A stretch of DNA of 64,000 bases. Origin: Caldimicrobium sp. Lineage in GTDB: Bacteria; Desulfobacterota; Thermodesulfobacteria; Thermodesulfobacteriales; Thermodesulfobacteriaceae. The translations under genes and the position numbers were made by a program. How positions within the stretch are numbered: position 1 is the stretch's first letter; every line of letters begins with the position of its first letter. Where the stretch lies: NCBI GenBank assembly GCA_025059715.1, contig JANXCE010000003.1, positions 1 to 64,000 on the forward strand. The letters are read 5' to 3'. Under the pieces are notes generated by a model. That model ran no database searches. It was given only the letters and a program-made list of their open reading frames with translations, and was not told the DNA's origin. Shown here in pieces: positions 1-64,000 of this stretch.

Positions 1-2
1 AT

Positions 3-896
3 GATCAGGCTTACCAGGGAGATTATCAAGGATTGTTTAATTACACCGCTTGCTTTCGATATGATATTATGTACAAACATGTGGAAAAGGATGAGGCCAA
101 ACAGAGGGAGAAATGGAAAAGGGTTCCAAGGTTTAACGTGCTTTTACCTCTATTATCCCTACTTCCTAAGGGAAAACTCTTAGACATAGGGTGCTCAACG
201 GGCAACTTTCTGTTAATTGCTAAATCCTTTGGCTTTGAGGTCTATGGAACAGAGGCCAGCAAAGAAGCCTGTAAGATAGGCACCTCTCGCTACGGCTTAA
301 AAATAGCTAATGTTCTTACTCTAAAGGAATTGCCTGCAGACTTTAAAGGTCCCTATAAAGTTATCACTGCCTTTGAGGTCATAGAGCATGTGGAGGAACC
401 CCTTAAGTTTTTAAGGGAAATCTATGAACATCTTGAGGAGGGAGGGTTTGCCATCCTAAGTTGTCCGCCCTACTTTAAGTTTGAGAATCTGGCCTTAGGC
501 TATCGTAAATATAAGTGGTGGTATAATGACTATCCACCCCATCACCTAAATCGCTTTAAGCCTTGGACTCTTTATTACGCCCTAAAACATGCCTCCTTTG
601 AAGAAGTGGTTGTCTTTACCGAGCCTTTACTTACAGGCACAGTCCTTGATGGCGTTACTCCCCAAGATGCTATTATACCCCTGCAAAATAATCAACAGCT
701 AACCCTTCCCAAGGCTATAGTTGCAAGTATTATCCTTGAAAGTTTAAAACCCCTTTACGTGAATGCCAGATATCTGGGAAATTTTCAGTTTGCCATAGGG
801 GTTAAGGGTAAAAGTGGGCTCAACTGGGAAAAGGTTCTAAGGCGAGCAATTGGTATCTCGGCGGTAGACCTTTTGTGGAGTGACCACAGGCGTTAA
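3..896 (+). CDS. SAM-dependent methyltransferase, 5' end missing
   Basis: Class I SAM-dependent methyltransferase (Methyltransf_23/11 type) of unknown substrate. The glycine-rich SAM-binding motif LLDIGCSTGNFL lies about 45 residues after the TTG at 33, followed by the acidic-strand region (YGTEAS) and the motif FEVIEHVEEPLKFL. The frame is open with no stop all the way to the first base, and the codons before 33 continue plausibly (Y-Q-G-D-Y-Q-G). The true start is therefore probably outside the window, and the missing part may be an N-terminal zinc-binding segment as in many relatives. An intrinsic terminator follows the stop. It converges with the flagellin gene. The family call is firm; the substrate is unknown (lipid, sugar or small-molecule acceptors are all possible). 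Confidence 0.8.
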   Translation, partial: DQAYQGDYQGLFNYTACFRYDIMYKHVEKDEAKQREKWKRVPRFNVLLPLLSLLPKGKLLDIGCSTGNFLLIAKSFGFEVYGTEASKEACKIGTSRYGLKIANVLTLKELPADFKGPYKVITAFEVIEHVEEPLKFLREIYEHLEEGGFAILSCPPYFKFENLALGYRKYKWWYNDYPPHHLNRFKPWTLYYALKHASFEEVVVFTEPLLTGTVLDGVTPQDAIIPLQNNQQLTLPKAIVASIILESLKPLYVNARYLGNFQFAIGVKGKSGLNWEKVLRRAIGISAVDLLWSDHRR

Positions 897-903
897 AAAT
901 AAA

Positions 904-932
904 AAAAGGCGGGGAGTTGGACCCCGCCTTTT
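904..932 (-). terminator. Intrinsic terminator between the methyltransferase and flagellin genes
   Basis: An 11-bp perfect stem (AAAAGGCGGGG paired with CCCCGCCTTTT) encloses a 7-base loop. On the minus strand the stem is followed by a T-rich run, as expected for a factor-independent terminator of flagellin. On the plus strand a shorter T run follows, so it may also stop the methyltransferase transcript. This is the clearest hairpin terminator in the window. Confidence 0.9.
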
Positions 933-949
933 ATGGATTAGGATTCAAC

Positions 950-2653
950 TTATCTTAGGAGTTGCAGCATCAACTGAGGTAAGGTGTTAGCTTGGGCAAG
1001 CATAGCCACAGTTGCTTGCATGCGGATCTGATAGGTGGTAAAGTCAGCCATTTCCTTGGCATAGTCGGTGTTGCGAATCACAGATTCCGCCTCTTTAGTG
1101 TTGTCAAAGGCTACCTTTTGAGCATCAAAAATGGTCTGTAAGTTATTCATCACCGCACCAATCTTTGCACGCTCAGTATCTGCTTTCTGTAGAGCCTTGG
1201 ATGTAATCATTATAGCCTTTTCAGCTCCCTCATTAGTAGTTACGTCAATATTATAAAGGCTTTGCAGACTGACATTATTACCACTTGCTATCTGAAAATA
1301 CAATCCATAGTTGTTATCAGTAGTGCCAGAGACTCCGTTATACTCAAGTTTAAAGGAATCTATACCACCTATTTCGATTTGCCCAGTCTTCACAGCAGCA
1401 TAATAAGTTATTGCATTAGTAGTAGAGCTTATTGTAGTATAGTCTGCACCCTGTAACAGTTGACCAAGGTCAACTGTTATGTTGGCTGATATTGTTCCAC
1501 TATTCGTTTCTGATTCAGCATAATTCACTCTTGCTTCAATGGCTATAGTTTCGCCGTTCTTGGTAACGAGTTTCAATCTTCCATTATCGTTTATGGCGGT
1601 TACATTGGCATTGTTTGCAGTTGCAGCTGTATTGATTCTATTTACTAAGGTATCTAAATCTGCAAGAGCCGTTGAAGTAAAATTTGAAGTTGTAGAAGTA
1701 TCACCAGACGCTGTTCCAGCGACACTGCCAAGGTTTACCGTAAAAGTTTTTTGACCATCACCAATGTAAAACCTTAAATCTATTGTTGCGGTAAAATTTG
1801 CTGAATCACTGGTCTCAGAACCAGTGTAACTAAAGGTTCCTGTAATTACATTGCTGTACTGATTTGCTAGACTTATGTTTTTAGCCTTAGCCTCTATTTG
1901 AAGTTTCTTCATCTGCTCATTTTCATTTATGTTTTTGGCTAAGGTTGCCGCATCTACTAGTGTGTTAGTTGTTCCACCCCGATAAACAGTAATGTCTGCA
2001 ATTCTGACATAATCATTTTCGGAAAGGATGTGATTAGTGGCTCCACCTAATGAACCTGTTCCTGAAAGAAGAACTGCTAAGCTTCCACCTGCGGTTGAAC
2101 TTACGCCTGTTGCGGTGCCACCGTTACCTGAGGCAATATAGGCACCAAGGCTTTGTGCTCTGACATCTGATATGGATATACTAACGGTTTGATCCATTCT
2201 GGGACCATAATGAATATACTTTCCTGCAAAGGACCCATCAAGAAGCCTAATACCGTTATATTCAGTGTCAGTTCCAATCTTCTGAATAGCATCAACAAAG
2301 TTCATAATCTCTCTTTGTAGGGCCATGCGTGCATTGGGGTCATTCACGTCGTTTGCGGCATTTTGAGCCCGCACATAGATCTCCTGCAGTTTGTCAAAGA
2401 TTTGTCCAGCACTGGCCTCGGCAATCTGTAGGGCAGAAATTCCCGTGCTAATGTTTCTGTTACCCTGCTCGTAGGCCTTGGCCACTGTGGAGAGCATGTC
2501 CGCAATGAACATACCAGCCGAATCATCAGCGGCGCTAAGGATTCTCATCCCGGTTGACATCCTCAACAAACTCTTGTTCATAGCGCGCTCATTACGAATG
2601 AGCGCAGTGTGGGTTTGGGCTGCTGCTTCGTTAAAATTAATTTTTACTGCCAT
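950..2653 (-). CDS. fliC: Flagellin
   Basis: Structural subunit of the flagellar filament, 567 residues. The conserved D0/D1 N-terminal part (about residues 1-170, including RMSTGMRILSAADDSAG and a segment ending in YNGIRLLDG) and the C-terminal helix (about 470-567, ending LPQLMLQLLR) are intact. The variable middle (about 170-460) is rich in T, S, N, A and G, as in exposed D2/D3 domains. The ATG has a strong ribosome site (AAGGAGG, 8 bases upstream) and a sigma-28 promoter (2699-2725), and a terminator lies just after the stop, so it is a single-gene unit. The middle region carries several N-X-S/T sequons (near residues 284, 324, 349, 390 and 459), possibly relevant because an STT3-type oligosaccharyltransferase lies at 39.3-41.4 kb. 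No other flagellar gene is in the window. Confidence 0.97.
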   Translation of the reverse strand: MAVKINFNEAAAQTHTALIRNERAMNKSLLRMSTGMRILSAADDSAGMFIADMLSTVAKAYEQGNRNISTGISALQIAEASAGQIFDKLQEIYVRAQNAANDVNDPNARMALQREIMNFVDAIQKIGTDTEYNGIRLLDGSFAGKYIHYGPRMDQTVSISISDVRAQSLGAYIASGNGGTATGVSSTAGGSLAVLLSGTGSLGGATNHILSENDYVRIADITVYRGGTTNTLVDAATLAKNINENEQMKKLQIEAKAKNISLANQYSNVITGTFSYTGSETSDSANFTATIDLRFYIGDGQKTFTVNLGSVAGTASGDTSTTSNFTSTALADLDTLVNRINTAATANNANVTAINDNGRLKLVTKNGETIAIEARVNYAESETNSGTISANITVDLGQLLQGADYTTISSTTNAITYYAAVKTGQIEIGGIDSFKLEYNGVSGTTDNNYGLYFQIASGNNVSLQSLYNIDVTTNEGAEKAIMITSKALQKADTERAKIGAVMNNLQTIFDAQKVAFDNTKEAESVIRNTDYAKEMADFTTYQIRMQATVAMLAQANTLPQLMLQLLR

Positions 2654-2698
2654 GGCTGCACCTCCTTAAGTTTTTTTTGTTTTCTCTTTTGCTAATTA

Positions 2699-2725
2699 TT
2701 ATCGGATATAACTGAAAAATCTTTA
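2699..2725 (-). promoter_or_regulatory. Sigma-28 (FliA) promoter of flagellin
   Basis: On the minus strand a -35 element TAAAGATT (2718-2725) and a -10 element TCCGATAA (2699-2706) are separated by exactly 11 bases. The bacterial FliA consensus is TAAAGTTT-N11-GCCGATAA, so the match is 7/8 at each element with the right spacing. The -10 ends 45 bases before the flagellin ATG. The -35 element overlaps the stop codon of the upstream cbiET gene. Confidence 0.9.
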
Positions 2726-3955
2726 ACTACGTAGAGAAGCCTTCAGACCCCTTTCCGCCTGAAGTATGAATACTGGGTTTTCCGCCTTTAGATAAAAGCT
2801 TTCTCCAATAGATTTTCCACGATTCACCTGAATTTGAGTGACCTGAAGAATGTGGGAATCCTCAAGCACAGAATAGGCTCTTAGCAAATTCTTCAGGGAA
2901 ACAAAGGTAGCAACAATTCTCTCTAAGGAAGTTAAGCCTTTTAAAAAAAACAGGTTTTCCTCTAATTTACCACCACTTCCTCCGAGGAAGACCCGGTGAG
3001 GAAGTGGTAACCCTTGAAGGGCATAGGGAGCTTCCCCACAAATAACCTCTAAATTGTGCAGGTTAAATTTTTTCTTATTTTTAAGAATTAGTTCTACGCA
3101 GTGCCTATCTTTCTCTATTGAAAAAACCTTTAGCTCTGGAGATAAGAGTGCTACTTCCAGGCTTACTGCCCCTGAACCCGCCCCAATATCCCAAAATACA
3201 CCTCTTCTTGGAAGTCTCAGTTGGTGAAGAATCACCGCCCGCACTTCATCCTTAGTAATCATGTTATTCCGATGCTCTATTTGTTCCTCTTTGAGACCAA
3301 AAAGCAGTCGGGATCCCCAAGAGGGATTTTCAATCATCAAACAGTTAGGCTCTCTAAATAGGCGCTGAGAAAATTCCTTCGGCTTTCCAGAATGAATTTT
3401 TTCCTCCGGTGTGTTAAGCTTCTCTCCCACATGAATTAGGAGTTCCGTTAACCCCCTTTCACATAACAGACGGGCAATAGAGGTAGGAGAATTTTTGCGG
3501 TCTGTGAAGAGAAACAGGTAGGGATGGAACTCTATCTCCTGCCAGAGCCTCTCCTGTTGATCATCTCTTCCATGTAAAGAAAAAGCTTTAACCAAGGCCA
3601 CGGGAATCTTAAGCTTAGCACAGAAGATCTGTAGAGTTGAAAGATCTGGATGTATGGAGATTAGCTCTGGGGGAAATCTTTTTAGAAGGGTTTCTCCAAG
3701 ACCGAAAAAAAGGGGATCTCCGGTAGAGAGAACTACCACTTCCTCTTGGTTCTTTTCTAATTCAAGATACAGCTCCTCAAGTTTGTTAACGACCCTTATC
3801 TTAGGCCAAATCTTTTGACAAATAAGATAGCGCTCTTTAAAGGGCTCAACTTGCGGGGAAAATAGGTATACTCGGGTTGCTCGGAGTAAAAGTTCCTCTT
3901 CCTCAGAGGTGAAGGGTTTATAACCAAATCCCAAAACATAAATCCTCTGTTTCAT
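2723..3955 (-). CDS. cbiET: Fused CbiE-CbiT precorrin/cobalt-precorrin C5,C15-methyltransferase and decarboxylase (CobL type)
   Basis: Bifunctional corrin-ring enzyme that methylates C5 and C15 and decarboxylates the C12 acetate side chain. The first half (about residues 1-200) is a tetrapyrrole methylase: YVLGFGYKP at the start, and STGDPLFFGLG as the SAM-binding signature. The second half (about 235-410) is a CbiT-type methyltransferase with DIGAGSGAVSLEVAL. The same fusion is known as CobL. ATG at 3955 is preferred over the TTG three codons upstream; neither has a convincing ribosome site. It is the last gene of the operon cbiXC-cobF-cbiET and is separated from cobF by about 34 bases. The flagellin promoter starts inside its stop codon. 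Confidence 0.93.
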   Translation of the reverse strand: MKQRIYVLGFGYKPFTSEEEELLLRATRVYLFSPQVEPFKERYLICQKIWPKIRVVNKLEELYLELEKNQEEVVVLSTGDPLFFGLGETLLKRFPPELISIHPDLSTLQIFCAKLKIPVALVKAFSLHGRDDQQERLWQEIEFHPYLFLFTDRKNSPTSIARLLCERGLTELLIHVGEKLNTPEEKIHSGKPKEFSQRLFREPNCLMIENPSWGSRLLFGLKEEQIEHRNNMITKDEVRAVILHQLRLPRRGVFWDIGAGSGAVSLEVALLSPELKVFSIEKDRHCVELILKNKKKFNLHNLEVICGEAPYALQGLPLPHRVFLGGSGGKLEENLFFLKGLTSLERIVATFVSLKNLLRAYSVLEDSHILQVTQIQVNRGKSIGESFYLKAENPVFILQAERGLKASLRS

Positions 3956-3989
3956 GTAAGTCAAAAATTAAGTCAAAAGTAGACCTTAC

Positions 3990-4757
3990 TTAATTACTAT
4001 CACTAACCTCCCCGGGAGGTTTTAGGGGCTTTAAAACATATACCTCCATTAGATAACCCTTTTTGTGCTTTAAATCCTTCCTGACATTATGAATTTTTTC
4101 CCATACCTCCCTAAGCCTGCCACTAACATAGAGTTCATCCTCAGAGCCCACATAGGCACCCCAGTAGATGTAAAATTCCTTATCCTTAAACTTTTGAAAG
4201 GTTTCATAATTATCTAAAAAAACTACTGCCGGGTGCTCTGGAGGTTTACTTTTTAGTAGGGTTCTCGGAGTGTGGAAGATAACGGGAGTAGAAATCTCAG
4301 TTAGAGATATTCTCTCTTTGGCACAAAGAATTTGAAAAGAAGAGAGCCCGGGAATTACCTCCCAGGCGATGGGAAGTTCTCTTTCGAGCTCTCGCATGAT
4401 ATCAATATGTCCGTCAAAGAGCGAAGGATCTCCCCAGATAAGAAATCCCGCTTCTTCTTCGTCAGCATTTACGAGAGCCTCTCTCAAGATCTTTGCCTTC
4501 TCGGTCCTCCACGCCCTAATCTTTTCCCTGTAGTCTTTTCCCTTCGTTCTTTCTGGAAAGGGCAGAGCCACAATCTTAAAATTATCACCTTTGATTGCCT
4601 TCAATAAGGCAATCTTCCTTAGGGTTAAATCTTCCTTGCGTCCTTCCTTTTTGGAGACATAAAAAAGAGATAATCTCTCGATAACACTTTTGGCTTCAAG
4701 GGTTAGGTATTTTATATCTCCGGGACCAATCCCAATTAGATAAAGTTTTTTTACCAT
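3990..4757 (-). CDS. cobF: Precorrin-6A synthase (deacetylating), CobF family
   Basis: Tetrapyrrole methylase of the CobF subfamily. In the known pathway CobF methylates C1 and removes the C20/methyl unit as acetate. The protein has 255 residues, close to the usual CobF length. Family marks: LIGIGPGDIKYLTLEA at the N-terminus, FLIWGDPSLFDG in the middle, the VIPGLSSFQ region and the C-terminal YWGAYVGSEDELYVSG. Its start overlaps the end of the cbiX-cbiC gene by 7 bases, implying translational coupling. CobF belongs to the oxygen-dependent (late-cobalt) pathway, whereas its neighbour CbiX inserts cobalt early. This odd mix is discussed as a finding. No CbiD or CbiG, the usual anaerobic counterparts, is present in this window. 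The family call rests on remembered motifs. Confidence 0.85.
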   Translation of the reverse strand: MVKKLYLIGIGPGDIKYLTLEAKSVIERLSLFYVSKKEGRKEDLTLRKIALLKAIKGDNFKIVALPFPERTKGKDYREKIRAWRTEKAKILREALVNADEEEAGFLIWGDPSLFDGHIDIMRELERELPIAWEVIPGLSSFQILCAKERISLTEISTPVIFHTPRTLLKSKPPEHPAVVFLDNYETFQKFKDKEFYIYWGAYVGSEDELYVSGRLREVWEKIHNVRKDLKHKKGYLMEVYVLKPLKPPGEVSDSN

Positions 4758-5713
4758 GATGAATTATGAGCCAGCTCTAAGAGGGCGTTTACCACAGCCA
4801 CACAAGCGGGACTACCTCCTTTTTTGCTAAGGTTTGTAATAAAGGGAAAGTCCTGCTGAGAAAGCAATAACTTGGCATTGAAGGCATTAATAAAGCCCAC
4901 AGGTAGACCTATAACCACTAAGTCTTTGCGGTTTTCTCGGTTAATTATTTCGATGGTTTTTAAGAGGGCTGTAGGTGCATTACCTATAGCTACAAGCCCA
5001 AGATTTGTCTCCTTCTCAAAAGCCTGCTCAATTGCCTTTTCCGCCCTCGTGCCCTCAGCTTCTTCCACAGCATTCAGATAACATAAGACCCTATTTTTAC
5101 CATGTCTCTTTTTAATACCCGCCCTCACCATTTCTACATCTACCAGAATATCCTTTCCCTGTCGTAAAAGCTCTAAGGCCTTTGATATAGCCTCTGGATG
5201 AAAAATTAAAGTATCCTTAAATTCAAAATCCGCAGTAGCATGAATCACCCTTTTAATAATTGCTCTTTCTTCTGGAGAAAAGGAACTCAAATCTACCTCC
5301 CTCTCAATTATCTCAAAACTTTTTTCTTCTATATCCTTACCAGTCAAAGAACCAGCCTCAATTATTCGCTCTCTAACAATGTCCGCAAGTTTTTCATGAA
5401 TCCCCAGAGGTTTTGTATAAATAATGTCTATTTCTGGATACTTGGTTTTGTATCGGTTCAAAATAGTAGGAATGTCCTTGGTCACATGATAGCCATCACT
5501 GAGAAAAAAGGGATGCACCACAATCCTTTCTACTCCTTTGGAAATGAGTGTCTCCAAAACTTCCTCCAAGGAGGGTTTCGCAAATTGAAGAAAGGCAAAG
5601 AATAAATCTTCCATTGGTCTGTTGAGTTGATGAGATAGAATTTTCAGGAAGGGTTGCCACCTATTAGCATCACTTCGGGGACTTCCATGTAAGACTATAA
5701 TAATCTTTTCCAT
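4751..5713 (-). CDS. cbiXC: CbiX sirohydrochlorin cobaltochelatase fused to CbiC cobalt-precorrin-8 methylmutase
   Basis: Two cobalamin enzymes in one chain of 320 residues. Residues 1-120 are a short CbiX/CbiK-like chelatase: IIVLHGSPRSDANRW carries the metal-site histidine, and VVHPFFLSDGYHVTKDI the second one. Residues about 130-320 are a CbiC/CobH methylmutase that moves a methyl group from C11 to C12. It contains IHATADFEF, with the catalytic histidine, and VGFINAFNAK/GGSPACVAVVNAL. It is the first gene of cobalamin operon 1. The ATG has AAAGG nearby, and an 18-bp inverted repeat sits 15 bases upstream. Both halves look complete. Placing the cobalt-inserting enzyme here points to a cobalt-early route. 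Confidence 0.93.
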   Translation of the reverse strand: MEKIIIVLHGSPRSDANRWQPFLKILSHQLNRPMEDLFFAFLQFAKPSLEEVLETLISKGVERIVVHPFFLSDGYHVTKDIPTILNRYKTKYPEIDIIYTKPLGIHEKLADIVRERIIEAGSLTGKDIEEKSFEIIEREVDLSSFSPEERAIIKRVIHATADFEFKDTLIFHPEAISKALELLRQGKDILVDVEMVRAGIKKRHGKNRVLCYLNAVEEAEGTRAEKAIEQAFEKETNLGLVAIGNAPTALLKTIEIINRENRKDLVVIGLPVGFINAFNAKLLLSQQDFPFITNLSKKGGSPACVAVVNALLELAHNSSW

Positions 5714-5728
5714 ACCAAATACCTTTTA

Positions 5729-5746
5729 TGGTAATTTATATTACCA
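5729..5746. promoter_or_regulatory. Candidate operator of cobalamin operon 1 (18-bp inverted repeat)
   Basis: TGGTAATTTATATTACCA is an inverted repeat with perfect 7-bp arms and a 4-base centre. It lies 15 bases upstream of the cbiXC start codon. Partial half-sites (TGGTGAT, TTGGTAT) flank it. An inverted repeat of identical geometry lies upstream of cobT (14476-14493). This supports a shared protein-binding site; the regulator is unknown. Confidence 0.55.
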
Positions 5747-5816
5747 ATTTATATCACCATCTACTATAGCAAACTTCTCTATTTTTAAAAGAGCCCTTTA
5801 AAAATTTCACCCCCCC

Positions 5817-6666
5817 TGCATAAGTTCAAGGTCTTTTTTGCTTCTCACTAACCCCTTCTCCCATCAAAGACTCAAAAATGCTGCAAAGACTTGAAGCAAT
5901 CAAAGATGCATCCCAAAAAACAAAGAACTCGCCTTCAGATTAAAGGGTATCGAATTTCACAACTCTCTTAGCTCCGAAGCCACAGTCGAAGCTTTCAGTA
6001 TCTGTAGAGCTACGATCTATAGATGGAAGAAACTTCTTTTAAATCCAAACCGAGGACACCAAAGAGGAAATGTTCAAAGAGGTGGCCACAGGAGGTATTA
6101 GAATTTATCCTGAGGAACAGGAGAAAAAATCCTCGCATAGACAAGTAGAAGCTTAAGCCTTTGGTGGATAGATTTTGTAGGGAAAGGGGTATAGCTTTGG
6201 TAGCAGTATCTACGATTGGAAGGATTATAAAGTATTTGAAAGAAAGGGGGTAAGTTTGAGAAGAGAGGTAGTGAAGAAGCTTTAGTTTTTAAGGCTGACG
6301 GGAAGGTGTATTGAGAGGGAGAAGAAGGAGACAAAAGATGTGGCTATTAGATTTGGATTTGCCTTTGAAATGCAGTCATTTATCGAGTAGCATTGGGAGG
6401 GATTTTTGGAGGAAATTTAAGGCGGTAGCTCCTTTTGAAATAGGGGGCACGCAGACTGAGCTTGAGAGGGAGGGAATGGGTATGTAGAGAGGTTAAACCG
6501 GACATGGGAAGAGGAGTTTATTGAGTATAGGGAGCTTATGAGGTATTTGATATGGTATAGTTCGGAGAGGGTGCATAGTGGTCTTGGGAATGTATCGCCT
6601 TTGGAGTGGATTTGTCACAAATTTTGCAAGAATTCCCCTCAGTCTAAAATCCTATGGACTCACCCC
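5817..6666 (+). mobile_element. Decayed insertion sequence, copy A (internally deleted)
   Basis: A relic of the same element as 47334-48392. The left end TGCATAAGTTCAAGGTC and the right end (CTAAAATCCTATGGACT) match the imperfect inverted termini of that copy. The inside is a transposase pseudogene with stops and frameshifts. It still encodes the helix-turn-helix part (AFSICRATIYRWKKLL around 5985-6035) that the longer copy has lost. It lacks the original start, the region around the first catalytic Asp, the segment around the second acidic residue, and a C-terminal block. The last two deletions are shared with copy B. It therefore cannot encode an active enzyme. The right end lies 8 bases upstream of a promoter -35 box. 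This relic accounts for almost all of the gene-free stretch 5714-6734. Confidence 0.8.
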
Positions 6667-6674
6667 TAAATGGC

Positions 6675-6702
6675 TTGTCCTTTCTGGAAATACTATTATA
6701 CT
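6675..6702 (+). promoter_or_regulatory. Sigma-70 type promoter of the coiled-coil gene
   Basis: -35 TTGTCC (6675-6680) and -10 TATACT (6697-6702) with a 16-base spacer, 32 bases before the ATG of the coiled-coil gene. The IS relic ends 8 bases upstream of the -35. Confidence 0.6.
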
Positions 6703-6734
6703 AATCAGTTGAGAGTCAGATTAAGGGGGACTAA

Positions 6735-7205
6735 ATGAATGGGTTAGAAGCTTTAACCCAGAGCGAATTAAGAGGATGGGTGGCCTCCATTGTGGAAGAG
6801 GTCATCAAGGAAAAGTTAGGAGAGTTTGTGATAAAGCATGAGCGGGAAGCAAGGGAGATCTCCTTAGTGGAGAGGCTATTGAGAGTGGAAGAAGAGTTAA
6901 AATTTTTGAGGCAGTTAGAAGAAGAAAGGTTTGGCGCCTTGCTAAAAGAGATGAACATCCGCTTTGAAGCCATGAATGCCCGCTTTGAAGCTCTACAAAA
7001 GGAAATGAACACTCGCTTTGAAGCTCTCCAAAAGGAAATGAATACCCGCTTTGAGGCCATGAATGCCCGCTTTGAGGCCCTACAAAGGGAAATAGATACC
7101 CGCTTTGAGGCTTTGGAGAGAAGATTTAACTTCCTTCAGTGGTTAATCATAGGTGGCTTTTCCTTCCTGAGTCTTCTTCTGGTCTTAATAAGATTTGGAT
7201 CTTGA
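6735..7205 (+). CDS. Coiled-coil protein with C-terminal membrane anchor
   Basis: Function unknown, 156 residues. Residues 1-70 are a charged helical region. Residues about 73-127 consist of near-identical units MN(I/A/T)RFEA interspersed with LQKE, giving mixed 7- and 11-residue periods typical of a long coiled coil. Residues about 133-153 (FLQWLIIGGFSFLSLLLVLI) form one membrane segment, leaving the coil probably cytoplasmic. The ATG follows AAGGGGG by 5 bases, and a sigma-70 promoter lies upstream. It stands alone between two IS relics and divides the two cobalamin operons. The repeat can expand or contract by recombination. It might act as a spacer, scaffold or stress protein; the sequence gives no direct clue to which. 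Confidence 0.8.
   Translation: MNGLEALTQSELRGWVASIVEEVIKEKLGEFVIKHEREAREISLVERLLRVEEELKFLRQLEEERFGALLKEMNIRFEAMNARFEALQKEMNTRFEALQKEMNTRFEAMNARFEALQREIDTRFEALERRFNFLQWLIIGGFSFLSLLLVLIRFGS
6951..7112 (+). repeat. Tandem 21/33-bp coding repeats
   Basis: Units beginning ATGAAyrYyCGCTTTGArGC recur six times, some separated by a 12-base CTACAAAAGGAA-like insert. They encode the MNxRFEA and LQKE modules of the coiled-coil protein. Codon changes between units are mostly silent, so the protein pattern is under selection. Confidence 0.85.
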
Positions 7206-7547
7206 GGCTTCGCCATTAAGTTAAAGCCTCTGCTGGATATAACTCTCTGAAAAAGTTGCCTAAAGTAAATTCAATATTTACACTAACGCTCTAACAACCC
7301 TTTAATAAGTTTAAATTTCTTTTGGGGCACAAGTTTCGTCCCCTCTATCAGAATGAAGGAAAGGGGTAAAATTAAAGATCAAAAATCAATTTTAGGAGGT
7401 TTTTTCTGAGAAAAAAGTCTAAGGTAAATGGCTAATCTCCACTATATTTAATTAAGAAAGGTATTGGATAAAGGGGGGCTTTACACTATTATTGAGGTCT
7501 CTTTCAGGGATTCCCAACAAATATGGCACTTAGGCTACTAAAGCAGG
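7206..7547. other. Gene-free stretch
   Basis: No open frame with a ribosome site and no recognisable protein. It is AT-rich with several short A/T runs. It borders the truncated IS copy B and may be old IS or flanking debris. No tRNA or clear hairpin terminator was seen. Confidence 0.5.
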
Positions 7548-7826
7548 AGTGGGAGGGACTTTTGGAGGAAATTTAAGGCGGTAGCTCCTTTTAAAATAGG
7601 GGGCGCGCAGACTGAGCTTGAAAGGGAGGGAATGGGCATGGTAGAGAGGTTTAACCGGACATTGGAAGAGGAGTTTATTGAGTTGAGAGAGCTTATGAGA
7701 AATTTAATATAATTCAATACACGGAGAGGGTGCATAGTGGTCTTGGGAAGGTATCGCCTTTGGAGTGGATTTGTCACAAATTTTGCAAGAATTCCCCTCA
7801 GTCTAAAAACTTATGGACTTGCCCCT
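7548..7826 (+). mobile_element. Decayed insertion sequence, copy B (3' fragment only)
   Basis: The 3' third of the same element as copies A and D: it begins in the GGGAGGGACTTTTGGAGG block and ends at the right terminus (CTAAAAACTTATGGACTT). It lacks the left two thirds. It shares two internal deletions with copy A: one removes the block for the second acidic residue, the other a block near the C-terminus. It retains VERFNRTLEEEFIE coding in frame where copies A and D are frame-shifted. It lies directly beyond the 3' end of cbiA. Confidence 0.75.
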
Positions 7827-7839
7827 TTTACTTTAAAAT

Positions 7840-9123
7840 TTAAAATTTAAAAGCTATAAGATGAAGGTATGAAGCTAAAGTGTTCTTATATCGGAAACCC
7901 TCCTGATAGGTGAATTTATCTAAGGTCTTAACCAGATAGATTCGTCTTAAGTTTCTTGCAGTGCTCTCTATAATTTGAGTATAATGAAATTCGTGGGTAA
8001 AAAAGGGAGCTTGACACTCAAAAAAGGGAATTTTCTCTAAGGGTTTTACTAAGCGATATCCTAAAGAGAGGGAGCCCTTTCTTATGTAAAAGGGAAGGGC
8101 TCCGACTAAGGAATATCTTTTCCCCTCCCAATCTAAGAGCTTACTCAAGTAAATCAATCCGCCACATTCCGCATATAGAGGACATCCTGTTTCAATCCAA
8201 AGCTTTAATTCTCGTAGCATTTTTTTATTACTTGTTAATTCTTTAGCAAAGAGTTCTGGATAGCCCCCTCCTATATAAATAGCCTGAACTCCCGAGGGTA
8301 TGGCCTCATCTTCAAGGGGACTAAAGGTTGATACCTCCGCCTGATTTTTCAGTTCTTCCAAAAGATGTTGATAGTAAAAGTTAAAGACTCGATCAAAGGC
8401 TATGGCTATTTTGGTGTAGGGAAGGCGTGGCAAAAACTGCGGGACCTTGCCTTTTGGATATGCCCTTTGAGAAAATTTTTCAATTAACTCAAGATTTAAG
8501 CCTCTCTCCAGGGTTTCCGCAACTTTATCTACAATTTCTTGAGCATAAGAAACATCCTCAGGGCGGAGTAACCCCAGATGTCTTGAAGGTAGCTCTAAGG
8601 CCTTTTCCAAAGGTAGATAGCCTAAGAGGGGCTCTCTTCTTATTGCTTTGCAGAGTCTCAACAGATGTCTTTCCGAAGAAACTCTGTTCAAAAGGATTCC
8701 GTAGGCAAGATTGGCTCTCTTTAACCTCTCAGTTATACCCCTAATTAAGGGCCCAACACTTTCCGCAAGACCATAGCTATCAATAACTAATACTACAGGG
8801 ATGTTTAAAGCTTTAGCCACCCTAAAGGTGCTATAGCTACCATCAAAGAGTCCCATAACCCCTTCCACTATCGCCCAGTCAACCCCTTCAATCTTTGAAT
8901 AAAAGAAATTTCTCAATCCTTCCGGAGACATAGCAAAGAGATCTAAGTTATAAGAGGGAAGTCCCGAAGCTAAGGTATGCCACTTAGGATCAATATAGTC
9001 CGGGCCAACTTTAAAGGGTTGAATTTTAAGACCCCTTTTCCTAAGGAGACGAAGTAAGCCAAGGGTAACTAAGGTTTTACCTTCACCGCTCTTTAAAGCG
9101 GAAATCACCAAAGCCTTAGCCAT
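7840..9123 (-). CDS. cbiA: Cobyrinate a,c-diamide synthase
   Basis: ATP-dependent amidation of the a and c acetate side chains using glutamine. Residues 1-200 form the P-loop synthetase domain: SALKSGEGKT is the nucleotide loop (Glu where Ser or Ala is more usual), then FKVGPDYIDPKWH and VEGVMGLFDG. Residues about 235-427 are the class I glutaminase-like domain with IGGGYPELFA, the nucleophile cysteine in YAECGGLIYL, and FHYTQI. The length of 427 fits the family. It overlaps cobD by 19 bases and is the last gene of operon 2. Confidence 0.96.
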   Translation of the reverse strand: MAKALVISALKSGEGKTLVTLGLLRLLRKRGLKIQPFKVGPDYIDPKWHTLASGLPSYNLDLFAMSPEGLRNFFYSKIEGVDWAIVEGVMGLFDGSYSTFRVAKALNIPVVLVIDSYGLAESVGPLIRGITERLKRANLAYGILLNRVSSERHLLRLCKAIRREPLLGYLPLEKALELPSRHLGLLRPEDVSYAQEIVDKVAETLERGLNLELIEKFSQRAYPKGKVPQFLPRLPYTKIAIAFDRVFNFYYQHLLEELKNQAEVSTFSPLEDEAIPSGVQAIYIGGGYPELFAKELTSNKKMLRELKLWIETGCPLYAECGGLIYLSKLLDWEGKRYSLVGALPFYIRKGSLSLGYRLVKPLEKIPFFECQAPFFTHEFHYTQIIESTARNLRRIYLVKTLDKFTYQEGFRYKNTLASYLHLIAFKF

Positions 9124-10184
9124 TCCTTCAGAGCCTCTAAAAATAAGTCATTGGTTGTTGTATCCTTAACTGAGACTCTCAGATAGTCGGAGCTCAAACC
9201 ACAAAAATTTTCACAATTACGAATCAATATTCTCTTCTCTCTTAATAACCAGTTCCAAAATTCTCTTCCCTTCGGTAGAAAAAATAGGTAAAAATTAGCC
9301 CTACTCGGATAAAACACTATACCTTCCTCTTTAAAAGTTCTTTCAAACTTTACTTTTTCTTGCAAGAAAAATTCTTTGCTTCTTCTTTCAAATTCTTTAT
9401 CTAACAAGAGAACTTTAGCGATAATCTGAGTGAGGGTATCCACATTCCATAGGGATAACTCCTTCGCTAAGACTTCTATGTAAGGACTCTGAGCTACCAT
9501 ATAGCCTACTCTTAACCCAGCTAAACCGTAAAATTTAGTAAGGGACCTGAAGACTACCAGATTGGCGGATTCTTGAACTGCAAAGAGGAGTGACTCTTCC
9601 TCACAAAAGTCTATAAAAGCCTCATCAATAAGAAAAAGAGCCTCGCGGTAGTTGGATATCACCTCTCTGAGCCACTCCTTAGGTAGGACCCATCCTGTGG
9701 GATTATTAGGGTTACAAATAATAACGATTGGTTTTTGTCTTTTGTTTTTGTTTAAAAAATCCTCTATTTTCCTCTTCCAATCTTGTTGATTTAACGAAAA
9801 AAATGAATTCTTTTCTACATGTGGAACTTGATTTAGTGTGCTTCCATAAGCAATGAAGGTAGGTTCCAATAGAAGTGCTTTACCGCCCTTCGGAAGAAGC
9901 CTCTTTAAAAAAAGGCTTATTAACTCTATGGATCCATGGCCAATTAAAATATAATCCTTGGGCACATTAAGTTTCACAGACAATATTTCCCTTAACTCCT
10001 CCGAGTGAGGTTCAGGATAGTATTCCAGATACCTACAAAGATCAAAGGCTTTCTCTTTTAAGTAATATGAAACCAGTGGATTAACTGAAGAGCTCAAATC
10101 CCTAATTTGAAAAGGGGAAACTCCTAAGAGTCTACCAAAATAGTAGATATTACCTCCATGGGAGATGGGATTAATTGAAAACAT
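9105..10184 (-). CDS. cobD: L-threonine-O-3-phosphate decarboxylase (CobD/CobC family)
   Basis: PLP enzyme of the histidinol-phosphate aminotransferase fold that makes the aminopropanol phosphate linker of the nucleotide loop. It starts with HGGN, a mark of this subfamily (about residues 9-12). It contains ICNPNNPTGW, LIDEAFIDF and RSLTKFYGLAGLRVGY, with the PLP-binding lysine. The length of 359 is typical. It overlaps both cbiB (14 bases) and cbiA (19 bases), consistent with one transcript. The alternative, HisC, is less likely because of the HGGN start and the operon context. Confidence 0.92.
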   Translation of the reverse strand: MFSINPISHGGNIYYFGRLLGVSPFQIRDLSSSVNPLVSYYLKEKAFDLCRYLEYYPEPHSEELREILSVKLNVPKDYILIGHGSIELISLFLKRLLPKGGKALLLEPTFIAYGSTLNQVPHVEKNSFFSLNQQDWKRKIEDFLNKNKRQKPIVIICNPNNPTGWVLPKEWLREVISNYREALFLIDEAFIDFCEEESLLFAVQESANLVVFRSLTKFYGLAGLRVGYMVAQSPYIEVLAKELSLWNVDTLTQIIAKVLLLDKEFERRSKEFFLQEKVKFERTFKEEGIVFYPSRANFYLFFLPKGREFWNWLLREKRILIRNCENFCGLSSDYLRVSVKDTTTNDLFLEALKEWLRLW

Positions 10185-11145
10185 AATGTATTAGCACTAT
10201 AAGTGAGATGAATAGGCAGGAAGATAGGAAGAGATGTTTTCTGGCTATGGATAAGGTATTTTCTAAGTTAGGGAGAAGCTCCTCCCCTAAGTAGGGTTTT
10301 AACACCAATTTTTTTTCGTAATAGGCAGGCCCTAAGAGTCTTACTCCGAGAGCGCCAGCAAGAGCAGACTCAGGATAACCAGCATTTGGGGAAGGGTGAA
10401 GATGGGCATAACGTAATATCCACTTAAAGGATCTTTTAGCAGCCCTAAATCCCAGAAGACAAAAGACAGAGATTACAAGTAACAGAGCAGTTATACGGGC
10501 AGGAATAAAGTTAAGCCAATCGTCCATGCGGGCAGAAAACCAACCGAATTCAAGATACCTCTCATTCTTGTATCCCACCATAGAATCAAGGGTATTTACA
10601 GTCTTATAAAATACTAATCCTGGCACTCCTAAAAGACTTAGCCAAAAGAGGGGAGCTATAACCGCATCGTTTAGGTTTTCCGCATAACTTTCTAAAACTG
10701 CTCTTTGAATATCTTTTTTAGACAGCAAATCCGTATCTCTTCCCACTAAGGCTCTTAAGGCCAGTCGTGCCTCTTCTATTTGTCCCTTAACTAACTTTTT
10801 CTCCACCTCTACTCCTGCCTCAATCAGGCCTCTTAGAGCCAAGAATTGAGAAATAAGAAAGGCAAAGATTAGTTCTCCTGCAAAACTTGACTGAAAATAG
10901 CTCAAGTAAATGAGAGTTAGCAATAGGTAAAACCCAACGGATACTCCACAAACTACTCCGAAAAAGAGAATTCCCTGAACCTTAGGGGATAGGAAAGAGA
11001 GTTGTCTTAGCCTGTTTTCAAGAGTTGTGCTTAGTCTTCCTATAAGTGAGATAGGATGAGGTATGTAGCGAGGGTCTCCGAAGAGAATATCTATGAAAAA
11101 GGCAATTAGTATTATCTTTAAGTCAACTGAAAAGAGGGAGCTCAC
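10171..11145 (-). CDS. cbiB: Adenosylcobinamide-phosphate synthase (CbiB)
   Basis: Inner-membrane enzyme attaching aminopropanol (phosphate) to adenosylcobyric acid. Marks: DILFGDPRYIPHPISLIGRL near residue 20, LVGRDTDLLS and VLESYAENLNDAVIAPLFW in the middle, and SPNAGYPESALAGALGVRLLGP. About five hydrophobic spans. The GTG start follows the TAA of cbiP with no gap. It partners cobD, which supplies its substrate. Confidence 0.95.
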   Translation of the reverse strand: MSSLFSVDLKIILIAFFIDILFGDPRYIPHPISLIGRLSTTLENRLRQLSFLSPKVQGILFFGVVCGVSVGFYLLLTLIYLSYFQSSFAGELIFAFLISQFLALRGLIEAGVEVEKKLVKGQIEEARLALRALVGRDTDLLSKKDIQRAVLESYAENLNDAVIAPLFWLSLLGVPGLVFYKTVNTLDSMVGYKNERYLEFGWFSARMDDWLNFIPARITALLLVISVFCLLGFRAAKRSFKWILRYAHLHPSPNAGYPESALAGALGVRLLGPAYYEKKLVLKPYLGEELLPNLENTLSIARKHLFLSSCLFISLIVLIHYVFN

Positions 11146-12642
11146 TTATATCCCAAGTATTTTTAAGATCCTTTCTATATTGAGATGTCTTTCTACTAAG
11201 TCCGCTAGCCTATTTAGGGAGTGCTCTAAGACTTCATGGTAACGCCACTTAACCTCTATGGGGTTTAATCCCTTTTTAAGGCGGTGTCTATTGAGAAGCT
11301 CTCTCCGAAAGGTGTCATTGGTAAAAATACCATGTAAATAAGTCCCCCATATGCTTCCCTGTCTACGGCCCTCGAGAAAAACTTCTCCGTTAGTTAATCT
11401 TTTTACCTCAAAGAGATTCATATCCCCCTCACTAATCCCCTTATGAATTTCATAACCCCATAGTTCTTCCGAAGAATAAAAGCCACAGAGAGGCTTAGCC
11501 AATACCTGAGTAGTAATTTTCTCGGGAAAAAAGGTGGTAGAGATCTCTAACAGCCCTAATCCCCTAAGTTCTCTCTCTTCTCCTTCAACCCTATAGGGAT
11601 TATAAAGGACCTCCCCTAACATTTGAAACCCGCCACATATCCCAATTACTTCAATATCTCTCTCCAAGGCCTTTTTTAGTAAATCTCTAAAGTTAAATTC
11701 CTGTAATTGTTTGAGATCAGAAAAGGTATTTTTACTGCCAGGAATTATGACGATATCTGCCTGTAGAATATCCTCTTTTCGAAAGGAGTAAATGAGTTCT
11801 ACATCTTCCTCCAAATAAAAGGGGTCAAAGTCGGAAAAGTTTGAGAGATGCTTAAGCGGTAGGACTACGATCCGAAGATCTGTTTCGCCCTTATAGGGCC
11901 TTCTTTTATTAAAGAAGGAAAAGCCATCCTCATCAGAGATGGATAAGGTCTCATCGTAGGGAAGCACCCCCAAACAGGGAAGTCCGCTAAGTTTAGAGAA
12001 TTTCTCTAAGCCTGGAGTCAAAAGTTCCAAATCTCCACGAAATTTATTTATAATGTAACCTTTGATAAGTTTTGCATACTCTTGAAGATGGATTTCTAAA
12101 AGTGCCTTAGTGCCATAGAGGGAGGCAAAAACCCCTCCTTTGTCAATATCTCCGATAATAAGAACCGGAGCTTTTAAGAAAAGTGCTGATTTAATATTGA
12201 CTAAATCTACCTCTAAAAGATTTATTTCGGCAGGACTTCCTGCACCCTCCAAAAGCAAGATTTCAAATCTATCCTTTAAATGTTCTAAAATCTCTTTTAT
12301 CTCTCGCCATAGGAAATCTTTTTCTTGGTAATACTCACTGGCAGACATTGTCTTGTAAACCCGTCCCTTTAGGATAACTTGAGAACCTCTAAAACCCTCA
12401 GGTTTTAAGAGGATGGGATTAAAGGCGTATTCAGGTTCCACTCCACAAGCTTTAGCTTGTAGAGCCTGTGCTAAACCTATTTCTGCTCCATCTTTACAGA
12501 CATAACTTTGGAGGCTCATGTTTTGGGCTTTAAAGGGAGCCACTTTGTATCCCCTTTTGTAGAGAATTCTGCCCAGGGCAGTCACAAGAAAGGACTTACC
12601 GGCAGAAGAATGTGTGCCGGTTATCATTAAGGCTTTTGCCAT
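11146..12642 (-). CDS. cbiP: Cobyric acid synthase
   Basis: Glutamine-dependent amidation of four side chains (b, d, e, g) of the corrin. It has 498 residues: a P-loop THSSAGKS near residue 10, FKAQNMSLQS, LLEGAGSPAEINL, the glutaminase motif IGICGGFQMLG with the nucleophile cysteine, and a C-terminal GTYLHGIF histidine region. The CbiP/CobQ name is the same function. Its start overlaps the end of cobS by 16 bases. Confidence 0.96.
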   Translation of the reverse strand: MAKALMITGTHSSAGKSFLVTALGRILYKRGYKVAPFKAQNMSLQSYVCKDGAEIGLAQALQAKACGVEPEYAFNPILLKPEGFRGSQVILKGRVYKTMSASEYYQEKDFLWREIKEILEHLKDRFEILLLEGAGSPAEINLLEVDLVNIKSALFLKAPVLIIGDIDKGGVFASLYGTKALLEIHLQEYAKLIKGYIINKFRGDLELLTPGLEKFSKLSGLPCLGVLPYDETLSISDEDGFSFFNKRRPYKGETDLRIVVLPLKHLSNFSDFDPFYLEEDVELIYSFRKEDILQADIVIIPGSKNTFSDLKQLQEFNFRDLLKKALERDIEVIGICGGFQMLGEVLYNPYRVEGEERELRGLGLLEISTTFFPEKITTQVLAKPLCGFYSSEELWGYEIHKGISEGDMNLFEVKRLTNGEVFLEGRRQGSIWGTYLHGIFTNDTFRRELLNRHRLKKGLNPIEVKWRYHEVLEHSLNRLADLVERHLNIERILKILGI

Positions 12643-13406
12643 AAGACTCCTAAATAGCTTAAGGTTATAAGTTCGGAGAGTATTACTAAAGCTCCCAGAT
12701 TATCCCCGGTTAGGCCCGAGAATCTCTTTTCACAATACCTTTTAAAATACCAGAGGATTACGGCATTTGAAATTAATATCCAGAATAGATCCCTCATATC
12801 AAACTTAGTGAGCATTAAAAAAATGCCAAGTAAAAAGGCACTGACAATCATGGCGTAAGTAAATATTTTAAGATTAGTAAGGGAGATCATTAAATAACCG
12901 AGCCCCTCTTCCTTTGCAGGTTTACCCCGGTAGAGCCAATAAACGAGAAAGAGTCTTGAAAAGAAATAGGGTAAAATAAACACATAAAAGGCGCCTTTTT
13001 TTAGAATCTCGTTAAATAACGAGACCTTTCCAATTATGGCAAGAGAAATTGCTAGAACTCCAGCGACCCCTATAGTGGAGTCCTTCATAATAGCCAGTCT
13101 TTTTTCTTTATCCTCCTTAGGATCTAAATTACCCCTATAGGAGAGGGCATCAAAGGTATCTCCAAGGCCATCTAAGTGGAAGATACCCCTGATATGAAGA
13201 AGCACCACTACCAAAACAATAGAGAGCAAAACTTCCGATATCCGTGAAAATAGAAGTTGAGTAGTTAAAAATAAAAAAAGGCCTTCCAAAAAACCTGCTA
13301 AGGGAAAAAAGGGAATACCCTTTTGGAAGTCCCTTTCAGATTGAGGATATACCCTTAGAGGTAGCCTCCAGAGAAAGCTTAAAGCAAAGAGAGTGCCATA
13401 GAACAT
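12627..13406 (-). CDS. cobS: Adenosylcobinamide-GDP ribazoletransferase (cobalamin-5'-phosphate synthase)
   Basis: Membrane enzyme joining the activated corrin to alpha-ribazole phosphate. Marks: FLWRLPLRV near the N-terminus, FFPLAGFLEG, the acidic GIFHLDGLGDTFDAL motif, KDSTIGVAG and LTGDNLGA. Several membrane spans. The frame extends upstream to an ATG at 13457, inside cobT. The ATG at 13406, one base after the cobT stop, gives a start typical of the family, so it is chosen. Neither site is decisive; AGGAG lies about 22 bases before the chosen ATG. Confidence 0.93.
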   Translation of the reverse strand: MFYGTLFALSFLWRLPLRVYPQSERDFQKGIPFFPLAGFLEGLFLFLTTQLLFSRISEVLLSIVLVVVLLHIRGIFHLDGLGDTFDALSYRGNLDPKEDKEKRLAIMKDSTIGVAGVLAISLAIIGKVSLFNEILKKGAFYVFILPYFFSRLFLVYWLYRGKPAKEEGLGYLMISLTNLKIFTYAMIVSAFLLGIFLMLTKFDMRDLFWILISNAVILWYFKRYCEKRFSGLTGDNLGALVILSELITLSYLGVLWQKP

Positions 13407-13407
13407 C

Positions 13408-14457
13408 TTATGAGTGGGCGGTAGAGACTCCTGCTGAAGAGAAAGTTGCCATTTCATTAAATATACGAAGGGAAGCCTCTACTAATAGCATGGCTAAGGC
13501 TGCCCCTGTTCCTTCACCAAGCCGAAGATTCAAATCAAGCAGAGGATTTAGGCCAAGGTATTCCAGTTGAACTTGATGCCCTCTTTCTTGGGAGCGGTGA
13601 GAGGCAATGATATAGTATTTTACCGAGGGATTTATTTTATAGGCTATTAAAGCCCCAGCAGTAGTAATAAATCCATCGATCACAACGGGAACTCCTTTTT
13701 CTGCACAGGCTAAGATCACACCTGCACAAGCCCCAATCTCCGTGCCCCCCACCTTTGCTAATATGTCTAAGGGATCTTGAGGATTGGGTTGGTGAAGCTC
13801 TATAGCCCTCTTGATTACTGATATCTTTTTTAGAAAAGTTTCTTCACTAATTCCAGTTCCTCTACCAGTTACCTCTTCCACCGCTTTTCCTGTTATAACG
13901 GAAGTTATAGCAGAAGAGGAAGTGGTATTCCCAATGCCCATGTCCCCTACGCCGATTAGATTATACCCCTGGGATATGGCCTGTTGAGCTAACTTATAAC
14001 CTACTTCTATAGTCTTTACCGCCTCTTCTTTGGACATAGCTGGTTCTCTTGCTAGGTTTTTAGTGCCATAACAAACTTTAAAGTCATATAAACCATCTAC
14101 CTTTCCAAAGTCATAATCTACTCCTACATCTACCACTCTTACCTCCGCACCTGCAAATCGTGCTAAGACATTTATACCTGCTCCACCTCTTAGGAAATTG
14201 AATACCATCTGAGAGGTTACTTCTTTGGGAAAGGCAGAAACTCCCTCCTCCACCACTCCATGATCCCCTGCAAAAACAAAAACCAGTTTGCCCTTAATTG
14301 TAGGCTCCAAGGATTCATAAATAGCTACGAGTTGAACTGCTAACTCCTCTAACCTGCCAAGACTTCCCCTGGGCTTAGTGAGATTATTTAGTCTCTCCCA
14401 AGCTAAATTTATGAACTCCTCTTTTAATGGCTTAACTACTATCTTTTTAAAATCCAT
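13408..14457 (-). CDS. cobT: Nicotinate-nucleotide--dimethylbenzimidazole phosphoribosyltransferase
   Basis: Activates the lower-ligand base by forming alpha-ribazole phosphate. It has 349 residues with NNLTKPRGSLGRLEELA, FAGDHGVVEEGVSAFP, GVGDMGIGNTTSSSA and, near the C-terminus, LRLGEGTGAALAM with the catalytic glutamate. It is the first gene of cobalamin operon 2, preceded by an 18-bp inverted repeat (14476-14493). No obvious ribosome site lies before the ATG. A biosynthesis gene for the base itself is not in the window. Confidence 0.97.
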   Translation of the reverse strand: MDFKKIVVKPLKEEFINLAWERLNNLTKPRGSLGRLEELAVQLVAIYESLEPTIKGKLVFVFAGDHGVVEEGVSAFPKEVTSQMVFNFLRGGAGINVLARFAGAEVRVVDVGVDYDFGKVDGLYDFKVCYGTKNLAREPAMSKEEAVKTIEVGYKLAQQAISQGYNLIGVGDMGIGNTTSSSAITSVITGKAVEEVTGRGTGISEETFLKKISVIKRAIELHQPNPQDPLDILAKVGGTEIGACAGVILACAEKGVPVVIDGFITTAGALIAYKINPSVKYYIIASHRSQERGHQVQLEYLGLNPLLDLNLRLGEGTGAALAMLLVEASLRIFNEMATFSSAGVSTAHS

Positions 14458-14475
14458 AGGGCAAATAAAACTTTT

Positions 14476-14493
14476 TGGTAAAGCAATTTACCA
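14476..14493. promoter_or_regulatory. Candidate operator of cobalamin operon 2 (18-bp inverted repeat)
   Basis: TGGTAAAGCAATTTACCA has perfect 7-bp arms around a 4-base centre, 18 bases upstream of the cobT start codon. It has the same arms (TGGTAAW/WTTACCA), length and position as 5729-5746 upstream of cbiXC. It could also form a short RNA hairpin, but the conserved DNA symmetry and differing centre favour a dimeric protein site. Confidence 0.55.
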
Positions 14494-14625
14494 TTTTAAA
14501 TTAATAGATTTTTGATTTTTTACAAGGGCTCAATATTTTGAAACAACTAAATATCTCTTGGATTAACCCCTTTTCCAAGTCCTATCCCTACCAGAAGAGC
14601 TCTCTCTTTATTATAGAGAGAAATT

Positions 14626-15684
14626 TCAAAAAGCTCTTTTGAGGTGTAATCTAAAATTTGCCATCAAAAGGGCTAAAAAGATAAAAAGAGAAAAGTAGGG
14701 ATAAGGAGAGGAAATGGTCTGTAGAAAGAGATATAAGAAGGTTAAAATAAAAAAGGAGACAAAACTTTTAATGATGGTAGACTGAAATTGATGGGGCGTA
14801 TAGCTTTTGAGATAGAGGTATAAGGGATATAGGCCTAAAATATAACCAGAAAAAAGATAAAAAAGTCGATTTAAAAATTCTGTTAAAACTTCTTTTTGAG
14901 GTTTATTGGTTCTTTTTAAAAAAAGCCAGCGTTGATACAATTCCTTTAAGGAGAGATATCTTATGGGTTTTTCCACTAATACAAAAGTTTTAGGTTTAAA
15001 GGGAAGTTCTCCTGACCAATTTTCTGAAAAACGGGGCTTGAAATCCTCTTTAATATCCTGTTGAACAACCTTCTCCAACAGCCAAGTTTTACCCTGATAG
15101 AGGGCATATTCTGCCCACAGAATTTTGGTTGGTCTATTCTCATAGATATAAATAAGTGTCAAATCCGCAAGGAATTCACCCTTTGGTTCTAAGGGTTTAG
15201 CTATTAAAAAAAAATTCTCTCCCTCAAAGAAAAATTCTCCTTTAAAAATTAGATGATGGGCCTTCTTCTCCTCTATTAAAATATCCCAAGTTTTTTGGGC
15301 TTCAAAATAAGCTTTTGGACTTAGGAGGATTAAAGCAAGAGTGCCACCTAAGGTAAATATTAGTAGAAAATGAGCTAATTTCTTAAATATCTCCTTTGGT
15401 TGAATTCCCAGGCTTATTAAGCCCAGAAGTTCATAGGTTCTGCTAAGAAGGATAAGGCTCACCAAAACTGATAAACCTATGGCATAAGGATAAATTTGAA
15501 ATAAGTTGAGTTGAATTTTCCAAAACAGATAGGTTAGAAAATAGAAAAAAGGTTTTTTGTATGTCAGAAAGGAGGGTAACTTTTCAAAGAAGTCTATAAC
15601 TACATTAAAGACAAGAAAGAAAAGAAGTAGTAGGAGAAAGGTTTTACATGCTTCGCGAAACAAAAAGCGATTCAAGAGATTCAT
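14626..15684 (-). CDS. lptG: LPS export permease, LptG type
   Basis: YjgP/YjgQ-family membrane subunit of the LptB2FG transporter that extracts lipopolysaccharide from the inner membrane. Three N-terminal membrane spans (starting FREACKTFLLLLLFFLVF), a periplasmic region about residues 130-260, and three C-terminal spans. The cytoplasmic coupling segment LLSRTYELLGLISLGIQPKEIF is well conserved. Its start overlaps the lptF stop by one base. F versus G is assigned by order and by resemblance, so the two names could be exchanged. Confidence 0.88.
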   Translation of the reverse strand: MNLLNRFLFREACKTFLLLLLFFLVFNVVIDFFEKLPSFLTYKKPFFYFLTYLFWKIQLNLFQIYPYAIGLSVLVSLILLSRTYELLGLISLGIQPKEIFKKLAHFLLIFTLGGTLALILLSPKAYFEAQKTWDILIEEKKAHHLIFKGEFFFEGENFFLIAKPLEPKGEFLADLTLIYIYENRPTKILWAEYALYQGKTWLLEKVVQQDIKEDFKPRFSENWSGELPFKPKTFVLVEKPIRYLSLKELYQRWLFLKRTNKPQKEVLTEFLNRLFYLFSGYILGLYPLYLYLKSYTPHQFQSTIIKSFVSFFILTFLYLFLQTISSPYPYFSLFIFLALLMANFRLHLKRAF

Positions 15685-16781
15685 CAGAGGAGGAAACCTC
15701 TTCTTTTAAGAGTTTGCCATTCTATTAATAGGATTAGATAAAATATTCCATTAAAAAGTAAATGGGAAGTGAGGGGAAAAAGACTTCCTCTCTCCCCGAG
15801 GGAGATTAAAAAGGTATAACTCCAATAATATATCAAATAGAAGGAAATACCACCCAAAAAGAGAATAAACCTATTGTGGGGCTTTAGATATAAGCCTAAT
15901 AGAAAGGCCTGCAGGAGAAGGGGGATAAGGGAAAAACTATAAAAAATTCTTTGATAATATTCAGAAAGGTAACGATAATAACGCTTTTTTTCCTTAGCAG
16001 TCTCTCTTAATTTTTCTCTCAACTCCTCGAAGGTAAGTTCCCCTCTTTTAAAGTATAACTCTTCTCTCTCTAAGGACTTTGAAGTAAGGGCTATGAAATA
16101 TTCTTTAAAATTATATATCTCAAATTCCTGAAGCCTATCTTGAAAAAAAGCCCAACCCTCTTTAAGAGAAATAGAGTTTGTCTTGGGCTCTAAAAGTGCT
16201 TCCTTTGCTAAATAAATTCCCCTTCCCCTTTCTCCTCTTTTTTCTAAAATTAGCAAATCCTGTAAAAAATGTTTATTTTCTACAATTTTTGAGTCTTTCA
16301 CATATAGATAGAAACCTTCTGCAATTAAAAGGGGTTTTTTTATAGGAATATTATACTCAGAAAGACCTTTAACAATATTAATCTGGATTTCTTTCTGTAG
16401 GCGTTTGGCATAGGGTAGAATAAAAAAGTGAGAGAGAAATGTTAGAATAAAGATAATCCCAATGAATAAAAACAGGGGTTTTAAAAGGTCTTTGATGGTA
16501 AAACCTAAGGAAAATAAAGCTAAAATTTCTCTATCTTCCTTCAATTTTTGGAAGGTAAAAAGAAGACTGAAAAAGGAAGACTGAGGTAAGAGATAGGAGA
16601 AAAGTTGAAAAAAAGTTAACAGATAGATCTTAACTATGTGAATTATAGAAGGAGCAAAAACAACAAATTCTCGTAAATTTAACGTGCCCATTATAAAGGT
16701 AAGAAGAAAACTAAATACAAAAAAGAAAATACTACCAAAATGTATAAATTCACGCCAAAGATATCTGGTAAGAATTTTCAT
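15684..16781 (-). CDS. lptF: LPS export permease, LptF type
   Basis: Second YjgP/YjgQ-family permease, 365 residues, with the same layout: spans near residues 10-35, 50-75 and 100-125, a periplasmic domain, then three C-terminal spans. The segment FQKLKEDREILALFSLGFTI is the conserved coupling region. It is the first gene of a two-gene unit, divergent from hemW across a 43-base gap. The presence of LptFG shows a cell with an outer membrane. LptB and LptC are not nearby. Confidence 0.88.
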   Translation of the reverse strand: MKILTRYLWREFIHFGSIFFFVFSFLLTFIMGTLNLREFVVFAPSIIHIVKIYLLTFFQLFSYLLPQSSFFSLLFTFQKLKEDREILALFSLGFTIKDLLKPLFLFIGIIFILTFLSHFFILPYAKRLQKEIQINIVKGLSEYNIPIKKPLLIAEGFYLYVKDSKIVENKHFLQDLLILEKRGERGRGIYLAKEALLEPKTNSISLKEGWAFFQDRLQEFEIYNFKEYFIALTSKSLEREELYFKRGELTFEELREKLRETAKEKKRYYRYLSEYYQRIFYSFSLIPLLLQAFLLGLYLKPHNRFILFLGGISFYLIYYWSYTFLISLGERGSLFPLTSHLLFNGIFYLILLIEWQTLKRRGFLL

Positions 16782-16824
16782 ATCTGTAATTTTACTTAAG
16801 GATGTTTATTTTTAAAGATTAGCT

Positions 16825-17973
16825 ATGGATTTAGCACTGTATATACATATCCCCTTTTGCACTGCCAAGTGCCCCTATTGCGATTTTTACTCAGAAGTTA
16901 AAATACCTCAAGAAGAGATATATCTTCAGGCATTAGAAAGCGAAGTTGATTTATTAAAATCTTATTTAGAGGAAGTTTTGTCTTTACCTACACCTCGAAT
17001 AAAGACGCTTTATATTGGAGGTGGCACTCCAAGTCTTTTATCACCAAAGTTCTACGAAAGACTTATCTCTAAGCTACAAAAAAGCTTTATATTTCATCCT
17101 TCAGAGTTGAGTATTGAGGCTAATCCTGAGACTTTAACCTTAGAGAAGGTCCAAGGATATAGAGAAGTTGGTTTTAACAGGATCAGCTTGGGCATACAAA
17201 GCCTTCAAAAGAGGGGTTTAATTTTTTTACAAAGAAGGCATACCCTTAAGGAGATATTCAGAGCCATAGACTTCAGTAAAAGAGCAAATTTTGAAAATAT
17301 ATCCTTTGATTTTATATATGGATGGAAAGGACAGGGTTTGAAAGGGCTTTACAGGGAATTATGCTTGGCTTTATCCTTCAATCCTAATCATCTCTCCTTC
17401 TATGAACTAACACTTTATCCCCATACTCCCTTTTACCATAGATACCTAAATAGTGCCTTTTTAAATGAAAAAAGGCTTCTATCCTTTGCTAAGTTTATAA
17501 CTACATCTTTAACAGACTGGGGTTATTTTCCCTATGAGATATCTAACTTTGCAAAACCGGGTTTTGAATGTAAACACAATCTTGCTTACTGGAAAGTAGA
17601 ACCCTATTTGGGACTGGGAGCTGGTGCAGTGTCAAGACTCTTAGAACTTCGTTTTAAAAATCCTGAAAGTGTAGACCACTATTATGAAGCCATTCTTGTA
17701 AAAAAGAAACTTCCTTTTATTATAATAGAAAGATTGAATACCCTTGAAGTGGTGAAGGAAAAAATTTTTATGGGATTAAGACTCACTGAAGGAATTTCCT
17801 TAGAGGAGATAGAAAAATACTCTTTTCATATTAAGGCCTCTGCCCTTGAAGAACTCATCCAAAGAGGTCTACTAACTATATCTGAAAATAATCTGAAATT
17901 AACCCTTAAGGGACGGTTTTTACATCAGGTTGTAGTGGGATATCTCTGGAAAAATCTTGAGAAGATAAGATGA
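16825..17973 (+). CDS. hemW: HemW-type radical SAM heme chaperone (coproporphyrinogen oxidase-like)
   Basis: Radical SAM protein of the HemN/HemW family, 382 residues. The cluster motif is CTAKCPYCDF near residue 12, preceded by YIHIPFC. TLYIGGGTPSLL and SLGIQSLQ follow, with a HemN C-terminal domain. HemW proteins carry heme and lack oxidase activity. The short length and N-terminus without the extra HemN region favour HemW over a true coproporphyrinogen dehydrogenase. The stop overlaps the start of mpl (ATGA). Confidence 0.88.
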   Translation: MDLALYIHIPFCTAKCPYCDFYSEVKIPQEEIYLQALESEVDLLKSYLEEVLSLPTPRIKTLYIGGGTPSLLSPKFYERLISKLQKSFIFHPSELSIEANPETLTLEKVQGYREVGFNRISLGIQSLQKRGLIFLQRRHTLKEIFRAIDFSKRANFENISFDFIYGWKGQGLKGLYRELCLALSFNPNHLSFYELTLYPHTPFYHRYLNSAFLNEKRLLSFAKFITTSLTDWGYFPYEISNFAKPGFECKHNLAYWKVEPYLGLGAGAVSRLLELRFKNPESVDHYYEAILVKKKLPFIIIERLNTLEVVKEKIFMGLRLTEGISLEEIEKYSFHIKASALEELIQRGLLTISENNLKLTLKGRFLHQVVVGYLWKNLEKIR

Positions 17974-19391
17974 GAGTTTATTTTGTGGGCATAGGTGGAA
18001 TAGGAATGTCTGGAGTTGCAGGATTAGCAAAAAGCTTAGGTTTTGAAGTGTGGGGTTCAGAAAGGGGCCCTCTTCATCCCCCCTCCTCAGAGATCCTTAA
18101 AATTCTCAACATTCCCGTGCTTGAACCACGAAAGGAAAACATTCATAGTCTTAAACCCCATTTCTTAGTAGTAGGAAATACTATAAGTAGAGACCATCCT
18201 GAAATTGAGGAAGCTTTTAAGTTAAATCTCCCCCTCCTCTCCTTTCCCGATTTTATTAAATGTTACTTGCTTCCAGAGAGAGAGAGCTTAGTAGTTGCTG
18301 GAACTCATGGAAAGACTACTTCTTCCGCCCTCTTAGCTCACATCCTAAAGGACCTTGGTGAAGGAGTTACCTTTTTAGTGGGAGGAATGCTCAATAACTT
18401 TCAAAGAAACTATCACTTTGAACAGGGAAAATGGTTAGTGCTTGAGGGGGATGAATATCCCTCCGCCTTTTTTGACATAAAAGCCAAATTTCTACATTAT
18501 GAACCCTACGGCCTTATTTTAACAAGCCTTGAATTCGATCATGGTGATGTATATAAAGATATCTTTTCTCTCAAAGAAGCCTTTGGGGATCTCCTTAAGA
18601 GGGTTAAAAGAAGGGGAATAGTGGTATATAATGAAGAAGATCCCAATTTGAAGGAAATCATAAGCTTAGCACCTCAAAATTTTAGAAAGGTCTCCTATGG
18701 AATAGACAAGGGAGATTATAAGTTAGTTGAATATAAGAGCCTCTTCGTAGATGGAGTTTTTCAAACGCAATGCCTGGCTGAGGATCCGCAAGGGGAGAGA
18801 TTCTCCTTCCAACACCAATTATTAGGCCTACACAACTCCCTAAATATTCTCTCCGTAATAGCTTTAATGGAAAATCTTGGTTTTGATAGAACCCGGATCT
18901 TACAGGCCATAAAGCGCTTTAAGGGGGTTAAAAGAAGGCAAGAAATAATTTTTTACAATGAGAGGGTTTGTCTTATTGATGATTTTGCTCATCATCCAAC
19001 TGCGGTTACTATAACCTTAAGGGAGATTCAAAAAGCCATTAATCCCTCTCAGACAATCCTTTTCTTTGAACCTCGAACTAATACCAGTAAGAGAAAAATT
19101 TTTCAAGAGGAGTATTTAAAAGCCCTCCATTCAGCGGATATTGTTTTTCTTAAAATACCTCCTAATTTAGATAAGATACCTCTACAAGATAGAATTGATC
19201 TTGAATACATAGTAAAAAATTTGAAAGTCAGAGGAAGAGAGGCCTTTATTTTAGATGGGAGAAATTTTCTAAATAACCTTAGGGCCTTACCGCCAAAAAG
19301 CTTAATTATCTTTATGTCGAGTGTTTACATGGAAGAGGAAATAAAGAAAGTATTAACCTTTTTAGAGGGTAATGAAGAAGGCACTTTTTAA
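17970..19391 (+). CDS. mpl: UDP-N-acetylmuramate:L-alanyl-gamma-D-glutamyl-meso-diaminopimelate ligase
   Basis: Mur-ligase family enzyme that reuses cell-wall tripeptide. VGIGGIGMSGVAGLAKSLG begins the N-terminal Rossmann domain, VVAGTHGKTTSSALLAH is the ATP loop, and EGDEYPSAFFD with LTSLEFDHGDVY is the Mpl-specific middle region. FVP-type MurC features are absent, and the EGDEY signature favours Mpl over MurC. It has 473 residues, close to the family length. It overlaps hemW by 4 bases and the kinase gene by 20 bases. Confidence 0.9.
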   Translation: MRVYFVGIGGIGMSGVAGLAKSLGFEVWGSERGPLHPPSSEILKILNIPVLEPRKENIHSLKPHFLVVGNTISRDHPEIEEAFKLNLPLLSFPDFIKCYLLPERESLVVAGTHGKTTSSALLAHILKDLGEGVTFLVGGMLNNFQRNYHFEQGKWLVLEGDEYPSAFFDIKAKFLHYEPYGLILTSLEFDHGDVYKDIFSLKEAFGDLLKRVKRRGIVVYNEEDPNLKEIISLAPQNFRKVSYGIDKGDYKLVEYKSLFVDGVFQTQCLAEDPQGERFSFQHQLLGLHNSLNILSVIALMENLGFDRTRILQAIKRFKGVKRRQEIIFYNERVCLIDDFAHHPTAVTITLREIQKAINPSQTILFFEPRTNTSKRKIFQEEYLKALHSADIVFLKIPPNLDKIPLQDRIDLEYIVKNLKVRGREAFILDGRNFLNNLRALPPKSLIIFMSSVYMEEEIKKVLTFLEGNEEGTF

Positions 19392-20385
19392 ATTTTGGGA
19401 TAGATTTCCCTATCCTCTAGTTTTATCCAAGTATTCCTCTAAGTTAAACAGACATAAAATTGAAAGCTTTAATAAAGCCTTTTTAGAGGTTTTTAAGTTC
19501 CCTGAGGGCATTCCTTTAAAGAAGTCTTTAGAGGAAATTTTCGGAGATTATTTCAAAGAACTTGGAATGTATTCCCTTTCCTATAGAGAGAAGACCTATT
19601 ATTTAGTAAACTTACCCTATTCTTTAAGACAAACTCTTCATGTATTTATTGAAGAGAGAGCCTGGTTGAGGTTTCCCCATTGGTTTCATACGGAAAGGCT
19701 TGCAAGTTTAGGCAAACTGGCAGGGGAGATCTCTCACGAACTCAATAATCCCTTAGGAGGAATCCTTTTGTACTCCAATATGTTAAAGGAGGAATTAGGT
19801 CCAAGTCATCCTTTACAGGGGATTATTGATAAAATTATCGCCCTTACCACGAGATGTAAGATTATCTCCAAAGCCTTACTCGACTTTGGTAAACCTGAGA
19901 GGGGCAAAAAGGAATGGATAAACCTCAATGATGTCATAATGACTATCTATAACTTAGTTGCGGATTACCAGATTTTTAAGAATGTAAATTTTATCTTTAA
20001 TCTGGATCCTAAACTTCCTCTTTTTTACGCTAACCCTACCCAAATGGAACAGGTTATATTAAATATTTATACTAATGCTACCGAGGCAATGAAAGGTCTG
20101 GGAGAAATTAGAACGGAAACCAAGGTTAGGGATGATAGAATTATTATAAGAATAGCAGATAGTGGTCCTGGTATACCTCCTGAAATTTTACCCTTTATTT
20201 TTGATCCCTTTTTTACTACAAAACAAACAGGAAAAGGAACAGGACTTGGTTTATCTATATGTCACAGTATAATAAAAAGACATGGAGGGATTATAAAGGT
20301 TGAAAATCTCTCAAAAGGTGGAGCGGCCTTTGAAATCATACTACCCCTTGCTACCAGAGAGGCACTAAGAGAAGATGTCTTTTAA
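19372..20385 (+). CDS. Sensor histidine kinase (NtrB-like)
   Basis: Two-component kinase without evident membrane spans, so likely cytoplasmic. About residues 20-105 form a short PAS-like sensor region. The H-box [10 protein letters not shown] lies near residue 122, then the N-box [11 protein letters not shown]1 ADSGPGIP, F-box FDPFFTTK and G2 GTGLGLSI. The start overlaps mpl by 20 bases, and the end overlaps the cognate regulator by 11 bases, so the two form a pair. The signal sensed is unknown. Confidence 0.92.
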
Positions 20386-21766
20386 GGCTAAGGTTTTGAT
20401 CATAGATGACGAGCCAGCTATTAGAGAGAGTCTTTTTCAATTTTTCCACCAGGAAGGCTATGAGGTAGATCTTGCCTCTGATGGTAAAAGCGCGCGAGAC
20501 CTTTTAGCCAAATATGAGTATGACGTATGTTTCTTAGATTTAAAACTTCCCGATACTAATGGATTAAATTTATTAAAAGAGATTGTGGAGAATTCCTTAG
20601 ATACCCAGGTAATTGTGATCTCTGCCTACGGCAATATTGAGACTGCAGTGTCCGCTATTAAGATGGGAGCCTTTGACTTTTTGGAGAAACCCTTTTCCAT
20701 TTATGAAGCCAAACTCTCCTTGGAAAAAGCCTTAGAGAAAAAGAGATTAGCCTTAGAAAATTTATACCTTAAGATGAATCTCTATGAAAGGGAAGGCAAG
20801 ATTCCTTTCATAGGAAAAAGCAAATTGATTAAGGCTTTACTTGAAAAAGCTAAGGTTTTAGCCCAAACTGATTCCACTATTCTTATTACTGGAGAATCGG
20901 GCACTGGAAAGGGGTTATTGGCTAAAAAAATTCATGAATTTGACCGTCTTTATCCCGGGCCCTTTGTTTGTGTTGATTGTAGTTGTATTGTTCCTACCCT
21001 TTTTGAAAGTGAGCTCTTTGGACATGTCAAGGGAGCCTTCACTGGGGCACACTCCTCCAAAATCGGCAAAATTGAATTAGCCCAAGGAGGTTGCCTATTC
21101 TTAGATGAAATTGGCAATATTCCCCTTGATCTTCAAGCAAAACTCCTGAAAGTCGTGGAAGAAAAGGAATTTTCTCCTGTAGGTAGTCTCAAAATTGTTA
21201 AAGCTAATGTAAGAATAATTACTGCAACCAACAAAAATTTAAAAGAAGAGGTCAAAAAGGGTACCTTTAGAGAAGATCTTTACTATCGTCTTAATGTGGT
21301 TCATCTCCATCTTCCACCTCTAAGGGAAAGGAAGGAGGATATCCCCCTTTTATGTGATTATTTTTTAAGATTCTACGAAGAAAAGTATAAGTGCCCACCT
21401 AAAAAACTGAGCCCGAAGGTTATGGAGATCTTTTTTCAATATCACTGGCCAGGAAATATCCGTGAGCTTAAACATTTGATAGAGCGATTAGTGATATTCA
21501 GCAAGGGGTCTGAAATTACTGAGAGGGATCTCTATTTTGCAGGTTTTGAAAGATCTTCAGAATATTTATCCTTTTCTTCCGAAAACGAACTAATAAAAGA
21601 AGTTCTACCCAGAGAAAATGAAATATTACCTCTTGAAGAAATAGAAAAAATTTACATCTTAAGGGTATTAGATGAATTAAAGTGGAACCGAAGCCTTGCG
21701 GCCAAAAAACTTGGCATAGATCGAAAAACACTCAGAGATAAGCTCAAAAAATGGGGAAAAACCTAA
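20375..21766 (+). CDS. Sigma-54-dependent response regulator, NtrC family
   Basis: Three domains in 463 residues. A receiver (1-125) has VLIIDDEPA, the phosphoacceptor Asp near 55 in [11 protein letters not shown], Ser in VISAYG and Lys in EKPFS, all intact. The AAA+ domain (about 145-375) has GESGTGKG (Gly where Glu is usual), the sigma-54 contact loop GAFTGA near 219, and [11 protein letters not shown] Fis-type helix-turn-helix lies at the end ([20 protein letters not shown]). It requires RpoN; no -24/-12 promoter was identified as its target in this window. Confidence 0.95.
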
Positions 21767-21782
21767 GGAACATTTTGACTAT

Positions 21783-23285
21783 ATGAAGGCCCTTTTAGTA
21801 TATCCCGCCTATCCCGATACCTTTTGGAGCTTCAGATATGCTTTAAAATTAGTCAACAAAAAGGCCTCTCATCCACCCTTGGGACTACTCACAGTTGCCA
21901 GTCTTTTACCCACCGATTGGAAGTTAAAGTTGGTTGACCTTAATGTAGAGGCCCTTAGAGAGAACGATATCAAAGAGGTGGACTTAGTTCTAATTAGTGC
22001 TATGTCAGTGCAAAGGGAATCTGCGGAGGAAGTAATAAGAAAAGCTAAGTCTCATGGAAAGAAGATCTTAGCAGGTGGTCCACTCTTTACCGCATTTTGG
22101 CAAGATTTTGAAAGGCTAGTAGATCATCTAATCTTAGGAGAAGCTGAAGTCACCTTACCCACTTTTTTAAAGGATTTGAAAGAGGGAACTCCTAAAAGAA
22201 TATACTATCCAGATAGGTTTGCCGATCTAACCCAAAGCCCTATACCCGCTTATAATCTTATTAGTTTTTCCCATTATTCTAGTATGAGTTTACAGTACTC
22301 CCGAGGATGTCCCTTCAATTGTGAATTCTGTGAGGTAACCAATTTGTTTGGACATCAGGTTAGAACAAAAAGGGTTGAACAAGTTTTAGAAGAATTAGAG
22401 AATCTCTATAAGTTGGGCTGGAGAGGTTCTCTCTTCATTGTGGATGACAATTTTATAGGAGGAAAACGCAAGGTGAAGGAAGAACTTCTACCAGCGATAA
22501 TAAAGTGGCAACAAAAAAACAAATACCCCTTTTACTTCTATACTCAAGTCTCCATCAATCTAGCGGATGATGAAGAATTAATAGACCTTATGGTAAAAGC
22601 AGGATTTACCGCAGTTTTTATCGGTATTGAAACCCCTTCAGAGGATAGTTTGTTAGAAGCCAATAAAATTCAAAATAAGAATAGAAATCTTGTAGAGGAT
22701 ATTCGTAAAATTCAACGGTCAGGCTTAGAGGTAATGGGAGGATTTATCTTAGGCTTTGATAACGATCCTTCAGATATATTTAACAGACTTATAAATTTCA
22801 TTAAAGAAAGTAGAATCGTGATTGCCATGGTAGGCTTACTTAACGCACCACCAGGGACAAAACTTTACAAGAAACTTCTTGCGGAAGGGCGCATAAAACC
22901 TCACTTTAAAGGTGATAACACCGACATGTCCACTAATATTATTCCTAAAATAGGATATCAAAATCTTTTAGAGGGATACAAAGAGGTGATAAGAAGTCTC
23001 TATCATAGAAGGGCTTATTATGAGAGAATAAGCGCTTTTTTGGAGGACTTTACCTGGAAAACTCCCTTTACTCCTGATTTCCAATATATTAGAGTAAATT
23101 ACAGCTACTTATTGGGAATCCTCAAAATTTTGATTAAATTTGGTTTATTAGAGGGAGATAGAAAGAATTTTTGGAAATTAATATTTAAAACCCTTTGGAA
23201 AAAACCTCAAAATATTTCTGTAGTCTTAGCCCAGATTGCTAGTGGCTATCACTTTAGATGTATCTTTAAGGAAGCCTTTTCTTAA
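21783..23285 (+). CDS. B12-binding-domain radical SAM protein
   Basis: Class B-like radical SAM enzyme, 500 residues. The N-terminal part (1-140) resembles a cobalamin-binding Rossmann domain. The cluster motif CPFNCEFCEV lies near residue 180 after LQYSRG, followed by FIVDDNFIGG and AVFIGIETP. The C-terminal third resembles the DUF4070 region found in several cobalamin-dependent methylases, such as hopanoid methylases. The substrate cannot be told from sequence. It follows the NtrC gene by 16 bases. The cobalamin genes of this window make it a plausible local consumer of the cofactor. Confidence 0.8.
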   Translation: MKALLVYPAYPDTFWSFRYALKLVNKKASHPPLGLLTVASLLPTDWKLKLVDLNVEALRENDIKEVDLVLISAMSVQRESAEEVIRKAKSHGKKILAGGPLFTAFWQDFERLVDHLILGEAEVTLPTFLKDLKEGTPKRIYYPDRFADLTQSPIPAYNLISFSHYSSMSLQYSRGCPFNCEFCEVTNLFGHQVRTKRVEQVLEELENLYKLGWRGSLFIVDDNFIGGKRKVKEELLPAIIKWQQKNKYPFYFYTQVSINLADDEELIDLMVKAGFTAVFIGIETPSEDSLLEANKIQNKNRNLVEDIRKIQRSGLEVMGGFILGFDNDPSDIFNRLINFIKESRIVIAMVGLLNAPPGTKLYKKLLAEGRIKPHFKGDNTDMSTNIIPKIGYQNLLEGYKEVIRSLYHRRAYYERISAFLEDFTWKTPFTPDFQYIRVNYSYLLGILKILIKFGLLEGDRKNFWKLIFKTLWKKPQNISVVLAQIASGYHFRCIFKEAFS

Positions 23286-23314
23286 TTAGTTAAAAATTTC
23301 ACTTCATATATAAT
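23286..23314 (+). promoter_or_regulatory. Possible promoter of thi4
   Basis: -10 TATAAT (23309-23314) with a weak -35 TTAGTT (23286-23291) 17 bases upstream, 53 bases before the chosen ATG. No TPP riboswitch fits in the 80-base gap. Confidence 0.4.
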
Positions 23315-23367
23315 TTTTTTGGTTAAGATTTAAATTTCATTTAAAATCTGTGAGGAGGGTTTACATT

Positions 23368-24165
23368 ATGGAACTGGATATCAATAGAGCAATCATTCTT
23401 GCTGGTATGAAAGATATGGAGGAGTATAGTGATGTAGATGTGCTTATAGCGGGCGCTGGTCCTTCGGGGCTAACTTCCGCCAAGTATTTAGCTGAAAAGG
23501 GTTTTAAGGTATTAATATATGAAAGAAGGCTTTCCTTTGGAGGGGGCATCGGTGGTGGTGGTAACATGATACCTAAAATTGTAGTTCAAGAGGAGGCGCT
23601 CCCCATAGTTGAAGATTTTAAGATTAGATACCAAAAATTTGAAAAAAATCTTTTCACTATAGATCCTGCAGAATTAATTGCCAAATTATCCGCAGGGGCT
23701 CTTGATGCTGGAGCCAAAATTATGCTTGGAGTAAATGTGGATGATGTGATAGTAAGAGATAATCCTCCAAGAGTAGTGGGAGCCCTTTGGCATTGGACAG
23801 CTATTCAGCTTTCTGGTCTACATGTAGATCCCCTCTATACCCAATGTAAAGCTTTGGTTGATGCTACAGGACATGATGCGGAGTTAATTGCTATAGCAGG
23901 AAGAAAGAACCCTGAGTTAGGTATTGAGATTGCAGGTGAGAGATCAAACTGGACTGAGGTATCTGAAAGGGTAGTTGTGGAACACACAGGAAGAGTTGCT
24001 CCAGGCCTTTATGTTACAGGAATAGCTGTGTGTGCGGTCTATGGGTTACCAAGAATGGGCCCTATCTTTGGAGGTATGCTCCTTAGTGGCAAAAAATTGG
24101 CAGAAATTATTGAGGAGGATTTAAAAAGTGCCCCTTCAGGTAAAAAGAGAAAAAAGAAAAGTTAA
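23368..24165 (+). CDS. thi4: Sulfide-dependent ADP-thiazole synthase (Thi4 family)
   Basis: Makes the thiazole part of thiamine from NAD and glycine. FAD/NAD-binding VLIAGAGPSGLTSAKYLAEKG near residue 25, RRLSFGGGIGGGG, and PRMGPIFGGMLLSG at the C-terminus. At the position of the sulfur-donating cysteine of the yeast suicide enzyme there is histidine (LHVDPL), as in the archaeal catalytic enzyme that uses free sulfide. The start is ATG 23368, because the upstream GTG at 23350 would place the ribosome site GAGGAGG inside the gene. The C-terminal tail is lysine-rich and overlaps the next gene. Confidence 0.93.
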   Translation: MELDINRAIILAGMKDMEEYSDVDVLIAGAGPSGLTSAKYLAEKGFKVLIYERRLSFGGGIGGGGNMIPKIVVQEEALPIVEDFKIRYQKFEKNLFTIDPAELIAKLSAGALDAGAKIMLGVNVDDVIVRDNPPRVVGALWHWTAIQLSGLHVDPLYTQCKALVDATGHDAELIAIAGRKNPELGIEIAGERSNWTEVSERVVVEHTGRVAPGLYVTGIAVCAVYGLPRMGPIFGGMLLSGKKLAEIIEEDLKSAPSGKKRKKKS

Positions 24166-24346
24166 TAGGTGTTCCTGGTGTGGAAAAATCATCAGTGGAG
24201 AGCCTTTAACAGTTAAAACTTGTTGTGTAAATAGCCCCTGGCACTTTTGCGGAGAGGTATGCTATAAACAATTTACCATAAAGTGGACTAAAAATCAGGA
24301 TGCCCTCTCTAAAGCAAAGAGCACTTTGAAGAAAGGATTATTCTAA
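24128..24346 (+). CDS. Small cysteine-rich zinc-ribbon protein
   Basis: 72 residues, function unknown. Two Cys pairs (CSWC near residue 15 and CC near 32) plus H-F-C-x3-C near 39-44 resemble a compact zinc site of the TRASH/MYM kind. The GTG start at 24128 lies inside the end of thi4, with GAGGAGG 9 bases upstream, implying translational coupling to thi4. The stop overlaps the stop of the converging uvrC. It might be a metal-binding accessory of the thiamine enzyme (which uses iron) or a general zinc protein. Confidence 0.65.
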   Translation: MPLQVKREKRKVNRCSWCGKIISGEPLTVKTCCVNSPWHFCGEVCYKQFTIKWTKNQDALSKAKSTLKKGLF

Positions 24347-26163
24347 TTTATCTCGGTTGTAAGGCTCTCCCTTTGAAGAGCCTCTTTCAGCTTTTTAGCA
24401 AGCGCAACATTAAAAGTAGGCAGCTTAGCAAGTGCCTCTAAGGGAGCTTCCTTAATCTCCTGCAAGCTTTTAAACCTTTTTAGGAGAATCTCCCTTCTTT
24501 TGGGGCCAATCCCAGGAATTCTATCTAAGGAAGTAATTAAAGTTTCCTTTTTTAGAGTCCTTTCCGCAAAGGATAAAGCAAACCGATGAGCCTCACTCAT
24601 TACTCTTCCTACAAAGTGATAGACCTCCTTGTATCTGGGCAAAAAAAGGGGATTTTTTCTGCCTGGCAAATAAACTTTGTCAGGTTCCCTCTTTTCATTT
24701 TTGGCAATACTTCTTATTTCAATATCCCTTAGATTTAAATCTTCTATAGCTCGAAGAGCAGTCTCCAAATGCCCTTTCCCGCCATCAATGAGTATCAAAT
24801 CAGGTAGATTTTTCTCCTCAGCGCCTCTTTTTAATCTTCTTGTTAAAACCTCATAAAGCATAGAAAAATCATCTCTGCCCTCTCCCTTAATTTTGAAGTA
24901 TCTATATCTACTCTTGTCTGGTTCACCTTCAAAAAATCCTACTATGACTCCCACCCTTGCCTGACCATAATATTGTGATAGATCTATAGCTTCAATGTAT
25001 CTTGGTTCCTCTTTCAGACGCAAAGCCCTCTTAATTTCGTCAGCCAATCCACTATACCAAGGACTCTCCCTCCTTTGACAGGAAATCATAAAGTTCTGTA
25101 GATTTCGTGTAGCAAGATCCCTTAAATACTTTAATTCTTCATCCTCCTTTAATGTCTCTAAAATCACCCTTTTTCCAGCATATTCACTCAGAAGCTCTTC
25201 TTGTTCCTGAAAGTTTTCCCACAACTCTGGCAAAAGGATCCTGTCTGGAATTACCTTGCCCTCTAAGTAGAATTGAAGAGTAATTTCTCTTAAGGGTGAA
25301 TCCTCGGAAAGATTCTTTTTGACTCTAAAAGTTTGATAACCATAGAGATGCCCATACCTTACATAGAGCACTATGAGATATAAAAAATTCTTATCTTCCT
25401 TCATATCCCAGAGGTCTAAATCCAGAGGCTTACTAAGTATTACCGCTTGTCGCTCAAGGATAGTCTCTATATCTCTTAGTCTATCCCTTATAAAGGCTGC
25501 TCTTTCAAATTCCATTCGCTCTGCTAAGTCTTCCATTTCTTTTTTCATTCTTTGAAGGAGCTCTCTACCTCTACCCTGAAAAAAGTCAATTACTCCCTTT
25601 ACCAAGCTTTCATATTCTTCTTTAGAGACCTTATTAACACAAGGAGCAAGACATTTGCCAATTTGATAATAAACACAAGGCGATTTTCTTCTCCTCATCT
25701 CTGAAATACTACACTTCCTTAGAGGAAAGGTCCTCGAGAGTAGCTTAAGAATTTCCCGAAGAGATCTGGCAGAGGTAAAGGGACCAAAATAAAGGGCCTG
25801 ATCTCCCTTTTTTCTTTTTCGCACTATGTGTAAAGCTGGATATTCTTCACCAAGGGATAACCTCAAGAGGGGGTAATTTTTATCATCTCTGAGGAGAACA
25901 TTATACTTGGGACGATATTTTTTAATAAATGTAGCTTCAAGAAGGAGGGCTTCCTTTTCGTTTGAGGTTAGGAAATAATCTATGGAATTTGCTTGTTCTA
26001 AAAGGGCATGAATTTTGGGGGAAAGCACGGGACCTCTAAAGTAACTTGATATTCTTGCCTTGAGATCCTTAGCTTTACCGACATATAGAACTTCACCCTT
26101 TGCATTTTTAAAAAGATAGACACCCTCTGCCCTGGGGATCGTCTCTAAATTTACATTAAGCAT
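24343..26163 (-). CDS. uvrC: UvrABC excinuclease subunit C
   Basis: Makes the dual incisions in nucleotide excision repair. N-terminal GIY-YIG domain (GVYLFKNAKGEVLYVGKAK), UVR motif near residue 200, RNase H-like nuclease domain (AIDLSQYYGQARVGVIVGF; LILIDGGKGHLETAL) and C-terminal helix-hairpin-helix pairs (LDRIPGIGPKRREILL). The ATG at 26163 gives the usual family start; an upstream TTG at 26217 would add 18 unlikely residues. UvrA and UvrB are elsewhere. Confidence 0.96.
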   Translation of the reverse strand: MLNVNLETIPRAEGVYLFKNAKGEVLYVGKAKDLKARISSYFRGPVLSPKIHALLEQANSIDYFLTSNEKEALLLEATFIKKYRPKYNVLLRDDKNYPLLRLSLGEEYPALHIVRKRKKGDQALYFGPFTSARSLREILKLLSRTFPLRKCSISEMRRRKSPCVYYQIGKCLAPCVNKVSKEEYESLVKGVIDFFQGRGRELLQRMKKEMEDLAERMEFERAAFIRDRLRDIETILERQAVILSKPLDLDLWDMKEDKNFLYLIVLYVRYGHLYGYQTFRVKKNLSEDSPLREITLQFYLEGKVIPDRILLPELWENFQEQEELLSEYAGKRVILETLKEDEELKYLRDLATRNLQNFMISCQRRESPWYSGLADEIKRALRLKEEPRYIEAIDLSQYYGQARVGVIVGFFEGEPDKSRYRYFKIKGEGRDDFSMLYEVLTRRLKRGAEEKNLPDLILIDGGKGHLETALRAIEDLNLRDIEIRSIAKNEKREPDKVYLPGRKNPLFLPRYKEVYHFVGRVMSEAHRFALSFAERTLKKETLITSLDRIPGIGPKRREILLKRFKSLQEIKEAPLEALAKLPTFNVALAKKLKEALQRESLTTEIN

Positions 26164-26289
26164 TTTTACTAAATTTAATGCTTCAAAGAAAATATGTCCA
26201 CCCTCTCTTTGTATCAAATTTTATCTGATTAAATCTATTTTTTCACAAACTCCTTGGTAAGAAAGGATTTTACCTTTATAATTATTTAT

Positions 26290-27147
26290 GTGAAAGAAAT
26301 AGCTATAAGCATAAGCAATCTGAAAAAGTCTTATGGAAAAGTTATCGCTCTAAAGGGCATCTCCTTTGATGTTTATAAAGGAGAAATATTCGCTTTATTA
26401 GGGCCAAACGGAGCCGGAAAAACTACTACACTCAGAATACTTTCGGGACTAACTAAGCCTACTTCAGGTGAAATTTTTATTTTAGGAGAGAATCTTAAAG
26501 AAAGAGAACTTTTCGTTAAAACCCAGATTGGCTTAGTTCCACAACACGTGAATTTAGATTTAGAATTAACTGTAGAAGAAAATCTTATAATTCATGGTTT
26601 ACTATTTAAACTTTCTTACTCTGAGATTAAGCGACGTATCACAGAACTCTTGGAACTTGCCTCTCTTACTGATAGGAGAAAGACAAGGGTTAAAGAATTA
26701 TCGGGAGGTCTCAAAAGAAGATTGCTCATAATTAGAGCCCTTTTGCACTCCCCCAAAATACTCTTACTTGATGAGCCTACCGCAGGCTTAGATCCACATA
26801 TAAGAAGAAAACTTTGGAGCTTTATAAAGCAAATCCAAGCTCAGGGCACAACTATTCTTTTAACCACCCATTACATGGAAGAGGCAGAGATCTTAGCCAA
26901 TAGAGTGGCTTTTATCTTCGCTGGTAATATCGTAGCTATAGATACTCCAACTAATTTCATAAAAAGCCTGGGACAAGTGGCCTTAGATATTTTTATTAAT
27001 GGAGAGATGTTTACAAGATATTATCCTACCAGAGAAGAGGCAGAAAGAGCCCTCTCAGAATTTAACAAAAATTATACCGCAGTGACCTTACGTAAGGTTT
27101 CCTTAGAAGATGTTTTTATGAAGTATACTTCGGAGAGGTTATCATGA
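26290..27147 (+). CDS. ABC exporter ATP-binding protein (ABC-2 type)
   Basis: ATPase of a DrrA/NodI-like exporter. Walker A GPNGAGKTT, signature KELSGGLKRR (LSGG), Walker B LLLDEPTAGLDP and the switch His in LTTHYMEE. The GTG start at 26290 (V-K-E-I-A) matches family length; the frame is open upstream to TTG 26254. The stop overlaps the permease ATG (ATGA). Substrate unknown; homologues move drugs, lipids or polysaccharides. Confidence 0.9.
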   Translation: MKEIAISISNLKKSYGKVIALKGISFDVYKGEIFALLGPNGAGKTTTLRILSGLTKPTSGEIFILGENLKERELFVKTQIGLVPQHVNLDLELTVEENLIIHGLLFKLSYSEIKRRITELLELASLTDRRKTRVKELSGGLKRRLLIIRALLHSPKILLLDEPTAGLDPHIRRKLWSFIKQIQAQGTTILLTTHYMEEAEILANRVAFIFAGNIVAIDTPTNFIKSLGQVALDIFINGEMFTRYYPTREEAERALSEFNKNYTAVTLRKVSLEDVFMKYTSERLS

Positions 27148-27881
27148 AGGGCTTTTGGGCTACTTATCTAAGGGAACTCTTGCTTCTAAGAAAGAGATTT
27201 CTAAGGGTGCTCTTGTCAATGTCCATAAACCCCATCCTCTTTATTTTAGCCTTCGGAATAGGACTGGGACGAGAACTTTATTTAGAAGGTAGACCCTACT
27301 TGGAATTTCTCATTCCTGGTTTAATCTCCGCAAGTAGTATGTTACAAGCTTTTGCTATAAATGTAGAAATCAATGTTGCCAGATTTTATCTCAAGGTTCA
27401 TGAGGAATTTCAAAGTGCTCCCATTTCCGTAGTTAGCTTTGCCTTAGGAGAAATCTTTGCAGGAATAACCAAGGCCTTTTTATCCACTTTTATAATATTA
27501 TTTATTACCCTTCTTTTGGACAAGCTCTCTCTTAAGATAAATTTTCTCTTTTTTATTGTTGTTTTTCTAAATGCCTTCATCTTTGCTTCTTTAGGGCTTG
27601 CCTCCGCTATGGCTATAAGGGCTCATAGCGACCAAACTTTAATTACCAATTTTATCATCACTCCCATGATGTTTCTTGGTGGAACTTTCTTTCCTACCAA
27701 CAATTTGCCTAACTATATTCAACCTCTTGTAGAAATCTTACCTTTAACCTTAGTTTCAAATACCTTAAGAGATCTCTCTTGGGAAAAGCCTTTAAGTATC
27801 TCCAATCTCCTATGGCTAATTCTCTTGAGTATATTTAGTTTTTTGCTTGCCCTTTTTACCATAAAAAAAGCCAAAGATTAA
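27144..27881 (+). CDS. ABC-2 type permease
   Basis: Membrane partner of the preceding ATPase, 245 residues with about six spans. MFLGGTFFPTNNLP near residue 180 is a conserved feature of NodJ/DrrB-type permeases. It overlaps the ATPase gene by 4 bases, and the CDF gene starts two bases after its stop. Confidence 0.9.
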   Translation: MKGFWATYLRELLLLRKRFLRVLLSMSINPILFILAFGIGLGRELYLEGRPYLEFLIPGLISASSMLQAFAINVEINVARFYLKVHEEFQSAPISVVSFALGEIFAGITKAFLSTFIILFITLLLDKLSLKINFLFFIVVFLNAFIFASLGLASAMAIRAHSDQTLITNFIITPMMFLGGTFFPTNNLPNYIQPLVEILPLTLVSNTLRDLSWEKPLSISNLLWLILLSIFSFLLALFTIKKAKD

Positions 27882-27882
27882 T

Positions 27883-28782
27883 ATGAAATTTTTCAAAAGT
27901 AAATTGCCCTCTAAAGCTTTTCGATTAACCTTTATAAGTTTGGTCCTAAGTTTGATTATCTGTCTTTTAAAATTCTTAGCTTATTTTCTAACTGAATCTG
28001 TGGCCATTTATTCTGATGCTATGGAGTCCATAGTGAATATCTTTTCTGCCCTCTTAGCCATGATAGGCACTAAAATTGCATTAAAACCCTCCGATCCCGA
28101 ACATCCCTACGGACACACTAAGGTAGAATATCTTATTGCAGTGATAGAAAGTCTCTTTATCCTTTTAGCCTCTATCTCGATTTTCTGGGAAGCCTGGCAG
28201 AGTTTTCTCCTTAAAAAAGTCCCTGAAAATCTTGGTATAGGAAGCCTTTTTCTCCTTGTGGGAACCTCCCTTAATCTTCTTTTAGCAAGAGTTATATATA
28301 AACAAGGTAAAAAGGAAGCTTCTCCGATTCTAATCTCCCATGCAAGCCACCTCTTTACCGATGTCATCACTACCGTAGGAATTCTTTTAGGGATTCAATT
28401 AGCCAAGTTAACTAACTTTTGGTATTTAGATCCAATACTTGGTATCTTAATAAGCATTAACATCTTATACTTAGGTTTTAAAATATTAAAAGAAGCTCTA
28501 AACTCGCTTATAGATGTTAGTCTGAGTAAGGAGATAACTTCAGATATTCACCATATATTAGAAGAAGGTTTAAAAAGATTTTCCAATTACGAGATCTGTA
28601 TTTATAATTTCAAAAGTAGAAAGGCAGGAAGAAAGGGATTTGTAGAATTTAATCTTGGAGTCCCTGGAAACCTCTCCGTGAGTGAGGCCCATGAAATTTG
28701 CGATGAATTAGAGCGAAAAATAAGGGAAACTCATCCCGAAATCAATGTCATAATCCATGTGGAACCTAACGCCAAAGACTGA
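27883..28782 (+). CDS. Cation diffusion facilitator (divalent metal efflux)
   Basis: CDF family, 299 residues, six spans plus a C-terminal cytoplasmic domain. In TM2 the metal motif reads YSDAMESIVN: the first Asp is present, the second acidic position is Asn. TM5 has HLFTD (HxxxD) as usual. PEHPYGHTKVEYL is the conserved loop after TM2. The Asn suggests a metal preference other than zinc (iron, manganese or cobalt), which is inference. It is the last gene of the exporter operon and is convergent with resB, 2 bases apart. Confidence 0.9.
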   Translation: MKFFKSKLPSKAFRLTFISLVLSLIICLLKFLAYFLTESVAIYSDAMESIVNIFSALLAMIGTKIALKPSDPEHPYGHTKVEYLIAVIESLFILLASISIFWEAWQSFLLKKVPENLGIGSLFLLVGTSLNLLLARVIYKQGKKEASPILISHASHLFTDVITTVGILLGIQLAKLTNFWYLDPILGILISINILYLGFKILKEALNSLIDVSLSKEITSDIHHILEEGLKRFSNYEICIYNFKSRKAGRKGFVEFNLGVPGNLSVSEAHEICDELERKIRETHPEINVIIHVEPNAKD

Positions 28783-28784
28783 AC

Positions 28785-30095
28785 TTAGGTTTTTGGGAGT
28801 TCCTTTTTAATCTCCTCTAACAATTCCTCCAGTTTTGTCCTAAAGGATTCTCTTTCTCTTTTGGCATATCCTCCTATAGTAATCTCCCAAAGGTTATCTC
28901 CTTTTCTTACAAGGAACAGTAAGTAAGTCTTAGGATCAAAATAATAAACTAAAAATAATCCTAACATCATAACTATAAATCCAATGTAAACAACTATGTT
29001 GCCAGGATCCCTTTTAGCCTGTAACCCCGTCATATAATACAGATTAGCGATGTCTTTGTATTCTAAAGCCAAATTACCTTCGGAAAAATTAATTTCAAGT
29101 GCTGGAAAACCGCTGATTATCAAACCCTCTTTTGAATTACCATTTTCTTCGTCTACAACCCAGACTTTGAGAAATATTAAACCATGGGCCTCTCCATACT
29201 CTTGAAGTGCTACAGAGTATCTATCTTTAATATTTAGAGGTTGGAAGGGAGAAATTTTCATTTCTTCAGTGGTATTGTTATGGGTGACTTTGAGAGTGAA
29301 TTCGGGAATTATATTATAACTTGCCTGATAGAAAGTTACATCTTTGTATTTAAAAGGTTGATTAACTTTTATTATTGCATCTATAGTTTTGTTATTGTCG
29401 TGTATAGTTATATTTGATATATATTCTTTGGGCATACCATTAGGATAGGTTTCTAAGATAAACTTGTTTAACTTTACCATAAAATCTAAGTGGACAGGAT
29501 CTCTTTTTCGGAAGGGTTGGACCACATTTGTAGCCTCCCCTTCAAGAATATTCATGTTACCTCGATAACCCCAAATTGCACCTATTAGAGCTCCTATAAT
29601 TACAATAACCAGGGAAAAATGGACTACATAAACTGAAAAGAAGGAGAACTTATTTACAGATTTATAAAAATATTCACCCTTTTCAAAATCTTTTTCGAGT
29701 TTTTTAAATCCATATTTTTTGACTATTAGGTTTTTCAGAATTTCTCCGGAACCTTGCACTTCAGTAAGAAATCTATTGGGAAATTTTTCAGGGTGGAGCT
29801 CCCCGGGATTCCTATTATAGAGTTTAATTGTAAAGGGCAATCTGTTCAAGGAACAAATTATTAAATTAAACATGAACAGAAAAAGAACTGTTATATACCA
29901 CCAAGAATGGTAGGCATCATTTAACTGAAAGAACAATATAAGTTTGCCTAAAACTTGCCCATATTTTGCTAAATAAAAACTTCCCGCTTGACCCTGAGGA
30001 ATTAATGTTCCTAATATAGAAATACCCGCTAACACAAAAAAAAGCACTATTGCAAGCTTAGCTGACCCCAAATCCTTTATAAAATTTTTCATCAA
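28785..30095 (-). CDS. resB: ResB-family cytochrome c biogenesis protein
   Basis: Membrane protein of system II cytochrome c maturation (CcsB/ResB), which handles heme export with CcsA. Start LGSAKLAIVLFFVLAGISILGTLIPQ is a family mark. Spans lie near residues 15, 65, 155 and 375, with a long periplasmic domain (about 180-365). CcsA/ResC is not next to it. The ATG at 30095 leaves a 223-base gap to the divergent KaiC-like gene. Confidence 0.92.
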   Translation of the reverse strand: MMKNFIKDLGSAKLAIVLFFVLAGISILGTLIPQGQAGSFYLAKYGQVLGKLILFFQLNDAYHSWWYITVLFLFMFNLIICSLNRLPFTIKLYNRNPGELHPEKFPNRFLTEVQGSGEILKNLIVKKYGFKKLEKDFEKGEYFYKSVNKFSFFSVYVVHFSLVIVIIGALIGAIWGYRGNMNILEGEATNVVQPFRKRDPVHLDFMVKLNKFILETYPNGMPKEYISNITIHDNNKTIDAIIKVNQPFKYKDVTFYQASYNIIPEFTLKVTHNNTTEEMKISPFQPLNIKDRYSVALQEYGEAHGLIFLKVWVVDEENGNSKEGLIISGFPALEINFSEGNLALEYKDIANLYYMTGLQAKRDPGNIVVYIGFIVMMLGLFLVYYFDPKTYLLFLVRKGDNLWEITIGGYAKRERESFRTKLEELLEEIKKELPKT

Positions 30096-30248
30096 CTAAC
30101 CCTCCATTTCAGGATTATACAATCTTAACACTATTATTTGATTTAACAACATAAAAAAACAAATGCAAAGGTAATGTAAAAATTAATAAAACTTTAATTA
30201 TTTTTTAAAATTTTGAAAATTAATCTTAAACGAACAAAAAGTAGCACC

Positions 30249-30277
30249 TTGACGTTGTTTACGGTTTAAATTATAAT
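30249..30277 (+). promoter_or_regulatory. Strong sigma-70 promoter of the KaiC-like operon
   Basis: -35 TTGACG (30249-30254) and a perfect -10 TATAAT (30272-30277) with a 17-base spacer, 41 bases before the ATG at 30319. The rest of the gap 30096-30318 is AT-rich. Confidence 0.8.
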
Positions 30278-30318
30278 TTATAATTATGATTCTACTTTAG
30301 CCTATCAAGGATCTTCTC

Positions 30319-31224
30319 ATGAACAAAGAAAAAATTCATCAAGAATTAGAGAAAGAGAGACTTTATGGTAGTGGGGAGCCAGACTTAAGTGCAATATATC
30401 TTGGAAAAGATGCATTAGCCAAAGCCCCTGAGATCAAAGGAATTCCTACAGGGGTAGAGGGATTAGATGACCTTTTTTTTATTGTTATCACAGAAAAGGG
30501 GCAAACTACAAAAAAAAGCTTAGGTGGTATTCCGGCTTACTCCGTTCTCAATATCACAGGTGTTTCGGATACGGGAAAATCCCTTTTAGTTGAACAGTTT
30601 ACAGTTAAACAGGCCAGTAGAGGTGAAAGGGTCGCCTTTATTACAGTTGAATCTCCGGCTAATTTTTTAGCCCTTTCTCTTAAACTAAGGGCTGAGGCTA
30701 TGGGCTTAGATTTTTCAATTTTTGAAAACAATATTATAATTATAGATGTAGCGAGTTCAGGCAGACTAAGAGATAATTTACCAGACCTCCTCTCAACTTT
30801 GAGTCATGTTATTCAAAATTATAAAGTAAAGTTTACTATTATTGATTCTATTACTGGACTCTTTGAAACTAAAGAAATGTTAGCGCGCATGGTTGTTAGA
30901 AGATTATTTAATTTCATGAAGAAATGGTATCAAACTGCTCTTTTTGTCTCTCAAAAGAGAACAGCTCATGAAGAACTAACTGCGGAAGCGGCAGGTGGCT
31001 ATGCAGTAGGGCACATAGTTGACGGTACTATGATTTTAGCTAAAGATTTAATAGATACTCCCTATAAAGCAAAGTTATATAGAAAGGAAATCGGTGAAAT
31101 AGTAAGACTCTTTAGGATTGATGGTTGTCGCCTCTGTGGACATGATACTAGAACTCACTTTTTAGAGATTACAGAAACAGGTTTGGTGGTAATCAAAGAA
31201 CCAATTATGTTTAAAAAAAGATAA
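30319..31224 (+). CDS. KaiC-like RecA-fold ATPase
   Basis: Single-domain RecA/KaiC-type ATPase, 301 residues. Walker A is GVSDTGKS near residue 80, a catalytic-Glu strand reads ITVESPANF, and Walker B is FTIIDSITGLF. A CxxC-x-H element near residue 275 may bind zinc. Substrate or signal unknown; such proteins occur in archaea and some thermophilic bacteria, unlinked to circadian clocks. It is followed after 12 bases by the HTH gene with its own strong ribosome site. The two form an operon that reads toward smc. Confidence 0.85.
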   Translation: MNKEKIHQELEKERLYGSGEPDLSAIYLGKDALAKAPEIKGIPTGVEGLDDLFFIVITEKGQTTKKSLGGIPAYSVLNITGVSDTGKSLLVEQFTVKQASRGERVAFITVESPANFLALSLKLRAEAMGLDFSIFENNIIIIDVASSGRLRDNLPDLLSTLSHVIQNYKVKFTIIDSITGLFETKEMLARMVVRRLFNFMKKWYQTALFVSQKRTAHEELTAEAAGGYAVGHIVDGTMILAKDLIDTPYKAKLYRKEIGEIVRLFRIDGCRLCGHDTRTHFLEITETGLVVIKEPIMFKKR

Positions 31225-31236
31225 GGAGGAGAAAAA

Positions 31237-31890
31237 ATGGTTCAAATCTTAACTCCCACAATTAAGGAAGCGGAATTAGAACATTTGGTAACAAGGGTAT
31301 TCTTCAAAGCTATTGAATTACTTGGAGGATTACATAAATTAACCGAATTCAAAACTCTTACTTGGCTTCCCTCTCTAGCAAGGGCTTCCTATGTAGTGGT
31401 GTTGAAGGAGGAGTATATGAAAACAGATGAAGAAATAGCTCAAAAAGTTGGCTTAACTAAGAATACAGTTAAGAATATTTTAAGAGCTGATCCTGAGTTA
31501 GCTTTACAGAAGATCAAAAGCTTAGAAACACTTATAAGTGAAGAAATTAAAGAGCTAAAGATACATACCGCAGCAGGAATTGCTAAACTTGCTTATAAAG
31601 AAATAAAAGAGGGACATGAAGCTCAAACCCTACTATACTATTGTAGTTTAGTAGCAACAGAATTAGTAAAAGCCTTAGATATTCCTTGGGCCTATTTACT
31701 TCTAAAAAGATCAAAGGGTATTAAATATCCTATAAATTCCCCTACGGAGTTAAAGGAAAAAATAAAAGATCTTGTTATCAAAGGCTTTTCCTTTGAAGAG
31801 ATTTCTGATAACATCTATTATCCTATTAAAAGCCCAGCCATGCTTATCCACGAGGTTAAACAATACCTAATGCTAAAAGAATTAAAATAA
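31237..31890 (+). CDS. Helix-turn-helix protein paired with KaiC-like ATPase
   Basis: 217 residues, function unknown. A helix-turn-helix lies near residues 65-85 (TDEEIAQKVGLTKNTVKNIL). The rest is helical, with a second possible HTH-like segment near 170-215 (EKIKDLVIKGFSFEEISDNI). It starts after AAGGAGG. As the partner of the KaiC-like gene it could be a DNA-binding regulator controlled by the ATPase. This is inference from adjacency. Confidence 0.75.
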   Translation: MVQILTPTIKEAELEHLVTRVFFKAIELLGGLHKLTEFKTLTWLPSLARASYVVVLKEEYMKTDEEIAQKVGLTKNTVKNILRADPELALQKIKSLETLISEEIKELKIHTAAGIAKLAYKEIKEGHEAQTLLYYCSLVATELVKALDIPWAYLLLKRSKGIKYPINSPTELKEKIKDLVIKGFSFEEISDNIYYPIKSPAMLIHEVKQYLMLKELK

Positions 31891-31923
31891 CCCTTAAAAA
31901 AAATACTTTATCTTTTAGTTGCC

Positions 31924-34900
31924 TTGTATATAAAAAAACTGGAAATATATGGATTTAAATCCTTTCCCTATAAGGTAATATTAGACTTTTCTCCTGGTAT
32001 TACGGCCATTGTTGGACCCAATGGCTCAGGGAAAAGTAATCTCCTTGATGCTATAAAATGGGTATTGGGCGAACAAAGCCCAAAAAGGCTCCGTGTCAGG
32101 GAATTATCAGAACTCATTTATTCGGGAAGAGATGCTAAAAAAATTGACTTTACCGAAGTAAAATTAACCCTGTCTCATAACCCACCTATTCTTGAAGGGT
32201 TCAAAGACCAAGAAGAAATTTCAATAATTAGAAAATTTTATAAAGATGGAGAAGGAGAATTTTATATAAACAATAGGCCCTGTAGATTGAAAGATATTCA
32301 TTTTTTATTCCTTAGTTTAGGAATTAATTCTCAAAGTTACGGAATTATTGATCAAGGAGAAATTAACAAGTTTTTGGAGGTCTCCGCAAAGGAGAGAAAG
32401 AAATTTTTAGAGGACTTGGCAGGTGTGTCAAAGATAAAAATCACTGAGGAAGAGACCGAAAGAAATCTCCTATACGCAAAGGAAAACCTATTAAGAATAT
32501 CCGATCTATTAAAAGAAGTGGAAAAACAATATTATCATTTGCAAAAACAAGCAGATGATGCCAAAAGATATCTTGATTTAAGGGAAAAATTAAAAAAATT
32601 AAATATAAAAAGAATATTGGAGGTTAGAAATAAAGAAGAACAGCAATTAAGAGAAATTATAGAAAAAATTGATAAATTAGTGGATTATCAAAAAGATTTA
32701 GAAATAAATTATCGTGAATTTGAAAAAAATGAAAGAGAACTTTTGAAAACAATAATTTACAAAGAAGAAGAACTCAAAAATAAAAGAAAAGAAAAAGAAA
32801 AAATAGACTTTGAAATAAAAAAAATAAATGATGAATTGCAATCTTTGTATCAAAAAGAAAGAGATAAAATGCAAAAAATAGAAAGAGAAAAAATTAAAAT
32901 TGAAAATGTAGAAGAAAGAAAAAGACAAATTATTGTGGAATTACATGCAATAAATAATAGATTAAACTTATTGTTATCAAAAAGAAAAGAAATACAACTA
33001 ATAAAGAATAAATTAAATATAGAATACTCAAAATGGAATAATGAATACATAGTGTTATTAAATAATCAAGAAAAAGTTAAAAATGAATATAATTATATAA
33101 AGAATAAAAAAGAACAAATTAATCATAAAATAGAAATTTTAAATGAGGAAAAATTAATACAAGAAAAGGAAAGTGAGAATCTAAAATCAGATTTACAAAG
33201 ACATACTATTGCATTAAAAAAATTAGAAGAGGAAAAAATAGCGTTGGAAAGCAAGTATAATAACAAAACAGAATTAATACAACATAAAAGAATTTTATTA
33301 GAAGAATTAAAAGGAAAAGAAGAGAATTTGAAATTAAATTTAGAAAGTTTGAAGAATATAAAAAATAATTTACTTTCTGAAATAAAGAATAAAGAAGAAA
33401 ATCTTAAACTTATCAATAAATTCTTAACAGAAGAGACGTTTACTATACCGGAAGGATATCTCTCTAAGACCTTAGGCGGAAATCTGAGTTTATCTCTGGA
33501 TAAACTAAACCTTTTAGAGAATTTCTATGGAGATTTGTTTAAAGCCCTAGTTATAGACTCATGGGAAGACTTAGAAATGCTCTTGGACAAGACCGATTAT
33601 CATCTTTTCATTTTTGCTAAAGACCTGTATAACTTACCTCTAAGTATAAAGGAAGTTCAAAATTTTAGAGGTGAAATCAGCGATAAGACCTGTTTTCACT
33701 ATGACTCTAATAGAAAATTACTCTTTACGCCCCAAGGTTTCATACTTAGAATAAAAGAGAAAAAAAAGGGTTACTTCACTCTTAAAAGTGAGCAGAGCTA
33801 TTTAGAAGACCATTTAAAAAATTTAACAGAGGAGTTAAAGATTTTAACTAATCAAGAAAGGAAACTTGAAAGTAAGCTACACGAATATGCTTTAAAAATA
33901 AGAGAGATTGAAGAAGATATTGAGAAATATACCAAAGAATTACAAGTAATAAAAGACAGTCTTTTTAAGTTAGAGACTATGATAATTAAAATCACTGAAT
34001 GGAAAGTTTTAGCCGAAGATAAACTTCAAAAAACCATTGAGCGTCTTAATCATTATGATACTCAAACTCAATATCTTAATCAAGAATATGAAAACTTAAA
34101 TAAAAAATTAGCTAATTTATCTGAAGAACTTAACCTTTCAACAAGGAAAATTAATGAAATTTTAGATAAGAAAAAATCCCTAGAAGATGCCTTGAACAAT
34201 TTAGAAAAGGACCTTATTAAAATTAAAACAGAGGAAGGTCAACTTATTATTCGAAAAAATGAACTTCAGAGGAGCTTGGAGAAATTAGAGATCGAGAATA
34301 AAAACAGCAAATTTCAATTAGACGTTATGCTTGAAGAACATACTCATCTTAAAGAGAAAATTCAAGAATTAAAGAGAAAAAAATCAGAGCTTGAGGAAGT
34401 ATGGAAAATTTGTGAAGAAAATTTATCAACATTAGAAAAGTGTATAAAAGAAAAACAAAGGGAAAGGGAAGAGCTCTACGATAAAAAAAGAGCAATTGAA
34501 AAAGAAAAAGCCATGTTAGAGAAAAAAATACACAATTTAGAAATATGGGCAACGGAAAAACGATTGATTTTAGAGAATCTTCAAAAGGAACTAAATGAAT
34601 GGTTAGATAATGAGGAAAGCCTACCTGAATTGGAAAACTTTGAAAATAATCTTGAGTCTATTAATAGAGAAATTGAGTATATAAAGGAGGAACTAAAAAA
34701 TTATCAAGATATCAATTTAGCCAGTATCAAAGAGTTTGAGGAGGTAAAAGAAAGATATAAAAATTTACTTGAACAAAAAAGAGATTTAGAAGAATCAATA
34801 AAACAAATTAAGTTAATTTTAGAAGAATTAAAAAACAAAGCAACTAAAGAAATTCTGTTAACTCTTGAGGAGGTGAATAAAAAATTAAAAGAGATCTTTC

Positions 34901-35304
34901 CATTAATCTTTGAAAAAGGGCAAGCGGAATTATATCTTACTGAAGATGATCCTTTAAATGCTGGTTTAGATATAAGAATATCGTTACCTCATAAACCTAT
35001 TAAACATCTCCAAATGCTTTCAGGAGGAGAAAAGGCTTTGTGTGTAATAGCCATGTTAATGGCTTTTTATTTAACTAAACCCGGCCCCTTTTGTATTTTA
35101 GATGAAGTTGATGCCCCCCTCGATGATAAAAATTCCATTAAATTCATAAAATTACTACATAAACTAAAGGAGAAATCCCAAATCATTTTGATAACCCATA
35201 ATCACAATGTTATAAAAGAAGTAGATCATATCATTGGAGTCACCATGGAAGAAAGAGGTGTATCCAAGATAGTAAAACTTAAAATTAATAATAACTTTCA
35301 GTAA
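31924..35304 (+). CDS. smc: Chromosome segregation SMC ATPase
   Basis: Structural-maintenance-of-chromosomes protein, 1126 residues. Head 1: IYGFKSFP, Walker A GPNGSGKSN near residue 33, FLEDLAGVSKIK. Long coiled coils occupy about 165-500 and 620-970. The hinge lies about 505-615. Head 2: signature MLSGGEKAL near 1032, Walker B FCILDEVDAP near 1055. The start is TTG 31924, giving the normal MYIKKLEIYGFKSF start; no ribosome site is seen. The coil region about 32600-33420 is exceptionally A-rich, reflecting Lys/Glu/Asn/Ile codons. ScpA and ScpB are not adjacent. Confidence 0.95.
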   Translation: MYIKKLEIYGFKSFPYKVILDFSPGITAIVGPNGSGKSNLLDAIKWVLGEQSPKRLRVRELSELIYSGRDAKKIDFTEVKLTLSHNPPILEGFKDQEEISIIRKFYKDGEGEFYINNRPCRLKDIHFLFLSLGINSQSYGIIDQGEINKFLEVSAKERKKFLEDLAGVSKIKITEEETERNLLYAKENLLRISDLLKEVEKQYYHLQKQADDAKRYLDLREKLKKLNIKRILEVRNKEEQQLREIIEKIDKLVDYQKDLEINYREFEKNERELLKTIIYKEEELKNKRKEKEKIDFEIKKINDELQSLYQKERDKMQKIEREKIKIENVEERKRQIIVELHAINNRLNLLLSKRKEIQLIKNKLNIEYSKWNNEYIVLLNNQEKVKNEYNYIKNKKEQINHKIEILNEEKLIQEKESENLKSDLQRHTIALKKLEEEKIALESKYNNKTELIQHKRILLEELKGKEENLKLNLESLKNIKNNLLSEIKNKEENLKLINKFLTEETFTIPEGYLSKTLGGNLSLSLDKLNLLENFYGDLFKALVIDSWEDLEMLLDKTDYHLFIFAKDLYNLPLSIKEVQNFRGEISDKTCFHYDSNRKLLFTPQGFILRIKEKKKGYFTLKSEQSYLEDHLKNLTEELKILTNQERKLESKLHEYALKIREIEEDIEKYTKELQVIKDSLFKLETMIIKITEWKVLAEDKLQKTIERLNHYDTQTQYLNQEYENLNKKLANLSEELNLSTRKINEILDKKKSLEDALNNLEKDLIKIKTEEGQLIIRKNELQRSLEKLEIENKNSKFQLDVMLEEHTHLKEKIQELKRKKSELEEVWKICEENLSTLEKCIKEKQREREELYDKKRAIEKEKAMLEKKIHNLEIWATEKRLILENLQKELNEWLDNEESLPELENFENNLESINREIEYIKEELKNYQDINLASIKEFEEVKERYKNLLEQKRDLEESIKQIKLILEELKNKATKEILLTLEEVNKKLKEIFPLIFEKGQAELYLTEDDPLNAGLDIRISLPHKPIKHLQMLSGGEKALCVIAMLMAFYLTKPGPFCILDEVDAPLDDKNSIKFIKLLHKLKEKSQIILITHNHNVIKEVDHIIGVTMEERGVSKIVKLKINNNFQ

Positions 35305-35400
35305 TATAAGAAAACCACTTTTAACCAAGACTCAAAATCTACAGAGAACTTACAGGTAAAGGGATACATTATATAGGGCCTCTTTCCTATGGGCATTTTA

Positions 35401-38055
35401 TTATGTCTCGTATCCTAAACCTCGTATAAGGTCTTCAATTCTTTTTAGTCTCGAGTATGATTCTTGATAGATTTTTCTCTCCTTTTCAATTATTTCTCTC
35501 GGTGCTCTCTCAATAAATTTAGGATTTTTCAATTTAGTTTCTATCAACAGAAGCTTTTCTTGAATTTTGATCTTTTCTTTCGTTAATCTTTCTCTCTCTC
35601 TTTTAAAATCAATAAAATCTTTAAGATTTAGATATAGTTCTCCAGAACTTAAAAGACTTATGACCTCCCCCGGTTGCCTTTGATGATCTTCTGATAAATG
35701 GATGGTATTTATACGAGCAAGAAACTTAATTACATCTACTTCAGCTTCAATTTTTGTTAATATTTCTTTATTATTTTTGTAATACACAGAAATATTCCTT
35801 TGTGAGGTCAGATTGTATTCTGACTTTATATTTCTTATAGCTACAATTAATTCTCTAAGAAGCTCACAAATAAATTTCTCCTCTTTGGAAATTTCACGGG
35901 CCATGTATTTGGGATAGGACTCCTTTAGTAAAAAGGCTGTTTCTTTATAGGGTAGATAACTCCACAACTCTTCAGTAATGAAGGGGATAAAGGGATGTAG
36001 AAGCCTTAAAGTCTGGGTAAAGACATGATATAAGATGGATCTTGTTTCCTTACTTCTTTCCTCCTTTTGGAGATAGACCTTGGAAATTTCCAAATACCAA
36101 TCACAAAATTCGTCCCAAAAGAAATGATAGATGCTCATGGCTGCTTGATCAAACTCAAATTCTTCGAGCTTTTGTCTCACTCTTAGAATAGTTTGATCTA
36201 ATCTGTTAAGTATCCACTTGGAAAAGGGTGATAAATTGTCAAAATCAATGTTATTGAGATCTTCTTTTTTTAAATCTTGTATGTTTGCTAATATAAATCT
36301 TCCTGCATTCCATATTTTGTTGATAAAATGTTTATAGCCTTCTATGCGCTCAACAGATAATTTGATGTCTCTGCCCTGTGCAGCTAAGGCTATTAGAGTA
36401 AATCTTAGGGCATCACAGCCATATCTTTCTATCATCTCTAAGGGATCAATAACATTACCTTTACTTTTACTCATCTTTTGGCCTTTCTCATCTCTAACTA
36501 AGGCATGAATATAAACCTTATGAAAGGGCACGGCCCCCATAAAGTGTTCTCCCATCATAATCATTCTGGCAACCCAGAAAAATATAATATCAAAACTGGT
36601 TACCAACACTGAAGTAGGATAAAAATTTTTTAAGATCTCAGTTTTTTCTGGCCAACCCATAGATGAAAAGGGCCAAAGGGCTGAAGAAAACCAGGTATCA
36701 AGCACATCTTCATCAGGCCTAAGATTTCTGGCTTGACACCGAGGGCAGTTCTCAACCTCCTCTTCCCTACTTACCACTGTCTCTCCGCAGGATTCACAAT
36801 ACCAGACAGGAATTCTATGTCCCCACCAAATCTGTCTGGAAATACACCAATCTCGTATATTCTTCATCCAGTCAAAATAGAGATTTTTCCAAGATTGGGG
36901 ATAAAATTGAATAAAATCATATTCTACTGAAGCTATGGCAGGCTGGGCCAAAGGTTTCATCCTCACAAACCACTGCTTGGAAAGTAAAGGCTCAATTATG
37001 GTGTCACAGCGATAACAATGCCCTAAGACTACATTATAATCTTCTTCCTTGATAAGGAAACCTCCCTTCTCTAAATCTTCAAGAACTCTCTTGCGAGCAG
37101 CGAAACGATCAAGTCCTTGATAGGGTCCTGCCTCGGAAGTCATCCTCCCTGCTTCATCAATAACTTTTATAAAGGGCAGTTTATGTCTCTTTGCAATCTC
37201 AAAATCATTAAAATCATGGGCTGGAGTTATTTTTACTGCTCCCGTGCCAAATTCAGGGTCAACTTGGTAATCTCCCATAATAGGGATAACTCTATGAATT
37301 AGGGGAAGAATAACTCTTTTCCCAATCAAATGGGTATACCTTTCATCCTCAGGATGAACTGCTACCGCTACATCACCAAGCATAGTTTCTGGCCGAGTTG
37401 TGGCAACTACTATAAAAGTCTCGCCCTCTTCCAAGGGATATTTAATATACCAAAGTTTTCCAGCCTTAGGTTCGAAGTGAACTTCAATATCCGCAAGAGC
37501 GGTGTTACATCTTGGACACCAATTAATAATGTAATCTCCTCGATAGATTAACCCTTCCTCCCAAAGTCTGCAAAAAACTTCTCGAACCGCCTTAGAGAGT
37601 CCTTCATCCATAGTAAAACGTTCGTAACTCCAACTACAACTTGCTCCCAATTTTTTAAGTTGCCGGATTATTTGACTTCCGTAGAGTGCTTTCCAGTTCC
37701 AAACTCTTTCCAGAAACTTTTCTCTACCTAACTGCTCCCTGCTGAGTCCCTCACGAGCAAGTTCCCTTTCTACAACATTTTGAGTAGCAATTCCAGCGTG
37801 ATCTGTGCCGGGGATCCAAAGAACATCATAACCATCCATTCTTTTGTAACGTGCCAGAACATCCTGCAGAGTGTTATTCAATGCATGCCCAATATGTAAA
37901 GATCCAGTGATATTAGGAGGAGGAATCACCATAGAAAATTTAGGCTTCATTGGATCATAAAGTGGCTCAAAGAGACCCGCTTTTTCCCAAAGGTCATACC
38001 ATTTATCTTCTACTTCCTTCGGATCGTAGCTGGGAGAAAGCTTCAGCTTTTCCAT
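35401..38055 (-). CDS. valS: Valyl-tRNA synthetase
   Basis: Charges tRNA-Val, 884 residues from the chosen ATG. Class I signatures: LHIGHA near residue 54 and KMSKS near 528. The editing domain sits between (ATTRPETMLGD), the anticodon-binding domain follows, and a C-terminal coiled-coil arm ends the protein. The start at 38055 has AGAGGA 8 bases upstream and lies 16 bases after the argB stop. The longer frame into argB is not credible. Confidence 0.97.
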   Translation of the reverse strand: MEKLKLSPSYDPKEVEDKWYDLWEKAGLFEPLYDPMKPKFSMVIPPPNITGSLHIGHALNNTLQDVLARYKRMDGYDVLWIPGTDHAGIATQNVVERELAREGLSREQLGREKFLERVWNWKALYGSQIIRQLKKLGASCSWSYERFTMDEGLSKAVREVFCRLWEEGLIYRGDYIINWCPRCNTALADIEVHFEPKAGKLWYIKYPLEEGETFIVVATTRPETMLGDVAVAVHPEDERYTHLIGKRVILPLIHRVIPIMGDYQVDPEFGTGAVKITPAHDFNDFEIAKRHKLPFIKVIDEAGRMTSEAGPYQGLDRFAARKRVLEDLEKGGFLIKEEDYNVVLGHCYRCDTIIEPLLSKQWFVRMKPLAQPAIASVEYDFIQFYPQSWKNLYFDWMKNIRDWCISRQIWWGHRIPVWYCESCGETVVSREEEVENCPRCQARNLRPDEDVLDTWFSSALWPFSSMGWPEKTEILKNFYPTSVLVTSFDIIFFWVARMIMMGEHFMGAVPFHKVYIHALVRDEKGQKMSKSKGNVIDPLEMIERYGCDALRFTLIALAAQGRDIKLSVERIEGYKHFINKIWNAGRFILANIQDLKKEDLNNIDFDNLSPFSKWILNRLDQTILRVRQKLEEFEFDQAAMSIYHFFWDEFCDWYLEISKVYLQKEERSKETRSILYHVFTQTLRLLHPFIPFITEELWSYLPYKETAFLLKESYPKYMAREISKEEKFICELLRELIVAIRNIKSEYNLTSQRNISVYYKNNKEILTKIEAEVDVIKFLARINTIHLSEDHQRQPGEVISLLSSGELYLNLKDFIDFKRERERLTKEKIKIQEKLLLIETKLKNPKFIERAPREIIEKERKIYQESYSRLKRIEDLIRGLGYET

Positions 38056-38071
38056 AAATATTCCTCTCCCC

Positions 38072-38950
38072 TTAACTGATAATCTGAGTTCCAAGACCTT
38101 CGTCAGTAAAAAGCTCAATTATAACGCTATGAGGAACTCGACCATCAATAATGTGAACCTTCTTAACCCCAGACTGAAGAGCCTTTCTTGCGCTCTTTAA
38201 CTTGGGTATCATACCTCCTTTTGCAACACCACTATCTAATAAATTATCAATCTCTTCCAAATACAATGTGGAAATTAAATCACCAGATTCTCCTTTTACT
38301 CCCTCCACATCTGTTAAATAAATTAATTTTTCCGCTTTTAGACTGCTGGCCACAGCCCCTGCTACCAAATCCGCATTAACATTATAAGCCTCCCCTTCCG
38401 GACCTACACCTACAGGAGCAATAACGGGTATAAAATCGCTCTCAATTAAGGTAAATAATACCTCAGGATTAACCTTCTTTACTTTCCCTACCCTTCCTAT
38501 ATCAATGATTTCAGGAGGTCTATCTTCACCCGAATATTTATAAAGATTCATCTTTTCTACCTCTATAAGATCTCCATCTCTACCCGACAGCCCCACAGCT
38601 TTACCACCAGCCTGATTAATAAGACTTACAATTTGCTTATTTACCGTTCCCACAAGAACCATTTCTACCACATTCATAGTCTCCTCATCCGTAACTCTTT
38701 GACCCTCTACAAATACGGGTTTTAAACCCATTCTCTCCATTACCTGACTAATCTGAGGACCTCCTCCATGCACTATAATAGGCTTTATCCCTACATATTT
38801 CATTAAAACTACATCCTTAGCAAAAGCCTGCTTTAGCTCTTCATGAATCATGGCATGCCCGCCATATTTAATAACTACAATTTTCCCAAAAAACTCCCTA
38901 AAGTAGGGTAAGGCGGAAATTAAAATTTTAGCCTTTTCAATAATATTCAT
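38072..38950 (-). CDS. argB: Acetylglutamate kinase
   Basis: Second step of arginine synthesis, 292 residues. VIKYGGHAM near the start, IVHGGGPQISQVMERMGL, GLSGRDGDLI and NVNADLVAGAVASSL are family marks. An N-terminal helix is present as in arginine-sensitive hexameric forms. It lies between the cupin gene (4 bases upstream) and valS. Confidence 0.97.
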   Translation of the reverse strand: MNIIEKAKILISALPYFREFFGKIVVIKYGGHAMIHEELKQAFAKDVVLMKYVGIKPIIVHGGGPQISQVMERMGLKPVFVEGQRVTDEETMNVVEMVLVGTVNKQIVSLINQAGGKAVGLSGRDGDLIEVEKMNLYKYSGEDRPPEIIDIGRVGKVKKVNPEVLFTLIESDFIPVIAPVGVGPEGEAYNVNADLVAGAVASSLKAEKLIYLTDVEGVKGESGDLISTLYLEEIDNLLDSGVAKGGMIPKLKSARKALQSGVKKVHIIDGRVPHSVIIELFTDEGLGTQIIS

Positions 38951-38954
38951 TTAA

Positions 38955-39290
38955 TTACCACAGAGCTGGTGCATGAACTATATAACATCTCATGGTAACC
39001 TTTCCTGTATTCCTCACACCATGCTCTTTTTTTGGTGCTACAACAACCACATCCCCCGCTTGGATTTTTGACCACTTCCCTTCTAAGTAAACTTCTCCCT
39101 CCCCTGAAAGAACAAAAATACTATCTACCTCTCTTTCATGAGTATGAATAGGAATCTGAACCTGAGGCTCAATCTCTAAAACAGTAATACTCAACTCAGG
39201 GTAAAGCTCCTTAGTTACCACAAAGCCTATCCTAACACCCTCAAATTTTGGATGAGGTTTCATCTCTAAATTAGAAATAGCAACCTTCAT
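38955..39290 (-). CDS. Cupin-domain protein
   Basis: Small single-domain cupin, 111 residues. The metal motif reads HTHEREVDSIFVLSGEGEVY, and the second motif is KKEHGVRNTG. Such proteins can be sugar isomerases, dioxygenases or sensors; no specific activity is evident. It precedes argB by 4 bases in the same direction. Confidence 0.85.
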   Translation of the reverse strand: MKVAISNLEMKPHPKFEGVRIGFVVTKELYPELSITVLEIEPQVQIPIHTHEREVDSIFVLSGEGEVYLEGKWSKIQAGDVVVVAPKKEHGVRNTGKVTMRCYIVHAPALW

Positions 39291-39315
39291 AAACCCTCCT
39301 AAAATTGGTTTGAAA

Positions 39316-41430
39316 TTATTCTGATTTTACCCTATAAATCACCACATGGGGAAAATCATCATAGACTAATTCAAAATAATGGGGGTCATATTTTCTTAGA
39401 AGAAACATTTCATTAAAAAGCGTCCTATCTGAAGGAGGCTTTAATAGAAAAAGTCCTACTTGATTATTAGCTCCTCTAATAATTTCTACCACATAGCCTT
39501 GATCAAAAAACTTCTTACTTTCAAGGTGTTTACCATCAGAAAAATAGTATTCTTTAATGGGAATACGCTCATTCCTTACCGAGAGAGTTCCACTATTGAG
39601 ATCTATCACCACATTTTCAAGTTCAGGACATTGTATGATATTGTTGGCTATTATTTTACAGTAAGAGGGCATTATTATCTCCCCAAAGATTCCTTCTTTT
39701 CTTTGAAAATCGTAGCTACCAAAATAGTGAATCCAGCCAAACTTAGGAATCAAATCTGAGGTAAAAACCCAATAAACAGGTTGGGGTAGTGGTTTAGAAA
39801 ATTCCCCACTCCTAATCTTTCTTAGAAGCTCTTCTGGAGTTAAGCCCTCTTTTAACAATCGGGCAATACCCGTGAGTCCATAATTGGAGATAAAGGAAGT
39901 AATTAACCATCCTTCCCTGGGATTATCAGTAGCAAAGGATCGAGCAATAAAATAGGTTTTAGGTGATGCTTGCGAACCTCCGTCGTGAAAAACCGCTCTT
40001 CGGGCATAGAGTTGAATAGCATAGCCATAATCCCACCAGGTCCAAATAACTGAATCCTTTGGGGTGTTTTCCCTAAGCCACTTAAATCCCTTAGCATGTG
40101 CTATTTCAACTTTTGGAGTGCTTAGAAGTCTAAGAGCCTCCATTTGAGTGTAGAGAGTAGCAAGAAACACAAGAAAACCAATCAGCCCTAAACTTAACTC
40201 TTGTTTAAATCTTTCTTTAAAATACCCTAACCACGGAAGAATTCTTTCAAAAAGAAAGTGCACTAAGAAGCCTAAACCTATTCCTATGAAGGGGGATAGA
40301 TACATTGAAAAACGAGCACCTGAAAAAAATACTAAAAGACCTATTCCGAAAAAGGGGAGAAAAAAAATGGAGGTTCTCAAATAAAAAATGAAGAACAAGA
40401 AGGCTCCCATTAAACCAGTTAATCCAAGGTATTTGTTATAAGTTGCTGAATTTAGGGCTTCCCAAAAGGTAAGTTTCTGAAGTTCTGAAATTGACATAAA
40501 GATATTGGGAAAATCCTTAAATAAGATATCCGCGGAGGTGGGACTCTTTATGTTAAAAACAAGAGTTTTTACTTGTTTATAAAGAGAAATTGGTCCTGCA
40601 TGAAGATACCACATCTGGGGTAGAAGGAGGATTCCCAAAAAAAGGAGATCTCTCTTAGTTATATTAAAGGTAATATTTTTTCTGAAAATAAGAGCTTTTA
40701 AAGGATCCCAAAAATAAGCTATTAAAAAGGTCAATACCAAAACAAAATTAAGATTGGGATGGGCATACCAGAGTTGATAGAATATAAGGGTGATACTACT
40801 TAAGATGATCCAGAAAAGCTTGGCCTTAAAGTTTTCACTTCTAAAAAAGTAGTAAAAAAATAAACCTATAGTAAAAGGAAGAGTTAGATTGAGAATGTCA
40901 TGGTCGAGGCGCATTAATCCTGTGCGTCCAAGATACATAGGTGAAGCAACCGCTACCAACCCCCCAAGAATACCAGCAAGTGGTAGACCTAAACTATTAA
41001 AGTAAAAAAACAAAGGAACTACAACAGACACCGCCATAATAGGTATAAGATAGTAGCTTAGCCAGGCAACCGAGACTCCTGTAACTTGAGAGAGTTTGTA
41101 AAAAAAATAACTAATAAAGGTGCTCGCCAAATTATATTTTACCGTAAAGGTGAGTTCAGGGGAAATTCCCTCTGGAAACCTATTTTCTGGATAAAAACGA
41201 AAATGATCTATGGATCCATTTTTAAAGAGTCCTTCTTTCATATCTAAGGCATAGCGAGCAAAGTAAAAGGAGTCATACTCACTGTAAATAGGTTCATTTT
41301 GAAAATAAAAACTCTCATTTTTCCTCCAAGTCTCGATATCATCAAAACGCACAATAAGTCCAAAAGCGATAACAATTAGGAATAAGGAATAATAAAGATA
41401 CTTTACGAGAATCGAAAGTCCCTTGGTCAT
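39316..41430 (-). CDS. STT3/PglB-type oligosaccharyltransferase
   Basis: Membrane enzyme that transfers a lipid-linked glycan to asparagine in N-X-S/T. It has 704 residues: about 12-13 membrane spans (residues 15-440), then a periplasmic domain. The catalytic WWDYGYAIQ motif lies near residue 462. The first acidic motif lies near residue 48-52 in a SEYDSFYFARYALDM segment, and DHD (LDHDILN) lies in a later loop. No glycan assembly cluster surrounds it; galU is at 51.2 kb. It is flanked by fixX (21 bases away) and the cupin gene (25 bases away). Confidence 0.88.
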   Translation of the reverse strand: MTKGLSILVKYLYYSLFLIVIAFGLIVRFDDIETWRKNESFYFQNEPIYSEYDSFYFARYALDMKEGLFKNGSIDHFRFYPENRFPEGISPELTFTVKYNLASTFISYFFYKLSQVTGVSVAWLSYYLIPIMAVSVVVPLFFYFNSLGLPLAGILGGLVAVASPMYLGRTGLMRLDHDILNLTLPFTIGLFFYYFFRSENFKAKLFWIILSSITLIFYQLWYAHPNLNFVLVLTFLIAYFWDPLKALIFRKNITFNITKRDLLFLGILLLPQMWYLHAGPISLYKQVKTLVFNIKSPTSADILFKDFPNIFMSISELQKLTFWEALNSATYNKYLGLTGLMGAFLFFIFYLRTSIFFLPFFGIGLLVFFSGARFSMYLSPFIGIGLGFLVHFLFERILPWLGYFKERFKQELSLGLIGFLVFLATLYTQMEALRLLSTPKVEIAHAKGFKWLRENTPKDSVIWTWWDYGYAIQLYARRAVFHDGGSQASPKTYFIARSFATDNPREGWLITSFISNYGLTGIARLLKEGLTPEELLRKIRSGEFSKPLPQPVYWVFTSDLIPKFGWIHYFGSYDFQRKEGIFGEIIMPSYCKIIANNIIQCPELENVVIDLNSGTLSVRNERIPIKEYYFSDGKHLESKKFFDQGYVVEIIRGANNQVGLFLLKPPSDRTLFNEMFLLRKYDPHYFELVYDDFPHVVIYRVKSE

Positions 41431-41451
41431 AGTTTTACTTATCCACTTTAC

Positions 41452-41748
41452 TTATCCAAATTTATAGTTTACGCCATAGCCTCCACGGGGATAGGACCAC
41501 TCAATATTTCTTGAGGGACAGCCCACTCTACAGGAGCCGCACTCAAGGCAAGCTTGATAACCCACTATAATTCTTCCCTGACTATCCAGCCTATATACAC
41601 CTGCTGGACAAAAGTTTAAACAAAACTTATCCCTACATTGGAGACATAAGTCATGATTTTTGACTCTTAAATGAGGAAACTCTTCATCCACAAAAAACTT
41701 TACACTGGAAATCTTTTCATCAATATTTATCGTCAAATCCTTTACCAA
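41452..41748 (-). CDS. fixX: FixX ferredoxin-like protein
   Basis: Small iron-sulfur partner of FixC, 98 residues. Two cysteine clusters near residues 35-48 and 66-76 (CLQCRDKFCLNFCP; CLECGSCRVGCP), with INIDEKISSVKFFVDEEFPH at the N-terminus as in FixX. The TTG start at 41748 has GGGAGG 5 bases upstream and overlaps the fixC stop by 7 bases. The GTG/ATG-like extension to 41790 would be unusual for the family. Confidence 0.9.
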   Translation of the reverse strand: MVKDLTINIDEKISSVKFFVDEEFPHLRVKNHDLCLQCRDKFCLNFCPAGVYRLDSQGRIIVGYQACLECGSCRVGCPSRNIEWSYPRGGYGVNYKFG

Positions 41749-43058
41749 AGGAACCTCCCTATCTTCACGAAATCCCTTAAAATTCCCCAATAACCTCTTT
41801 TTTTCTTTATTATACCAAAGATTTCTCGGATTACATCCCTTTTGTAACGACCTTGAGCAGAAAAATAGAGACTACATATATCATATATCATCTCTGGATA
41901 AACTTGAAACAAGTGTGAATTTGATAGTAAAAAGGTCTTTAAATCCTTTAACATCACTAAATCTTTGTATATAAAACTATCTTTAAAAAGTTCTTCATAT
42001 CTTCTTAAGCTCCTCTCGGTGAAATCTCCCTTTTCAAAGGCATAAAAAATAGCTTCTGCTGCCATAAGTCCTGAATATATGGCTAAATTTGTGCCCTCTC
42101 TGAAAAGAGGATTTACTAAGCCCGCGGCATCACCTACCACTAAAACCCCGTTACCATAAGGTTTAGGAAGTCCCTTTATCCCCCATTCGGGAATTAGATG
42201 AGCCCCATATTCCAAGGTCTCTGAGCCCTTAAAAAGTTCTCTAAAATAGGGATGTAGCTTAGCATACTCCAAAATCTCATAGGGTTTAAGATTTAAATCC
42301 ATTAGACTCTTCAGAAAAATGCCTATTCCAAAGGATATAGTAGTTTTATTAGTATACAAAAAGCCTGTTCCAGGAAGACCCTTAGTGATCTCTCCAAAAA
42401 TTTCCACTGCCAAACCCTGATTGTTGCTTAATCCAAACCGAGCCTCTAATTCACCCTTGGGTAGTTGTAATACTTCCTTTACTGCTAAAACTACTTCTTC
42501 TGGTTCAAAAGTTTTCGTAACAAGACCCGCTTTTTCAGTTAGTAGACGGTTAACACCCTCTGCAATGACGACTACTTTTGCTTTAATGGTGGCAGGACTT
42601 GGATCTTCAAAACTTGTAGGTCTATCTACTATGACTCCTTCGATAAATCCATTATTTCTTATAAAATCAATTACCTTAGTTTTAGGGGCCAAATCTATTC
42701 CCTTTTTCAGAGCGTATTCTGAGAGAAAGGCGTCAAACTTCGCTCTAAGAGCAGTAAAGGATTCATCCGCTCTTTTTTTAGTGTGCAGTATCTTTACTAC
42801 GCCTTCCTTGGATAGAAAAAAATAACCTTCTTCAGTAACAGGCCTTTCCACTGGAGAAGGATCAACCTCAGGAAATTCGGGAACAATTTCTTTGATAGAA
42901 GAGGTATATACCACACCTCCAAAGAGATTTTTAGCCCCACAAAATCTACCTCGCTCAATGAGAAGAGTTTTTAAACCCTTCTGTGCAAGTTTAATCCCTG
43001 TAGATAAACCTGCTGGTCCTCCACCTATGATCACCACATCATAGAGATATTTATTCAT
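41742..43058 (-). CDS. fixC: FixC electron-transfer flavoprotein:quinone oxidoreductase
   Basis: FAD-binding dehydrogenase that links electron-transfer flavoprotein to the membrane quinone pool. VVIIGGGPAGLSTGIKLAQKG at the start, and LVVGDAAGLVNPLFREGTNLA near the middle. It is 438 residues. It overlaps fixB by 8 bases. With FixA, B and X it forms the complex able to bifurcate electrons between ferredoxin and quinone in other organisms. Confidence 0.95.
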   Translation of the reverse strand: MNKYLYDVVIIGGGPAGLSTGIKLAQKGLKTLLIERGRFCGAKNLFGGVVYTSSIKEIVPEFPEVDPSPVERPVTEEGYFFLSKEGVVKILHTKKRADESFTALRAKFDAFLSEYALKKGIDLAPKTKVIDFIRNNGFIEGVIVDRPTSFEDPSPATIKAKVVVIAEGVNRLLTEKAGLVTKTFEPEEVVLAVKEVLQLPKGELEARFGLSNNQGLAVEIFGEITKGLPGTGFLYTNKTTISFGIGIFLKSLMDLNLKPYEILEYAKLHPYFRELFKGSETLEYGAHLIPEWGIKGLPKPYGNGVLVVGDAAGLVNPLFREGTNLAIYSGLMAAEAIFYAFEKGDFTERSLRRYEELFKDSFIYKDLVMLKDLKTFLLSNSHLFQVYPEMIYDICSLYFSAQGRYKRDVIREIFGIIKKKRGYWGILRDFVKIGRFLW

Positions 43059-44046
43059 AAAATCCTCTTTCCCTTTTCAAAGCCCTAAGCAAAGCTTGAG
43101 CTATCTTCTTCCAATCTCCTATTATACCTAAATCCGCAATTTTAAATATTGGTGCCTGGGGATCAGTGTTAACTGCAATTATATAATCAGAGTTTTGCAT
43201 ACCTGCACGATGTTGTATGGTTCCAGAAATTCCAAAGGCCATATAAACCTTAGGTCTAACAGTCTTACCTGTTTGCCCAACCTGATGGTCATAAGAAATC
43301 CAACCTGCTTCAACCGCCAATCTTGAAGCCCCAACTTCCCCTCCTAATTCGTTAGCAATCTCCTGCAATAACCCAAAACCTTCTTTACCGCCCACCCCTT
43401 TACCACCAGCTACTATAACTTCCGCATACTCAAGATTAACCATCTTCTCCTTAGGTATAAAATCTAACCGTTTAACCTTGGCCTCTTCTTCCTTAAACTC
43501 AATTTGTTCTCTAATAAGTTCTCCTCTATGGAGAGGCTCTCTCTCCGGTATTGAAAATATACGAGGACGCACGGTAGCCATTTGGGGTCTATGCTGGGAA
43601 CAAACTATTGTGGCCATAATATTGCCACCATAGGCTGGTCTTGTCATAAGGAGATGCCCCGTTTCTTTATCAATAGTTAGCTCAGTCACATCCGCGGTGA
43701 GTCCTGTCTCTAATTGAGTAGCAACGCCTCCTGCTAAGTCTCTACCTAAGGGTGTTGCACCAAGAAGTAAAATTTCAGGTTGATACTTTTTAGCTAACTC
43801 TGAAACTCCCTTTACATAGGGAATATGGCGGTAGTATAATAAAACTTCATGTTCTATAAGATAAACTCTATCTGCTCCATAAGAGAATATCTCTTCCACT
43901 AAAAGTTCAACCTGATAACCAAGGAGAACTCCTGCCACTTTTCCAGATAAAGCCAAAGCTAATTTTTTAGCAATACCAAGAAGTTCGAAGGATACTGGAT
44001 GAATGATTCCCCTTTCTTGCTCAATAAATACCCATACTTCTTTCAT
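43051..44046 (-). CDS. fixB: FixB (electron-transfer flavoprotein alpha subunit)
   Basis: 331 residues. The C-terminal FAD-binding signature is present (YMAFGISGTIQHRAGMQNSD), with PIFKIADLGIIGD after it. It overlaps fixA by 4 bases (ATGA-type). Confidence 0.96.
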   Translation of the reverse strand: MKEVWVFIEQERGIIHPVSFELLGIAKKLALALSGKVAGVLLGYQVELLVEEIFSYGADRVYLIEHEVLLYYRHIPYVKGVSELAKKYQPEILLLGATPLGRDLAGGVATQLETGLTADVTELTIDKETGHLLMTRPAYGGNIMATIVCSQHRPQMATVRPRIFSIPEREPLHRGELIREQIEFKEEEAKVKRLDFIPKEKMVNLEYAEVIVAGGKGVGGKEGFGLLQEIANELGGEVGASRLAVEAGWISYDHQVGQTGKTVRPKVYMAFGISGTIQHRAGMQNSDYIIAVNTDPQAPIFKIADLGIIGDWKKIAQALLRALKRERGFYE

Positions 44047-44858
44047 AAAAGTCCCTTCTCTTTTAAAACTCCAATTATTTCTTCTATAACCTTCTCCAGA
44101 GGGACTTCTTCTAAATTATAAATTTTTCCCTGCTTTTTAAGTTCGGGAGTAAAGACTTTTTTTACCTGAGTAGGAGATCCCTTTAAACCCAATTTTTCTC
44201 TCGTAAAAATGACAGGTCCCTCTGCGGTAAAAACCTCTGGTTCCGCCTTGGTGGCCTTTATTACTTGTTCTAAGGGAACAAAGGGAGTAGCACAGAGCTC
44301 TTTCTCACAGGTGAGAAGGACAGGTAAAGAGGCCTCGAGAACTTCAACCCCTCTTTCAATTTTTCGATGAACAATAATTTTTTTATTTATTAAATCAATA
44401 TCTTGAAGTTTAATCACATAGGTAATAACGGGAATATTAAGTCTATTAGCTACACCAGGACCTACCTGTGCGGTATCACCATCAATAGCTTGCTTTCCAA
44501 AAAGAAGGAGATCAAAGGGGTCATCTTTTTGTAGAAATTTTATGGTTTCTGCCAGGGTATAACTTGTAGCGAGGGTATCAGCACCAGCAAACTTTTTATC
44601 ACAGAGGAGAATAATTCTATCCGCTCCGAACTCAACTGCCTCCCTGAGAGAGGCTTTTGCTTGGGGAGGCCCCATAGTAATGACCGTGATTTTGCCCCCG
44701 TATCTTTGTTTCAATTCACATGCTAAACTGAGGGCCACAACATCGTAAGGATTAGTTATAGAGGGAATTCCCTCTCTAATTAAAGTTCCTGTCTCAGGAT
44801 TTATTCTAATATTAGTGGTATCTGGAACTTGTTTTATAGAAACGAGAATATTTAGCAT
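44043..44858 (-). CDS. fixA: FixA (electron-transfer flavoprotein beta subunit)
   Basis: 271 residues with ISIKQVPDT-like start (VSIKQVPDTTNIRIN) and the nucleotide segment VITMGPPQAKASLREAVEFG; DGDTAQVGPGVANRL is the family mark. The first gene of fixABCX. It lies 10 bases after the FmdB-type gene on the same strand, so it may be co-transcribed from the tRNA-Leu promoter. Confidence 0.96.
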   Translation of the reverse strand: MLNILVSIKQVPDTTNIRINPETGTLIREGIPSITNPYDVVALSLACELKQRYGGKITVITMGPPQAKASLREAVEFGADRIILLCDKKFAGADTLATSYTLAETIKFLQKDDPFDLLLFGKQAIDGDTAQVGPGVANRLNIPVITYVIKLQDIDLINKKIIVHRKIERGVEVLEASLPVLLTCEKELCATPFVPLEQVIKATKAEPEVFTAEGPVIFTREKLGLKGSPTQVKKVFTPELKKQGKIYNLEEVPLEKVIEEIIGVLKEKGLL

Positions 44859-44868
44859 AGAAAAAATT

Positions 44869-45120
44869 TCACTTCGTATGTCCCGGTAACTCTAAATGTG
44901 CACAAGTGCCAGTGGGACAGCGATGGGATTCTGCTATTCGTGGCCTGTTGTCCAATTTTTTTGAAGAATTTCCTAAAATAGAATGGACTACACTCATCAA
45001 ACGTTCTACCTCAGTGGAACCACAAAATCCACAACAAACCTCTTTTGCTTCATCCTTACTTTTTAAGAGCACCTCAAAAACTTCACCACAATCGGAACAT
45101 CTAAACTCAAATAGGGGCAT
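44869..45120 (-). CDS. FmdB-type zinc-ribbon protein
   Basis: 83 residues starting MPLFEFRCSDCGEVFEVLL, the typical FmdB/CxxC_CxxC_SSSS start, followed by a second CGFCGS pair. A later CPTGTC sits near residue 70. Start at 45120 follows GAGGT; the longer frame upstream would run into the tRNA gene. Function of the family is not established; it sits between tRNA-Leu and fixA. Confidence 0.85.
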   Translation of the reverse strand: MPLFEFRCSDCGEVFEVLLKSKDEAKEVCCGFCGSTEVERLMSVVHSILGNSSKKLDNRPRIAESHRCPTGTCAHLELPGHTK

Positions 45121-45147
45121 AGAGACCTCTACTGAAGTTTTCTTGAA

Positions 45148-45233
45148 TGCCCGGGGCCGGACTCGAACCGGCACGGAGGCGTTCCTCCAGTGGATTTTAA
45201 GTCCACAGCGTCTACCTATTCCGCCACCCGGGC
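45148..45233 (-). tRNA. tRNA-Leu (anticodon UAA)
   Basis: 86 bases on the minus strand. The acceptor stem GCCCGGG pairs with CCCGGGC, discriminator base A. The anticodon stem-loop GTGGA-CTTAAAA-TCCAC gives UAA. It has a long variable arm as in leucine tRNAs, and the T-loop TTCGAGT. CCA is not encoded. A promoter lies 12 bases before the 5' end. Confidence 0.97.
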
Positions 45234-45244
45234 AATTTTTAAAA

Positions 45245-45272
45245 ATTATACTACAAAAGATTCAAAAATCAA
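45245..45272 (-). promoter_or_regulatory. Sigma-70 promoter of tRNA-Leu
   Basis: On the minus strand -35 TTGATT (45267-45272) and perfect -10 TATAAT (45245-45250) with a 16-base spacer; the -10 ends 12 bases before the tRNA. The IS relic copy C ends 7 bases upstream of the -35. It may also serve the FmdB-type gene and fixABCX because only 27 bases separate the tRNA from the next start. Confidence 0.8.
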
Positions 45273-45279
45273 GTTAAAT

Positions 45280-45735
45280 TGTATAAGTCCATAGGTTTTT
45301 AGGCTGAGGGGAATCCTCGTTAAATTTATAACAAATCCACTCCAAAGGCAATACACGCCCAAGACCACTATGTGCCTCTCCGTTTTTATATCATATCAAA
45401 TACCTCATAAGCTCCCTGTTAAACTTCTCCAAATCCTCCTTCAATATTTACTCCCCATACTTAATAAACTTCTCCTCCAATGTCCTGTTAAACCTCTCTA
45501 CATACCCATTACCTCCCTCTTAAATTTTCCCCGCAACCTCACCTAAAAAACTTAACCCCCATAACCGTCTTGATACCCCTTATCTCAAAAAGTTACCTCC
45601 TTAAATTTCCTCCAAGAATCACTCCCACTTTCGCTCGATAAATAACTATACCCGTAGTAGTCTAAATACGACTTCTTTTCTTTAGGATGTATCTTTTGCT
45701 TAAAGTTTTCATTGTAGTTATGCACCACCCTTATA
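45280..45735 (-). mobile_element. Decayed insertion sequence, copy C
   Basis: Minus-strand relic of the same element. The right terminus TGTATAAGTCCATAGG (in plus orientation) begins at 45280. Internal homology follows copy D through the C-terminal block. In contrast to copies A and B, the two late deletions are absent. A large internal deletion joins the N-terminal part (AGAAAAGAAGTCG block at about 45670) to the block corresponding to 48026 onward. A remnant frame includes YLSSESGSDSWRKFK. Left end not recognised. Together with the promoter, it accounts for the gene-free stretch 45234-45780. Confidence 0.75.
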
Positions 45736-45780
45736 CTGATAAAGAGAGCACAAAAAACAATACTTGTAAGGTGCTTTTGA

Positions 45781-46809
45781 TTAGGTTTCATTGACTCTAT
45801 AGCCAAATTGTTGAATTACTTCCATGGGGTTTGAAGCAAGAATAAGCTCCCGGTGAAGCTTTTTTAGTTTTTCTCGGTCAGTTTCCGCCTTGATCTGCTC
45901 TTCAAGACCTTTTGGCACGCTCCCAAGCTTCACCTCTACCACCTCAAGCACCATCTCCTGAGCATCTTCTAATAGCCCCTCAAACTTTCCTTCAAGTCTC
46001 CCCTCAAGCCTTCCCTGCTGTATGCCCTGCTGAAAACCCAACTCATATTTCCTCTCTGAATAGGTCTTCAACTCAAACTCCACTCTCTCACCCCCCACTT
46101 CTCCTAATTTAATCAACACCTCCTCCTCGTCAAGACCCTTCTCCTTTGACACTATCAATACAAACAACTCCACATACCATCTTTCCATCTCCCCTAACTT
46201 CCCCACCACCTCTACAAACCTCACTATCCCCTTCAATAACTCTTCAAGCGGTCTGTCAAGATTCCTAAGCAAATAAAGATATGCATACACCACACTATAA
46301 AGCTCAATCCCCTTCAAAAGGTCCTCTCGGTTAAGGCTTACCAAGTCAAGAAGTAACACTCTGTAGTTTAGAAAGTAAGACCTAATCTCAGCAGGTATTT
46401 CAAAGAGTTCCACAAACTCAACGGGATAGAGCCAAGGCCTTTCTCCGTGATAGAAGATGAAGGGAAGCACGGGAATAGGTTTTGAGCCTTCTTTGAGGGC
46501 TTTTTCAAAAAGAGCGGAAATGTAGTTTAAGATTTGAGCGTAAGCTGAGATGTCCTGATAGGATTTGTGTTCGAGGAGGATGTAGATTTGAAGAGGTTTT
46601 CCGAGGAGGGGGACTTGGGAGATGAGGTCAGGAAGGAGGCGTTTTTCTTTGGGAAGGGAGATTTGTTCTTCAGGCACCAGAGAGAGTTGAGAGAGGTCTA
46701 AGTGGGGAAGGAGGTCCTTTGGGAGAAATTCTTGAAGAAAGGCCTTAAGATTTTCAGGGTCTTTAAGGATTGCCTTGGCATAGAGATCGTAGGCCTTAAG
46801 CTCAGCCAT
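45781..46809 (-). CDS. Rpn-family (PD-(D/E)XK) nuclease/transposase-like protein
   Basis: 342 residues of the Rpn/YhgA-like family, recombination-promoting nucleases. The nuclease core shows an acidic residue in RLLPDLISQV near 60 and YILLEHKS near 75-83 (E-x-K). The middle is helical with LLEHKSYQDISAYAQILNY. The C-terminal part has GFQQGIQQGRLEGRLEG, a repeat typical of the family. It is followed on the same strand by IS relic C, 45 bases away. It has no functional link to its neighbours. Likely an accessory mobile gene; activity untested. Confidence 0.85.
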   Translation of the reverse strand: MAELKAYDLYAKAILKDPENLKAFLQEFLPKDLLPHLDLSQLSLVPEEQISLPKEKRLLPDLISQVPLLGKPLQIYILLEHKSYQDISAYAQILNYISALFEKALKEGSKPIPVLPFIFYHGERPWLYPVEFVELFEIPAEIRSYFLNYRVLLLDLVSLNREDLLKGIELYSVVYAYLYLLRNLDRPLEELLKGIVRFVEVVGKLGEMERWYVELFVLIVSKEKGLDEEEVLIKLGEVGGERVEFELKTYSERKYELGFQQGIQQGRLEGRLEGKFEGLLEDAQEMVLEVVEVKLGSVPKGLEEQIKAETDREKLKKLHRELILASNPMEVIQQFGYRVNET

Positions 46810-47333
46810 AGAGGAAGTATAAGGGAAATCTGTTGAGAAGGCAAGAGTTTATGTGAGAAAGCTTTGGAATTATGTTTCAGCGTTTTGATTTATATGAGTA
46901 TCTGGGTATTGTGTTAGAAAGGATTCTCTGTTAGGTCTTCTTGACTTTGTTACTTCTTTCTTTATGGGATCCCTTTGAAAGCGGAGCGATCCTTTTCTCT
47001 GCAATCCCCTTTGAAGCGGGACGGGTTGCACCCCTAACCCCATACAAGCCTCATCAATCAAGCCTTATGATTGTTTAGAATAAACTATATTATGCAAATT
47101 GACCTTCTGAAAGCATTTATCTATCAGATCCTGCCGATTATGGTAAATTAATCATAAAATTGTATACTTTATATAGTTCCACCAAATTAACTACCTTCAC
47201 TTGTCAAGGAACTCTCTATCTTCCCTTGTTTTTAACCCATTTTTTTCAAAAAAGTGAAGAGGGAGAGCGATTGCTCTAAGGGTGATATCTTTACTGCTCG
47301 TTTACAGAGACCCTTGAACTTACACAAAAATGA
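46810..47333. other. Gene-free stretch between the Rpn gene and IS copy D
   Basis: No credible gene on either strand. It contains a pair of similar 22-24 base segments (see 46969-47030). The right part is AT-rich with a run of T and an approach to the IS left end. A promoter for the minus-strand Rpn gene should lie here, but no good -10/-35 pair was recognised. Confidence 0.5.
46969..47030. repeat. Two similar GC-richer segments with an imperfect palindrome
   Basis: ATCCCTTTGAAAGCGGAGCG (46969-46988) and ATCCCCTTTGAAGCGGGACG (47004-47023) are diverged copies 35 bases apart. The second lies within TGCAATCCC...GGGTTGCA, an imperfect inverted repeat (47000-47030). They are richer in G/C than the surroundings. 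A degenerate CRISPR repeat pair is possible, but no array follows. Confidence 0.4.
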
Positions 47334-48392
47334 TGCATAAGTTCAAGATCTTTTTAGAAGGAAAAAAGTGTTAACATTGAAAATCAATATCAAAGAAAGG
47401 AGGGAAAAATGTCAAAGAAAATAAGAGGTAAGTTCGGTGTTCCTATGTTTAGCTTCTCACTAACCCCTTCTTCCATCAAAGATTTAAAAATGCTGCAAAG
47501 ACTTGAAGCAATCAAAGATGCATCCCAAAGAAAAGAAGTCGCCTTTAGACTAAAGGTCAGCGAATTTCACAACTCCTCTGGCACCAAAGCCACAGTTGAC
47601 CAAAGGGGAAATGCTCAAAGAGGTAGCAAATGAGGTAATAGAGTATATGTTGGATTACAGGAGAGAACCTTTTCGCATAGGCAAGGAAAAGCTTAAGCCT
47701 TTGGTGGATAGATTTTGTAGGGAGAGGGGTATAGCTTTGGTAGCAGTATCTACGATTGGAAGGATTATAAAGTATTTGAAAGAAAGGGGGTTACTTCGAG
47801 GAGAGGAAGTGAAGAAGCTTAGTTATTATGGGAAGACGGGAAGGTTTATTGAGAGGGAGAAGAGGAGGAGGAAGAGGAAGCGGTATAGAGGTGGTAGGAG
47901 GGGATTACAGCCTGGGGACTTGGTGCAGATGGATGCAATTGTGTATTTTTTGGATGGGATTAGGAGGTATGTTTTGGTAGCAAATGATGTGGCTAGTAGA
48001 TTTGGATTTGCGTTTGAAGAGCAGTCATTTATCGAGTAGCATTGGGAGGGACTTTTGGAGTAAGTTTAAGGCGGAGGCTCCTTTTGAGATAAGGGGCGTA
48101 AAGACGATAATGGGTGATAAGTCTTTAGGGGAATTGGCGAAGGAGCTTGAGAGGGAGGGAATGGGTATGTAGAGAGGTTTAACAGGACATTGGAGGAGGA
48201 GTTTATTGAGTATAGGGAGTGGATGTTGAAGGATGATTTGGAGGAGTTTAACCGTGAGCTAATGAGGTATTTGATATGGTATAATACGGAGAGGGTGCAT
48301 AGTGGGCTTGGGAATGTATCGCCTTTGGAGTGGATTTGTTATAAATTTTATGAGAATTCCCCTCAGTCTAAAATCATATGGACTTATACAAA
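47334..48392 (+). mobile_element. Insertion sequence of integrase-core (IS481-like) type, copy D, longest but inactive
   Basis: About 1.06 kb. The imperfect inverted ends are TGCATAAGTTCAAGATC (left) and, read inward on the other strand, TGTATAAGTCCATATGATT (right). Inside is one broken transposase gene (next entry). No clear target duplication was seen. It is the reference for copies A (5817), B (7548) and C (45280). Assignment to IS481 is by protein resemblance only. The right end lies 5 bases upstream of the pilT promoter. Confidence 0.8.
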
Positions 48393-48399
48393 CCATTGA
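47409..48399 (+). pseudogene. Broken DDE integrase-core transposase
   Basis: It starts with a strong ribosome site (AAAGGAGGG) before ATG 47409. The first frame encodes an N-terminal helical region (MLQRLEAIKDASQRKEVAFRL), then shifts: about 80 bases for the helix-turn-helix, present in copy A, are missing. The next frame (47596-48039) encodes a linker and the first catalytic region LVQMDAIVYFLDG with NDVASRFGFAFE. After a second frameshift the remainder reads in another frame (GRDFWSKFKAEAPFEIRG, IMGDKSLGELAKELE). A third break precedes the C-terminal part (EEEFIEYREWMLKDD to WYNTERVHSGLGNVSPLEW, 48190-48399). The middle acidic site appears altered (GDKSLGE where DNGSEF would be expected). 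Confidence 0.85.
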
Positions 48400-48424
48400 C
48401 AAAAAAATTGAAATTCTGTAAAAT
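48398..48424 (+). promoter_or_regulatory. Promoter of the pilT operon
   Basis: Perfect -35 TTGACA (48398-48403) with -10 TAAAAT (48419-48424) about 15 bases later; TAGAAT at 48427-48432 is an alternative -10 with too long a spacer. Start of pilT is about 20 bases downstream. The IS right end is 5 bases upstream of the -35. Confidence 0.6.
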
Positions 48425-48444
48425 TGTAGAATACAGAGGGTTTA

Positions 48445-49536
48445 ATGGCTAAACTTGATCCCTTTTTCAAACTAATAGTAGAAACAGGCGCCTCCGACTT
48501 ACATCTCTCTGTAGGTAATCCGCCTTTAATTAGGCTTCATGGGGATCTTCAAAGGGTGAAGTATAAGGTTTTAGAAGAAGAGGAGCTAAGAGAGATGTTG
48601 TATGAAGTTGCGCCTGAAGAGATTATTAAGCGGTTTGAAGAAGAGGGTGAGGTTGACTTTGGATTGGAAGTTCCTGGGGTAGCTCGCTTTAGAGCAAATT
48701 ATTATAAGGAAAGAAGGGGAATTGCAGCTGCTTTTAGGGTTATACCCACTAAGGTCAAAACTATTGAAGAGCTTGGTCTGCCCCCCATCTTAAATAAACT
48801 GGCCCTTTTACCAAAGGGATTAGTGCTTGTTACTGGTCCTACGGGATCAGGGAAGTCAACAACTCTGGCTGCAATTATAGATTATGCAAATAGAATGCGC
48901 TATGACCACATAATAACCATCGAGGATCCCATAGAGTTTATCCATGAACCGCAAAATTGTTTAGTAAATCAAAGAGAACTTGGCACCCACACTAAGTCCT
49001 TTGCTAATGCCCTTCGAGCAGCCTTGCGAGAAGATCCTGACATAATTTTAGTAGGCGAAATGAGAGATAGAGAAACTATTGCCCTGGCAATAGAAGCTAC
49101 CCTTACTGGGCATTTAGTTCTATCTACGCTTCATACCATTTCGGCTGCCCAAACGATTAATCGAATTATTGATGTCTTTCCAGCCGATGAGCAAGCTCAA
49201 ATAAGAACTACTTTGTCTGAGGCTCTGAGAGCGGTTATATCCCAAACTATGTTTAAAAGAATAGATAGGCCTGGGAGAGTTGTAGCTACAGAAATTTTAA
49301 TTGCTACGCCTGCAGTCAGAAATCTTATCCGTGAAGGCAAGATCCATCAAATTCCCTCAATGATTCAGACTGGTAAAAAATTTGGCATGATGAGTCTAGA
49401 TGATTGTATTATGGATTATTTGAAAAAGGGTATAATAAGCCCAGAGGAAGCCTTCATAAAGGCAATAGATAAAACGAGATTTTTACCCTTTATTCAGAAT
49501 AGGGAAGTCATAGATTTTACAGAGTTGCCGGGCTAA
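48445..49536 (+). CDS. pilT: Type IV pilus retraction ATPase PilT
   Basis: Hexameric ATPase that retracts type IV pili, 363 residues. LDPFFKLIVETGASDLHLSVG at the start, Walker A GPTGSGKST near residue 130, Asp-box and Walker B DPDIILVGEMRD near 194, His-box LSTLHT near 226, and the PilT-specific AVRNLIREGK near 290. First gene of a run (pilT, pilU-like, unknown, galU, priA). Confidence 0.95.
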   Translation: MAKLDPFFKLIVETGASDLHLSVGNPPLIRLHGDLQRVKYKVLEEEELREMLYEVAPEEIIKRFEEEGEVDFGLEVPGVARFRANYYKERRGIAAAFRVIPTKVKTIEELGLPPILNKLALLPKGLVLVTGPTGSGKSTTLAAIIDYANRMRYDHIITIEDPIEFIHEPQNCLVNQRELGTHTKSFANALRAALREDPDIILVGEMRDRETIALAIEATLTGHLVLSTLHTISAAQTINRIIDVFPADEQAQIRTTLSEALRAVISQTMFKRIDRPGRVVATEILIATPAVRNLIREGKIHQIPSMIQTGKKFGMMSLDDCIMDYLKKGIISPEEAFIKAIDKTRFLPFIQNREVIDFTELPG

Positions 49537-49541
49537 AAGGT

Positions 49542-50705
49542 GTGCTTACGGAGTTAGAGTTAAGAGATCTGATAAGTAAACTTGCTAATTACGAACCCGG
49601 AATATCAGACATCTTTATCCTTTCAGGTTATCCCTTTCAACTTGTTGTCTATGGAAAAATCAAGTCAGTATATCTTCCAGATTATCCCATTGAGCGCTTG
49701 AAACCCTTTCAGGTTGAGCAAATAGCCCTTCTTTTGCTTAGAGATAAAGCATACCTTTATTATAAACTTTTTAAAGATGGATACGCAGATTTATCTTACT
49801 ATGTTGATGATCAAACGCGTTTTAGAGTGAATATCTTTTCTCGTCAAAGAGTTTACAACATAATTATGAGGAAACTCTCTGGTAAGATCAAGAGCATCGA
49901 AGAACTTGGTTTGCCTCAAGTTTTTTACAAAATGGCCAAGGAAAAATTTGGTATCATTTTTGTTACTGGAGCAACAGGCCAAGGGAAGACTACTACTTTG
50001 GCAGCACTTCTCCACGAGATAAACAAGAATGAACCAGTGCACATTCTTACCTTAGAGGACCCTGTAGAATTCATACATACTCCAATAAAAGCAACAATTA
50101 ACCAGAGGGAGCTGGGAACAGATTTTTCAAGCTTTGCGGAGGGACTAAGAGCAGCCCTTAGGCAGGCACCCCATGTCATTCTGGTAGGAGAGATTCGGGA
50201 TCGAGAAACTATGGATATAGCCTTGACAGCTGCGGAAACAGGTCATCTCGTCTTTTCAACCTTGCACACCATCGGAGCTGGTCAAACTATAAATAGAATT
50301 ATTGGCTTTTATAGTAAAGAAGAAGAAAGCCAAATTAGACAAAGATTAGCCTCTGCCCTAAAGTGGATTGTGGGACAAAAGCTCCTGCCAAAAGTTGATG
50401 GAGGCAGGATAGCAGTATTTGACATTCTTTACAACAATCTCCGCGCAAGAGAAATTATACTCACAGGGGAGTCAGAAGGTAAAACCTTTTATGATGTGAT
50501 GACTCAGGGGACCCCCTTCGGAATGCAAACCTTTGATCAAAATCTCATAGAGGTGTTTAAAAAGGGCCTTATAGATGAAGAAACCGCCTATTACCACGCC
50601 TTAAGAAAAGACATAGTAGCAAGACAAATTGAATTAATTAAGAAACAAAAGGGAGTAGAGATTTCCATTGATAAGCTAGAAATTGAGGGAAAGGGAGTTA
50701 AATGA
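49542..50705 (+). CDS. pilU: PilT/PilU-like ATPase
   Basis: Second motor ATPase, 387 residues. Walker A is GATGQGKTTT near residue 148, Walker B APHVILVGEIRDRE near 208, and His-box FSTLHTIGAG near 237. It lacks the AIRNLIRE motif of PilT (NLRAREIILTGESEGK in its place), which is typical of PilU. The GTG start at 49542 lies 5 bases after pilT. It ends within an ATGA overlap with the next gene. Confidence 0.85.
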   Translation: MLTELELRDLISKLANYEPGISDIFILSGYPFQLVVYGKIKSVYLPDYPIERLKPFQVEQIALLLLRDKAYLYYKLFKDGYADLSYYVDDQTRFRVNIFSRQRVYNIIMRKLSGKIKSIEELGLPQVFYKMAKEKFGIIFVTGATGQGKTTTLAALLHEINKNEPVHILTLEDPVEFIHTPIKATINQRELGTDFSSFAEGLRAALRQAPHVILVGEIRDRETMDIALTAAETGHLVFSTLHTIGAGQTINRIIGFYSKEEESQIRQRLASALKWIVGQKLLPKVDGGRIAVFDILYNNLRAREIILTGESEGKTFYDVMTQGTPFGMQTFDQNLIEVFKKGLIDEETAYYHALRKDIVARQIELIKKQKGVEISIDKLEIEGKGVK

Positions 50706-51157
50706 CCATAGATTTAAAGGATCTGCTTATTGAAAAGCCAGTTACCCTTTGTTATTGGAAATTAGCGGAAAACTGGCAAGTTCTAAAGGATTACTTTGAA
50801 AGAGAAACGGAATTTAAGCTTATTTCCACACCTGAGGAAATATCATCTTGGATCACTGCCACTGATGTTCATAATATAATCATAGGTCTTGAGGATCCTA
50901 AGACTATTAAGGAAATAAGTCCGCACATAGAAGCCATACCTCTTGAGAAGAGACGAAAGATTTTCCTTTTATTAGTATCCATTGGAGTTACCACCCTTGA
51001 TCCAAAAGAGGCCTTCCTTTACTCGGTAAATCTTGTGCTTAATCCCGCAGATGTGAAGGAACTTGAACGAATTTATCTTAAGTGTAAACGCTATTGGGAA
51101 AGCCTGTATAGAGGTTTTAATGGTGTTTATCAAAAAGTTATGGAGGTTATTTTATGA
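50702..51157 (+). CDS. Unknown protein of the pilT/pilU cluster, possible degenerate receiver
   Basis: 151 residues, no confident family. Strand/helix pattern resembles a receiver fold: a buried strand HNIIIGLEDP near residue 60, then KIFLLLVSIG near 86, and a final NLVLNPADVKELERIYLKC near 112. Acidic phospho-site residues are not evident (E, D of GLEDP are one turn late). It overlaps pilU by 4 bases at the start and galU by 4 bases at the end, so it is translated with both. A role in controlling the pilus motors is plausible but unproven. Confidence 0.6.
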   Translation: MTIDLKDLLIEKPVTLCYWKLAENWQVLKDYFERETEFKLISTPEEISSWITATDVHNIIIGLEDPKTIKEISPHIEAIPLEKRRKIFLLLVSIGVTTLDPKEAFLYSVNLVLNPADVKELERIYLKCKRYWESLYRGFNGVYQKVMEVIL

Positions 51158-52029
51158 TCAGAAAGGCAGTTTTACCAGTTGCAGGGTTAGGCACTCGGAT
51201 GCTCCCTGTTACCAAGGTAATTCCCAAAGAACTATTACCACTTCTTAATCGGCCAGTAATTGAATATGTGGTGGATGAGATTATAGCCTCTGGGTTTGAT
51301 AGTCTAATTTTTGTTATCTCTTACGGAAAGGAAGCTATTCTTGATTATTTTGACATAGACTCCGGCTTGAAAAGTTTCTTGAAAGAGCGAAACAAAGAGG
51401 CACTTTTAAAATTAGTTGAAGAGGTTGAGGAAAAAATCAAGTATCTAAGCTCTGTAAGGCAAAAGATTCCCCAAGGCCTTGGACATGCAGTATTGATGGC
51501 GGAGAGATTGGTAGGTCAAGAACCCTTTGCGGTGGTATTAGGGGATGACCTCGTTGATAGTGATGTGCCTTGTCTAAAACAAATGACAGAAATATATCTA
51601 CGATTATCTGTTAGATCTAACAAACCAAGTCTTATTGCCTTAGAGGAAGTTCCCCTGGAAGATGTCTCTAAGTATGGAATTATTGATGGCGAGAGGATTG
51701 AAGAAGATCTGATCTTGATTAAAAGGGTCGTGGAAAAACCTGCTCCAGAAGAGGCTCCCTCAACTTTATCTATAATTGGAAGGTATATTTTCGATCCTAT
51801 CATCTTTGAGTTTCTAAAAGGGCTTCCTAAGGTCTCAGGTGAGTATCAACTTACCGATGGGATACAAGCTATGATTGATGAAGGGTATCCAGTGTATGGC
51901 TACCTCTTTAAAGGTAAAAGGCTTGATACTGGAAATCTTAAGGGTTTTTTTGAGGCAACCCTCCATTATGCTCTAAAGGATAGTTCTCTTAGAGAAGTGC
52001 TCAGGAACTTTTGTTCTAAGGTTTCGTAA
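51154..52029 (+). CDS. galU: UTP--glucose-1-phosphate uridylyltransferase
   Basis: Makes UDP-glucose for cell-surface glycans, 291 residues. The signature KAVLPVAGLGTRMLPVTKVI-like N-terminus, with KEL, then VLGDDLVDSDVPCL near residue 130, and ILVEKPAPEEAPS region near 200, match the family. The start overlaps the preceding gene by 4 bases. priA follows after 6 bases. Confidence 0.96.
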   Translation: MIRKAVLPVAGLGTRMLPVTKVIPKELLPLLNRPVIEYVVDEIIASGFDSLIFVISYGKEAILDYFDIDSGLKSFLKERNKEALLKLVEEVEEKIKYLSSVRQKIPQGLGHAVLMAERLVGQEPFAVVLGDDLVDSDVPCLKQMTEIYLRLSVRSNKPSLIALEEVPLEDVSKYGIIDGERIEEDLILIKRVVEKPAPEEAPSTLSIIGRYIFDPIIFEFLKGLPKVSGEYQLTDGIQAMIDEGYPVYGYLFKGKRLDTGNLKGFFEATLHYALKDSSLREVLRNFCSKVS

Positions 52030-52035
52030 ATTTTA

Positions 52036-54378
52036 ATGTTTCTTGTTGAGGTTCAACTGCCTCTACCTATCTTTAAAAGCTTTCACTATTTGAGCGAATC
52101 CTACCTCCTTCCTGGAATACGGGTAGTAGTTCCCTTTGGAAGGCAAAATTTAGTGGGTATAGTTTGGAAGTGCCATGAAGCTTCCTTAGAGACTCTTGAT
52201 CCAACTTTGGAATATAAGGAAGTTAGTGAAGTTTTAGAATATTTTCCCCTCTATCCAGCAAAGTTTTTTTCTCTCTTGGAGTGGATATCCCAATATTATC
52301 ACAGTCCCCTGGGGCTTGTTCTAAAGATGGCCTTACCAAGTGGTGTGTTTAAGATACCTGAAAGGAAGATTTATTTAACAAAAGAAGGAGAAAAATTCTT
52401 TAAAAGAAGTGAAGATCTTAAAGATTTGATTGAAGAATTAAAAAGGGGAATAAGTTTAAAAAGTTTGCAAAGAAAGAGAAAGGTCAAACCAAAGGAAATT
52501 AAAGAGTGGGCTAAATTAGGGCTTATCACGGTAAAGACTGTGATCCCCAGAGCCAAAATACCTGTGGAAGTTTTTTATAGATGTAAAAGCGAGCTCTCAG
52601 GGGAGCTTAAAGATAGACTTGAGGCTATTTTTTGGGAAAATCCGGAGGTGCCTGAGAAAGTCCTAAGGGAAAAATTGAGCAAGGGGGAGATAGAGAGATA
52701 TCTTCGAGCAGGTTACTTAGAAAGGATTGAATTTCCAAAGACAAGACGAGTGGTTTTACCCACAGAGGGACTTACCAATTATGTGTTAACCCCCTCTCAG
52801 AGGGGGATTTTGGAACACCTTTTAAGGGCTATTCATGAAGGTTCAACAAAGCCCTTTCTATTACATGGAATAACAGGATCAGGGAAGTCCCTCATATATG
52901 TTGAATTGATTAAGGAGATTTTAAGTAGAGGTAAGAGAGTGCTATTTTTATTACCAGAAATAGTGTTAACTCATTATGTAGAAAGGCTGCTTTATGAGCA
53001 CTTTAAGGGCAAAATTGCCGTGCTGCATAGTGCCCTAAGTCCATCGCAGAAACTTTCAGAATGGATGAAGATTCTTGAGGGAAGAGCGGATATAGTTTTA
53101 GGCACGAGATCCGCAATATTTGCTCCTGTGGAGAACTTAGGCTTAATCATAGTAGATGAAGAGCATGATCCTTCTTATAAAGAGGAGCACTTACCTTGTA
53201 GGTATCATGCCCGAGATGTAGCTCTCATAAGGGGCCAACTTGAGGGAGCCCTGGTCCTTCTTGGATCCGCAACCCCCAGTGTTAAATCCTATTATTATGC
53301 TCGTATTGGTAAATATAAATTGCTTACTCTAAAGGAAAGACCCTTTGTAAGTCTTCCCGAGATAAAATTGGTTAAGCTGAGAGGATTTAAGTTGGTTAGT
53401 GATGAAGTCCAAAGGGAGATTGAAATAGCCCTGTCAAAGGGTAGATCGGTCTTTGTGTATTTAAATAGAAGAGGGTATGCCCCTTTGGTGATATGTGAGG
53501 AATGTGGATATGTTTGGAGTTGTCCTAATTGCGGAATTCCCCTTACTTATCATAAGAGTATAGAGCGTCTATTGTGCCACTATTGTTCCTTTGAGGTTCC
53601 CAGGGGTTTACTTTGTCCAAATTGTCAGGGAGGTAAATATAAATTTTATCGGGCAGGGACCGAACGTATAGAAGAGGAATTACAAAAGCTCTTTCCGAAT
53701 ACGGAAATTTTGAGATTTGATCGAGACATTGTGAGTTCAGAAAAGAGGCTTCAAGAAGTGTTGACAAAGTTATATGAACCCTATCCCAAGATAATTGTAG
53801 GAACTCAAATGGGAGTGCATGGCCATAATTTTCCTCAGGTCAATTTAGTAGTAGTGTTGAGGGCAGAAGAAGGGCTTTTTTTGCCCCACTACAAAGCAGA
53901 GGAAAGAACCTTTCAATTGCTTCTTCAAGCGGAAGGAAGAGCAGGACGAAAAATGGAAAAGGGTAAAGTGCTTATTCAGACAACTATTCCCGACCACTAT
54001 GTAATCAAATTTGCTTTAAATCAGGATTATGAGGGTTTCTTTCAGGAGGAGCTCTTGAAGCGGAAGAGATTTGGGTATCCTCCCTTTATGAGATTAGCCG
54101 TATTTCGCTTTGAAGGCATGCAGGAGGATAAGTTGACGGAAAGACTATTGAGATTAAAAGAGGAAATGGAAGCACTTAAGGCCTCTAAACAGCTTAATGT
54201 GGAAATTTTGGGTCCCTCACCAGCTCCTTTAAGAAAATTGAAGGGACTTTATAGATGGCAGATTTTGTTGAAGAGTTATACTTACAAGGATTTACATAAT
54301 TTCTTGGAGTATTACCGAGAGTTGACCTTAGGTAATATCAGAGTGGTTCTTGATGTGGATCCAGAGGAATTATTGTGA
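52036..54378 (+). CDS. priA: Primosomal replication restart helicase PriA
   Basis: 780 residues. N-terminal 3'-DNA-binding domain (PLPIFKSFHYL), Walker A GITGSGKSL near 279, VDEEHDPSYK near 373, four zinc-binding cysteine pairs from about 487 (CEECGYVWSCPNCG; CHYCSF; CPNCQG), and QAEGRAGR helicase motif near 630. Start ATG 52036. It is separated from the next gene by a 52-base gap containing a promoter. Confidence 0.96.
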   Translation: MFLVEVQLPLPIFKSFHYLSESYLLPGIRVVVPFGRQNLVGIVWKCHEASLETLDPTLEYKEVSEVLEYFPLYPAKFFSLLEWISQYYHSPLGLVLKMALPSGVFKIPERKIYLTKEGEKFFKRSEDLKDLIEELKRGISLKSLQRKRKVKPKEIKEWAKLGLITVKTVIPRAKIPVEVFYRCKSELSGELKDRLEAIFWENPEVPEKVLREKLSKGEIERYLRAGYLERIEFPKTRRVVLPTEGLTNYVLTPSQRGILEHLLRAIHEGSTKPFLLHGITGSGKSLIYVELIKEILSRGKRVLFLLPEIVLTHYVERLLYEHFKGKIAVLHSALSPSQKLSEWMKILEGRADIVLGTRSAIFAPVENLGLIIVDEEHDPSYKEEHLPCRYHARDVALIRGQLEGALVLLGSATPSVKSYYYARIGKYKLLTLKERPFVSLPEIKLVKLRGFKLVSDEVQREIEIALSKGRSVFVYLNRRGYAPLVICEECGYVWSCPNCGIPLTYHKSIERLLCHYCSFEVPRGLLCPNCQGGKYKFYRAGTERIEEELQKLFPNTEILRFDRDIVSSEKRLQEVLTKLYEPYPKIIVGTQMGVHGHNFPQVNLVVVLRAEEGLFLPHYKAEERTFQLLLQAEGRAGRKMEKGKVLIQTTIPDHYVIKFALNQDYEGFFQEELLKRKRFGYPPFMRLAVFRFEGMQEDKLTERLLRLKEEMEALKASKQLNVEILGPSPAPLRKLKGLYRWQILLKSYTYKDLHNFLEYYRELTLGNIRVVLDVDPEELL

Positions 54379-54388
54379 ACACGAGCTC

Positions 54389-54417
54389 TTTACTTTTTTT
54401 CTAAATAGGTTTATATT
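54389..54417 (+). promoter_or_regulatory. Possible promoter of the ClpX-like operon
   Basis: -35 TTTACT (54389-54394) and -10 TATATT (54412-54417) with a 17-base spacer, 13 bases before the ATG at 54431. Confidence 0.5.
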
Positions 54418-54430
54418 GATAAAATAAGGT

Positions 54431-56050
54431 ATGTTAAAAGCAAGCAGGCCAAGGATTGAGAGAGTCAATCTCACTCAAAAGACGCACTTTCTTTTAGATT
54501 TCTCTTTGCGTCCTGCGGACCTTGAAGCTTACTTAGATGAATACCTTATAGGTCAAAGTGAGGCAAAGGGGATCATATGCACTAAAATTTGTACCCACTT
54601 TCACAAGGCCAAGGCTCTATTAACAAAAGAGCCTCGTAACGATTCTGTAGGATTTGTTAAAAATAATATAATAATTATAGGTCCCAGTGGTGTGGGTAAG
54701 ACCTATACGATTAAACTTATTGCTAAAAAATTAGGGGTGCCCTTTGTCAAGGGGGATGCTACCAAGTTTAGTGAGACAGGTTATGTTGGTGGAGATGTAG
54801 AGGATTTAGTCAGGGACCTTTACTGGGAAGCAGAAGGAGACATAGAGAAAGCTCGATTCGGCATCATATATCTTGATGAGATAGATAAAATTGCCTCTCC
54901 AGGAGATGTTATTGGTCCTGATGTTTCAAGAACAGGTGTGCAAAGGGCTCTATTAAAGCCCTTAGAAGAAACAGAGGTAGAAATAAAAACTCCCCAAGAG
55001 GGTTTTCAGCTCTTGGAATATTCAATGGAGGAGGGAAGACCTAAAAAGAAAAAGTTAACCTTAAACACGAAATACATTCTGTTTGTAGTAAGTGGAGCCT
55101 TTAATGGTCTTGAAGAGATTATTAAAAAAAGGCTTAAAAAACAAAAACTGGGATTTCTCTCGGAGATCGAAAGCAAAGAGAATTTAAAAGTAAATTATCT
55201 CAAGTTTGTAACTCCGGAAGATCTTGTTACCTATGGTTTTGAAAGGGAGTTTGTTGGGAGGTTTCCTGTAATCGCAGTTTTTGATCCTCTCACTGAAAAG
55301 GAACTTTATGAAATTCTTGCTAATCCCAATAGTGTAATAGTTCTCAATAAGAAAAGAGATTTTAAGGTATATAACATTGACCTTGCCTTCACTAACGAAG
55401 CTTTAGAAGAAATAGCCAAAAGGGCCTACTTAGAGGGCACAGGAGCAAGGGCGTTAGCTAGAGTATTAGAAAGATCACTTATTCCTTATGAGAGAGTTTT
55501 ACCCTCTGTTCCCATCAAAGCTTTAGGAGTTACAAGAGAACTAATTATGGACCCTGAGGGATATCTAAAAGGCCTGCTTGCTAACCCAAACTCTTCTACC
55601 TATCGAAAAGCTTACGAAAAAGCTCTAATTGAGGAAAAGAAAAGGATGATAAAATACATAGAGGGAAGGGCTAATATAAATAACGAAATACCCTTTTCCT
55701 TAACCCCAAAGAGACTGCACCTGCTCTTTGAAATGTATAAAAGGGAGGATGTGGAACTAATCCATGCCTTAGAAGATCTTATTAGCTTGTATCGTCAAAT
55801 AAAGGCCTATGAAACTACTTTTTCCAGAAGAAATCAAATTCAAGTCTCCTTTGCGGAAGAGACCATTGACTATATCATGGAAGAGGTATTAAAGAGGGAT
55901 CAGGGCGTATTTTCTTTTTGTGAGAAAACCCTCTCTAAATTAGAGTACACCTTTTCTATCCTTAAGGAGGCAGGTGTGAGATCCTTTTACATTGAAAAAG
56001 AGGCCTTTACAGATCAAGATAGATTTTTAACAAAGCTTTTACAAACTTAA
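54431..56050 (+). CDS. ClpX-like AAA+ ATPase without zinc-binding domain
   Basis: AAA+ unfoldase-like ATPase, 539 residues, longer than ClpX (about 420). Walker A GPSGVGKT near 84, pore loop GYVGG near 117, Walker B IIYLDEIDK near 144, and FVGRFPVIAVF with sensor-2 GARALARVLE follow. A loop KLGFLSE near 240 aligns with the ClpX tripeptide that docks onto ClpP. The N-terminal ClpX zinc finger is absent, and about 140 extra residues follow at the C-terminus, largely helical. True ClpX is presumably elsewhere. The next gene encodes a pseudo-receiver 2 bases later. It may be a specialised unfoldase. Confidence 0.85.
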   Translation: MLKASRPRIERVNLTQKTHFLLDFSLRPADLEAYLDEYLIGQSEAKGIICTKICTHFHKAKALLTKEPRNDSVGFVKNNIIIIGPSGVGKTYTIKLIAKKLGVPFVKGDATKFSETGYVGGDVEDLVRDLYWEAEGDIEKARFGIIYLDEIDKIASPGDVIGPDVSRTGVQRALLKPLEETEVEIKTPQEGFQLLEYSMEEGRPKKKKLTLNTKYILFVVSGAFNGLEEIIKKRLKKQKLGFLSEIESKENLKVNYLKFVTPEDLVTYGFEREFVGRFPVIAVFDPLTEKELYEILANPNSVIVLNKKRDFKVYNIDLAFTNEALEEIAKRAYLEGTGARALARVLERSLIPYERVLPSVPIKALGVTRELIMDPEGYLKGLLANPNSSTYRKAYEKALIEEKKRMIKYIEGRANINNEIPFSLTPKRLHLLFEMYKREDVELIHALEDLISLYRQIKAYETTFSRRNQIQVSFAEETIDYIMEEVLKRDQGVFSFCEKTLSKLEYTFSILKEAGVRSFYIEKEAFTDQDRFLTKLLQT

Positions 56051-56052
56051 GG

Positions 56053-56409
56053 ATGATACTTCTTGCTCTTTCAGAGGGAATCTTTCAAAAACTAAAAAAA
56101 ATTCTTGACGCCCACAAGATTAAATATCAATTAATAGAGAGTGGGGAGGAGCTTTTAGAAAAGGCTAAAAAGAACAAGGTTTCGTTAATTATTTTGGAGA
56201 AAGATCTTCCCCTCTTGGATGGTTTTGCTGTTACTCTATTACTGAAGTCTAACCCTAAAACAGCGCACATTCCTATTATTGCCCTTTGCAAGTGTAATTA
56301 CCCAGAGGAGGAAATTAAAGCTAAAGATAGTGGGGCGGATTTTATTATCTATTATCCCTTTACAGAGGAGGAAATACTTAATGTCATTAGAGAATTTGTT
56401 AAAAAATAA
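56053..56409 (+). CDS. Pseudo-receiver domain protein (CheY fold without phosphorylation residues)
   Basis: 118 residues with the length and order of a receiver domain. The N-terminal acidic pair is missing (LLALSEG). The acceptor Asp position is Glu49 (IILEKDLPLLDG), the Ser/Thr position is Cys79 (IALCKC) and the Lys position is Tyr101 (YYPF). It therefore probably cannot be phosphorylated; Glu49 could mimic the phosphorylated state. It begins 2 bases after the ClpX-like gene, so it may act as an adaptor for that ATPase. The stop is followed by GGGGAGG for ahbC. Confidence 0.8.
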   Translation: MILLALSEGIFQKLKKILDAHKIKYQLIESGEELLEKAKKNKVSLIILEKDLPLLDGFAVTLLLKSNPKTAHIPIIALCKCNYPEEEIKAKDSGADFIIYYPFTEEEILNVIREFVKK

Positions 56410-56426
56410 AGGGGAGGTTTTTGTTA

Positions 56427-57611
56427 ATGATTGGTATATCTAAACTATATTGTGGCACCGTAGAAGCCTCTGATCCACTAAGGTATGGCAGACGAGCCAA
56501 GGACCTTCCTTCTCATCTTTTACAGTTTTCCATAGATAAAAAACCAGTAGTAGTTTGGAATGTAACTAGAGCTTGTAATCTTAGATGTATCCATTGTTAT
56601 GCCTCAGCGGATAATAATCCTGCAGATAATGAATTAACCACTCGAGAAGGTTTTGTCTTGCTTGAGGATTTAGCTCAGTTTGGTTGTCCTGTTGTTCTGT
56701 TCTCTGGTGGTGAGCCTCTGATGAGAGGGGATATTCTTGATCTCATCCAAAAGGCGGTAAATCTTGGATTGAGGGCAGTTTTATCAACTAATGGGACCAT
56801 GATTGATGAATACATGGCTAAGGAGTTAAAAAATTTGGGACTTTCCTATGTGGGTATAAGTCTTGACGGAATCGGAGAAGTTCACGATCGTTTTAGGGTT
56901 TCAAAAGGCTGTTTTGAAAAGGTGGTTAGAGCTATAGAAAACTGTAAAAGAGAAGGGATAAAGGTAGGTCTGAGATTTACTATAAATAAATTTAATGTTG
57001 AGGAAATACCTAAGATCTTTAACTTTGTGGAGGAACTAAGAATTCCCCGCATCTGTTTTTATCATTTGGTGTATGCAGGTAGAGGCAGTAAATTAATTGA
57101 ACAAGCATTATCTTTAGAGGAGACAAGAAAATGGGTTGATTTTATTATTGATCGCACCAAAGAACTTCACGATAAGGGACATAAGGTAGAGGTTCTAACA
57201 GTAGACAACCACGCAGATGGGCCCTATCTATATCTTCGTATGAAAAGGGAGGGCAATCCCCGAGCAGAAGAGGTTTATCAGTTGCTTTTGATGAACGGAG
57301 GTAATAACACTGGAGTAGGAATTGGGTGTGTCTCTTGGGATGGAGAAGTTCATCCTGATCAATTCTGGAGACACTATAGCTTTGGTAATGTCAGAAAGAG
57401 ACCCTTTAGTGAGATTTGGATGGACACCTCAGATCCCTTAATGGCAAAATTAAAAGAAAAAAAGAAGTATGTAAAAGGTAGGTGCTCAATGTGTAAGTTC
57501 TTAGAGGTTTGTGGAGGAAATTTTAGGGTGCGTGCTGAGGCTTTAACCGGAGATACCTGGGCACCTGATCCTGCTTGTTATCTAACTGATGAAGAAATAG
57601 GTCTAAAGTAA
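56427..57611 (+). CDS. ahbC: AhbC-type radical SAM 12,18-didecarboxysiroheme deacetylase
   Basis: Radical SAM enzyme of the alternative (siroheme-dependent) heme pathway; it removes two acetate side chains to give Fe-coproporphyrin. N-terminus MIGISKLYCGTVEASD and PSHLLQFSIDKKPVVVWN match AhbC. Cluster motif CNLRCIHC begins near residue 50. A C-terminal cysteine-rich SPASM-like region includes GRCSMCKFLEVCGGNFRVRA. The start ATG 56427 is 9 bases from GGGGAGG; a TTG six bases earlier is too close. NirJ/AhbD-type relatives are the main alternative. Confidence 0.88.
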   Translation: MIGISKLYCGTVEASDPLRYGRRAKDLPSHLLQFSIDKKPVVVWNVTRACNLRCIHCYASADNNPADNELTTREGFVLLEDLAQFGCPVVLFSGGEPLMRGDILDLIQKAVNLGLRAVLSTNGTMIDEYMAKELKNLGLSYVGISLDGIGEVHDRFRVSKGCFEKVVRAIENCKREGIKVGLRFTINKFNVEEIPKIFNFVEELRIPRICFYHLVYAGRGSKLIEQALSLEETRKWVDFIIDRTKELHDKGHKVEVLTVDNHADGPYLYLRMKREGNPRAEEVYQLLLMNGGNNTGVGIGCVSWDGEVHPDQFWRHYSFGNVRKRPFSEIWMDTSDPLMAKLKEKKKYVKGRCSMCKFLEVCGGNFRVRAEALTGDTWAPDPACYLTDEEIGLK

Positions 57612-57940
57612 GCTAAAAATGAGTTCGAGGTTCTTACCCTTTTTCCAGTTCCTTATTATGGATGTTTTCAATGGTTTATTTTTGTTGAGTCTTTTCAAGG
57701 AACAGTTTGTTTCTCTTTTTTTTACACTCTATCACTATGCTACAGCCACACAAGGACAAAAGTTTTTGAAGTTTCAGGAGAGAAATATGTCCCCAGGGTG
57801 TTTTATATAGGAAACAGTCATTCTACATCGAGGTAGAGGAATTGATAGAGCTAATAATTTCTGGAGAATAAAGTTTAAGGAGTCTAATAAGGTTAATTCA
57901 TAAAACAAACAATATTCCATCAATTTAAAGGGGGGGCAAG
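57612..57940. other. Gene-free stretch before purH
   Basis: An open frame exists at 57619-57810 but has no ribosome site and no resemblance to a protein. The first 200 bases are T-rich. It may contain the purH/aro promoter, but no convincing -35/-10 pair was found. A GGGGGG ribosome site precedes ATG 57941. Confidence 0.45.
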
Positions 57941-58531
57941 ATGAGCAAGATTGAGAGAGCTCTCATCAGTGTGACTGACAAGAGTGGAATTGTAGAGTTT
58001 GCTAAGGAATTACATTTGCTGGGTGTGGAGCTAATTTCTACCGGGGGAACAGCAAAAACTCTGAGAGAAGGAGGGCTCCCAGTGATAGATATCTCCGAGC
58101 TAACTGGTTTTCCGGAAATTCTTGGAGGCAGAGTTAAAACCCTACATCCCTTAGTGCATGGAGGTATTCTGTTTAAACGCGAAGATGCGCAACATGTTGA
58201 GACCATTAAGAGAATGAATATTAGGCCTATTGATATGGTTGTCGTAAATTTATATGCCTTTGATAAAGTAGTTGCTCAAAGGGGAGACTTAGAGAGTGCC
58301 ATTGAGAATATTGATATTGGCGGCCCTACTTTACTTAGAGCCAGTGCTAAAAATTTCAAGTATGTCACGGTCATTGTGGATCCCCAGGATTATTGGCGTG
58401 TCTTAGAAGAGGTTAAAACTTATGGAAATACTACTTTAAAAACACGCTTTGAATTAGCCAAGAAGGTTTTTAACATAACCAGTAAATACGATGAAATGAT
58501 TTATAATTATCTCTCAACCTTTGAATTGTAG
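57941..58531 (+). CDS. purH: IMP cyclohydrolase domain protein (PurH N-terminal half only)
   Basis: 196 residues equal to the first domain of bifunctional Pur[53 protein letters not shown] and [17 protein letters not shown] are all present and in order. The chain ends where PurH would continue into the AICAR transformylase domain, with a normal stop and an adjacent gene. The break is a true gene end, not a frameshift scar, as far as can be seen. The transformylase must be encoded elsewhere, either as a separate PurH half or as PurP. Good ribosome site. Confidence 0.92.
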
Positions 58532-58538
58532 ATTTTTT

Positions 58539-59216
58539 ATGTTTTGTTTAGTGATTGCCGAGAAAAAATTTGAATCAATTTTGCACATGCTTAGAAAATA
58601 CCAAGATCAGGTATCTTTATTTGAATTAAGACTTGATTTTTGGGAGGATTTTTCGGAGGAAAAATTGAGAGAAATTTTATTATTACCTAAAATTAAGATA
58701 ATCTGCACTTATAGAGCTAAGGAAGAAGGCGGAATAGGAGAGATTTCTTTGAATGAGAGATTGGCAATTCTTAGAAGGTGTAGAGAAATGGGGTGTTATC
58801 TTGTAGATGTGGAATGGCAAACTTTTTTTAGGGTTAAAGAGGAATTTCAAGCCTGGCCTTCTTTTCCCGAGAGAATTCTCTTTTCCTATCACAATTTTCA
58901 GAGAAAACCCTCTACGAAGAGTTTAAGAGCTCTGTTGAGAGGAGCACAGACGATAGGAGCAAAGATTTTTAAAATTACTACTATGGTTCACAACGCGGAG
59001 GAGGCTCTGGAACTCTTAAGTCTTATCCCCTACGGCAATAGGTTAAATCTTGAGGTGATAGCTTTTGGGATGGGAGTTAATGGGAAATGGAGTAGAATTG
59101 CTTCTCTTTTCTTGGGGGCTCCCTTTACTTATGTGTTTCCTCCAGAGAAAACTGAGGTTGCTCCAGGACAACTTGATCTTTATACTGCTCAAAAAATTTT
59201 TGAGGTGTTAGGATAA
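58539..59216 (+). CDS. aroD: 3-dehydroquinate dehydratase, type I
   Basis: Third shikimate-pathway step, 225 residues. FELRLDFW, CTYRAKEEGG, catalytic His in FSYHNF and Schiff-base Lys in FKITTMV, and C-terminal QLDLYTAQKIFEVL. ATG 58539 is chosen; TTG 58521 would overlap purH and neither has a ribosome site. It begins the run aroD, aroE, aroA, aroK. Confidence 0.92.
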   Translation: MFCLVIAEKKFESILHMLRKYQDQVSLFELRLDFWEDFSEEKLREILLLPKIKIICTYRAKEEGGIGEISLNERLAILRRCREMGCYLVDVEWQTFFRVKEEFQAWPSFPERILFSYHNFQRKPSTKSLRALLRGAQTIGAKIFKITTMVHNAEEALELLSLIPYGNRLNLEVIAFGMGVNGKWSRIASLFLGAPFTYVFPPEKTEVAPGQLDLYTAQKIFEVLG

Positions 59217-60047
59217 ATGTATGATGTTTATGGAATTATAGGGGATCCTGTTTCTCACTCCTTATCTCCGGTGATGCATAATCTTGCCTTTAGAGAGCTA
59301 CAGATTAAAGCGGTATATGGAGCTTTTAGAGTAAAAAAAGAAGAGCTTTTGCAAGCTATTGAAGCAATAAAAGTTCTTGGAATACGGGGGGTTTCTGTTA
59401 CCATACCTCACAAAGAAAGCATTATTTCATATTTAGATGAAGTAAGTGAAGTTTGTAGAGTGATCGGAGCAGTAAATACAGTGGTGAGAAGAGAGGGAAA
59501 ATTAGTAGGGTATAATACTGACTGGATTGGAGTAATGAGGGCCTTTGAAGCGAGAGGTGTGGATCTTAAGGGTAAGAGGGTAGTGATTATTGGGGCTGGG
59601 GGTGCAAGTAGAGCGGTTATCTATGCCTGTAAAAAAGCTGGGGTTTCTAAAATAGTTCTTTACAATAGAACCTGGGAGAGATCCAGAAAACTGGCCCAAG
59701 AGTTTGCTCTTGAGGCTAAGCCTTGGGAAGCTTTAGATCAGGCGGAGGGAGATATAATAATTCAAACAACAAGTGTGGGGCTAAAAAGTAAAGAGTCTCC
59801 TATTTCAAGTGAGACATTAAAAAATTTTTCTATTGCAATGGATATAGTTTACTTACCTTTAAAGACAAAATTTCTCGAAGATGCAGAAAAAAGGGGACTG
59901 CTTACTATTGATGGCTTACAGATGCTTCTTTATCAGGGAGTAGAGCAGTTTAAGCTTTTTACGGGTCTTGAAGCTCCGGTTAAACTTCTTGAAGAAGCCC
60001 TATACGATGAAGTCAAGAAAATAGAGAAGGAGTTAAAACTTGGATAA
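59217..60047 (+). CDS. aroE: Shikimate dehydrogenase
   Basis: NADP-dependent reduction of 3-dehydroshikimate. YGIIGDPVSHSLSPVMHN at the start, VTIPHKE with catalytic Lys near 65, GYNTDWIG with Asp near 102, GAGGASRAV for NADP and NRTWERSRKL for the phosphate loop. The ATG directly follows the aroD stop. It overlaps aroA by 8 bases. Confidence 0.96.
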   Translation: MYDVYGIIGDPVSHSLSPVMHNLAFRELQIKAVYGAFRVKKEELLQAIEAIKVLGIRGVSVTIPHKESIISYLDEVSEVCRVIGAVNTVVRREGKLVGYNTDWIGVMRAFEARGVDLKGKRVVIIGAGGASRAVIYACKKAGVSKIVLYNRTWERSRKLAQEFALEAKPWEALDQAEGDIIIQTTSVGLKSKESPISSETLKNFSIAMDIVYLPLKTKFLEDAEKRGLLTIDGLQMLLYQGVEQFKLFTGLEAPVKLLEEALYDEVKKIEKELKLG

Positions 60048-61320
60048 AAGAATTGTAGAACCTCTAAAGATTTTCAACCAGATAGAATTAATCTTACCCT
60101 CTTCCAAAAGTCTTACTCAGAGAGCTCTCATTTGTGCCTCTCTGGCAAGGGGAAAATCTCTTATTTTAAATCCCCTTCAAAGTGAGGACCCTTTACTATT
60201 AAAGGAGGCTTTAGAAAAGACAGGCGTTCTTATAGAGAAGAAGGAAGGGCACTTTGAAGTAAAGGGGATAGGTGGAAGACCAGAGTTGAGGGGAAATAGA
60301 GTTTATCTTGGAAACAACGGCACAGGAGCCCGATTCTTTTTGGCCCTTTCCGCTCTTGGAGAAGGTGAGTGGGTAGAACTTTATGGTAAGGAAAGACTTC
60401 ATGAAAGACCTATGTTTCCTCTAATTAATGCCTTGAGGAAATTATCTGCAAAAATTGAGTGTCTCGAAAAAGAGGGACATCTTCCGGTAAGGATATATCC
60501 CTCTACACTGAAAAGTTCTCCTATAACTTTACCAGGAAATGTAAGTAGTCAGTTTATATCCGCTTTACTACTTATTGGACCCTACTTACCTGAAGGTTTA
60601 TACTTAAGGATAGAAGGGGAACTCTTCTCCAAGAGCTATATAGACATGACCATAGAGGTCATGGATAAGTTTGGCGTTGAAGTAGAGTGTAAGGAGGATG
60701 AATATAGGGTAAAAAGACAGAATTATAAACCTACAGAGTATGAGGTGCCTGCGGATGCATCCAGTTCCTCCTATTTCCTTGCATTACCTCTTGTGCTGGG
60801 TAGGGGCAAAGTTATAATTAAGAATTATGACTATCTAACAAAACAAGGTGATGTTGTTTTTTTAGATTTTCTAAAGGAGATGGGGGCAGAGATAAGGAGA
60901 CTTGAGCCACTGGGGGTAGAGGTATCGTTTGAGGGAAGACCAAAGGGTGGGCGCTTTAATTTAAGGGATTATCCTGATCTCTTTCCCACTATGGCAATCT
61001 TAGGAGCTCTTTCAAATGGAGAAACTATCCTTTATGGAGCTCCTCACTTAAGATATAAAGAAACTGATAGAATAAAGGCTATGGCCACTGAATTGACGAA
61101 AGTTGGAGTTTCTGTTGAAGAACTTCCCGATGGATTAAAGATTCTTGGGTCCGATTCCTTTAAAACAGCGGAAATCAATACCTATGATGATCACAGAATT
61201 GCTATGGCTTTCGCTATCCTTGCTCTTAGGATAGGTCCTTTAGTGTTAGAAAATCCCTCATGTGTAGAGAAATCCTTTCCTACTTTTTGGGAGTTGTTAG
61301 ATAGGCTTTATGTGGTCTAA
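60040..61320 (+). CDS. aroA: 3-phosphoshikimate 1-carboxyvinyltransferase (EPSP synthase)
   Basis: 426 residues with LPSSKSLTQRALI near 20, LGNNGTGARFFLALSAL near 90, KETDRIKAMATEL and DDHRIAMAFAIL. The usual NAGTAMR loop reads NNGTGAR, a variant within the class. The start, inside aroE, is TTG 60040 (reading L-D-K-R). Confidence 0.95.
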   Translation: MDKRIVEPLKIFNQIELILPSSKSLTQRALICASLARGKSLILNPLQSEDPLLLKEALEKTGVLIEKKEGHFEVKGIGGRPELRGNRVYLGNNGTGARFFLALSALGEGEWVELYGKERLHERPMFPLINALRKLSAKIECLEKEGHLPVRIYPSTLKSSPITLPGNVSSQFISALLLIGPYLPEGLYLRIEGELFSKSYIDMTIEVMDKFGVEVECKEDEYRVKRQNYKPTEYEVPADASSSSYFLALPLVLGRGKVIIKNYDYLTKQGDVVFLDFLKEMGAEIRRLEPLGVEVSFEGRPKGGRFNLRDYPDLFPTMAILGALSNGETILYGAPHLRYKETDRIKAMATELTKVGVSVEELPDGLKILGSDSFKTAEINTYDDHRIAMAFAILALRIGPLVLENPSCVEKSFPTFWELLDRLYVV

Positions 61321-61840
61321 AATTTTGCTTATAGGTTTTAGAGCGACAGGGAAGACTACTATAGGGAAAAGAGTTGCGGAGCTTTTGGGTTGGGAGTTTA
61401 GAGATGCGGATGAGGAAATTGAAAAAAATATTGGGAAAAGTATAAAAGAGATAGTAGAGGAAAAGGGATGGCCCTTTTTCCGGGAACTTGAAAGAGAGTA
61501 TTTAAAAGACCTTCAGAAGTTGAAGAAAGTAGTATGCGCTTTAGGTGGAGGAGCAGTGTTACATCAAGAGGAAATAAAAGTTTTAAGGGAAGATAGTTTT
61601 ATTGTGGCTTTAAAAGCTGATCTCGGAGTTATCAAAAACCGCCTAAAGAAGGATTACAAAACCTTTACGCAAAGGCCCTCGCTAACTCCACTTGATTGGG
61701 AGACGGAGGTAGAGAAACTTTATGTAGAGCGACTTCCCCATTATGAAAATATAGCGCATGTTGTCTTAGATACTTCTAACACTTCCGTTGAGGATTTAGC
61801 AATAAGAATAGTAGAGAAGTTCAATAGGGAGAAATTTTAG
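61310..61840 (+). CDS. aroK: Shikimate kinase
   Basis: 176 residues, P-loop GFRATGKTT near 10, shikimate-binding RDADEEIEK, ALGGGAVL near 79 and QRPSL near 120. It overlaps aroA by 11 bases. Last gene of the aro run; aroB and aroC are not in the window. Confidence 0.95.
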   Translation: MWSKILLIGFRATGKTTIGKRVAELLGWEFRDADEEIEKNIGKSIKEIVEEKGWPFFRELEREYLKDLQKLKKVVCALGGGAVLHQEEIKVLREDSFIVALKADLGVIKNRLKKDYKTFTQRPSLTPLDWETEVEKLYVERLPHYENIAHVVLDTSNTSVEDLAIRIVEKFNREKF

Positions 61841-61854
61841 AGGGAGGTTTTCCT

Positions 61855-62325
61855 ATGGGTAATACTATTGCAGAGGCAATTAAAGAGGCTGTTTCTGAGG
61901 TAATTGGCACATATACTGGACAAAGTCCACAACTAATAGCCACAGAGGCTCGTAAGGAGGATTTTGCTTTAGCAGAAGTATCCTCTATTATAGGACTTAC
62001 TGGTGAAAAGCTACAAGGAGCTTTTGTAGTCTCTATAGAACGTGAATTGCTATTTATGATTATGGAAACACTACTTGGACATAGGCCATCTGACTTGGAT
62101 CAAGAGGCTTTGGATATGGCCGGAGAATTATCTAACATGATATGTGGAGCATTCAGAAGACGATTTGAGAATTTTGGAACTACTCTTAGGGCATCAGTGC
62201 CAAGTATGATTACGGGAAAGGACTATAAAATACATTCTTTGTGTAAATCTCCCCGAGTTACCTTTAAATTTAAGATAGGGGATCATCCTCTTTTTGTAGA
62301 GTTGTGTTTAGATAAATTAAGCTGA
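61855..62325 (+). CDS. cheX: CheX-like chemotaxis phosphatase
   Basis: CheC/CheX family protein that dephosphorylates CheY, 156 residues. The active-site motif E-x-x-N reads GELSNMICG near residue 90. One phosphatase motif rather than two indicates CheX. ATG 61855 follows GGGAGG. No other chemotaxis gene is in the window, but the flagellin gene shows the cell is motile. Confidence 0.8.
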   Translation: MGNTIAEAIKEAVSEVIGTYTGQSPQLIATEARKEDFALAEVSSIIGLTGEKLQGAFVVSIERELLFMIMETLLGHRPSDLDQEALDMAGELSNMICGAFRRRFENFGTTLRASVPSMITGKDYKIHSLCKSPRVTFKFKIGDHPLFVELCLDKLS

Positions 62326-62342
62326 GGGGAGGTAGCTTGGCT

Positions 62343-62726
62343 ATGGAAATAAGAACCCACAGAAAGATCGATAAAAGTTTAAGTGGGACTCCTTTAGAGG
62401 TTTCTCCAAAGAAAGCCAAAGTTGAGTTACAAACAGACCCTCGTATGGTTGCCGATGAAAAAGGTTTAATTCATGGTGGATTTATCTTTAGTCTTGCGGA
62501 TTATTCCGCAATGCTTGCGGTGAATGAGGAAACTGTGGTGCTTGCTAAGGCTGAGGTGAAATTTCTAAAACCTGTGGTGTTAGGAGATAAGCTCCTTGCG
62601 GAGGCAGAGGTTAAAGAGGTAGAAGGTAAAAAGAGAAAAGTTAAGGTTGAAGTTAAGAGAGGAGAGGAAGTTGTTTTTACTGGAGAATTTCTATGTGTGG
62701 TTCCAGAAAAACATGTTTTGGATTAA
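62343..62726 (+). CDS. Hotdog-fold thioesterase, PaaI-like
   Basis: 127 residues; hotdog marks are GLIHGGFIFSLADYSAML and TVVLAKAEVKFLKPV. Substrate unknown, probably an acyl-CoA. ATG at 62343 is preferred (GGGGAGG about 10 bases away); a TTG at 62337 is possible. Confidence 0.8.
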   Translation: MEIRTHRKIDKSLSGTPLEVSPKKAKVELQTDPRMVADEKGLIHGGFIFSLADYSAMLAVNEETVVLAKAEVKFLKPVVLGDKLLAEAEVKEVEGKKRKVKVEVKRGEEVVFTGEFLCVVPEKHVLD

Positions 62727-62742
62727 GAGATCAAAAAGGGAG

Positions 62743-64000
62743 TTAGTTAATAGGCCTTACCCTTAGGGTAAAGCCTATTTTTTCTACGACCTCTACTTTT
62801 GTTCCCTTTGGAATTTCTTCATCAGAGATCGCATCCCAAATCTCTCCTTCAATAAAAACTTTGCCTTCATTGGGAGTAATATTAGATAGAGCTTTGCCTG
62901 TCTTTTTAATAAGGCCCTCTCCTCCTGAAACAGGCCTTTTTCTAAGGGTTTTCACTGCCAAGTAGGTTACGCCTCCAAAAAGCACAGCAAAGGTAGTAAC
63001 TACAGTAAAGAGAAAGGGTTTGTAAACCCTCAGAGCGGGAGGATTGTGTCCAAAGAGAATGAGAGATCCCAAAAGTAAGGAAATAATAGCCCCAATCGTT
63101 AAAAGTCCATGAGAGGTTACCTGAGTTTCTAAGAAAAAGAGAAGTCCTGCTAATAAAATCAGGGCAAGACCTGCGTAATTCATAGGGATAATACTTAAGC
63201 CGAGAAAGGCTAAAATTAAGCATATGGCACCAAATACCCCAGGGAAAATTGACCCTGGATGAGACAATTCAAAGTAGATTCCTAATAGTCCAAGCATAAG
63301 TAAAAAATATACTAAATTAGGATTGGCTAACACCTTTAAGAATCTTGTTTTGAAGTCCTCTTTTATAGTTTCTACCGGGGCGTTTTTTAGGGTAAGGAGG
63401 AGTTCCTGTTCCTTTACCTTAACTTTTCTTCCTTCTAACTTTTTAATAAGATCTTCTAAATTTTCCGCGATGATCTCAATGACCCCTTGTTCCAGGGCTT
63501 CTCTTTCTGTAATGCTTTTACTTTCTTTTACTGCAAGTTCTGCAAATTGGGAATTACGACCTCGCATTTCCGCTAAGTTTTTTGCCCAGGCCGTAAGATC
63601 ATTGGCAATTTTTTCAAGCATCTTTGGATCTGCTTTCCCAGTGAGTTCTACCGGATGGGCTGCTCCCACATGAGTTGATGGGGCCATAGCGGCAACATGA
63701 CTGGCAAGTAGAATAAAGACACCCGCAGAAGCAGCTCTTGCACCACGGGGCGATACATAAACAACCACCGGAAGCTCACTTTGAAGAAACTCCTTTACGA
63801 TCTCTCTCGTAGAATCCACTAATCCGCCAGGTGTGTCTAATTCAATGATAAGGGCTCTACCCTTCTTTTCCTGAGCATAATTCAAGGCATAACTAAGGAA
63901 GTTGGCTGTAACAGGAGTAATGGCGCTGTCTATCTTTACATGATAAATTGCACCTTGAGAATTTGCACCTTGGGAACTGAAAGCTTCATTAATTTGAGCT
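62743..64000 (-). CDS. NfeD-family membrane serine protease, 5' end outside window
   Basis: ClpP-like protease fused to membrane spans and an NfeD-type OB domain. The frame stays open to the window edge, and the sequence before TTG 63885 continues plausibly (HVKIDSAITPVTANFLSYAL), so the N-terminus is missing. ELDTPGGLVDST, the Ser in RAASAGVFIL, and ESKSITEREALEQGVI with the catalytic Lys are present. Four to five spans occupy about the middle 140 residues, and an OB-type domain ends the protein. Members associate with stomatin-type proteins. It converges with the thioesterase gene. Confidence 0.92.
   Translation of the reverse strand, partial: AQINEAFSSQGANSQGAIYHVKIDSAITPVTANFLSYALNYAQEKKGRALIIELDTPGGLVDSTREIVKEFLQSELPVVVYVSPRGARAASAGVFILLASHVAAMAPSTHVGAAHPVELTGKADPKMLEKIANDLTAWAKNLAEMRGRNSQFAELAVKESKSITEREALEQGVIEIIAENLEDLIKKLEGRKVKVKEQELLLTLKNAPVETIKEDFKTRFLKVLANPNLVYFLLMLGLLGIYFELSHPGSIFPGVFGAICLILAFLGLSIIPMNYAGLALILLAGLLFFLETQVTSHGLLTIGAIISLLLGSLILFGHNPPALRVYKPFLFTVVTTFAVLFGGVTYLAVKTLRKRPVSGGEGLIKKTGKALSNITPNEGKVFIEGEIWDAISDEEIPKGTKVEVVEKIGFTLRVRPIN

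Follow-up and report, generated by a model that had tools for sequence, protein, structure and literature searches.

The window analysed here, a whole stretch of 64,000 nucleotides, carries part of a vitamin B12 pathway of the oxygen-independent, cobalt-early type. With a probability that we put at about 85%, CobF has displaced CbiD in this pathway and methylates C1 of cobalt-precorrin-5B. This reading draws on the observed gene families, the absence of CbiD, the slot of CobF in its operon, the recurrence of the arrangement in other anaerobe lineages, and one scar of the replacement. CobF would accept a cobalt-containing, already deacylated substrate, with C1 methylation as its only task.

In the proposed pathway, CbiX would insert cobalt early, CbiL and CbiH (the latter fused to CbiG) would methylate and contract the ring, CbiF would methylate C11, and CbiG would open the lactone and release a two-carbon fragment. 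CobF would then use SAM to methylate cobalt-precorrin-5B at C1, giving cobalt-precorrin-6A, and CbiET, CbiC and CbiA would serve the later steps. Because CbiG is kept in these organisms, CobF would need to do no more than transfer a methyl group. In the accessible text of PMC7242693, aerobic CobF methylates C1 and the extruded C20 piece is lost in the same reaction; in the anaerobic route as given there, ring contraction falls to CbiH, loss of the two carbons as acetaldehyde to CbiG, and the C1 methylation that follows to CbiD. The original prediction held that CobF might have been recruited to an anaerobic ring contraction, doing the work usually given to CbiD. Recruitment for CbiD's work is supported, as CbiD is absent from the window's genome (G000) and from G128, a complete genome within the genus, and is not found whole in any of 19 genomes with a CobF of this type. 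A part for CobF in ring contraction or C20 removal need not apply, since CbiH contracts the ring and CbiG expels the piece, leaving C1 methylation.

Why might such a replacement matter? In the available portions of PMC6593275 and PMC545781, the CbiD/CbiG and CobF/CobG pairs are used as a pathway signature, which in the former separates the anaerobic from the aerobic route, and genomes like G000 would be called incomplete or aerobic. The reconstruction rule in the available portion of PMC4403557 (2015) treats CobF and CbiD as alternatives, "(CobF or CbiD)", for both routes; it is a rule only, however, and that portion states that its gut genomes all lack CobF and describes no hybrid of the present kind. 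The literature that we searched, in which subscription papers fell mostly outside the scope, yielded no description of CobF in CbiD's place in anaerobes, which is weak evidence. The case would be a direct test of CobF on cobalt-containing intermediates and of the separability of deacylation from methylation, a separability relevant to the engineering of B12 production. It is also an example of non-orthologous replacement inside an operon, one whose scar can be seen at the locus L055.

CobF among the cobalamin genes of the window

The gene at 3990-4757 on the minus strand encodes a true CobF, a SAM-dependent methyltransferase of the tetrapyrrole-methylase fold. TIGR02434, the curated equivalog profile for CobF, matches it at 215.6 bits (cut-off 195.8) over its full length, with protein residues 3-243 aligned to model positions 1-249 of 250. 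The second-best family, CobI/CbiL, reaches 65.8 bits against its own cut-off of 163.25. Pfam gives only the general TP_methylase family, and the CbiD family, PF01888, has no match in this gene. The solved chains nearest to the protein are the CobF structures 2npn and 3nd1. A structure model built from 42 CobF sequences (pLDDT 93.2), which replaced an initial four-sequence model (pLDDT 73.8), finds the 3nd1 CobF as its top match among solved structures, with a TM score of 0.86 and 30% identity. CbiL, CbiF, CbiH and CbiE were also considered for this gene and rejected, their scores lying far under their cut-offs. The assignment to CobF, which a profile search favouring CbiF, CbiH, CbiL or another methylase would have overturned, thus stands.

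CobF lies between two fusion genes, both on the same strand. Upstream, at 4751-5713, the early-insertion cobalt chelatase CbiX and the precorrin-8 methylmutase CbiC are joined in one protein (PF01903, 95.5 bits, residues 9-115; PF02570, 203.6 bits, residues 127-313), and the stop of this gene overlaps the start of CobF by a few bases. Downstream, at 2723-3964, is a CbiE-CbiT fusion for C5 and C15 methylation and decarboxylation, with scores of 135.2 bits for TIGR02467 and 99.4 bits for TIGR02469, both above cut-off. CbiX beside CobF, with CbiC and CbiET adjoining, is therefore as had been described.

Further cobalamin genes occupy 7840-14457, again on the minus strand. These encode a CbiA/CobB a,c-diamide synthase (7840-9123; NF002204, 415.1 bits, cut-off 254), a CobD-type threonine-phosphate decarboxylase/aminotransferase between CbiA and CbiB (9105-10184; TIGR01140, 242.6 bits, below the cut-off of 290.55), the adenosylcobinamide-phosphate synthase CbiB (10171-11145; TIGR00380, 232.9 bits, cut-off 165.9), a CbiP/CobQ cobyric acid synthase (11146-12642; NF001989, 565.1 bits, cut-off 273), the ribazoletransferase CobS (12627-13457; TIGR00317, 109.9 bits, cut-off 110) and the phosphoribosyltransferase CobT (13408-14457; TIGR03160, 469.2 bits, cut-off 319.3). 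An ORF on the opposite strand (6735-7205, plus strand), coiled-coil-like and with short internal repeats, stands between CbiX-C and CbiA and so divides the cobalamin genes. Rfam gave no match to a B12 riboswitch near the operon in window positions 1-16,000. Neither CbiD nor CbiG is among the window's listed ORFs (beyond 16,000, those of at least 150 residues), in agreement with the earlier statement that the pair is missing from the window.

The pathway in the rest of the genome

The window's genome is a 1.84 Mb assembly of 80 contigs, 99.6% complete and 4.8% contaminated. A genome-wide search for CbiD with PF01888 found no match in it, the same search being positive in 6 of 14 control genomes, and G128 has no CbiD match either. 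The possibility that both CbiD and CbiG are missing from the genome was considered and rejected, as CbiG is found on contig C26, fused to CbiH. This fusion matches PF11760, PF01890 and TIGR01466, so that the N and C domains of CbiG are both present, and the same contig encodes CbiL (TIGR01467, over its cut-off) and CbiF (best family TIGR01465, 225.6 bits, under the cut-off of 259.65). After CbiG-CbiH come a BPL_N-like gene and then CobU. CobG has no match in G000 or G128. The suggestion that CobF might coexist with CbiD and CbiG elsewhere in the genome accordingly held for CbiG and failed for CbiD, and the recommended search of the genome found cbiG and cbiH, as a fusion, and neither cbiD nor cobG.

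Might CobF have come from contamination of a fragmented assembly? We reject this source on the evidence of G128, a complete genome in which the cluster recurs. A single stretch of 20 kb there holds CbiL, CbiF, CbiG-H, the BPL_N-like gene, CobU, CbiET, CobF, CbiX-C, CbiA, CobD, CbiB and part of CbiP, with CbiG-H, CobF and the BPL_N-like gene identified by profile and the other genes by likeness to the window proteins. The closest named CobF locus among the matches listed belongs to a Thermodesulfobacteriaceae MAG, at 51% identity, which points to that family for the window's organism.

Compared with the known anaerobic pathway (CbiK/X, L, H, F, G, D, J, T, E, C, A), G000 has the early chelatase CbiX together with CbiL, CbiH, CbiF, CbiG, CbiT, CbiE, CbiC and CbiA, and differs in having CobF for CbiD and no recognisable CbiJ. 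Because there is no CbiD in the genome, CobF is the sole recognisable C1-methyltransferase in this cobalt-early cbi pathway. CobF and CbiD (cobalt-precorrin-5B C1-methyltransferase) belong to different sequence families, yet they share the operon slot between CbiC and CbiET and presumably share a reaction. The lineage suggests that this thermophile is anaerobic and makes its corrinoid without oxygen.

CbiJ, the enzyme that follows C1 methylation, is a second hole in the pathway besides CbiD, PF02571 having no match in any of the 14 genomes examined (G000, G128, G072, G014 and G148-G157). With two textbook steps missing, one might think that the pathway is decaying, that CbiD and CbiJ have been lost, and that CobF is a leftover in an organism that salvages corrinoids. 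We regard this as very improbable, as the remaining genes are intact in several lineages and the frames of CobF are open. Moreover, the available portion of PMC545781 describes cbiJ as missing from most of the delta-proteobacteria studied whose pathway is otherwise nearly complete, and has them using CbiD/CbiG and not CobF/CobG.

Most of the CobF-type clusters in Thermodesulfobacteriota and Nitrospirota encode, after CbiG-H, a protein of about 400 residues that begins like a class-I glutamine amidotransferase or DJ-1 protein. This is the BPL_N-like gene (L008, 7283-8518, on C26 of G000; L043, 10739-11950; also L050, L054, L139-L141, L143 and L144), named for a weak match to BPL_N, PF09825; no NCBIfam family scores over its cut-off. 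The protein does not look like a reductase, though CbiJ is absent from all tested genomes of this kind.

CobF and CbiD in other genomes

How are CobF and CbiD distributed among related bacteria? In an even sample of the window's phylum, 148 genomes in all, CobF exceeds its cut-off in four (G000, G128, G072 and G014), CbiD is found in 65 and CbiG_N in 68. CbiG_N occurs without CbiD in seven genomes: G000, G128 and G072, with CobF, and G039, G141, G005 and G078, without it (98%, 90%, 79% and 62% complete, respectively). CbiD occurs without CbiG_N in G042, G086, G113 and G115. That three of the four CobF genomes fall among the seven CbiG-positive, CbiD-negative ones has a hypergeometric probability of 0.003, a figure that overstates independence, as two of the three represent one genus. 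The third, G072, comes from another family of the phylum and has the order CbiC-CobF-CbiET-CbiF-CbiG-CbiH, with CbiK nearby, both CbiG domains present, and no CbiD. The CbiD-bearing G014 has CbiC-CbiD-CbiET, with CbiD in the same slot (CbiD by profile search, its neighbors by likeness).

G014 is the exception among the CobF genomes of the phylum in having both genes. Its CobF (L044, 9863-10663) is of a second kind, which groups with the aerobic CobFs in the tree and lies far from the cbi cluster, beside genes that on inspection resemble those of anaerobic ribonucleotide reductase. The genome has CbiD and CbiG_N, and no CobG over cut-off, no CbiJ and no CobN. A genome that lacks CbiD need not have CobF, because G039 has CbiG and neither enzyme. 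At its locus L145, CbiF, CbiG, CbiH, CbiA, CbiC and CbiP are present, and a search for a gene filling the CbiD slot found none; G039 is possibly a third solution, or a gap.

A collection of 84,980 species genomes was scanned with a four-sequence alignment, and the best 80 of at least 588 loci encoding relatives were kept. The top ten, L047-L056, make up the anaerobe group, which was formed post hoc from titles and neighbors; they come from Thermodesulfobacteriota, other deltaproteobacterial MAGs, Nitrospirota and one unnamed source. Among these best 80 of at least 588 loci, the gene downstream of CobF is CbiET in eight of the ten anaerobe loci and CbiB in the other two, and a reference cbi gene in none of the 70 others, a contrast favored by the use of anaerobe-type proteins as the neighbor reference set.

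Whole-genome searches covered 38 genomes, 34 from the best 80 loci plus G000, G128, G072 and G014. The 13 with an anaerobe-type CobF (G000, G128, G072 and G148-G157) contain no whole CbiD and one CbiD fragment. All 13 have CbiG_N, none has CobG over cut-off (weak partial matches occur in some), and one, G154, has CobN over cut-off, with G156 just under. Among the other 24 CobF genomes (G158-G181), CbiD is present in 2, CbiG_N in 17, CobG over cut-off in 11, CbiJ in 24 and CobN over cut-off in 22. CobF with CbiG is therefore by itself no proof of an anaerobic route, because 17 of these 24 aerobic CobF genomes have CbiG_N. In seven Streptomyces genomes (G159, G160, G165, G166, G170, G172 and G177; loci L058, L059, L064, L065, L069, L071 and L076), CobF, CbiG_N and CobN occur with no CobG over cut-off and no CbiD, possibly a further mixed type of pathway.

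The retention of CbiG bears on what CobF does. As the available portion of PMC7242693 has aerobic CobF methylate C1 and shed the two carbons in one reaction, the anaerobe enzyme could conceivably do the same in full, deacylating as well as methylating at C1, with cobalt-precorrin-5A or an earlier intermediate as its substrate, and so bypass both CbiG and CbiD. This is improbable given that CbiG_N is kept in 13 of 13 genomes tested, with N and C domains both present in G000 and G072, and we prefer C1 methylation after CbiG has acted.

One might also propose an oxygen- or CobZ-dependent route in which CobF acts at its usual step, the genes resembling CbiX and CbiG being incidental. Two CobN-like chelatase genes are found in G000 (C2:58123-60411 and C3:19104-22463), both under the CobN cut-off, and CobN-like genes occur in G128, also under the cut-off, and in G148. 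Chromatiaceae CobFs, moreover, fall near the anaerobe group in one tree and, in the single locus examined, adjoin CobZ-like genes. Such a route is nevertheless very improbable. The lineages are anaerobic, CobG is lacking, CbiX or CbiK is in the same operons, and CobN has no match at all in G072 or in six of the ten genomes from loci L047-L056. Nor is CobN diagnostic, because two control archaea with CbiD and CbiG, Methanocaldococcus jannaschii and Methanosarcina acetivorans, exceed the CobN cut-off. The setting of aerobic CobF, where CobG takes part and CobN inserts cobalt late, is thus not that of G000, which has no CobG, only CobN-like genes under cut-off, and CbiX in the operon.

The Nitrospirota, the phylum of G151, offer a further comparison. 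Among 118 genomes, CobF is over cut-off in eight and CbiD is found in 55, with no overlap (hypergeometric 0.005, with kinship ignored). The six new CobF neighborhoods from this sample (L139-L144) all contain CobF, CbiET, CbiL, CbiF and CbiG-H; in L142 the CbiG-H match reaches the end of the retrieved stretch, and the region for the BPL_N-like gene lies beyond it. The CbiX-C fusion is in five of the six (none matched in L144), as is the BPL_N-like gene in five of six. Together with the 13 genomes above, this makes 19 genomes of Thermodesulfobacteriota and Nitrospirota with an anaerobe-type CobF and no whole CbiD, which answers the proposed check of co-occurrence across anaerobes. Could CobF nevertheless be redundant with CbiD, or have some other role beside it? 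G014 does carry both genes. The proposal is scarcely credible against the absence of CbiD from G000 and G128 and of whole CbiD from the 19 genomes, and against the mutual exclusion of the two genes in Nitrospirota; for the window's genus it is already refuted by the complete genome G128.

Origin of the anaerobe-type CobFs

The window CobF shares its family, fold and conserved motifs with aerobic CobF (precorrin-6A synthase, TIGR02434; 3nd1 and 2npn), but differs in lying in a cobalt-early cbi operon without CobG, in belonging to a tree group of its own, and in a His for Thr change after the WGDPxLYD motif that is found in 19 of 19 members. A first tree had 50 rows, namely 43 of the best 80 loci, four other sequences and three CbiL outgroups, and in it 13 anaerobe CobFs form one group with support of 100/99. 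A second tree of 55 rows included the six new Nitrospirota CobFs and left out L123, which has a stop in frame; the 19 anaerobe-type CobFs again form one group, with support of 82/70, in 80% of bootstrap trees. The CbiL outgroup is distant (branch 2.2), and the group may be either nested in the aerobic CobFs or sister to them. Two Chromatiaceae CobFs are sister to the anaerobe group in the first tree (82/95), a placement lost in the second, where anaerobe-type, Chromatiaceae and aerobic CobFs part at the base. In the one Chromatiaceae locus examined, CobF of Halochromatium adjoins CobZ-like (TcuA/TcuB-named) and CobK-type genes.

The His is residue 117 of the window CobF, after the WGDPxLYD loop, and is one of nine group-specific columns listed. 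All 13 anaerobe CobFs carry it, and 29 of the 30 aerobic CobFs carry Thr instead (30 of 31 counting G014, and 32 of 33 adding the two Chromatiaceae, all three having Thr). In the 42-sequence alignment the His occurs in 18 of 18 anaerobe-type and 0 of 24 other sequences, L053 making the nineteenth, and a motif scan of the 70 other loci among the best 80 of at least 588 found it in none of the 68 that match the pattern. His117 may represent one ancestral change; as a sequence feature it is a lead on altered function, not proof. Because the three CobF groups part at the base of the larger tree, the idea of CobF as an oxygen-era enzyme is neither supported nor excluded. It is conceivable, if rather unlikely, that CobF was originally, or was early re-tuned as, the C1-methyltransferase of the cobalt-early anaerobic pathway, with His117 fitted to a cobalt-containing, deacylated substrate, and that the acetyl-removing aerobic CobF is derived from it.

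Several relatives appear to have made the same exchange of CbiD for CobF, and in one of these the old gene shows a scar. In L055 (QMMN01000032.1, a deltaproteobacterial MAG), a frame at 5070-5315 encodes the first 56 or so residues of CbiD (TIGR00312 model positions 1-52, E 1.9e-11). After the stub comes a CobI/CbiL methylase tail (model positions 134-230 of 230, E 4.7e-8). The chimeric remnant spans 5070-5527, and the frame of the tail ends at the base immediately preceding the ATG of an intact CobF, after which comes CbiET; at another place the operon has an intact CbiL. A search for the origin of the CobI/CbiL tail gave weak matches only. Most simply, a cobI/cbiL-cobF piece would have recombined into cbiD and removed most of it; misassembly of the MAG may instead have produced the chimera. 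Remnants of CbiD were sought in G072, L051, L052 and L053, and none was found. In L052 (Eth-SRB1, related to L055), the stretch between CbiA and CobF at 7735-8000 holds only a fragment of CbiC, residues 150-177.

Follow-up and report, generated by a model that had tools for sequence, protein, structure and literature searches.

Which kind of unfoldase is encoded at this locus, and what does the small receiver protein encoded directly behind it do? In the window (the whole stretch of DNA analyzed, 64,000 nucleotides from a heat-loving Caldimicrobium sp.), two open reading frames on the + strand, both starting with ATG, are separated by a gap of 2 bases (TAA-GG-ATG). The first (54431..56050) encodes a 539-aa ClpX-like AAA+ ATPase, referred to here as ClpXL, and the second (56053..56409) a stand-alone 118-aa pseudo-receiver, named pREC for a receiver without phosphorylation residues. 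Among named relatives, the locus is closest to one from Thermodesulfobacterium. An earlier note on the pair, made from the letters of the DNA, proposed a dedicated unfoldase with a constitutive adaptor and suspected that the pair might be undescribed; it made no mention of lid duplication or heme-gene context. In line with its suspicion, no description of the pair or of the ClpXL subfamily was found in the literature searched, which is not proof of absence.

ClpXL and the housekeeping ClpX

The plainest possibility is that ClpXL serves as the organism's housekeeping ClpX and nothing more. The highest-scoring named models for ClpXL are clpX models, and its AAA+ module is about 40% identical to ClpX. 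However, a canonical clpX is present in the same genome; its product has a C4 zinc finger (CSFC...CNEC) and an RKH loop, and the gene adjoins the only strong clpP match of the genome, near Lon. The presence of this gene, which the earlier note had asked to be checked, leaves the housekeeping assignment with next to no probability, and it was rejected. ClpXL also scored below the cut-offs of both NCBIfam clpX models (309 bits against 359, and 284 bits against 370.75). HslU, encoded elsewhere in the genome, is like ClpXL a ClpX-class AAA+ protein without a zinc finger, but it gives a lower match (153 versus 309 bits), and unlike HslU, ClpXL shows no I-domain-sized insert in the alignment or the model.

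In a phylogenetic tree with HslU as root, canonical ClpX proteins, including the zinc-finger ClpX of this genome, formed one clade (support 100/98) and ClpXL proteins a separate one (100/99). The sister group of ClpXL consists mainly of Verrucomicrobiota sequences, together with Planctomycetota, Lentisphaerota and one Bacteroidota-labelled bin (joint support 96/93). Of the 296 genomes examined from the phylum, 141 have ClpXL, each in a single copy. On this phylogenetic evidence, ClpXL is a second ClpX-class paralogue, inherited vertically, that belongs to a separate, well-supported subfamily. The idea of a dedicated second unfoldase is thus strengthened by the coexisting canonical ClpX and by the placement of ClpXL in its own clade.

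Motifs and C-terminal lid of ClpXL

All features of ClpXL lie on the + strand. Its large AAA+ domain (aa 26-284, 54506..55282) contains a Walker A motif GPSGVGKT (aa 84-91, 54680..54703), with K90 present in 74/74 relatives, a pore-1 loop GYVG (aa 117-120, 54779..54790; Y118, V119 and G120 in 74/74) and a Walker B motif IIYLDE (aa 145-150, 54863..54880; D149/E150 in 74/74). The LGF tripeptide (aa 240-242, 55148..55156), described earlier as resembling a ClpP-docking loop, does align to the ClpP-docking IGF loop of ClpX and is kept as [ILMV]GF in all 74 relatives. A first AAA+ small (lid) domain follows, with a sensor-2 motif GARAL (aa 285-385, 55283..55585; Pfam ClpB_D2-small), in which R340 is again present in 74/74. 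The tested Walker, pore-loop, Arg-finger and sensor-2 residues are accordingly invariant throughout the set. Since the catalytic and pore residues and the [ILMV]GF loop are kept, we expect ClpXL to be a working unfoldase that can dock ClpP; its class follows from sequence, motifs, fold and tree, and ATP-driven unfolding is what we infer from them.

ClpXL thus has in common with ClpX the Walker A/B motifs, the GYVG pore loop, the Arg finger, sensor 2 and an [ILV]GF loop. It differs, besides its separate clade, by a longer conserved loop in the RKH region, by the duplication of its C-terminal lid and by the lack of an N-terminal zinc-binding domain. The zinc finger had already been reported missing from ClpXL, and an N-terminal CxxC was likewise missing in 73/74 relatives, the CxxC of the remaining one being located in what seems to be an over-extended start.

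The C-terminus of ClpXL comprises about 155 extra residues, made up of a helical linker (aa 386-424, 55586..55702), which is absent from Verrucomicrobiota-type relatives, and a last segment of 115 residues (aa 425-539, 55703..56047). By HHalign profile comparison, this segment matches the first lid (probability 97.4, E-value 4e-11) and not the large domain (0.2%). In the model of ClpXL, a helix-strand-helix-helix-strand-helix order occurs twice. The C-terminus modeled in isolation reached a pLDDT of 90.6, and the best 50 matches listed in a PDB fold search with it were all ClpX chains, most of them aligning over 75-93 columns at about 3 Å, with E-values of about 0.01 that are limited by the size of the domain. 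The C-terminal part of ClpXL is therefore a tandem second AAA+ small domain, without a sensor-2 motif. The earlier description of a long novel C-terminal part was right as to the extra length and wrong as to the fold, which is a second copy of the lid. ClpXL has in this way lost the N-terminal zinc-binding domain, on which known ClpX adaptors rely, and acquired an extra lid at its C-terminus. No record of lid duplication for ClpX was found in the literature searched. A lid-duplicated ClpX paralogue also occurs in Verrucomicrobiota and allied bacteria, without conserved neighbours (loci L068-L076); the copy in L076, from a bin labelled Akkermansia muciniphila, belongs to the same clade and seems to stop before the second lid.

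pREC and its pairing with ClpXL

The fold of pREC is that of a receiver by profile (PF00072 Response_reg, 46.7 bits for a cut-off of 30.2). Compared with CheY, however, the acidic pair D12/D13 is replaced by Ala/Leu, D57 by Glu49 (56197..56199), T87 by Cys79 (56287..56289) and K109 by Tyr101 (56353..56355), all on the + strand, which bears out the reported loss of every phosphorylation residue. The phospho-acceptor is lost family-wide, as none of 48 pREC homologues has Asp at its position and none has Lys at the K109 position. Glu occupies the phospho-Asp position in 39 of the 40 homologues from the order of the window genome and is restricted to that order, whereas the 8 from other families carry Arg, Lys or Tyr. 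The earlier idea that Glu49 acts as a constitutive phospho-mimic consequently fails as a general explanation. Purifying selection on pREC and ClpXL is similar, with a dN/dS of about 0.05 for the least diverged pair, the only one used, most dN/dS values being saturated.

To the Thr87 position the family has brought a Cys in 45/48 members, across two diverged lineages. pREC could on this ground be a ligand or redox switch gating ClpXL, with Cys79 sensing redox, metal or heme from within the dead phosphorylation pocket. The heme genes nearby offer a plausible ligand, and pseudo-receivers of the RitR and HP1021 types are redox-regulated through Cys, albeit located elsewhere in the protein (PMC12632262). 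Yet Cys79 may be buried and simply fill space in the structure, members of the pREC family have no heme-binding motif in common, and no pseudo-receiver using the exact Cys79 position was found in the literature searched. We regard such a sensor as unlikely.

A profile built from ClpXL-adjacent copies of pREC was searched against all 296 genomes. It returned 25 matches of at least 126 bits, followed by ordinary receivers from 96 bits downward. Each of the 25 is the gene immediately 3′ of ClpXL, in the same orientation, and none was found elsewhere in these genomes, so that the adjacency, another point singled out for checking, is conserved. The unit is kept in the order of the window genome and in a sister lineage, which goes beyond coincidence. 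Since the pREC-bearing ClpXLs form one clade (96/96), the pairing was most simply gained once and then kept, with an apparent loss in one family (f31, locus L157). Most ClpXLs have no pREC, so pREC is not required for ClpXL function in general.

Alternatively, pREC might serve the neighbouring heme enzymes AhbC and HemB, its adjacency to clpXL being incidental, as its neighbours in the examined loci are ClpXL on one side and a tetrapyrrole gene on the other. But the gene downstream of pREC is ahbC or hemB depending on the lineage, while ClpXL upstream is constant; moreover, most genomes have AhbC or HemB without pREC, and none of those sampled has pREC without ClpXL. Service to the heme enzymes thus appears quite improbable. 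With ClpXL rather than one heme enzyme as its constant neighbour, pREC is most simply read as a partner of ClpXL, although no ClpXL-pREC fusion was seen, which counts against it.

How such a partner could work was considered by comparison with known receiver-containing adaptors of ClpX. RssB had been invoked as an adaptor delivering substrates through its receiver, but it docks to the zinc-binding domain of ClpX via its C-terminal effector domain and not via the receiver (PMC7226468). Its D58E form retains strong sigma-S binding (PMC7226468). RssB resembles the role proposed for pREC in being a receiver-containing ClpX adaptor; its effector domain is absent from pREC and its zinc-binding target from ClpXL, and RssB-type docking was discarded on both counts. 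CpdR of Caulobacter is a closer model for pREC than RssB, since it is a single-domain, stand-alone receiver working with a ClpX-type unfoldase, as proposed for pREC. CpdR is active when unphosphorylated and reportedly binds the N-terminal domain of ClpX; we know of no conserved clpX neighbour for it. Unlike pREC, it retains its phosphorylation site and is regulated by phosphorylation, and its target domain is missing from ClpXL. CpdR delivers substrates to ClpXP (PMC11519897).

In the mechanism that we propose, pREC would have retained the receiver fold as a protein-protein interaction module once phospho-control was lost. Encoded in the same operon, it would probably bind to ClpXL and there recruit or position substrates; its exclusive adjacency and single gain point to this. 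Its role would be like that of CpdR for ClpX, minus the phosphate switch. Because ClpXL lacks the docking domain, the known CpdR and RssB docking modes cannot apply and docking of pREC would have to be of a new type, for which the second lid is a candidate site.

Heme-gene neighbourhood and putative clients

Directly after pREC lies ahbC (56427..57611, + strand), encoding the radical SAM enzyme 12,18-didecarboxysiroheme deacetylase (TIGR04546, 693.7 bits for a cut-off of 650) and conserved as the next gene. The ORF caller placed its start at a TTG (56421); the start that matches its homologues is an ATG at 56427. In a sub-group within one genus (L017-L021, L023, L024 and L057), AhbC is 70-76% identical to that of the window, as against about 77-91% elsewhere, even in more distant relatives; ClpXL and pREC of these loci follow the expected kinship, and their AhbC may have been exchanged for another or have evolved faster. 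Further along, purH (57941-58531) consists of the IMP-cyclohydrolase part alone (196 aa); relatives are equally short (196-202 aa), and it therefore looks like a true split gene and not a frameshift. Upstream of clpXL are priA and galU, and between galU and pilT/pilU-like genes is a 151-aa protein without a Pfam family (50702-51157), whose orthologues have an N-terminal zinc ribbon. Profile comparison gave no support for this protein as a second pseudo-receiver (2.4% probability).

Across about 75 ClpXL loci from some 50 families, the gene following ClpXL was ahbC in 28, a J-domain protein gene in 17, pREC in 13 and hemB in 7; in addition, the second gene was hemB in 26 loci, and in 18 the third was a radical SAM gene of the AhbC/AhbD type. 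In most of the lineages sampled, ClpXL thus belongs to a heme locus, and in others it adjoins a J-protein gene; its Verrucomicrobiota-type sisters show neither kind of neighbourhood. Where ClpXL and AhbC occur in the same genome, ahbC is directly downstream of ClpXL in 72/97 genomes, with at most pREC between them in the pREC clade. Their co-occurrence is moderate (counts 97/44/53/102, giving an odds ratio of 4.2 without correction for phylogeny), and a strict dependence of ClpXL on AhbC finds no support, as 44 ClpXL genomes lack AhbC while 97 have it. The J-domain proteins encoded directly after ClpXL (L047, L048, L050, L165, L186, L205 and others) are CbpA-like, are followed in some loci by a Lon-like AAA protease, and were never found together with pREC in the sampled loci; in those lineages, a J-domain protein at the gene position of pREC may serve similarly. 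In other loci (L049, L168, L180, L188 and L198-L200), the pair of genes directly upstream of ClpXL and heme genes encodes a kinase and a sigma-54 regulator resembling NtrY/NtrX.

The order clpXL-pREC-heme might have been inherited without joint function, each gene doing its own job, given that Desulfobacterota operons can be long and mixed and that the operon of the window also holds galU, priA and aro genes. Against this, the other genes around ClpXL vary, yet ahbC or hemB stays next to it in most of the families sampled, and pREC never leaves ClpXL; we hold mere inheritance of the order to be very improbable. Mitochondrial ClpX provides a precedent, as it acts on ALA synthase in heme synthesis (PMC7077987). 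It is likewise a ClpX-family unfoldase tied to heme synthesis, with a different client pathway, the link suggested for ClpXL being to the siroheme (Ahb) route and drawn from gene neighbourhood alone. We know of no lid duplication or pseudo-receiver for mitochondrial ClpX.

From gene order and this precedent, the heme pathway is our best guess for the clients of ClpXL, which would most likely be proteins of the siroheme-dependent heme pathway or proteins with heme cofactors. ClpXL would remodel these clients or pass them to the only ClpP of the cell, a handover suggested, like the clients themselves, by the gene neighbourhood, the conserved [ILMV]GF loop and the mitochondrial example. It could also be a remodelling chaperone that works independently of ClpP, as mitochondrial ClpX does on ALA synthase (PMC7077987). 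The J-protein neighbours in 17 loci would suit such a chaperone, and the second lid, lying beside the first, could change the ClpP face, but the [ILMV]GF loop in 74/74 relatives suggests that ClpP docking persists. We consider ClpP independence tenable, though somewhat short of probable; it differs from our preferred explanation in outcome alone, and both outcomes may occur.

Our preferred explanation, on which we would place an even bet, is that ClpXL is a second unfoldase of the ClpX type with a dedicated task, that pREC is its partner and works without phosphorylation, and that the substrates are probably proteins of the heme pathway or heme proteins. More doubtful is the fuller proposal that a widespread, undescribed, lid-duplicated ClpX subfamily is a dedicated heme-pathway unfoldase to which, in one lineage, a phosphorylation-dead receiver, docked on the extra lid in place of the lost zinc-binding domain, serves as a permanent adaptor or a heme/redox-sensing subunit. 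If true, ClpXL would be a bacterial counterpart of the mitochondrial link between ClpX and heme, made through a separate ClpX paralogue, and pREC would be a receiver domain that became fixed as the partner of an unfoldase and no longer depends on phosphate. With a single gain, strict pairing and a coexisting canonical ClpX, the evolution of such an adaptor would be directly testable in this family.
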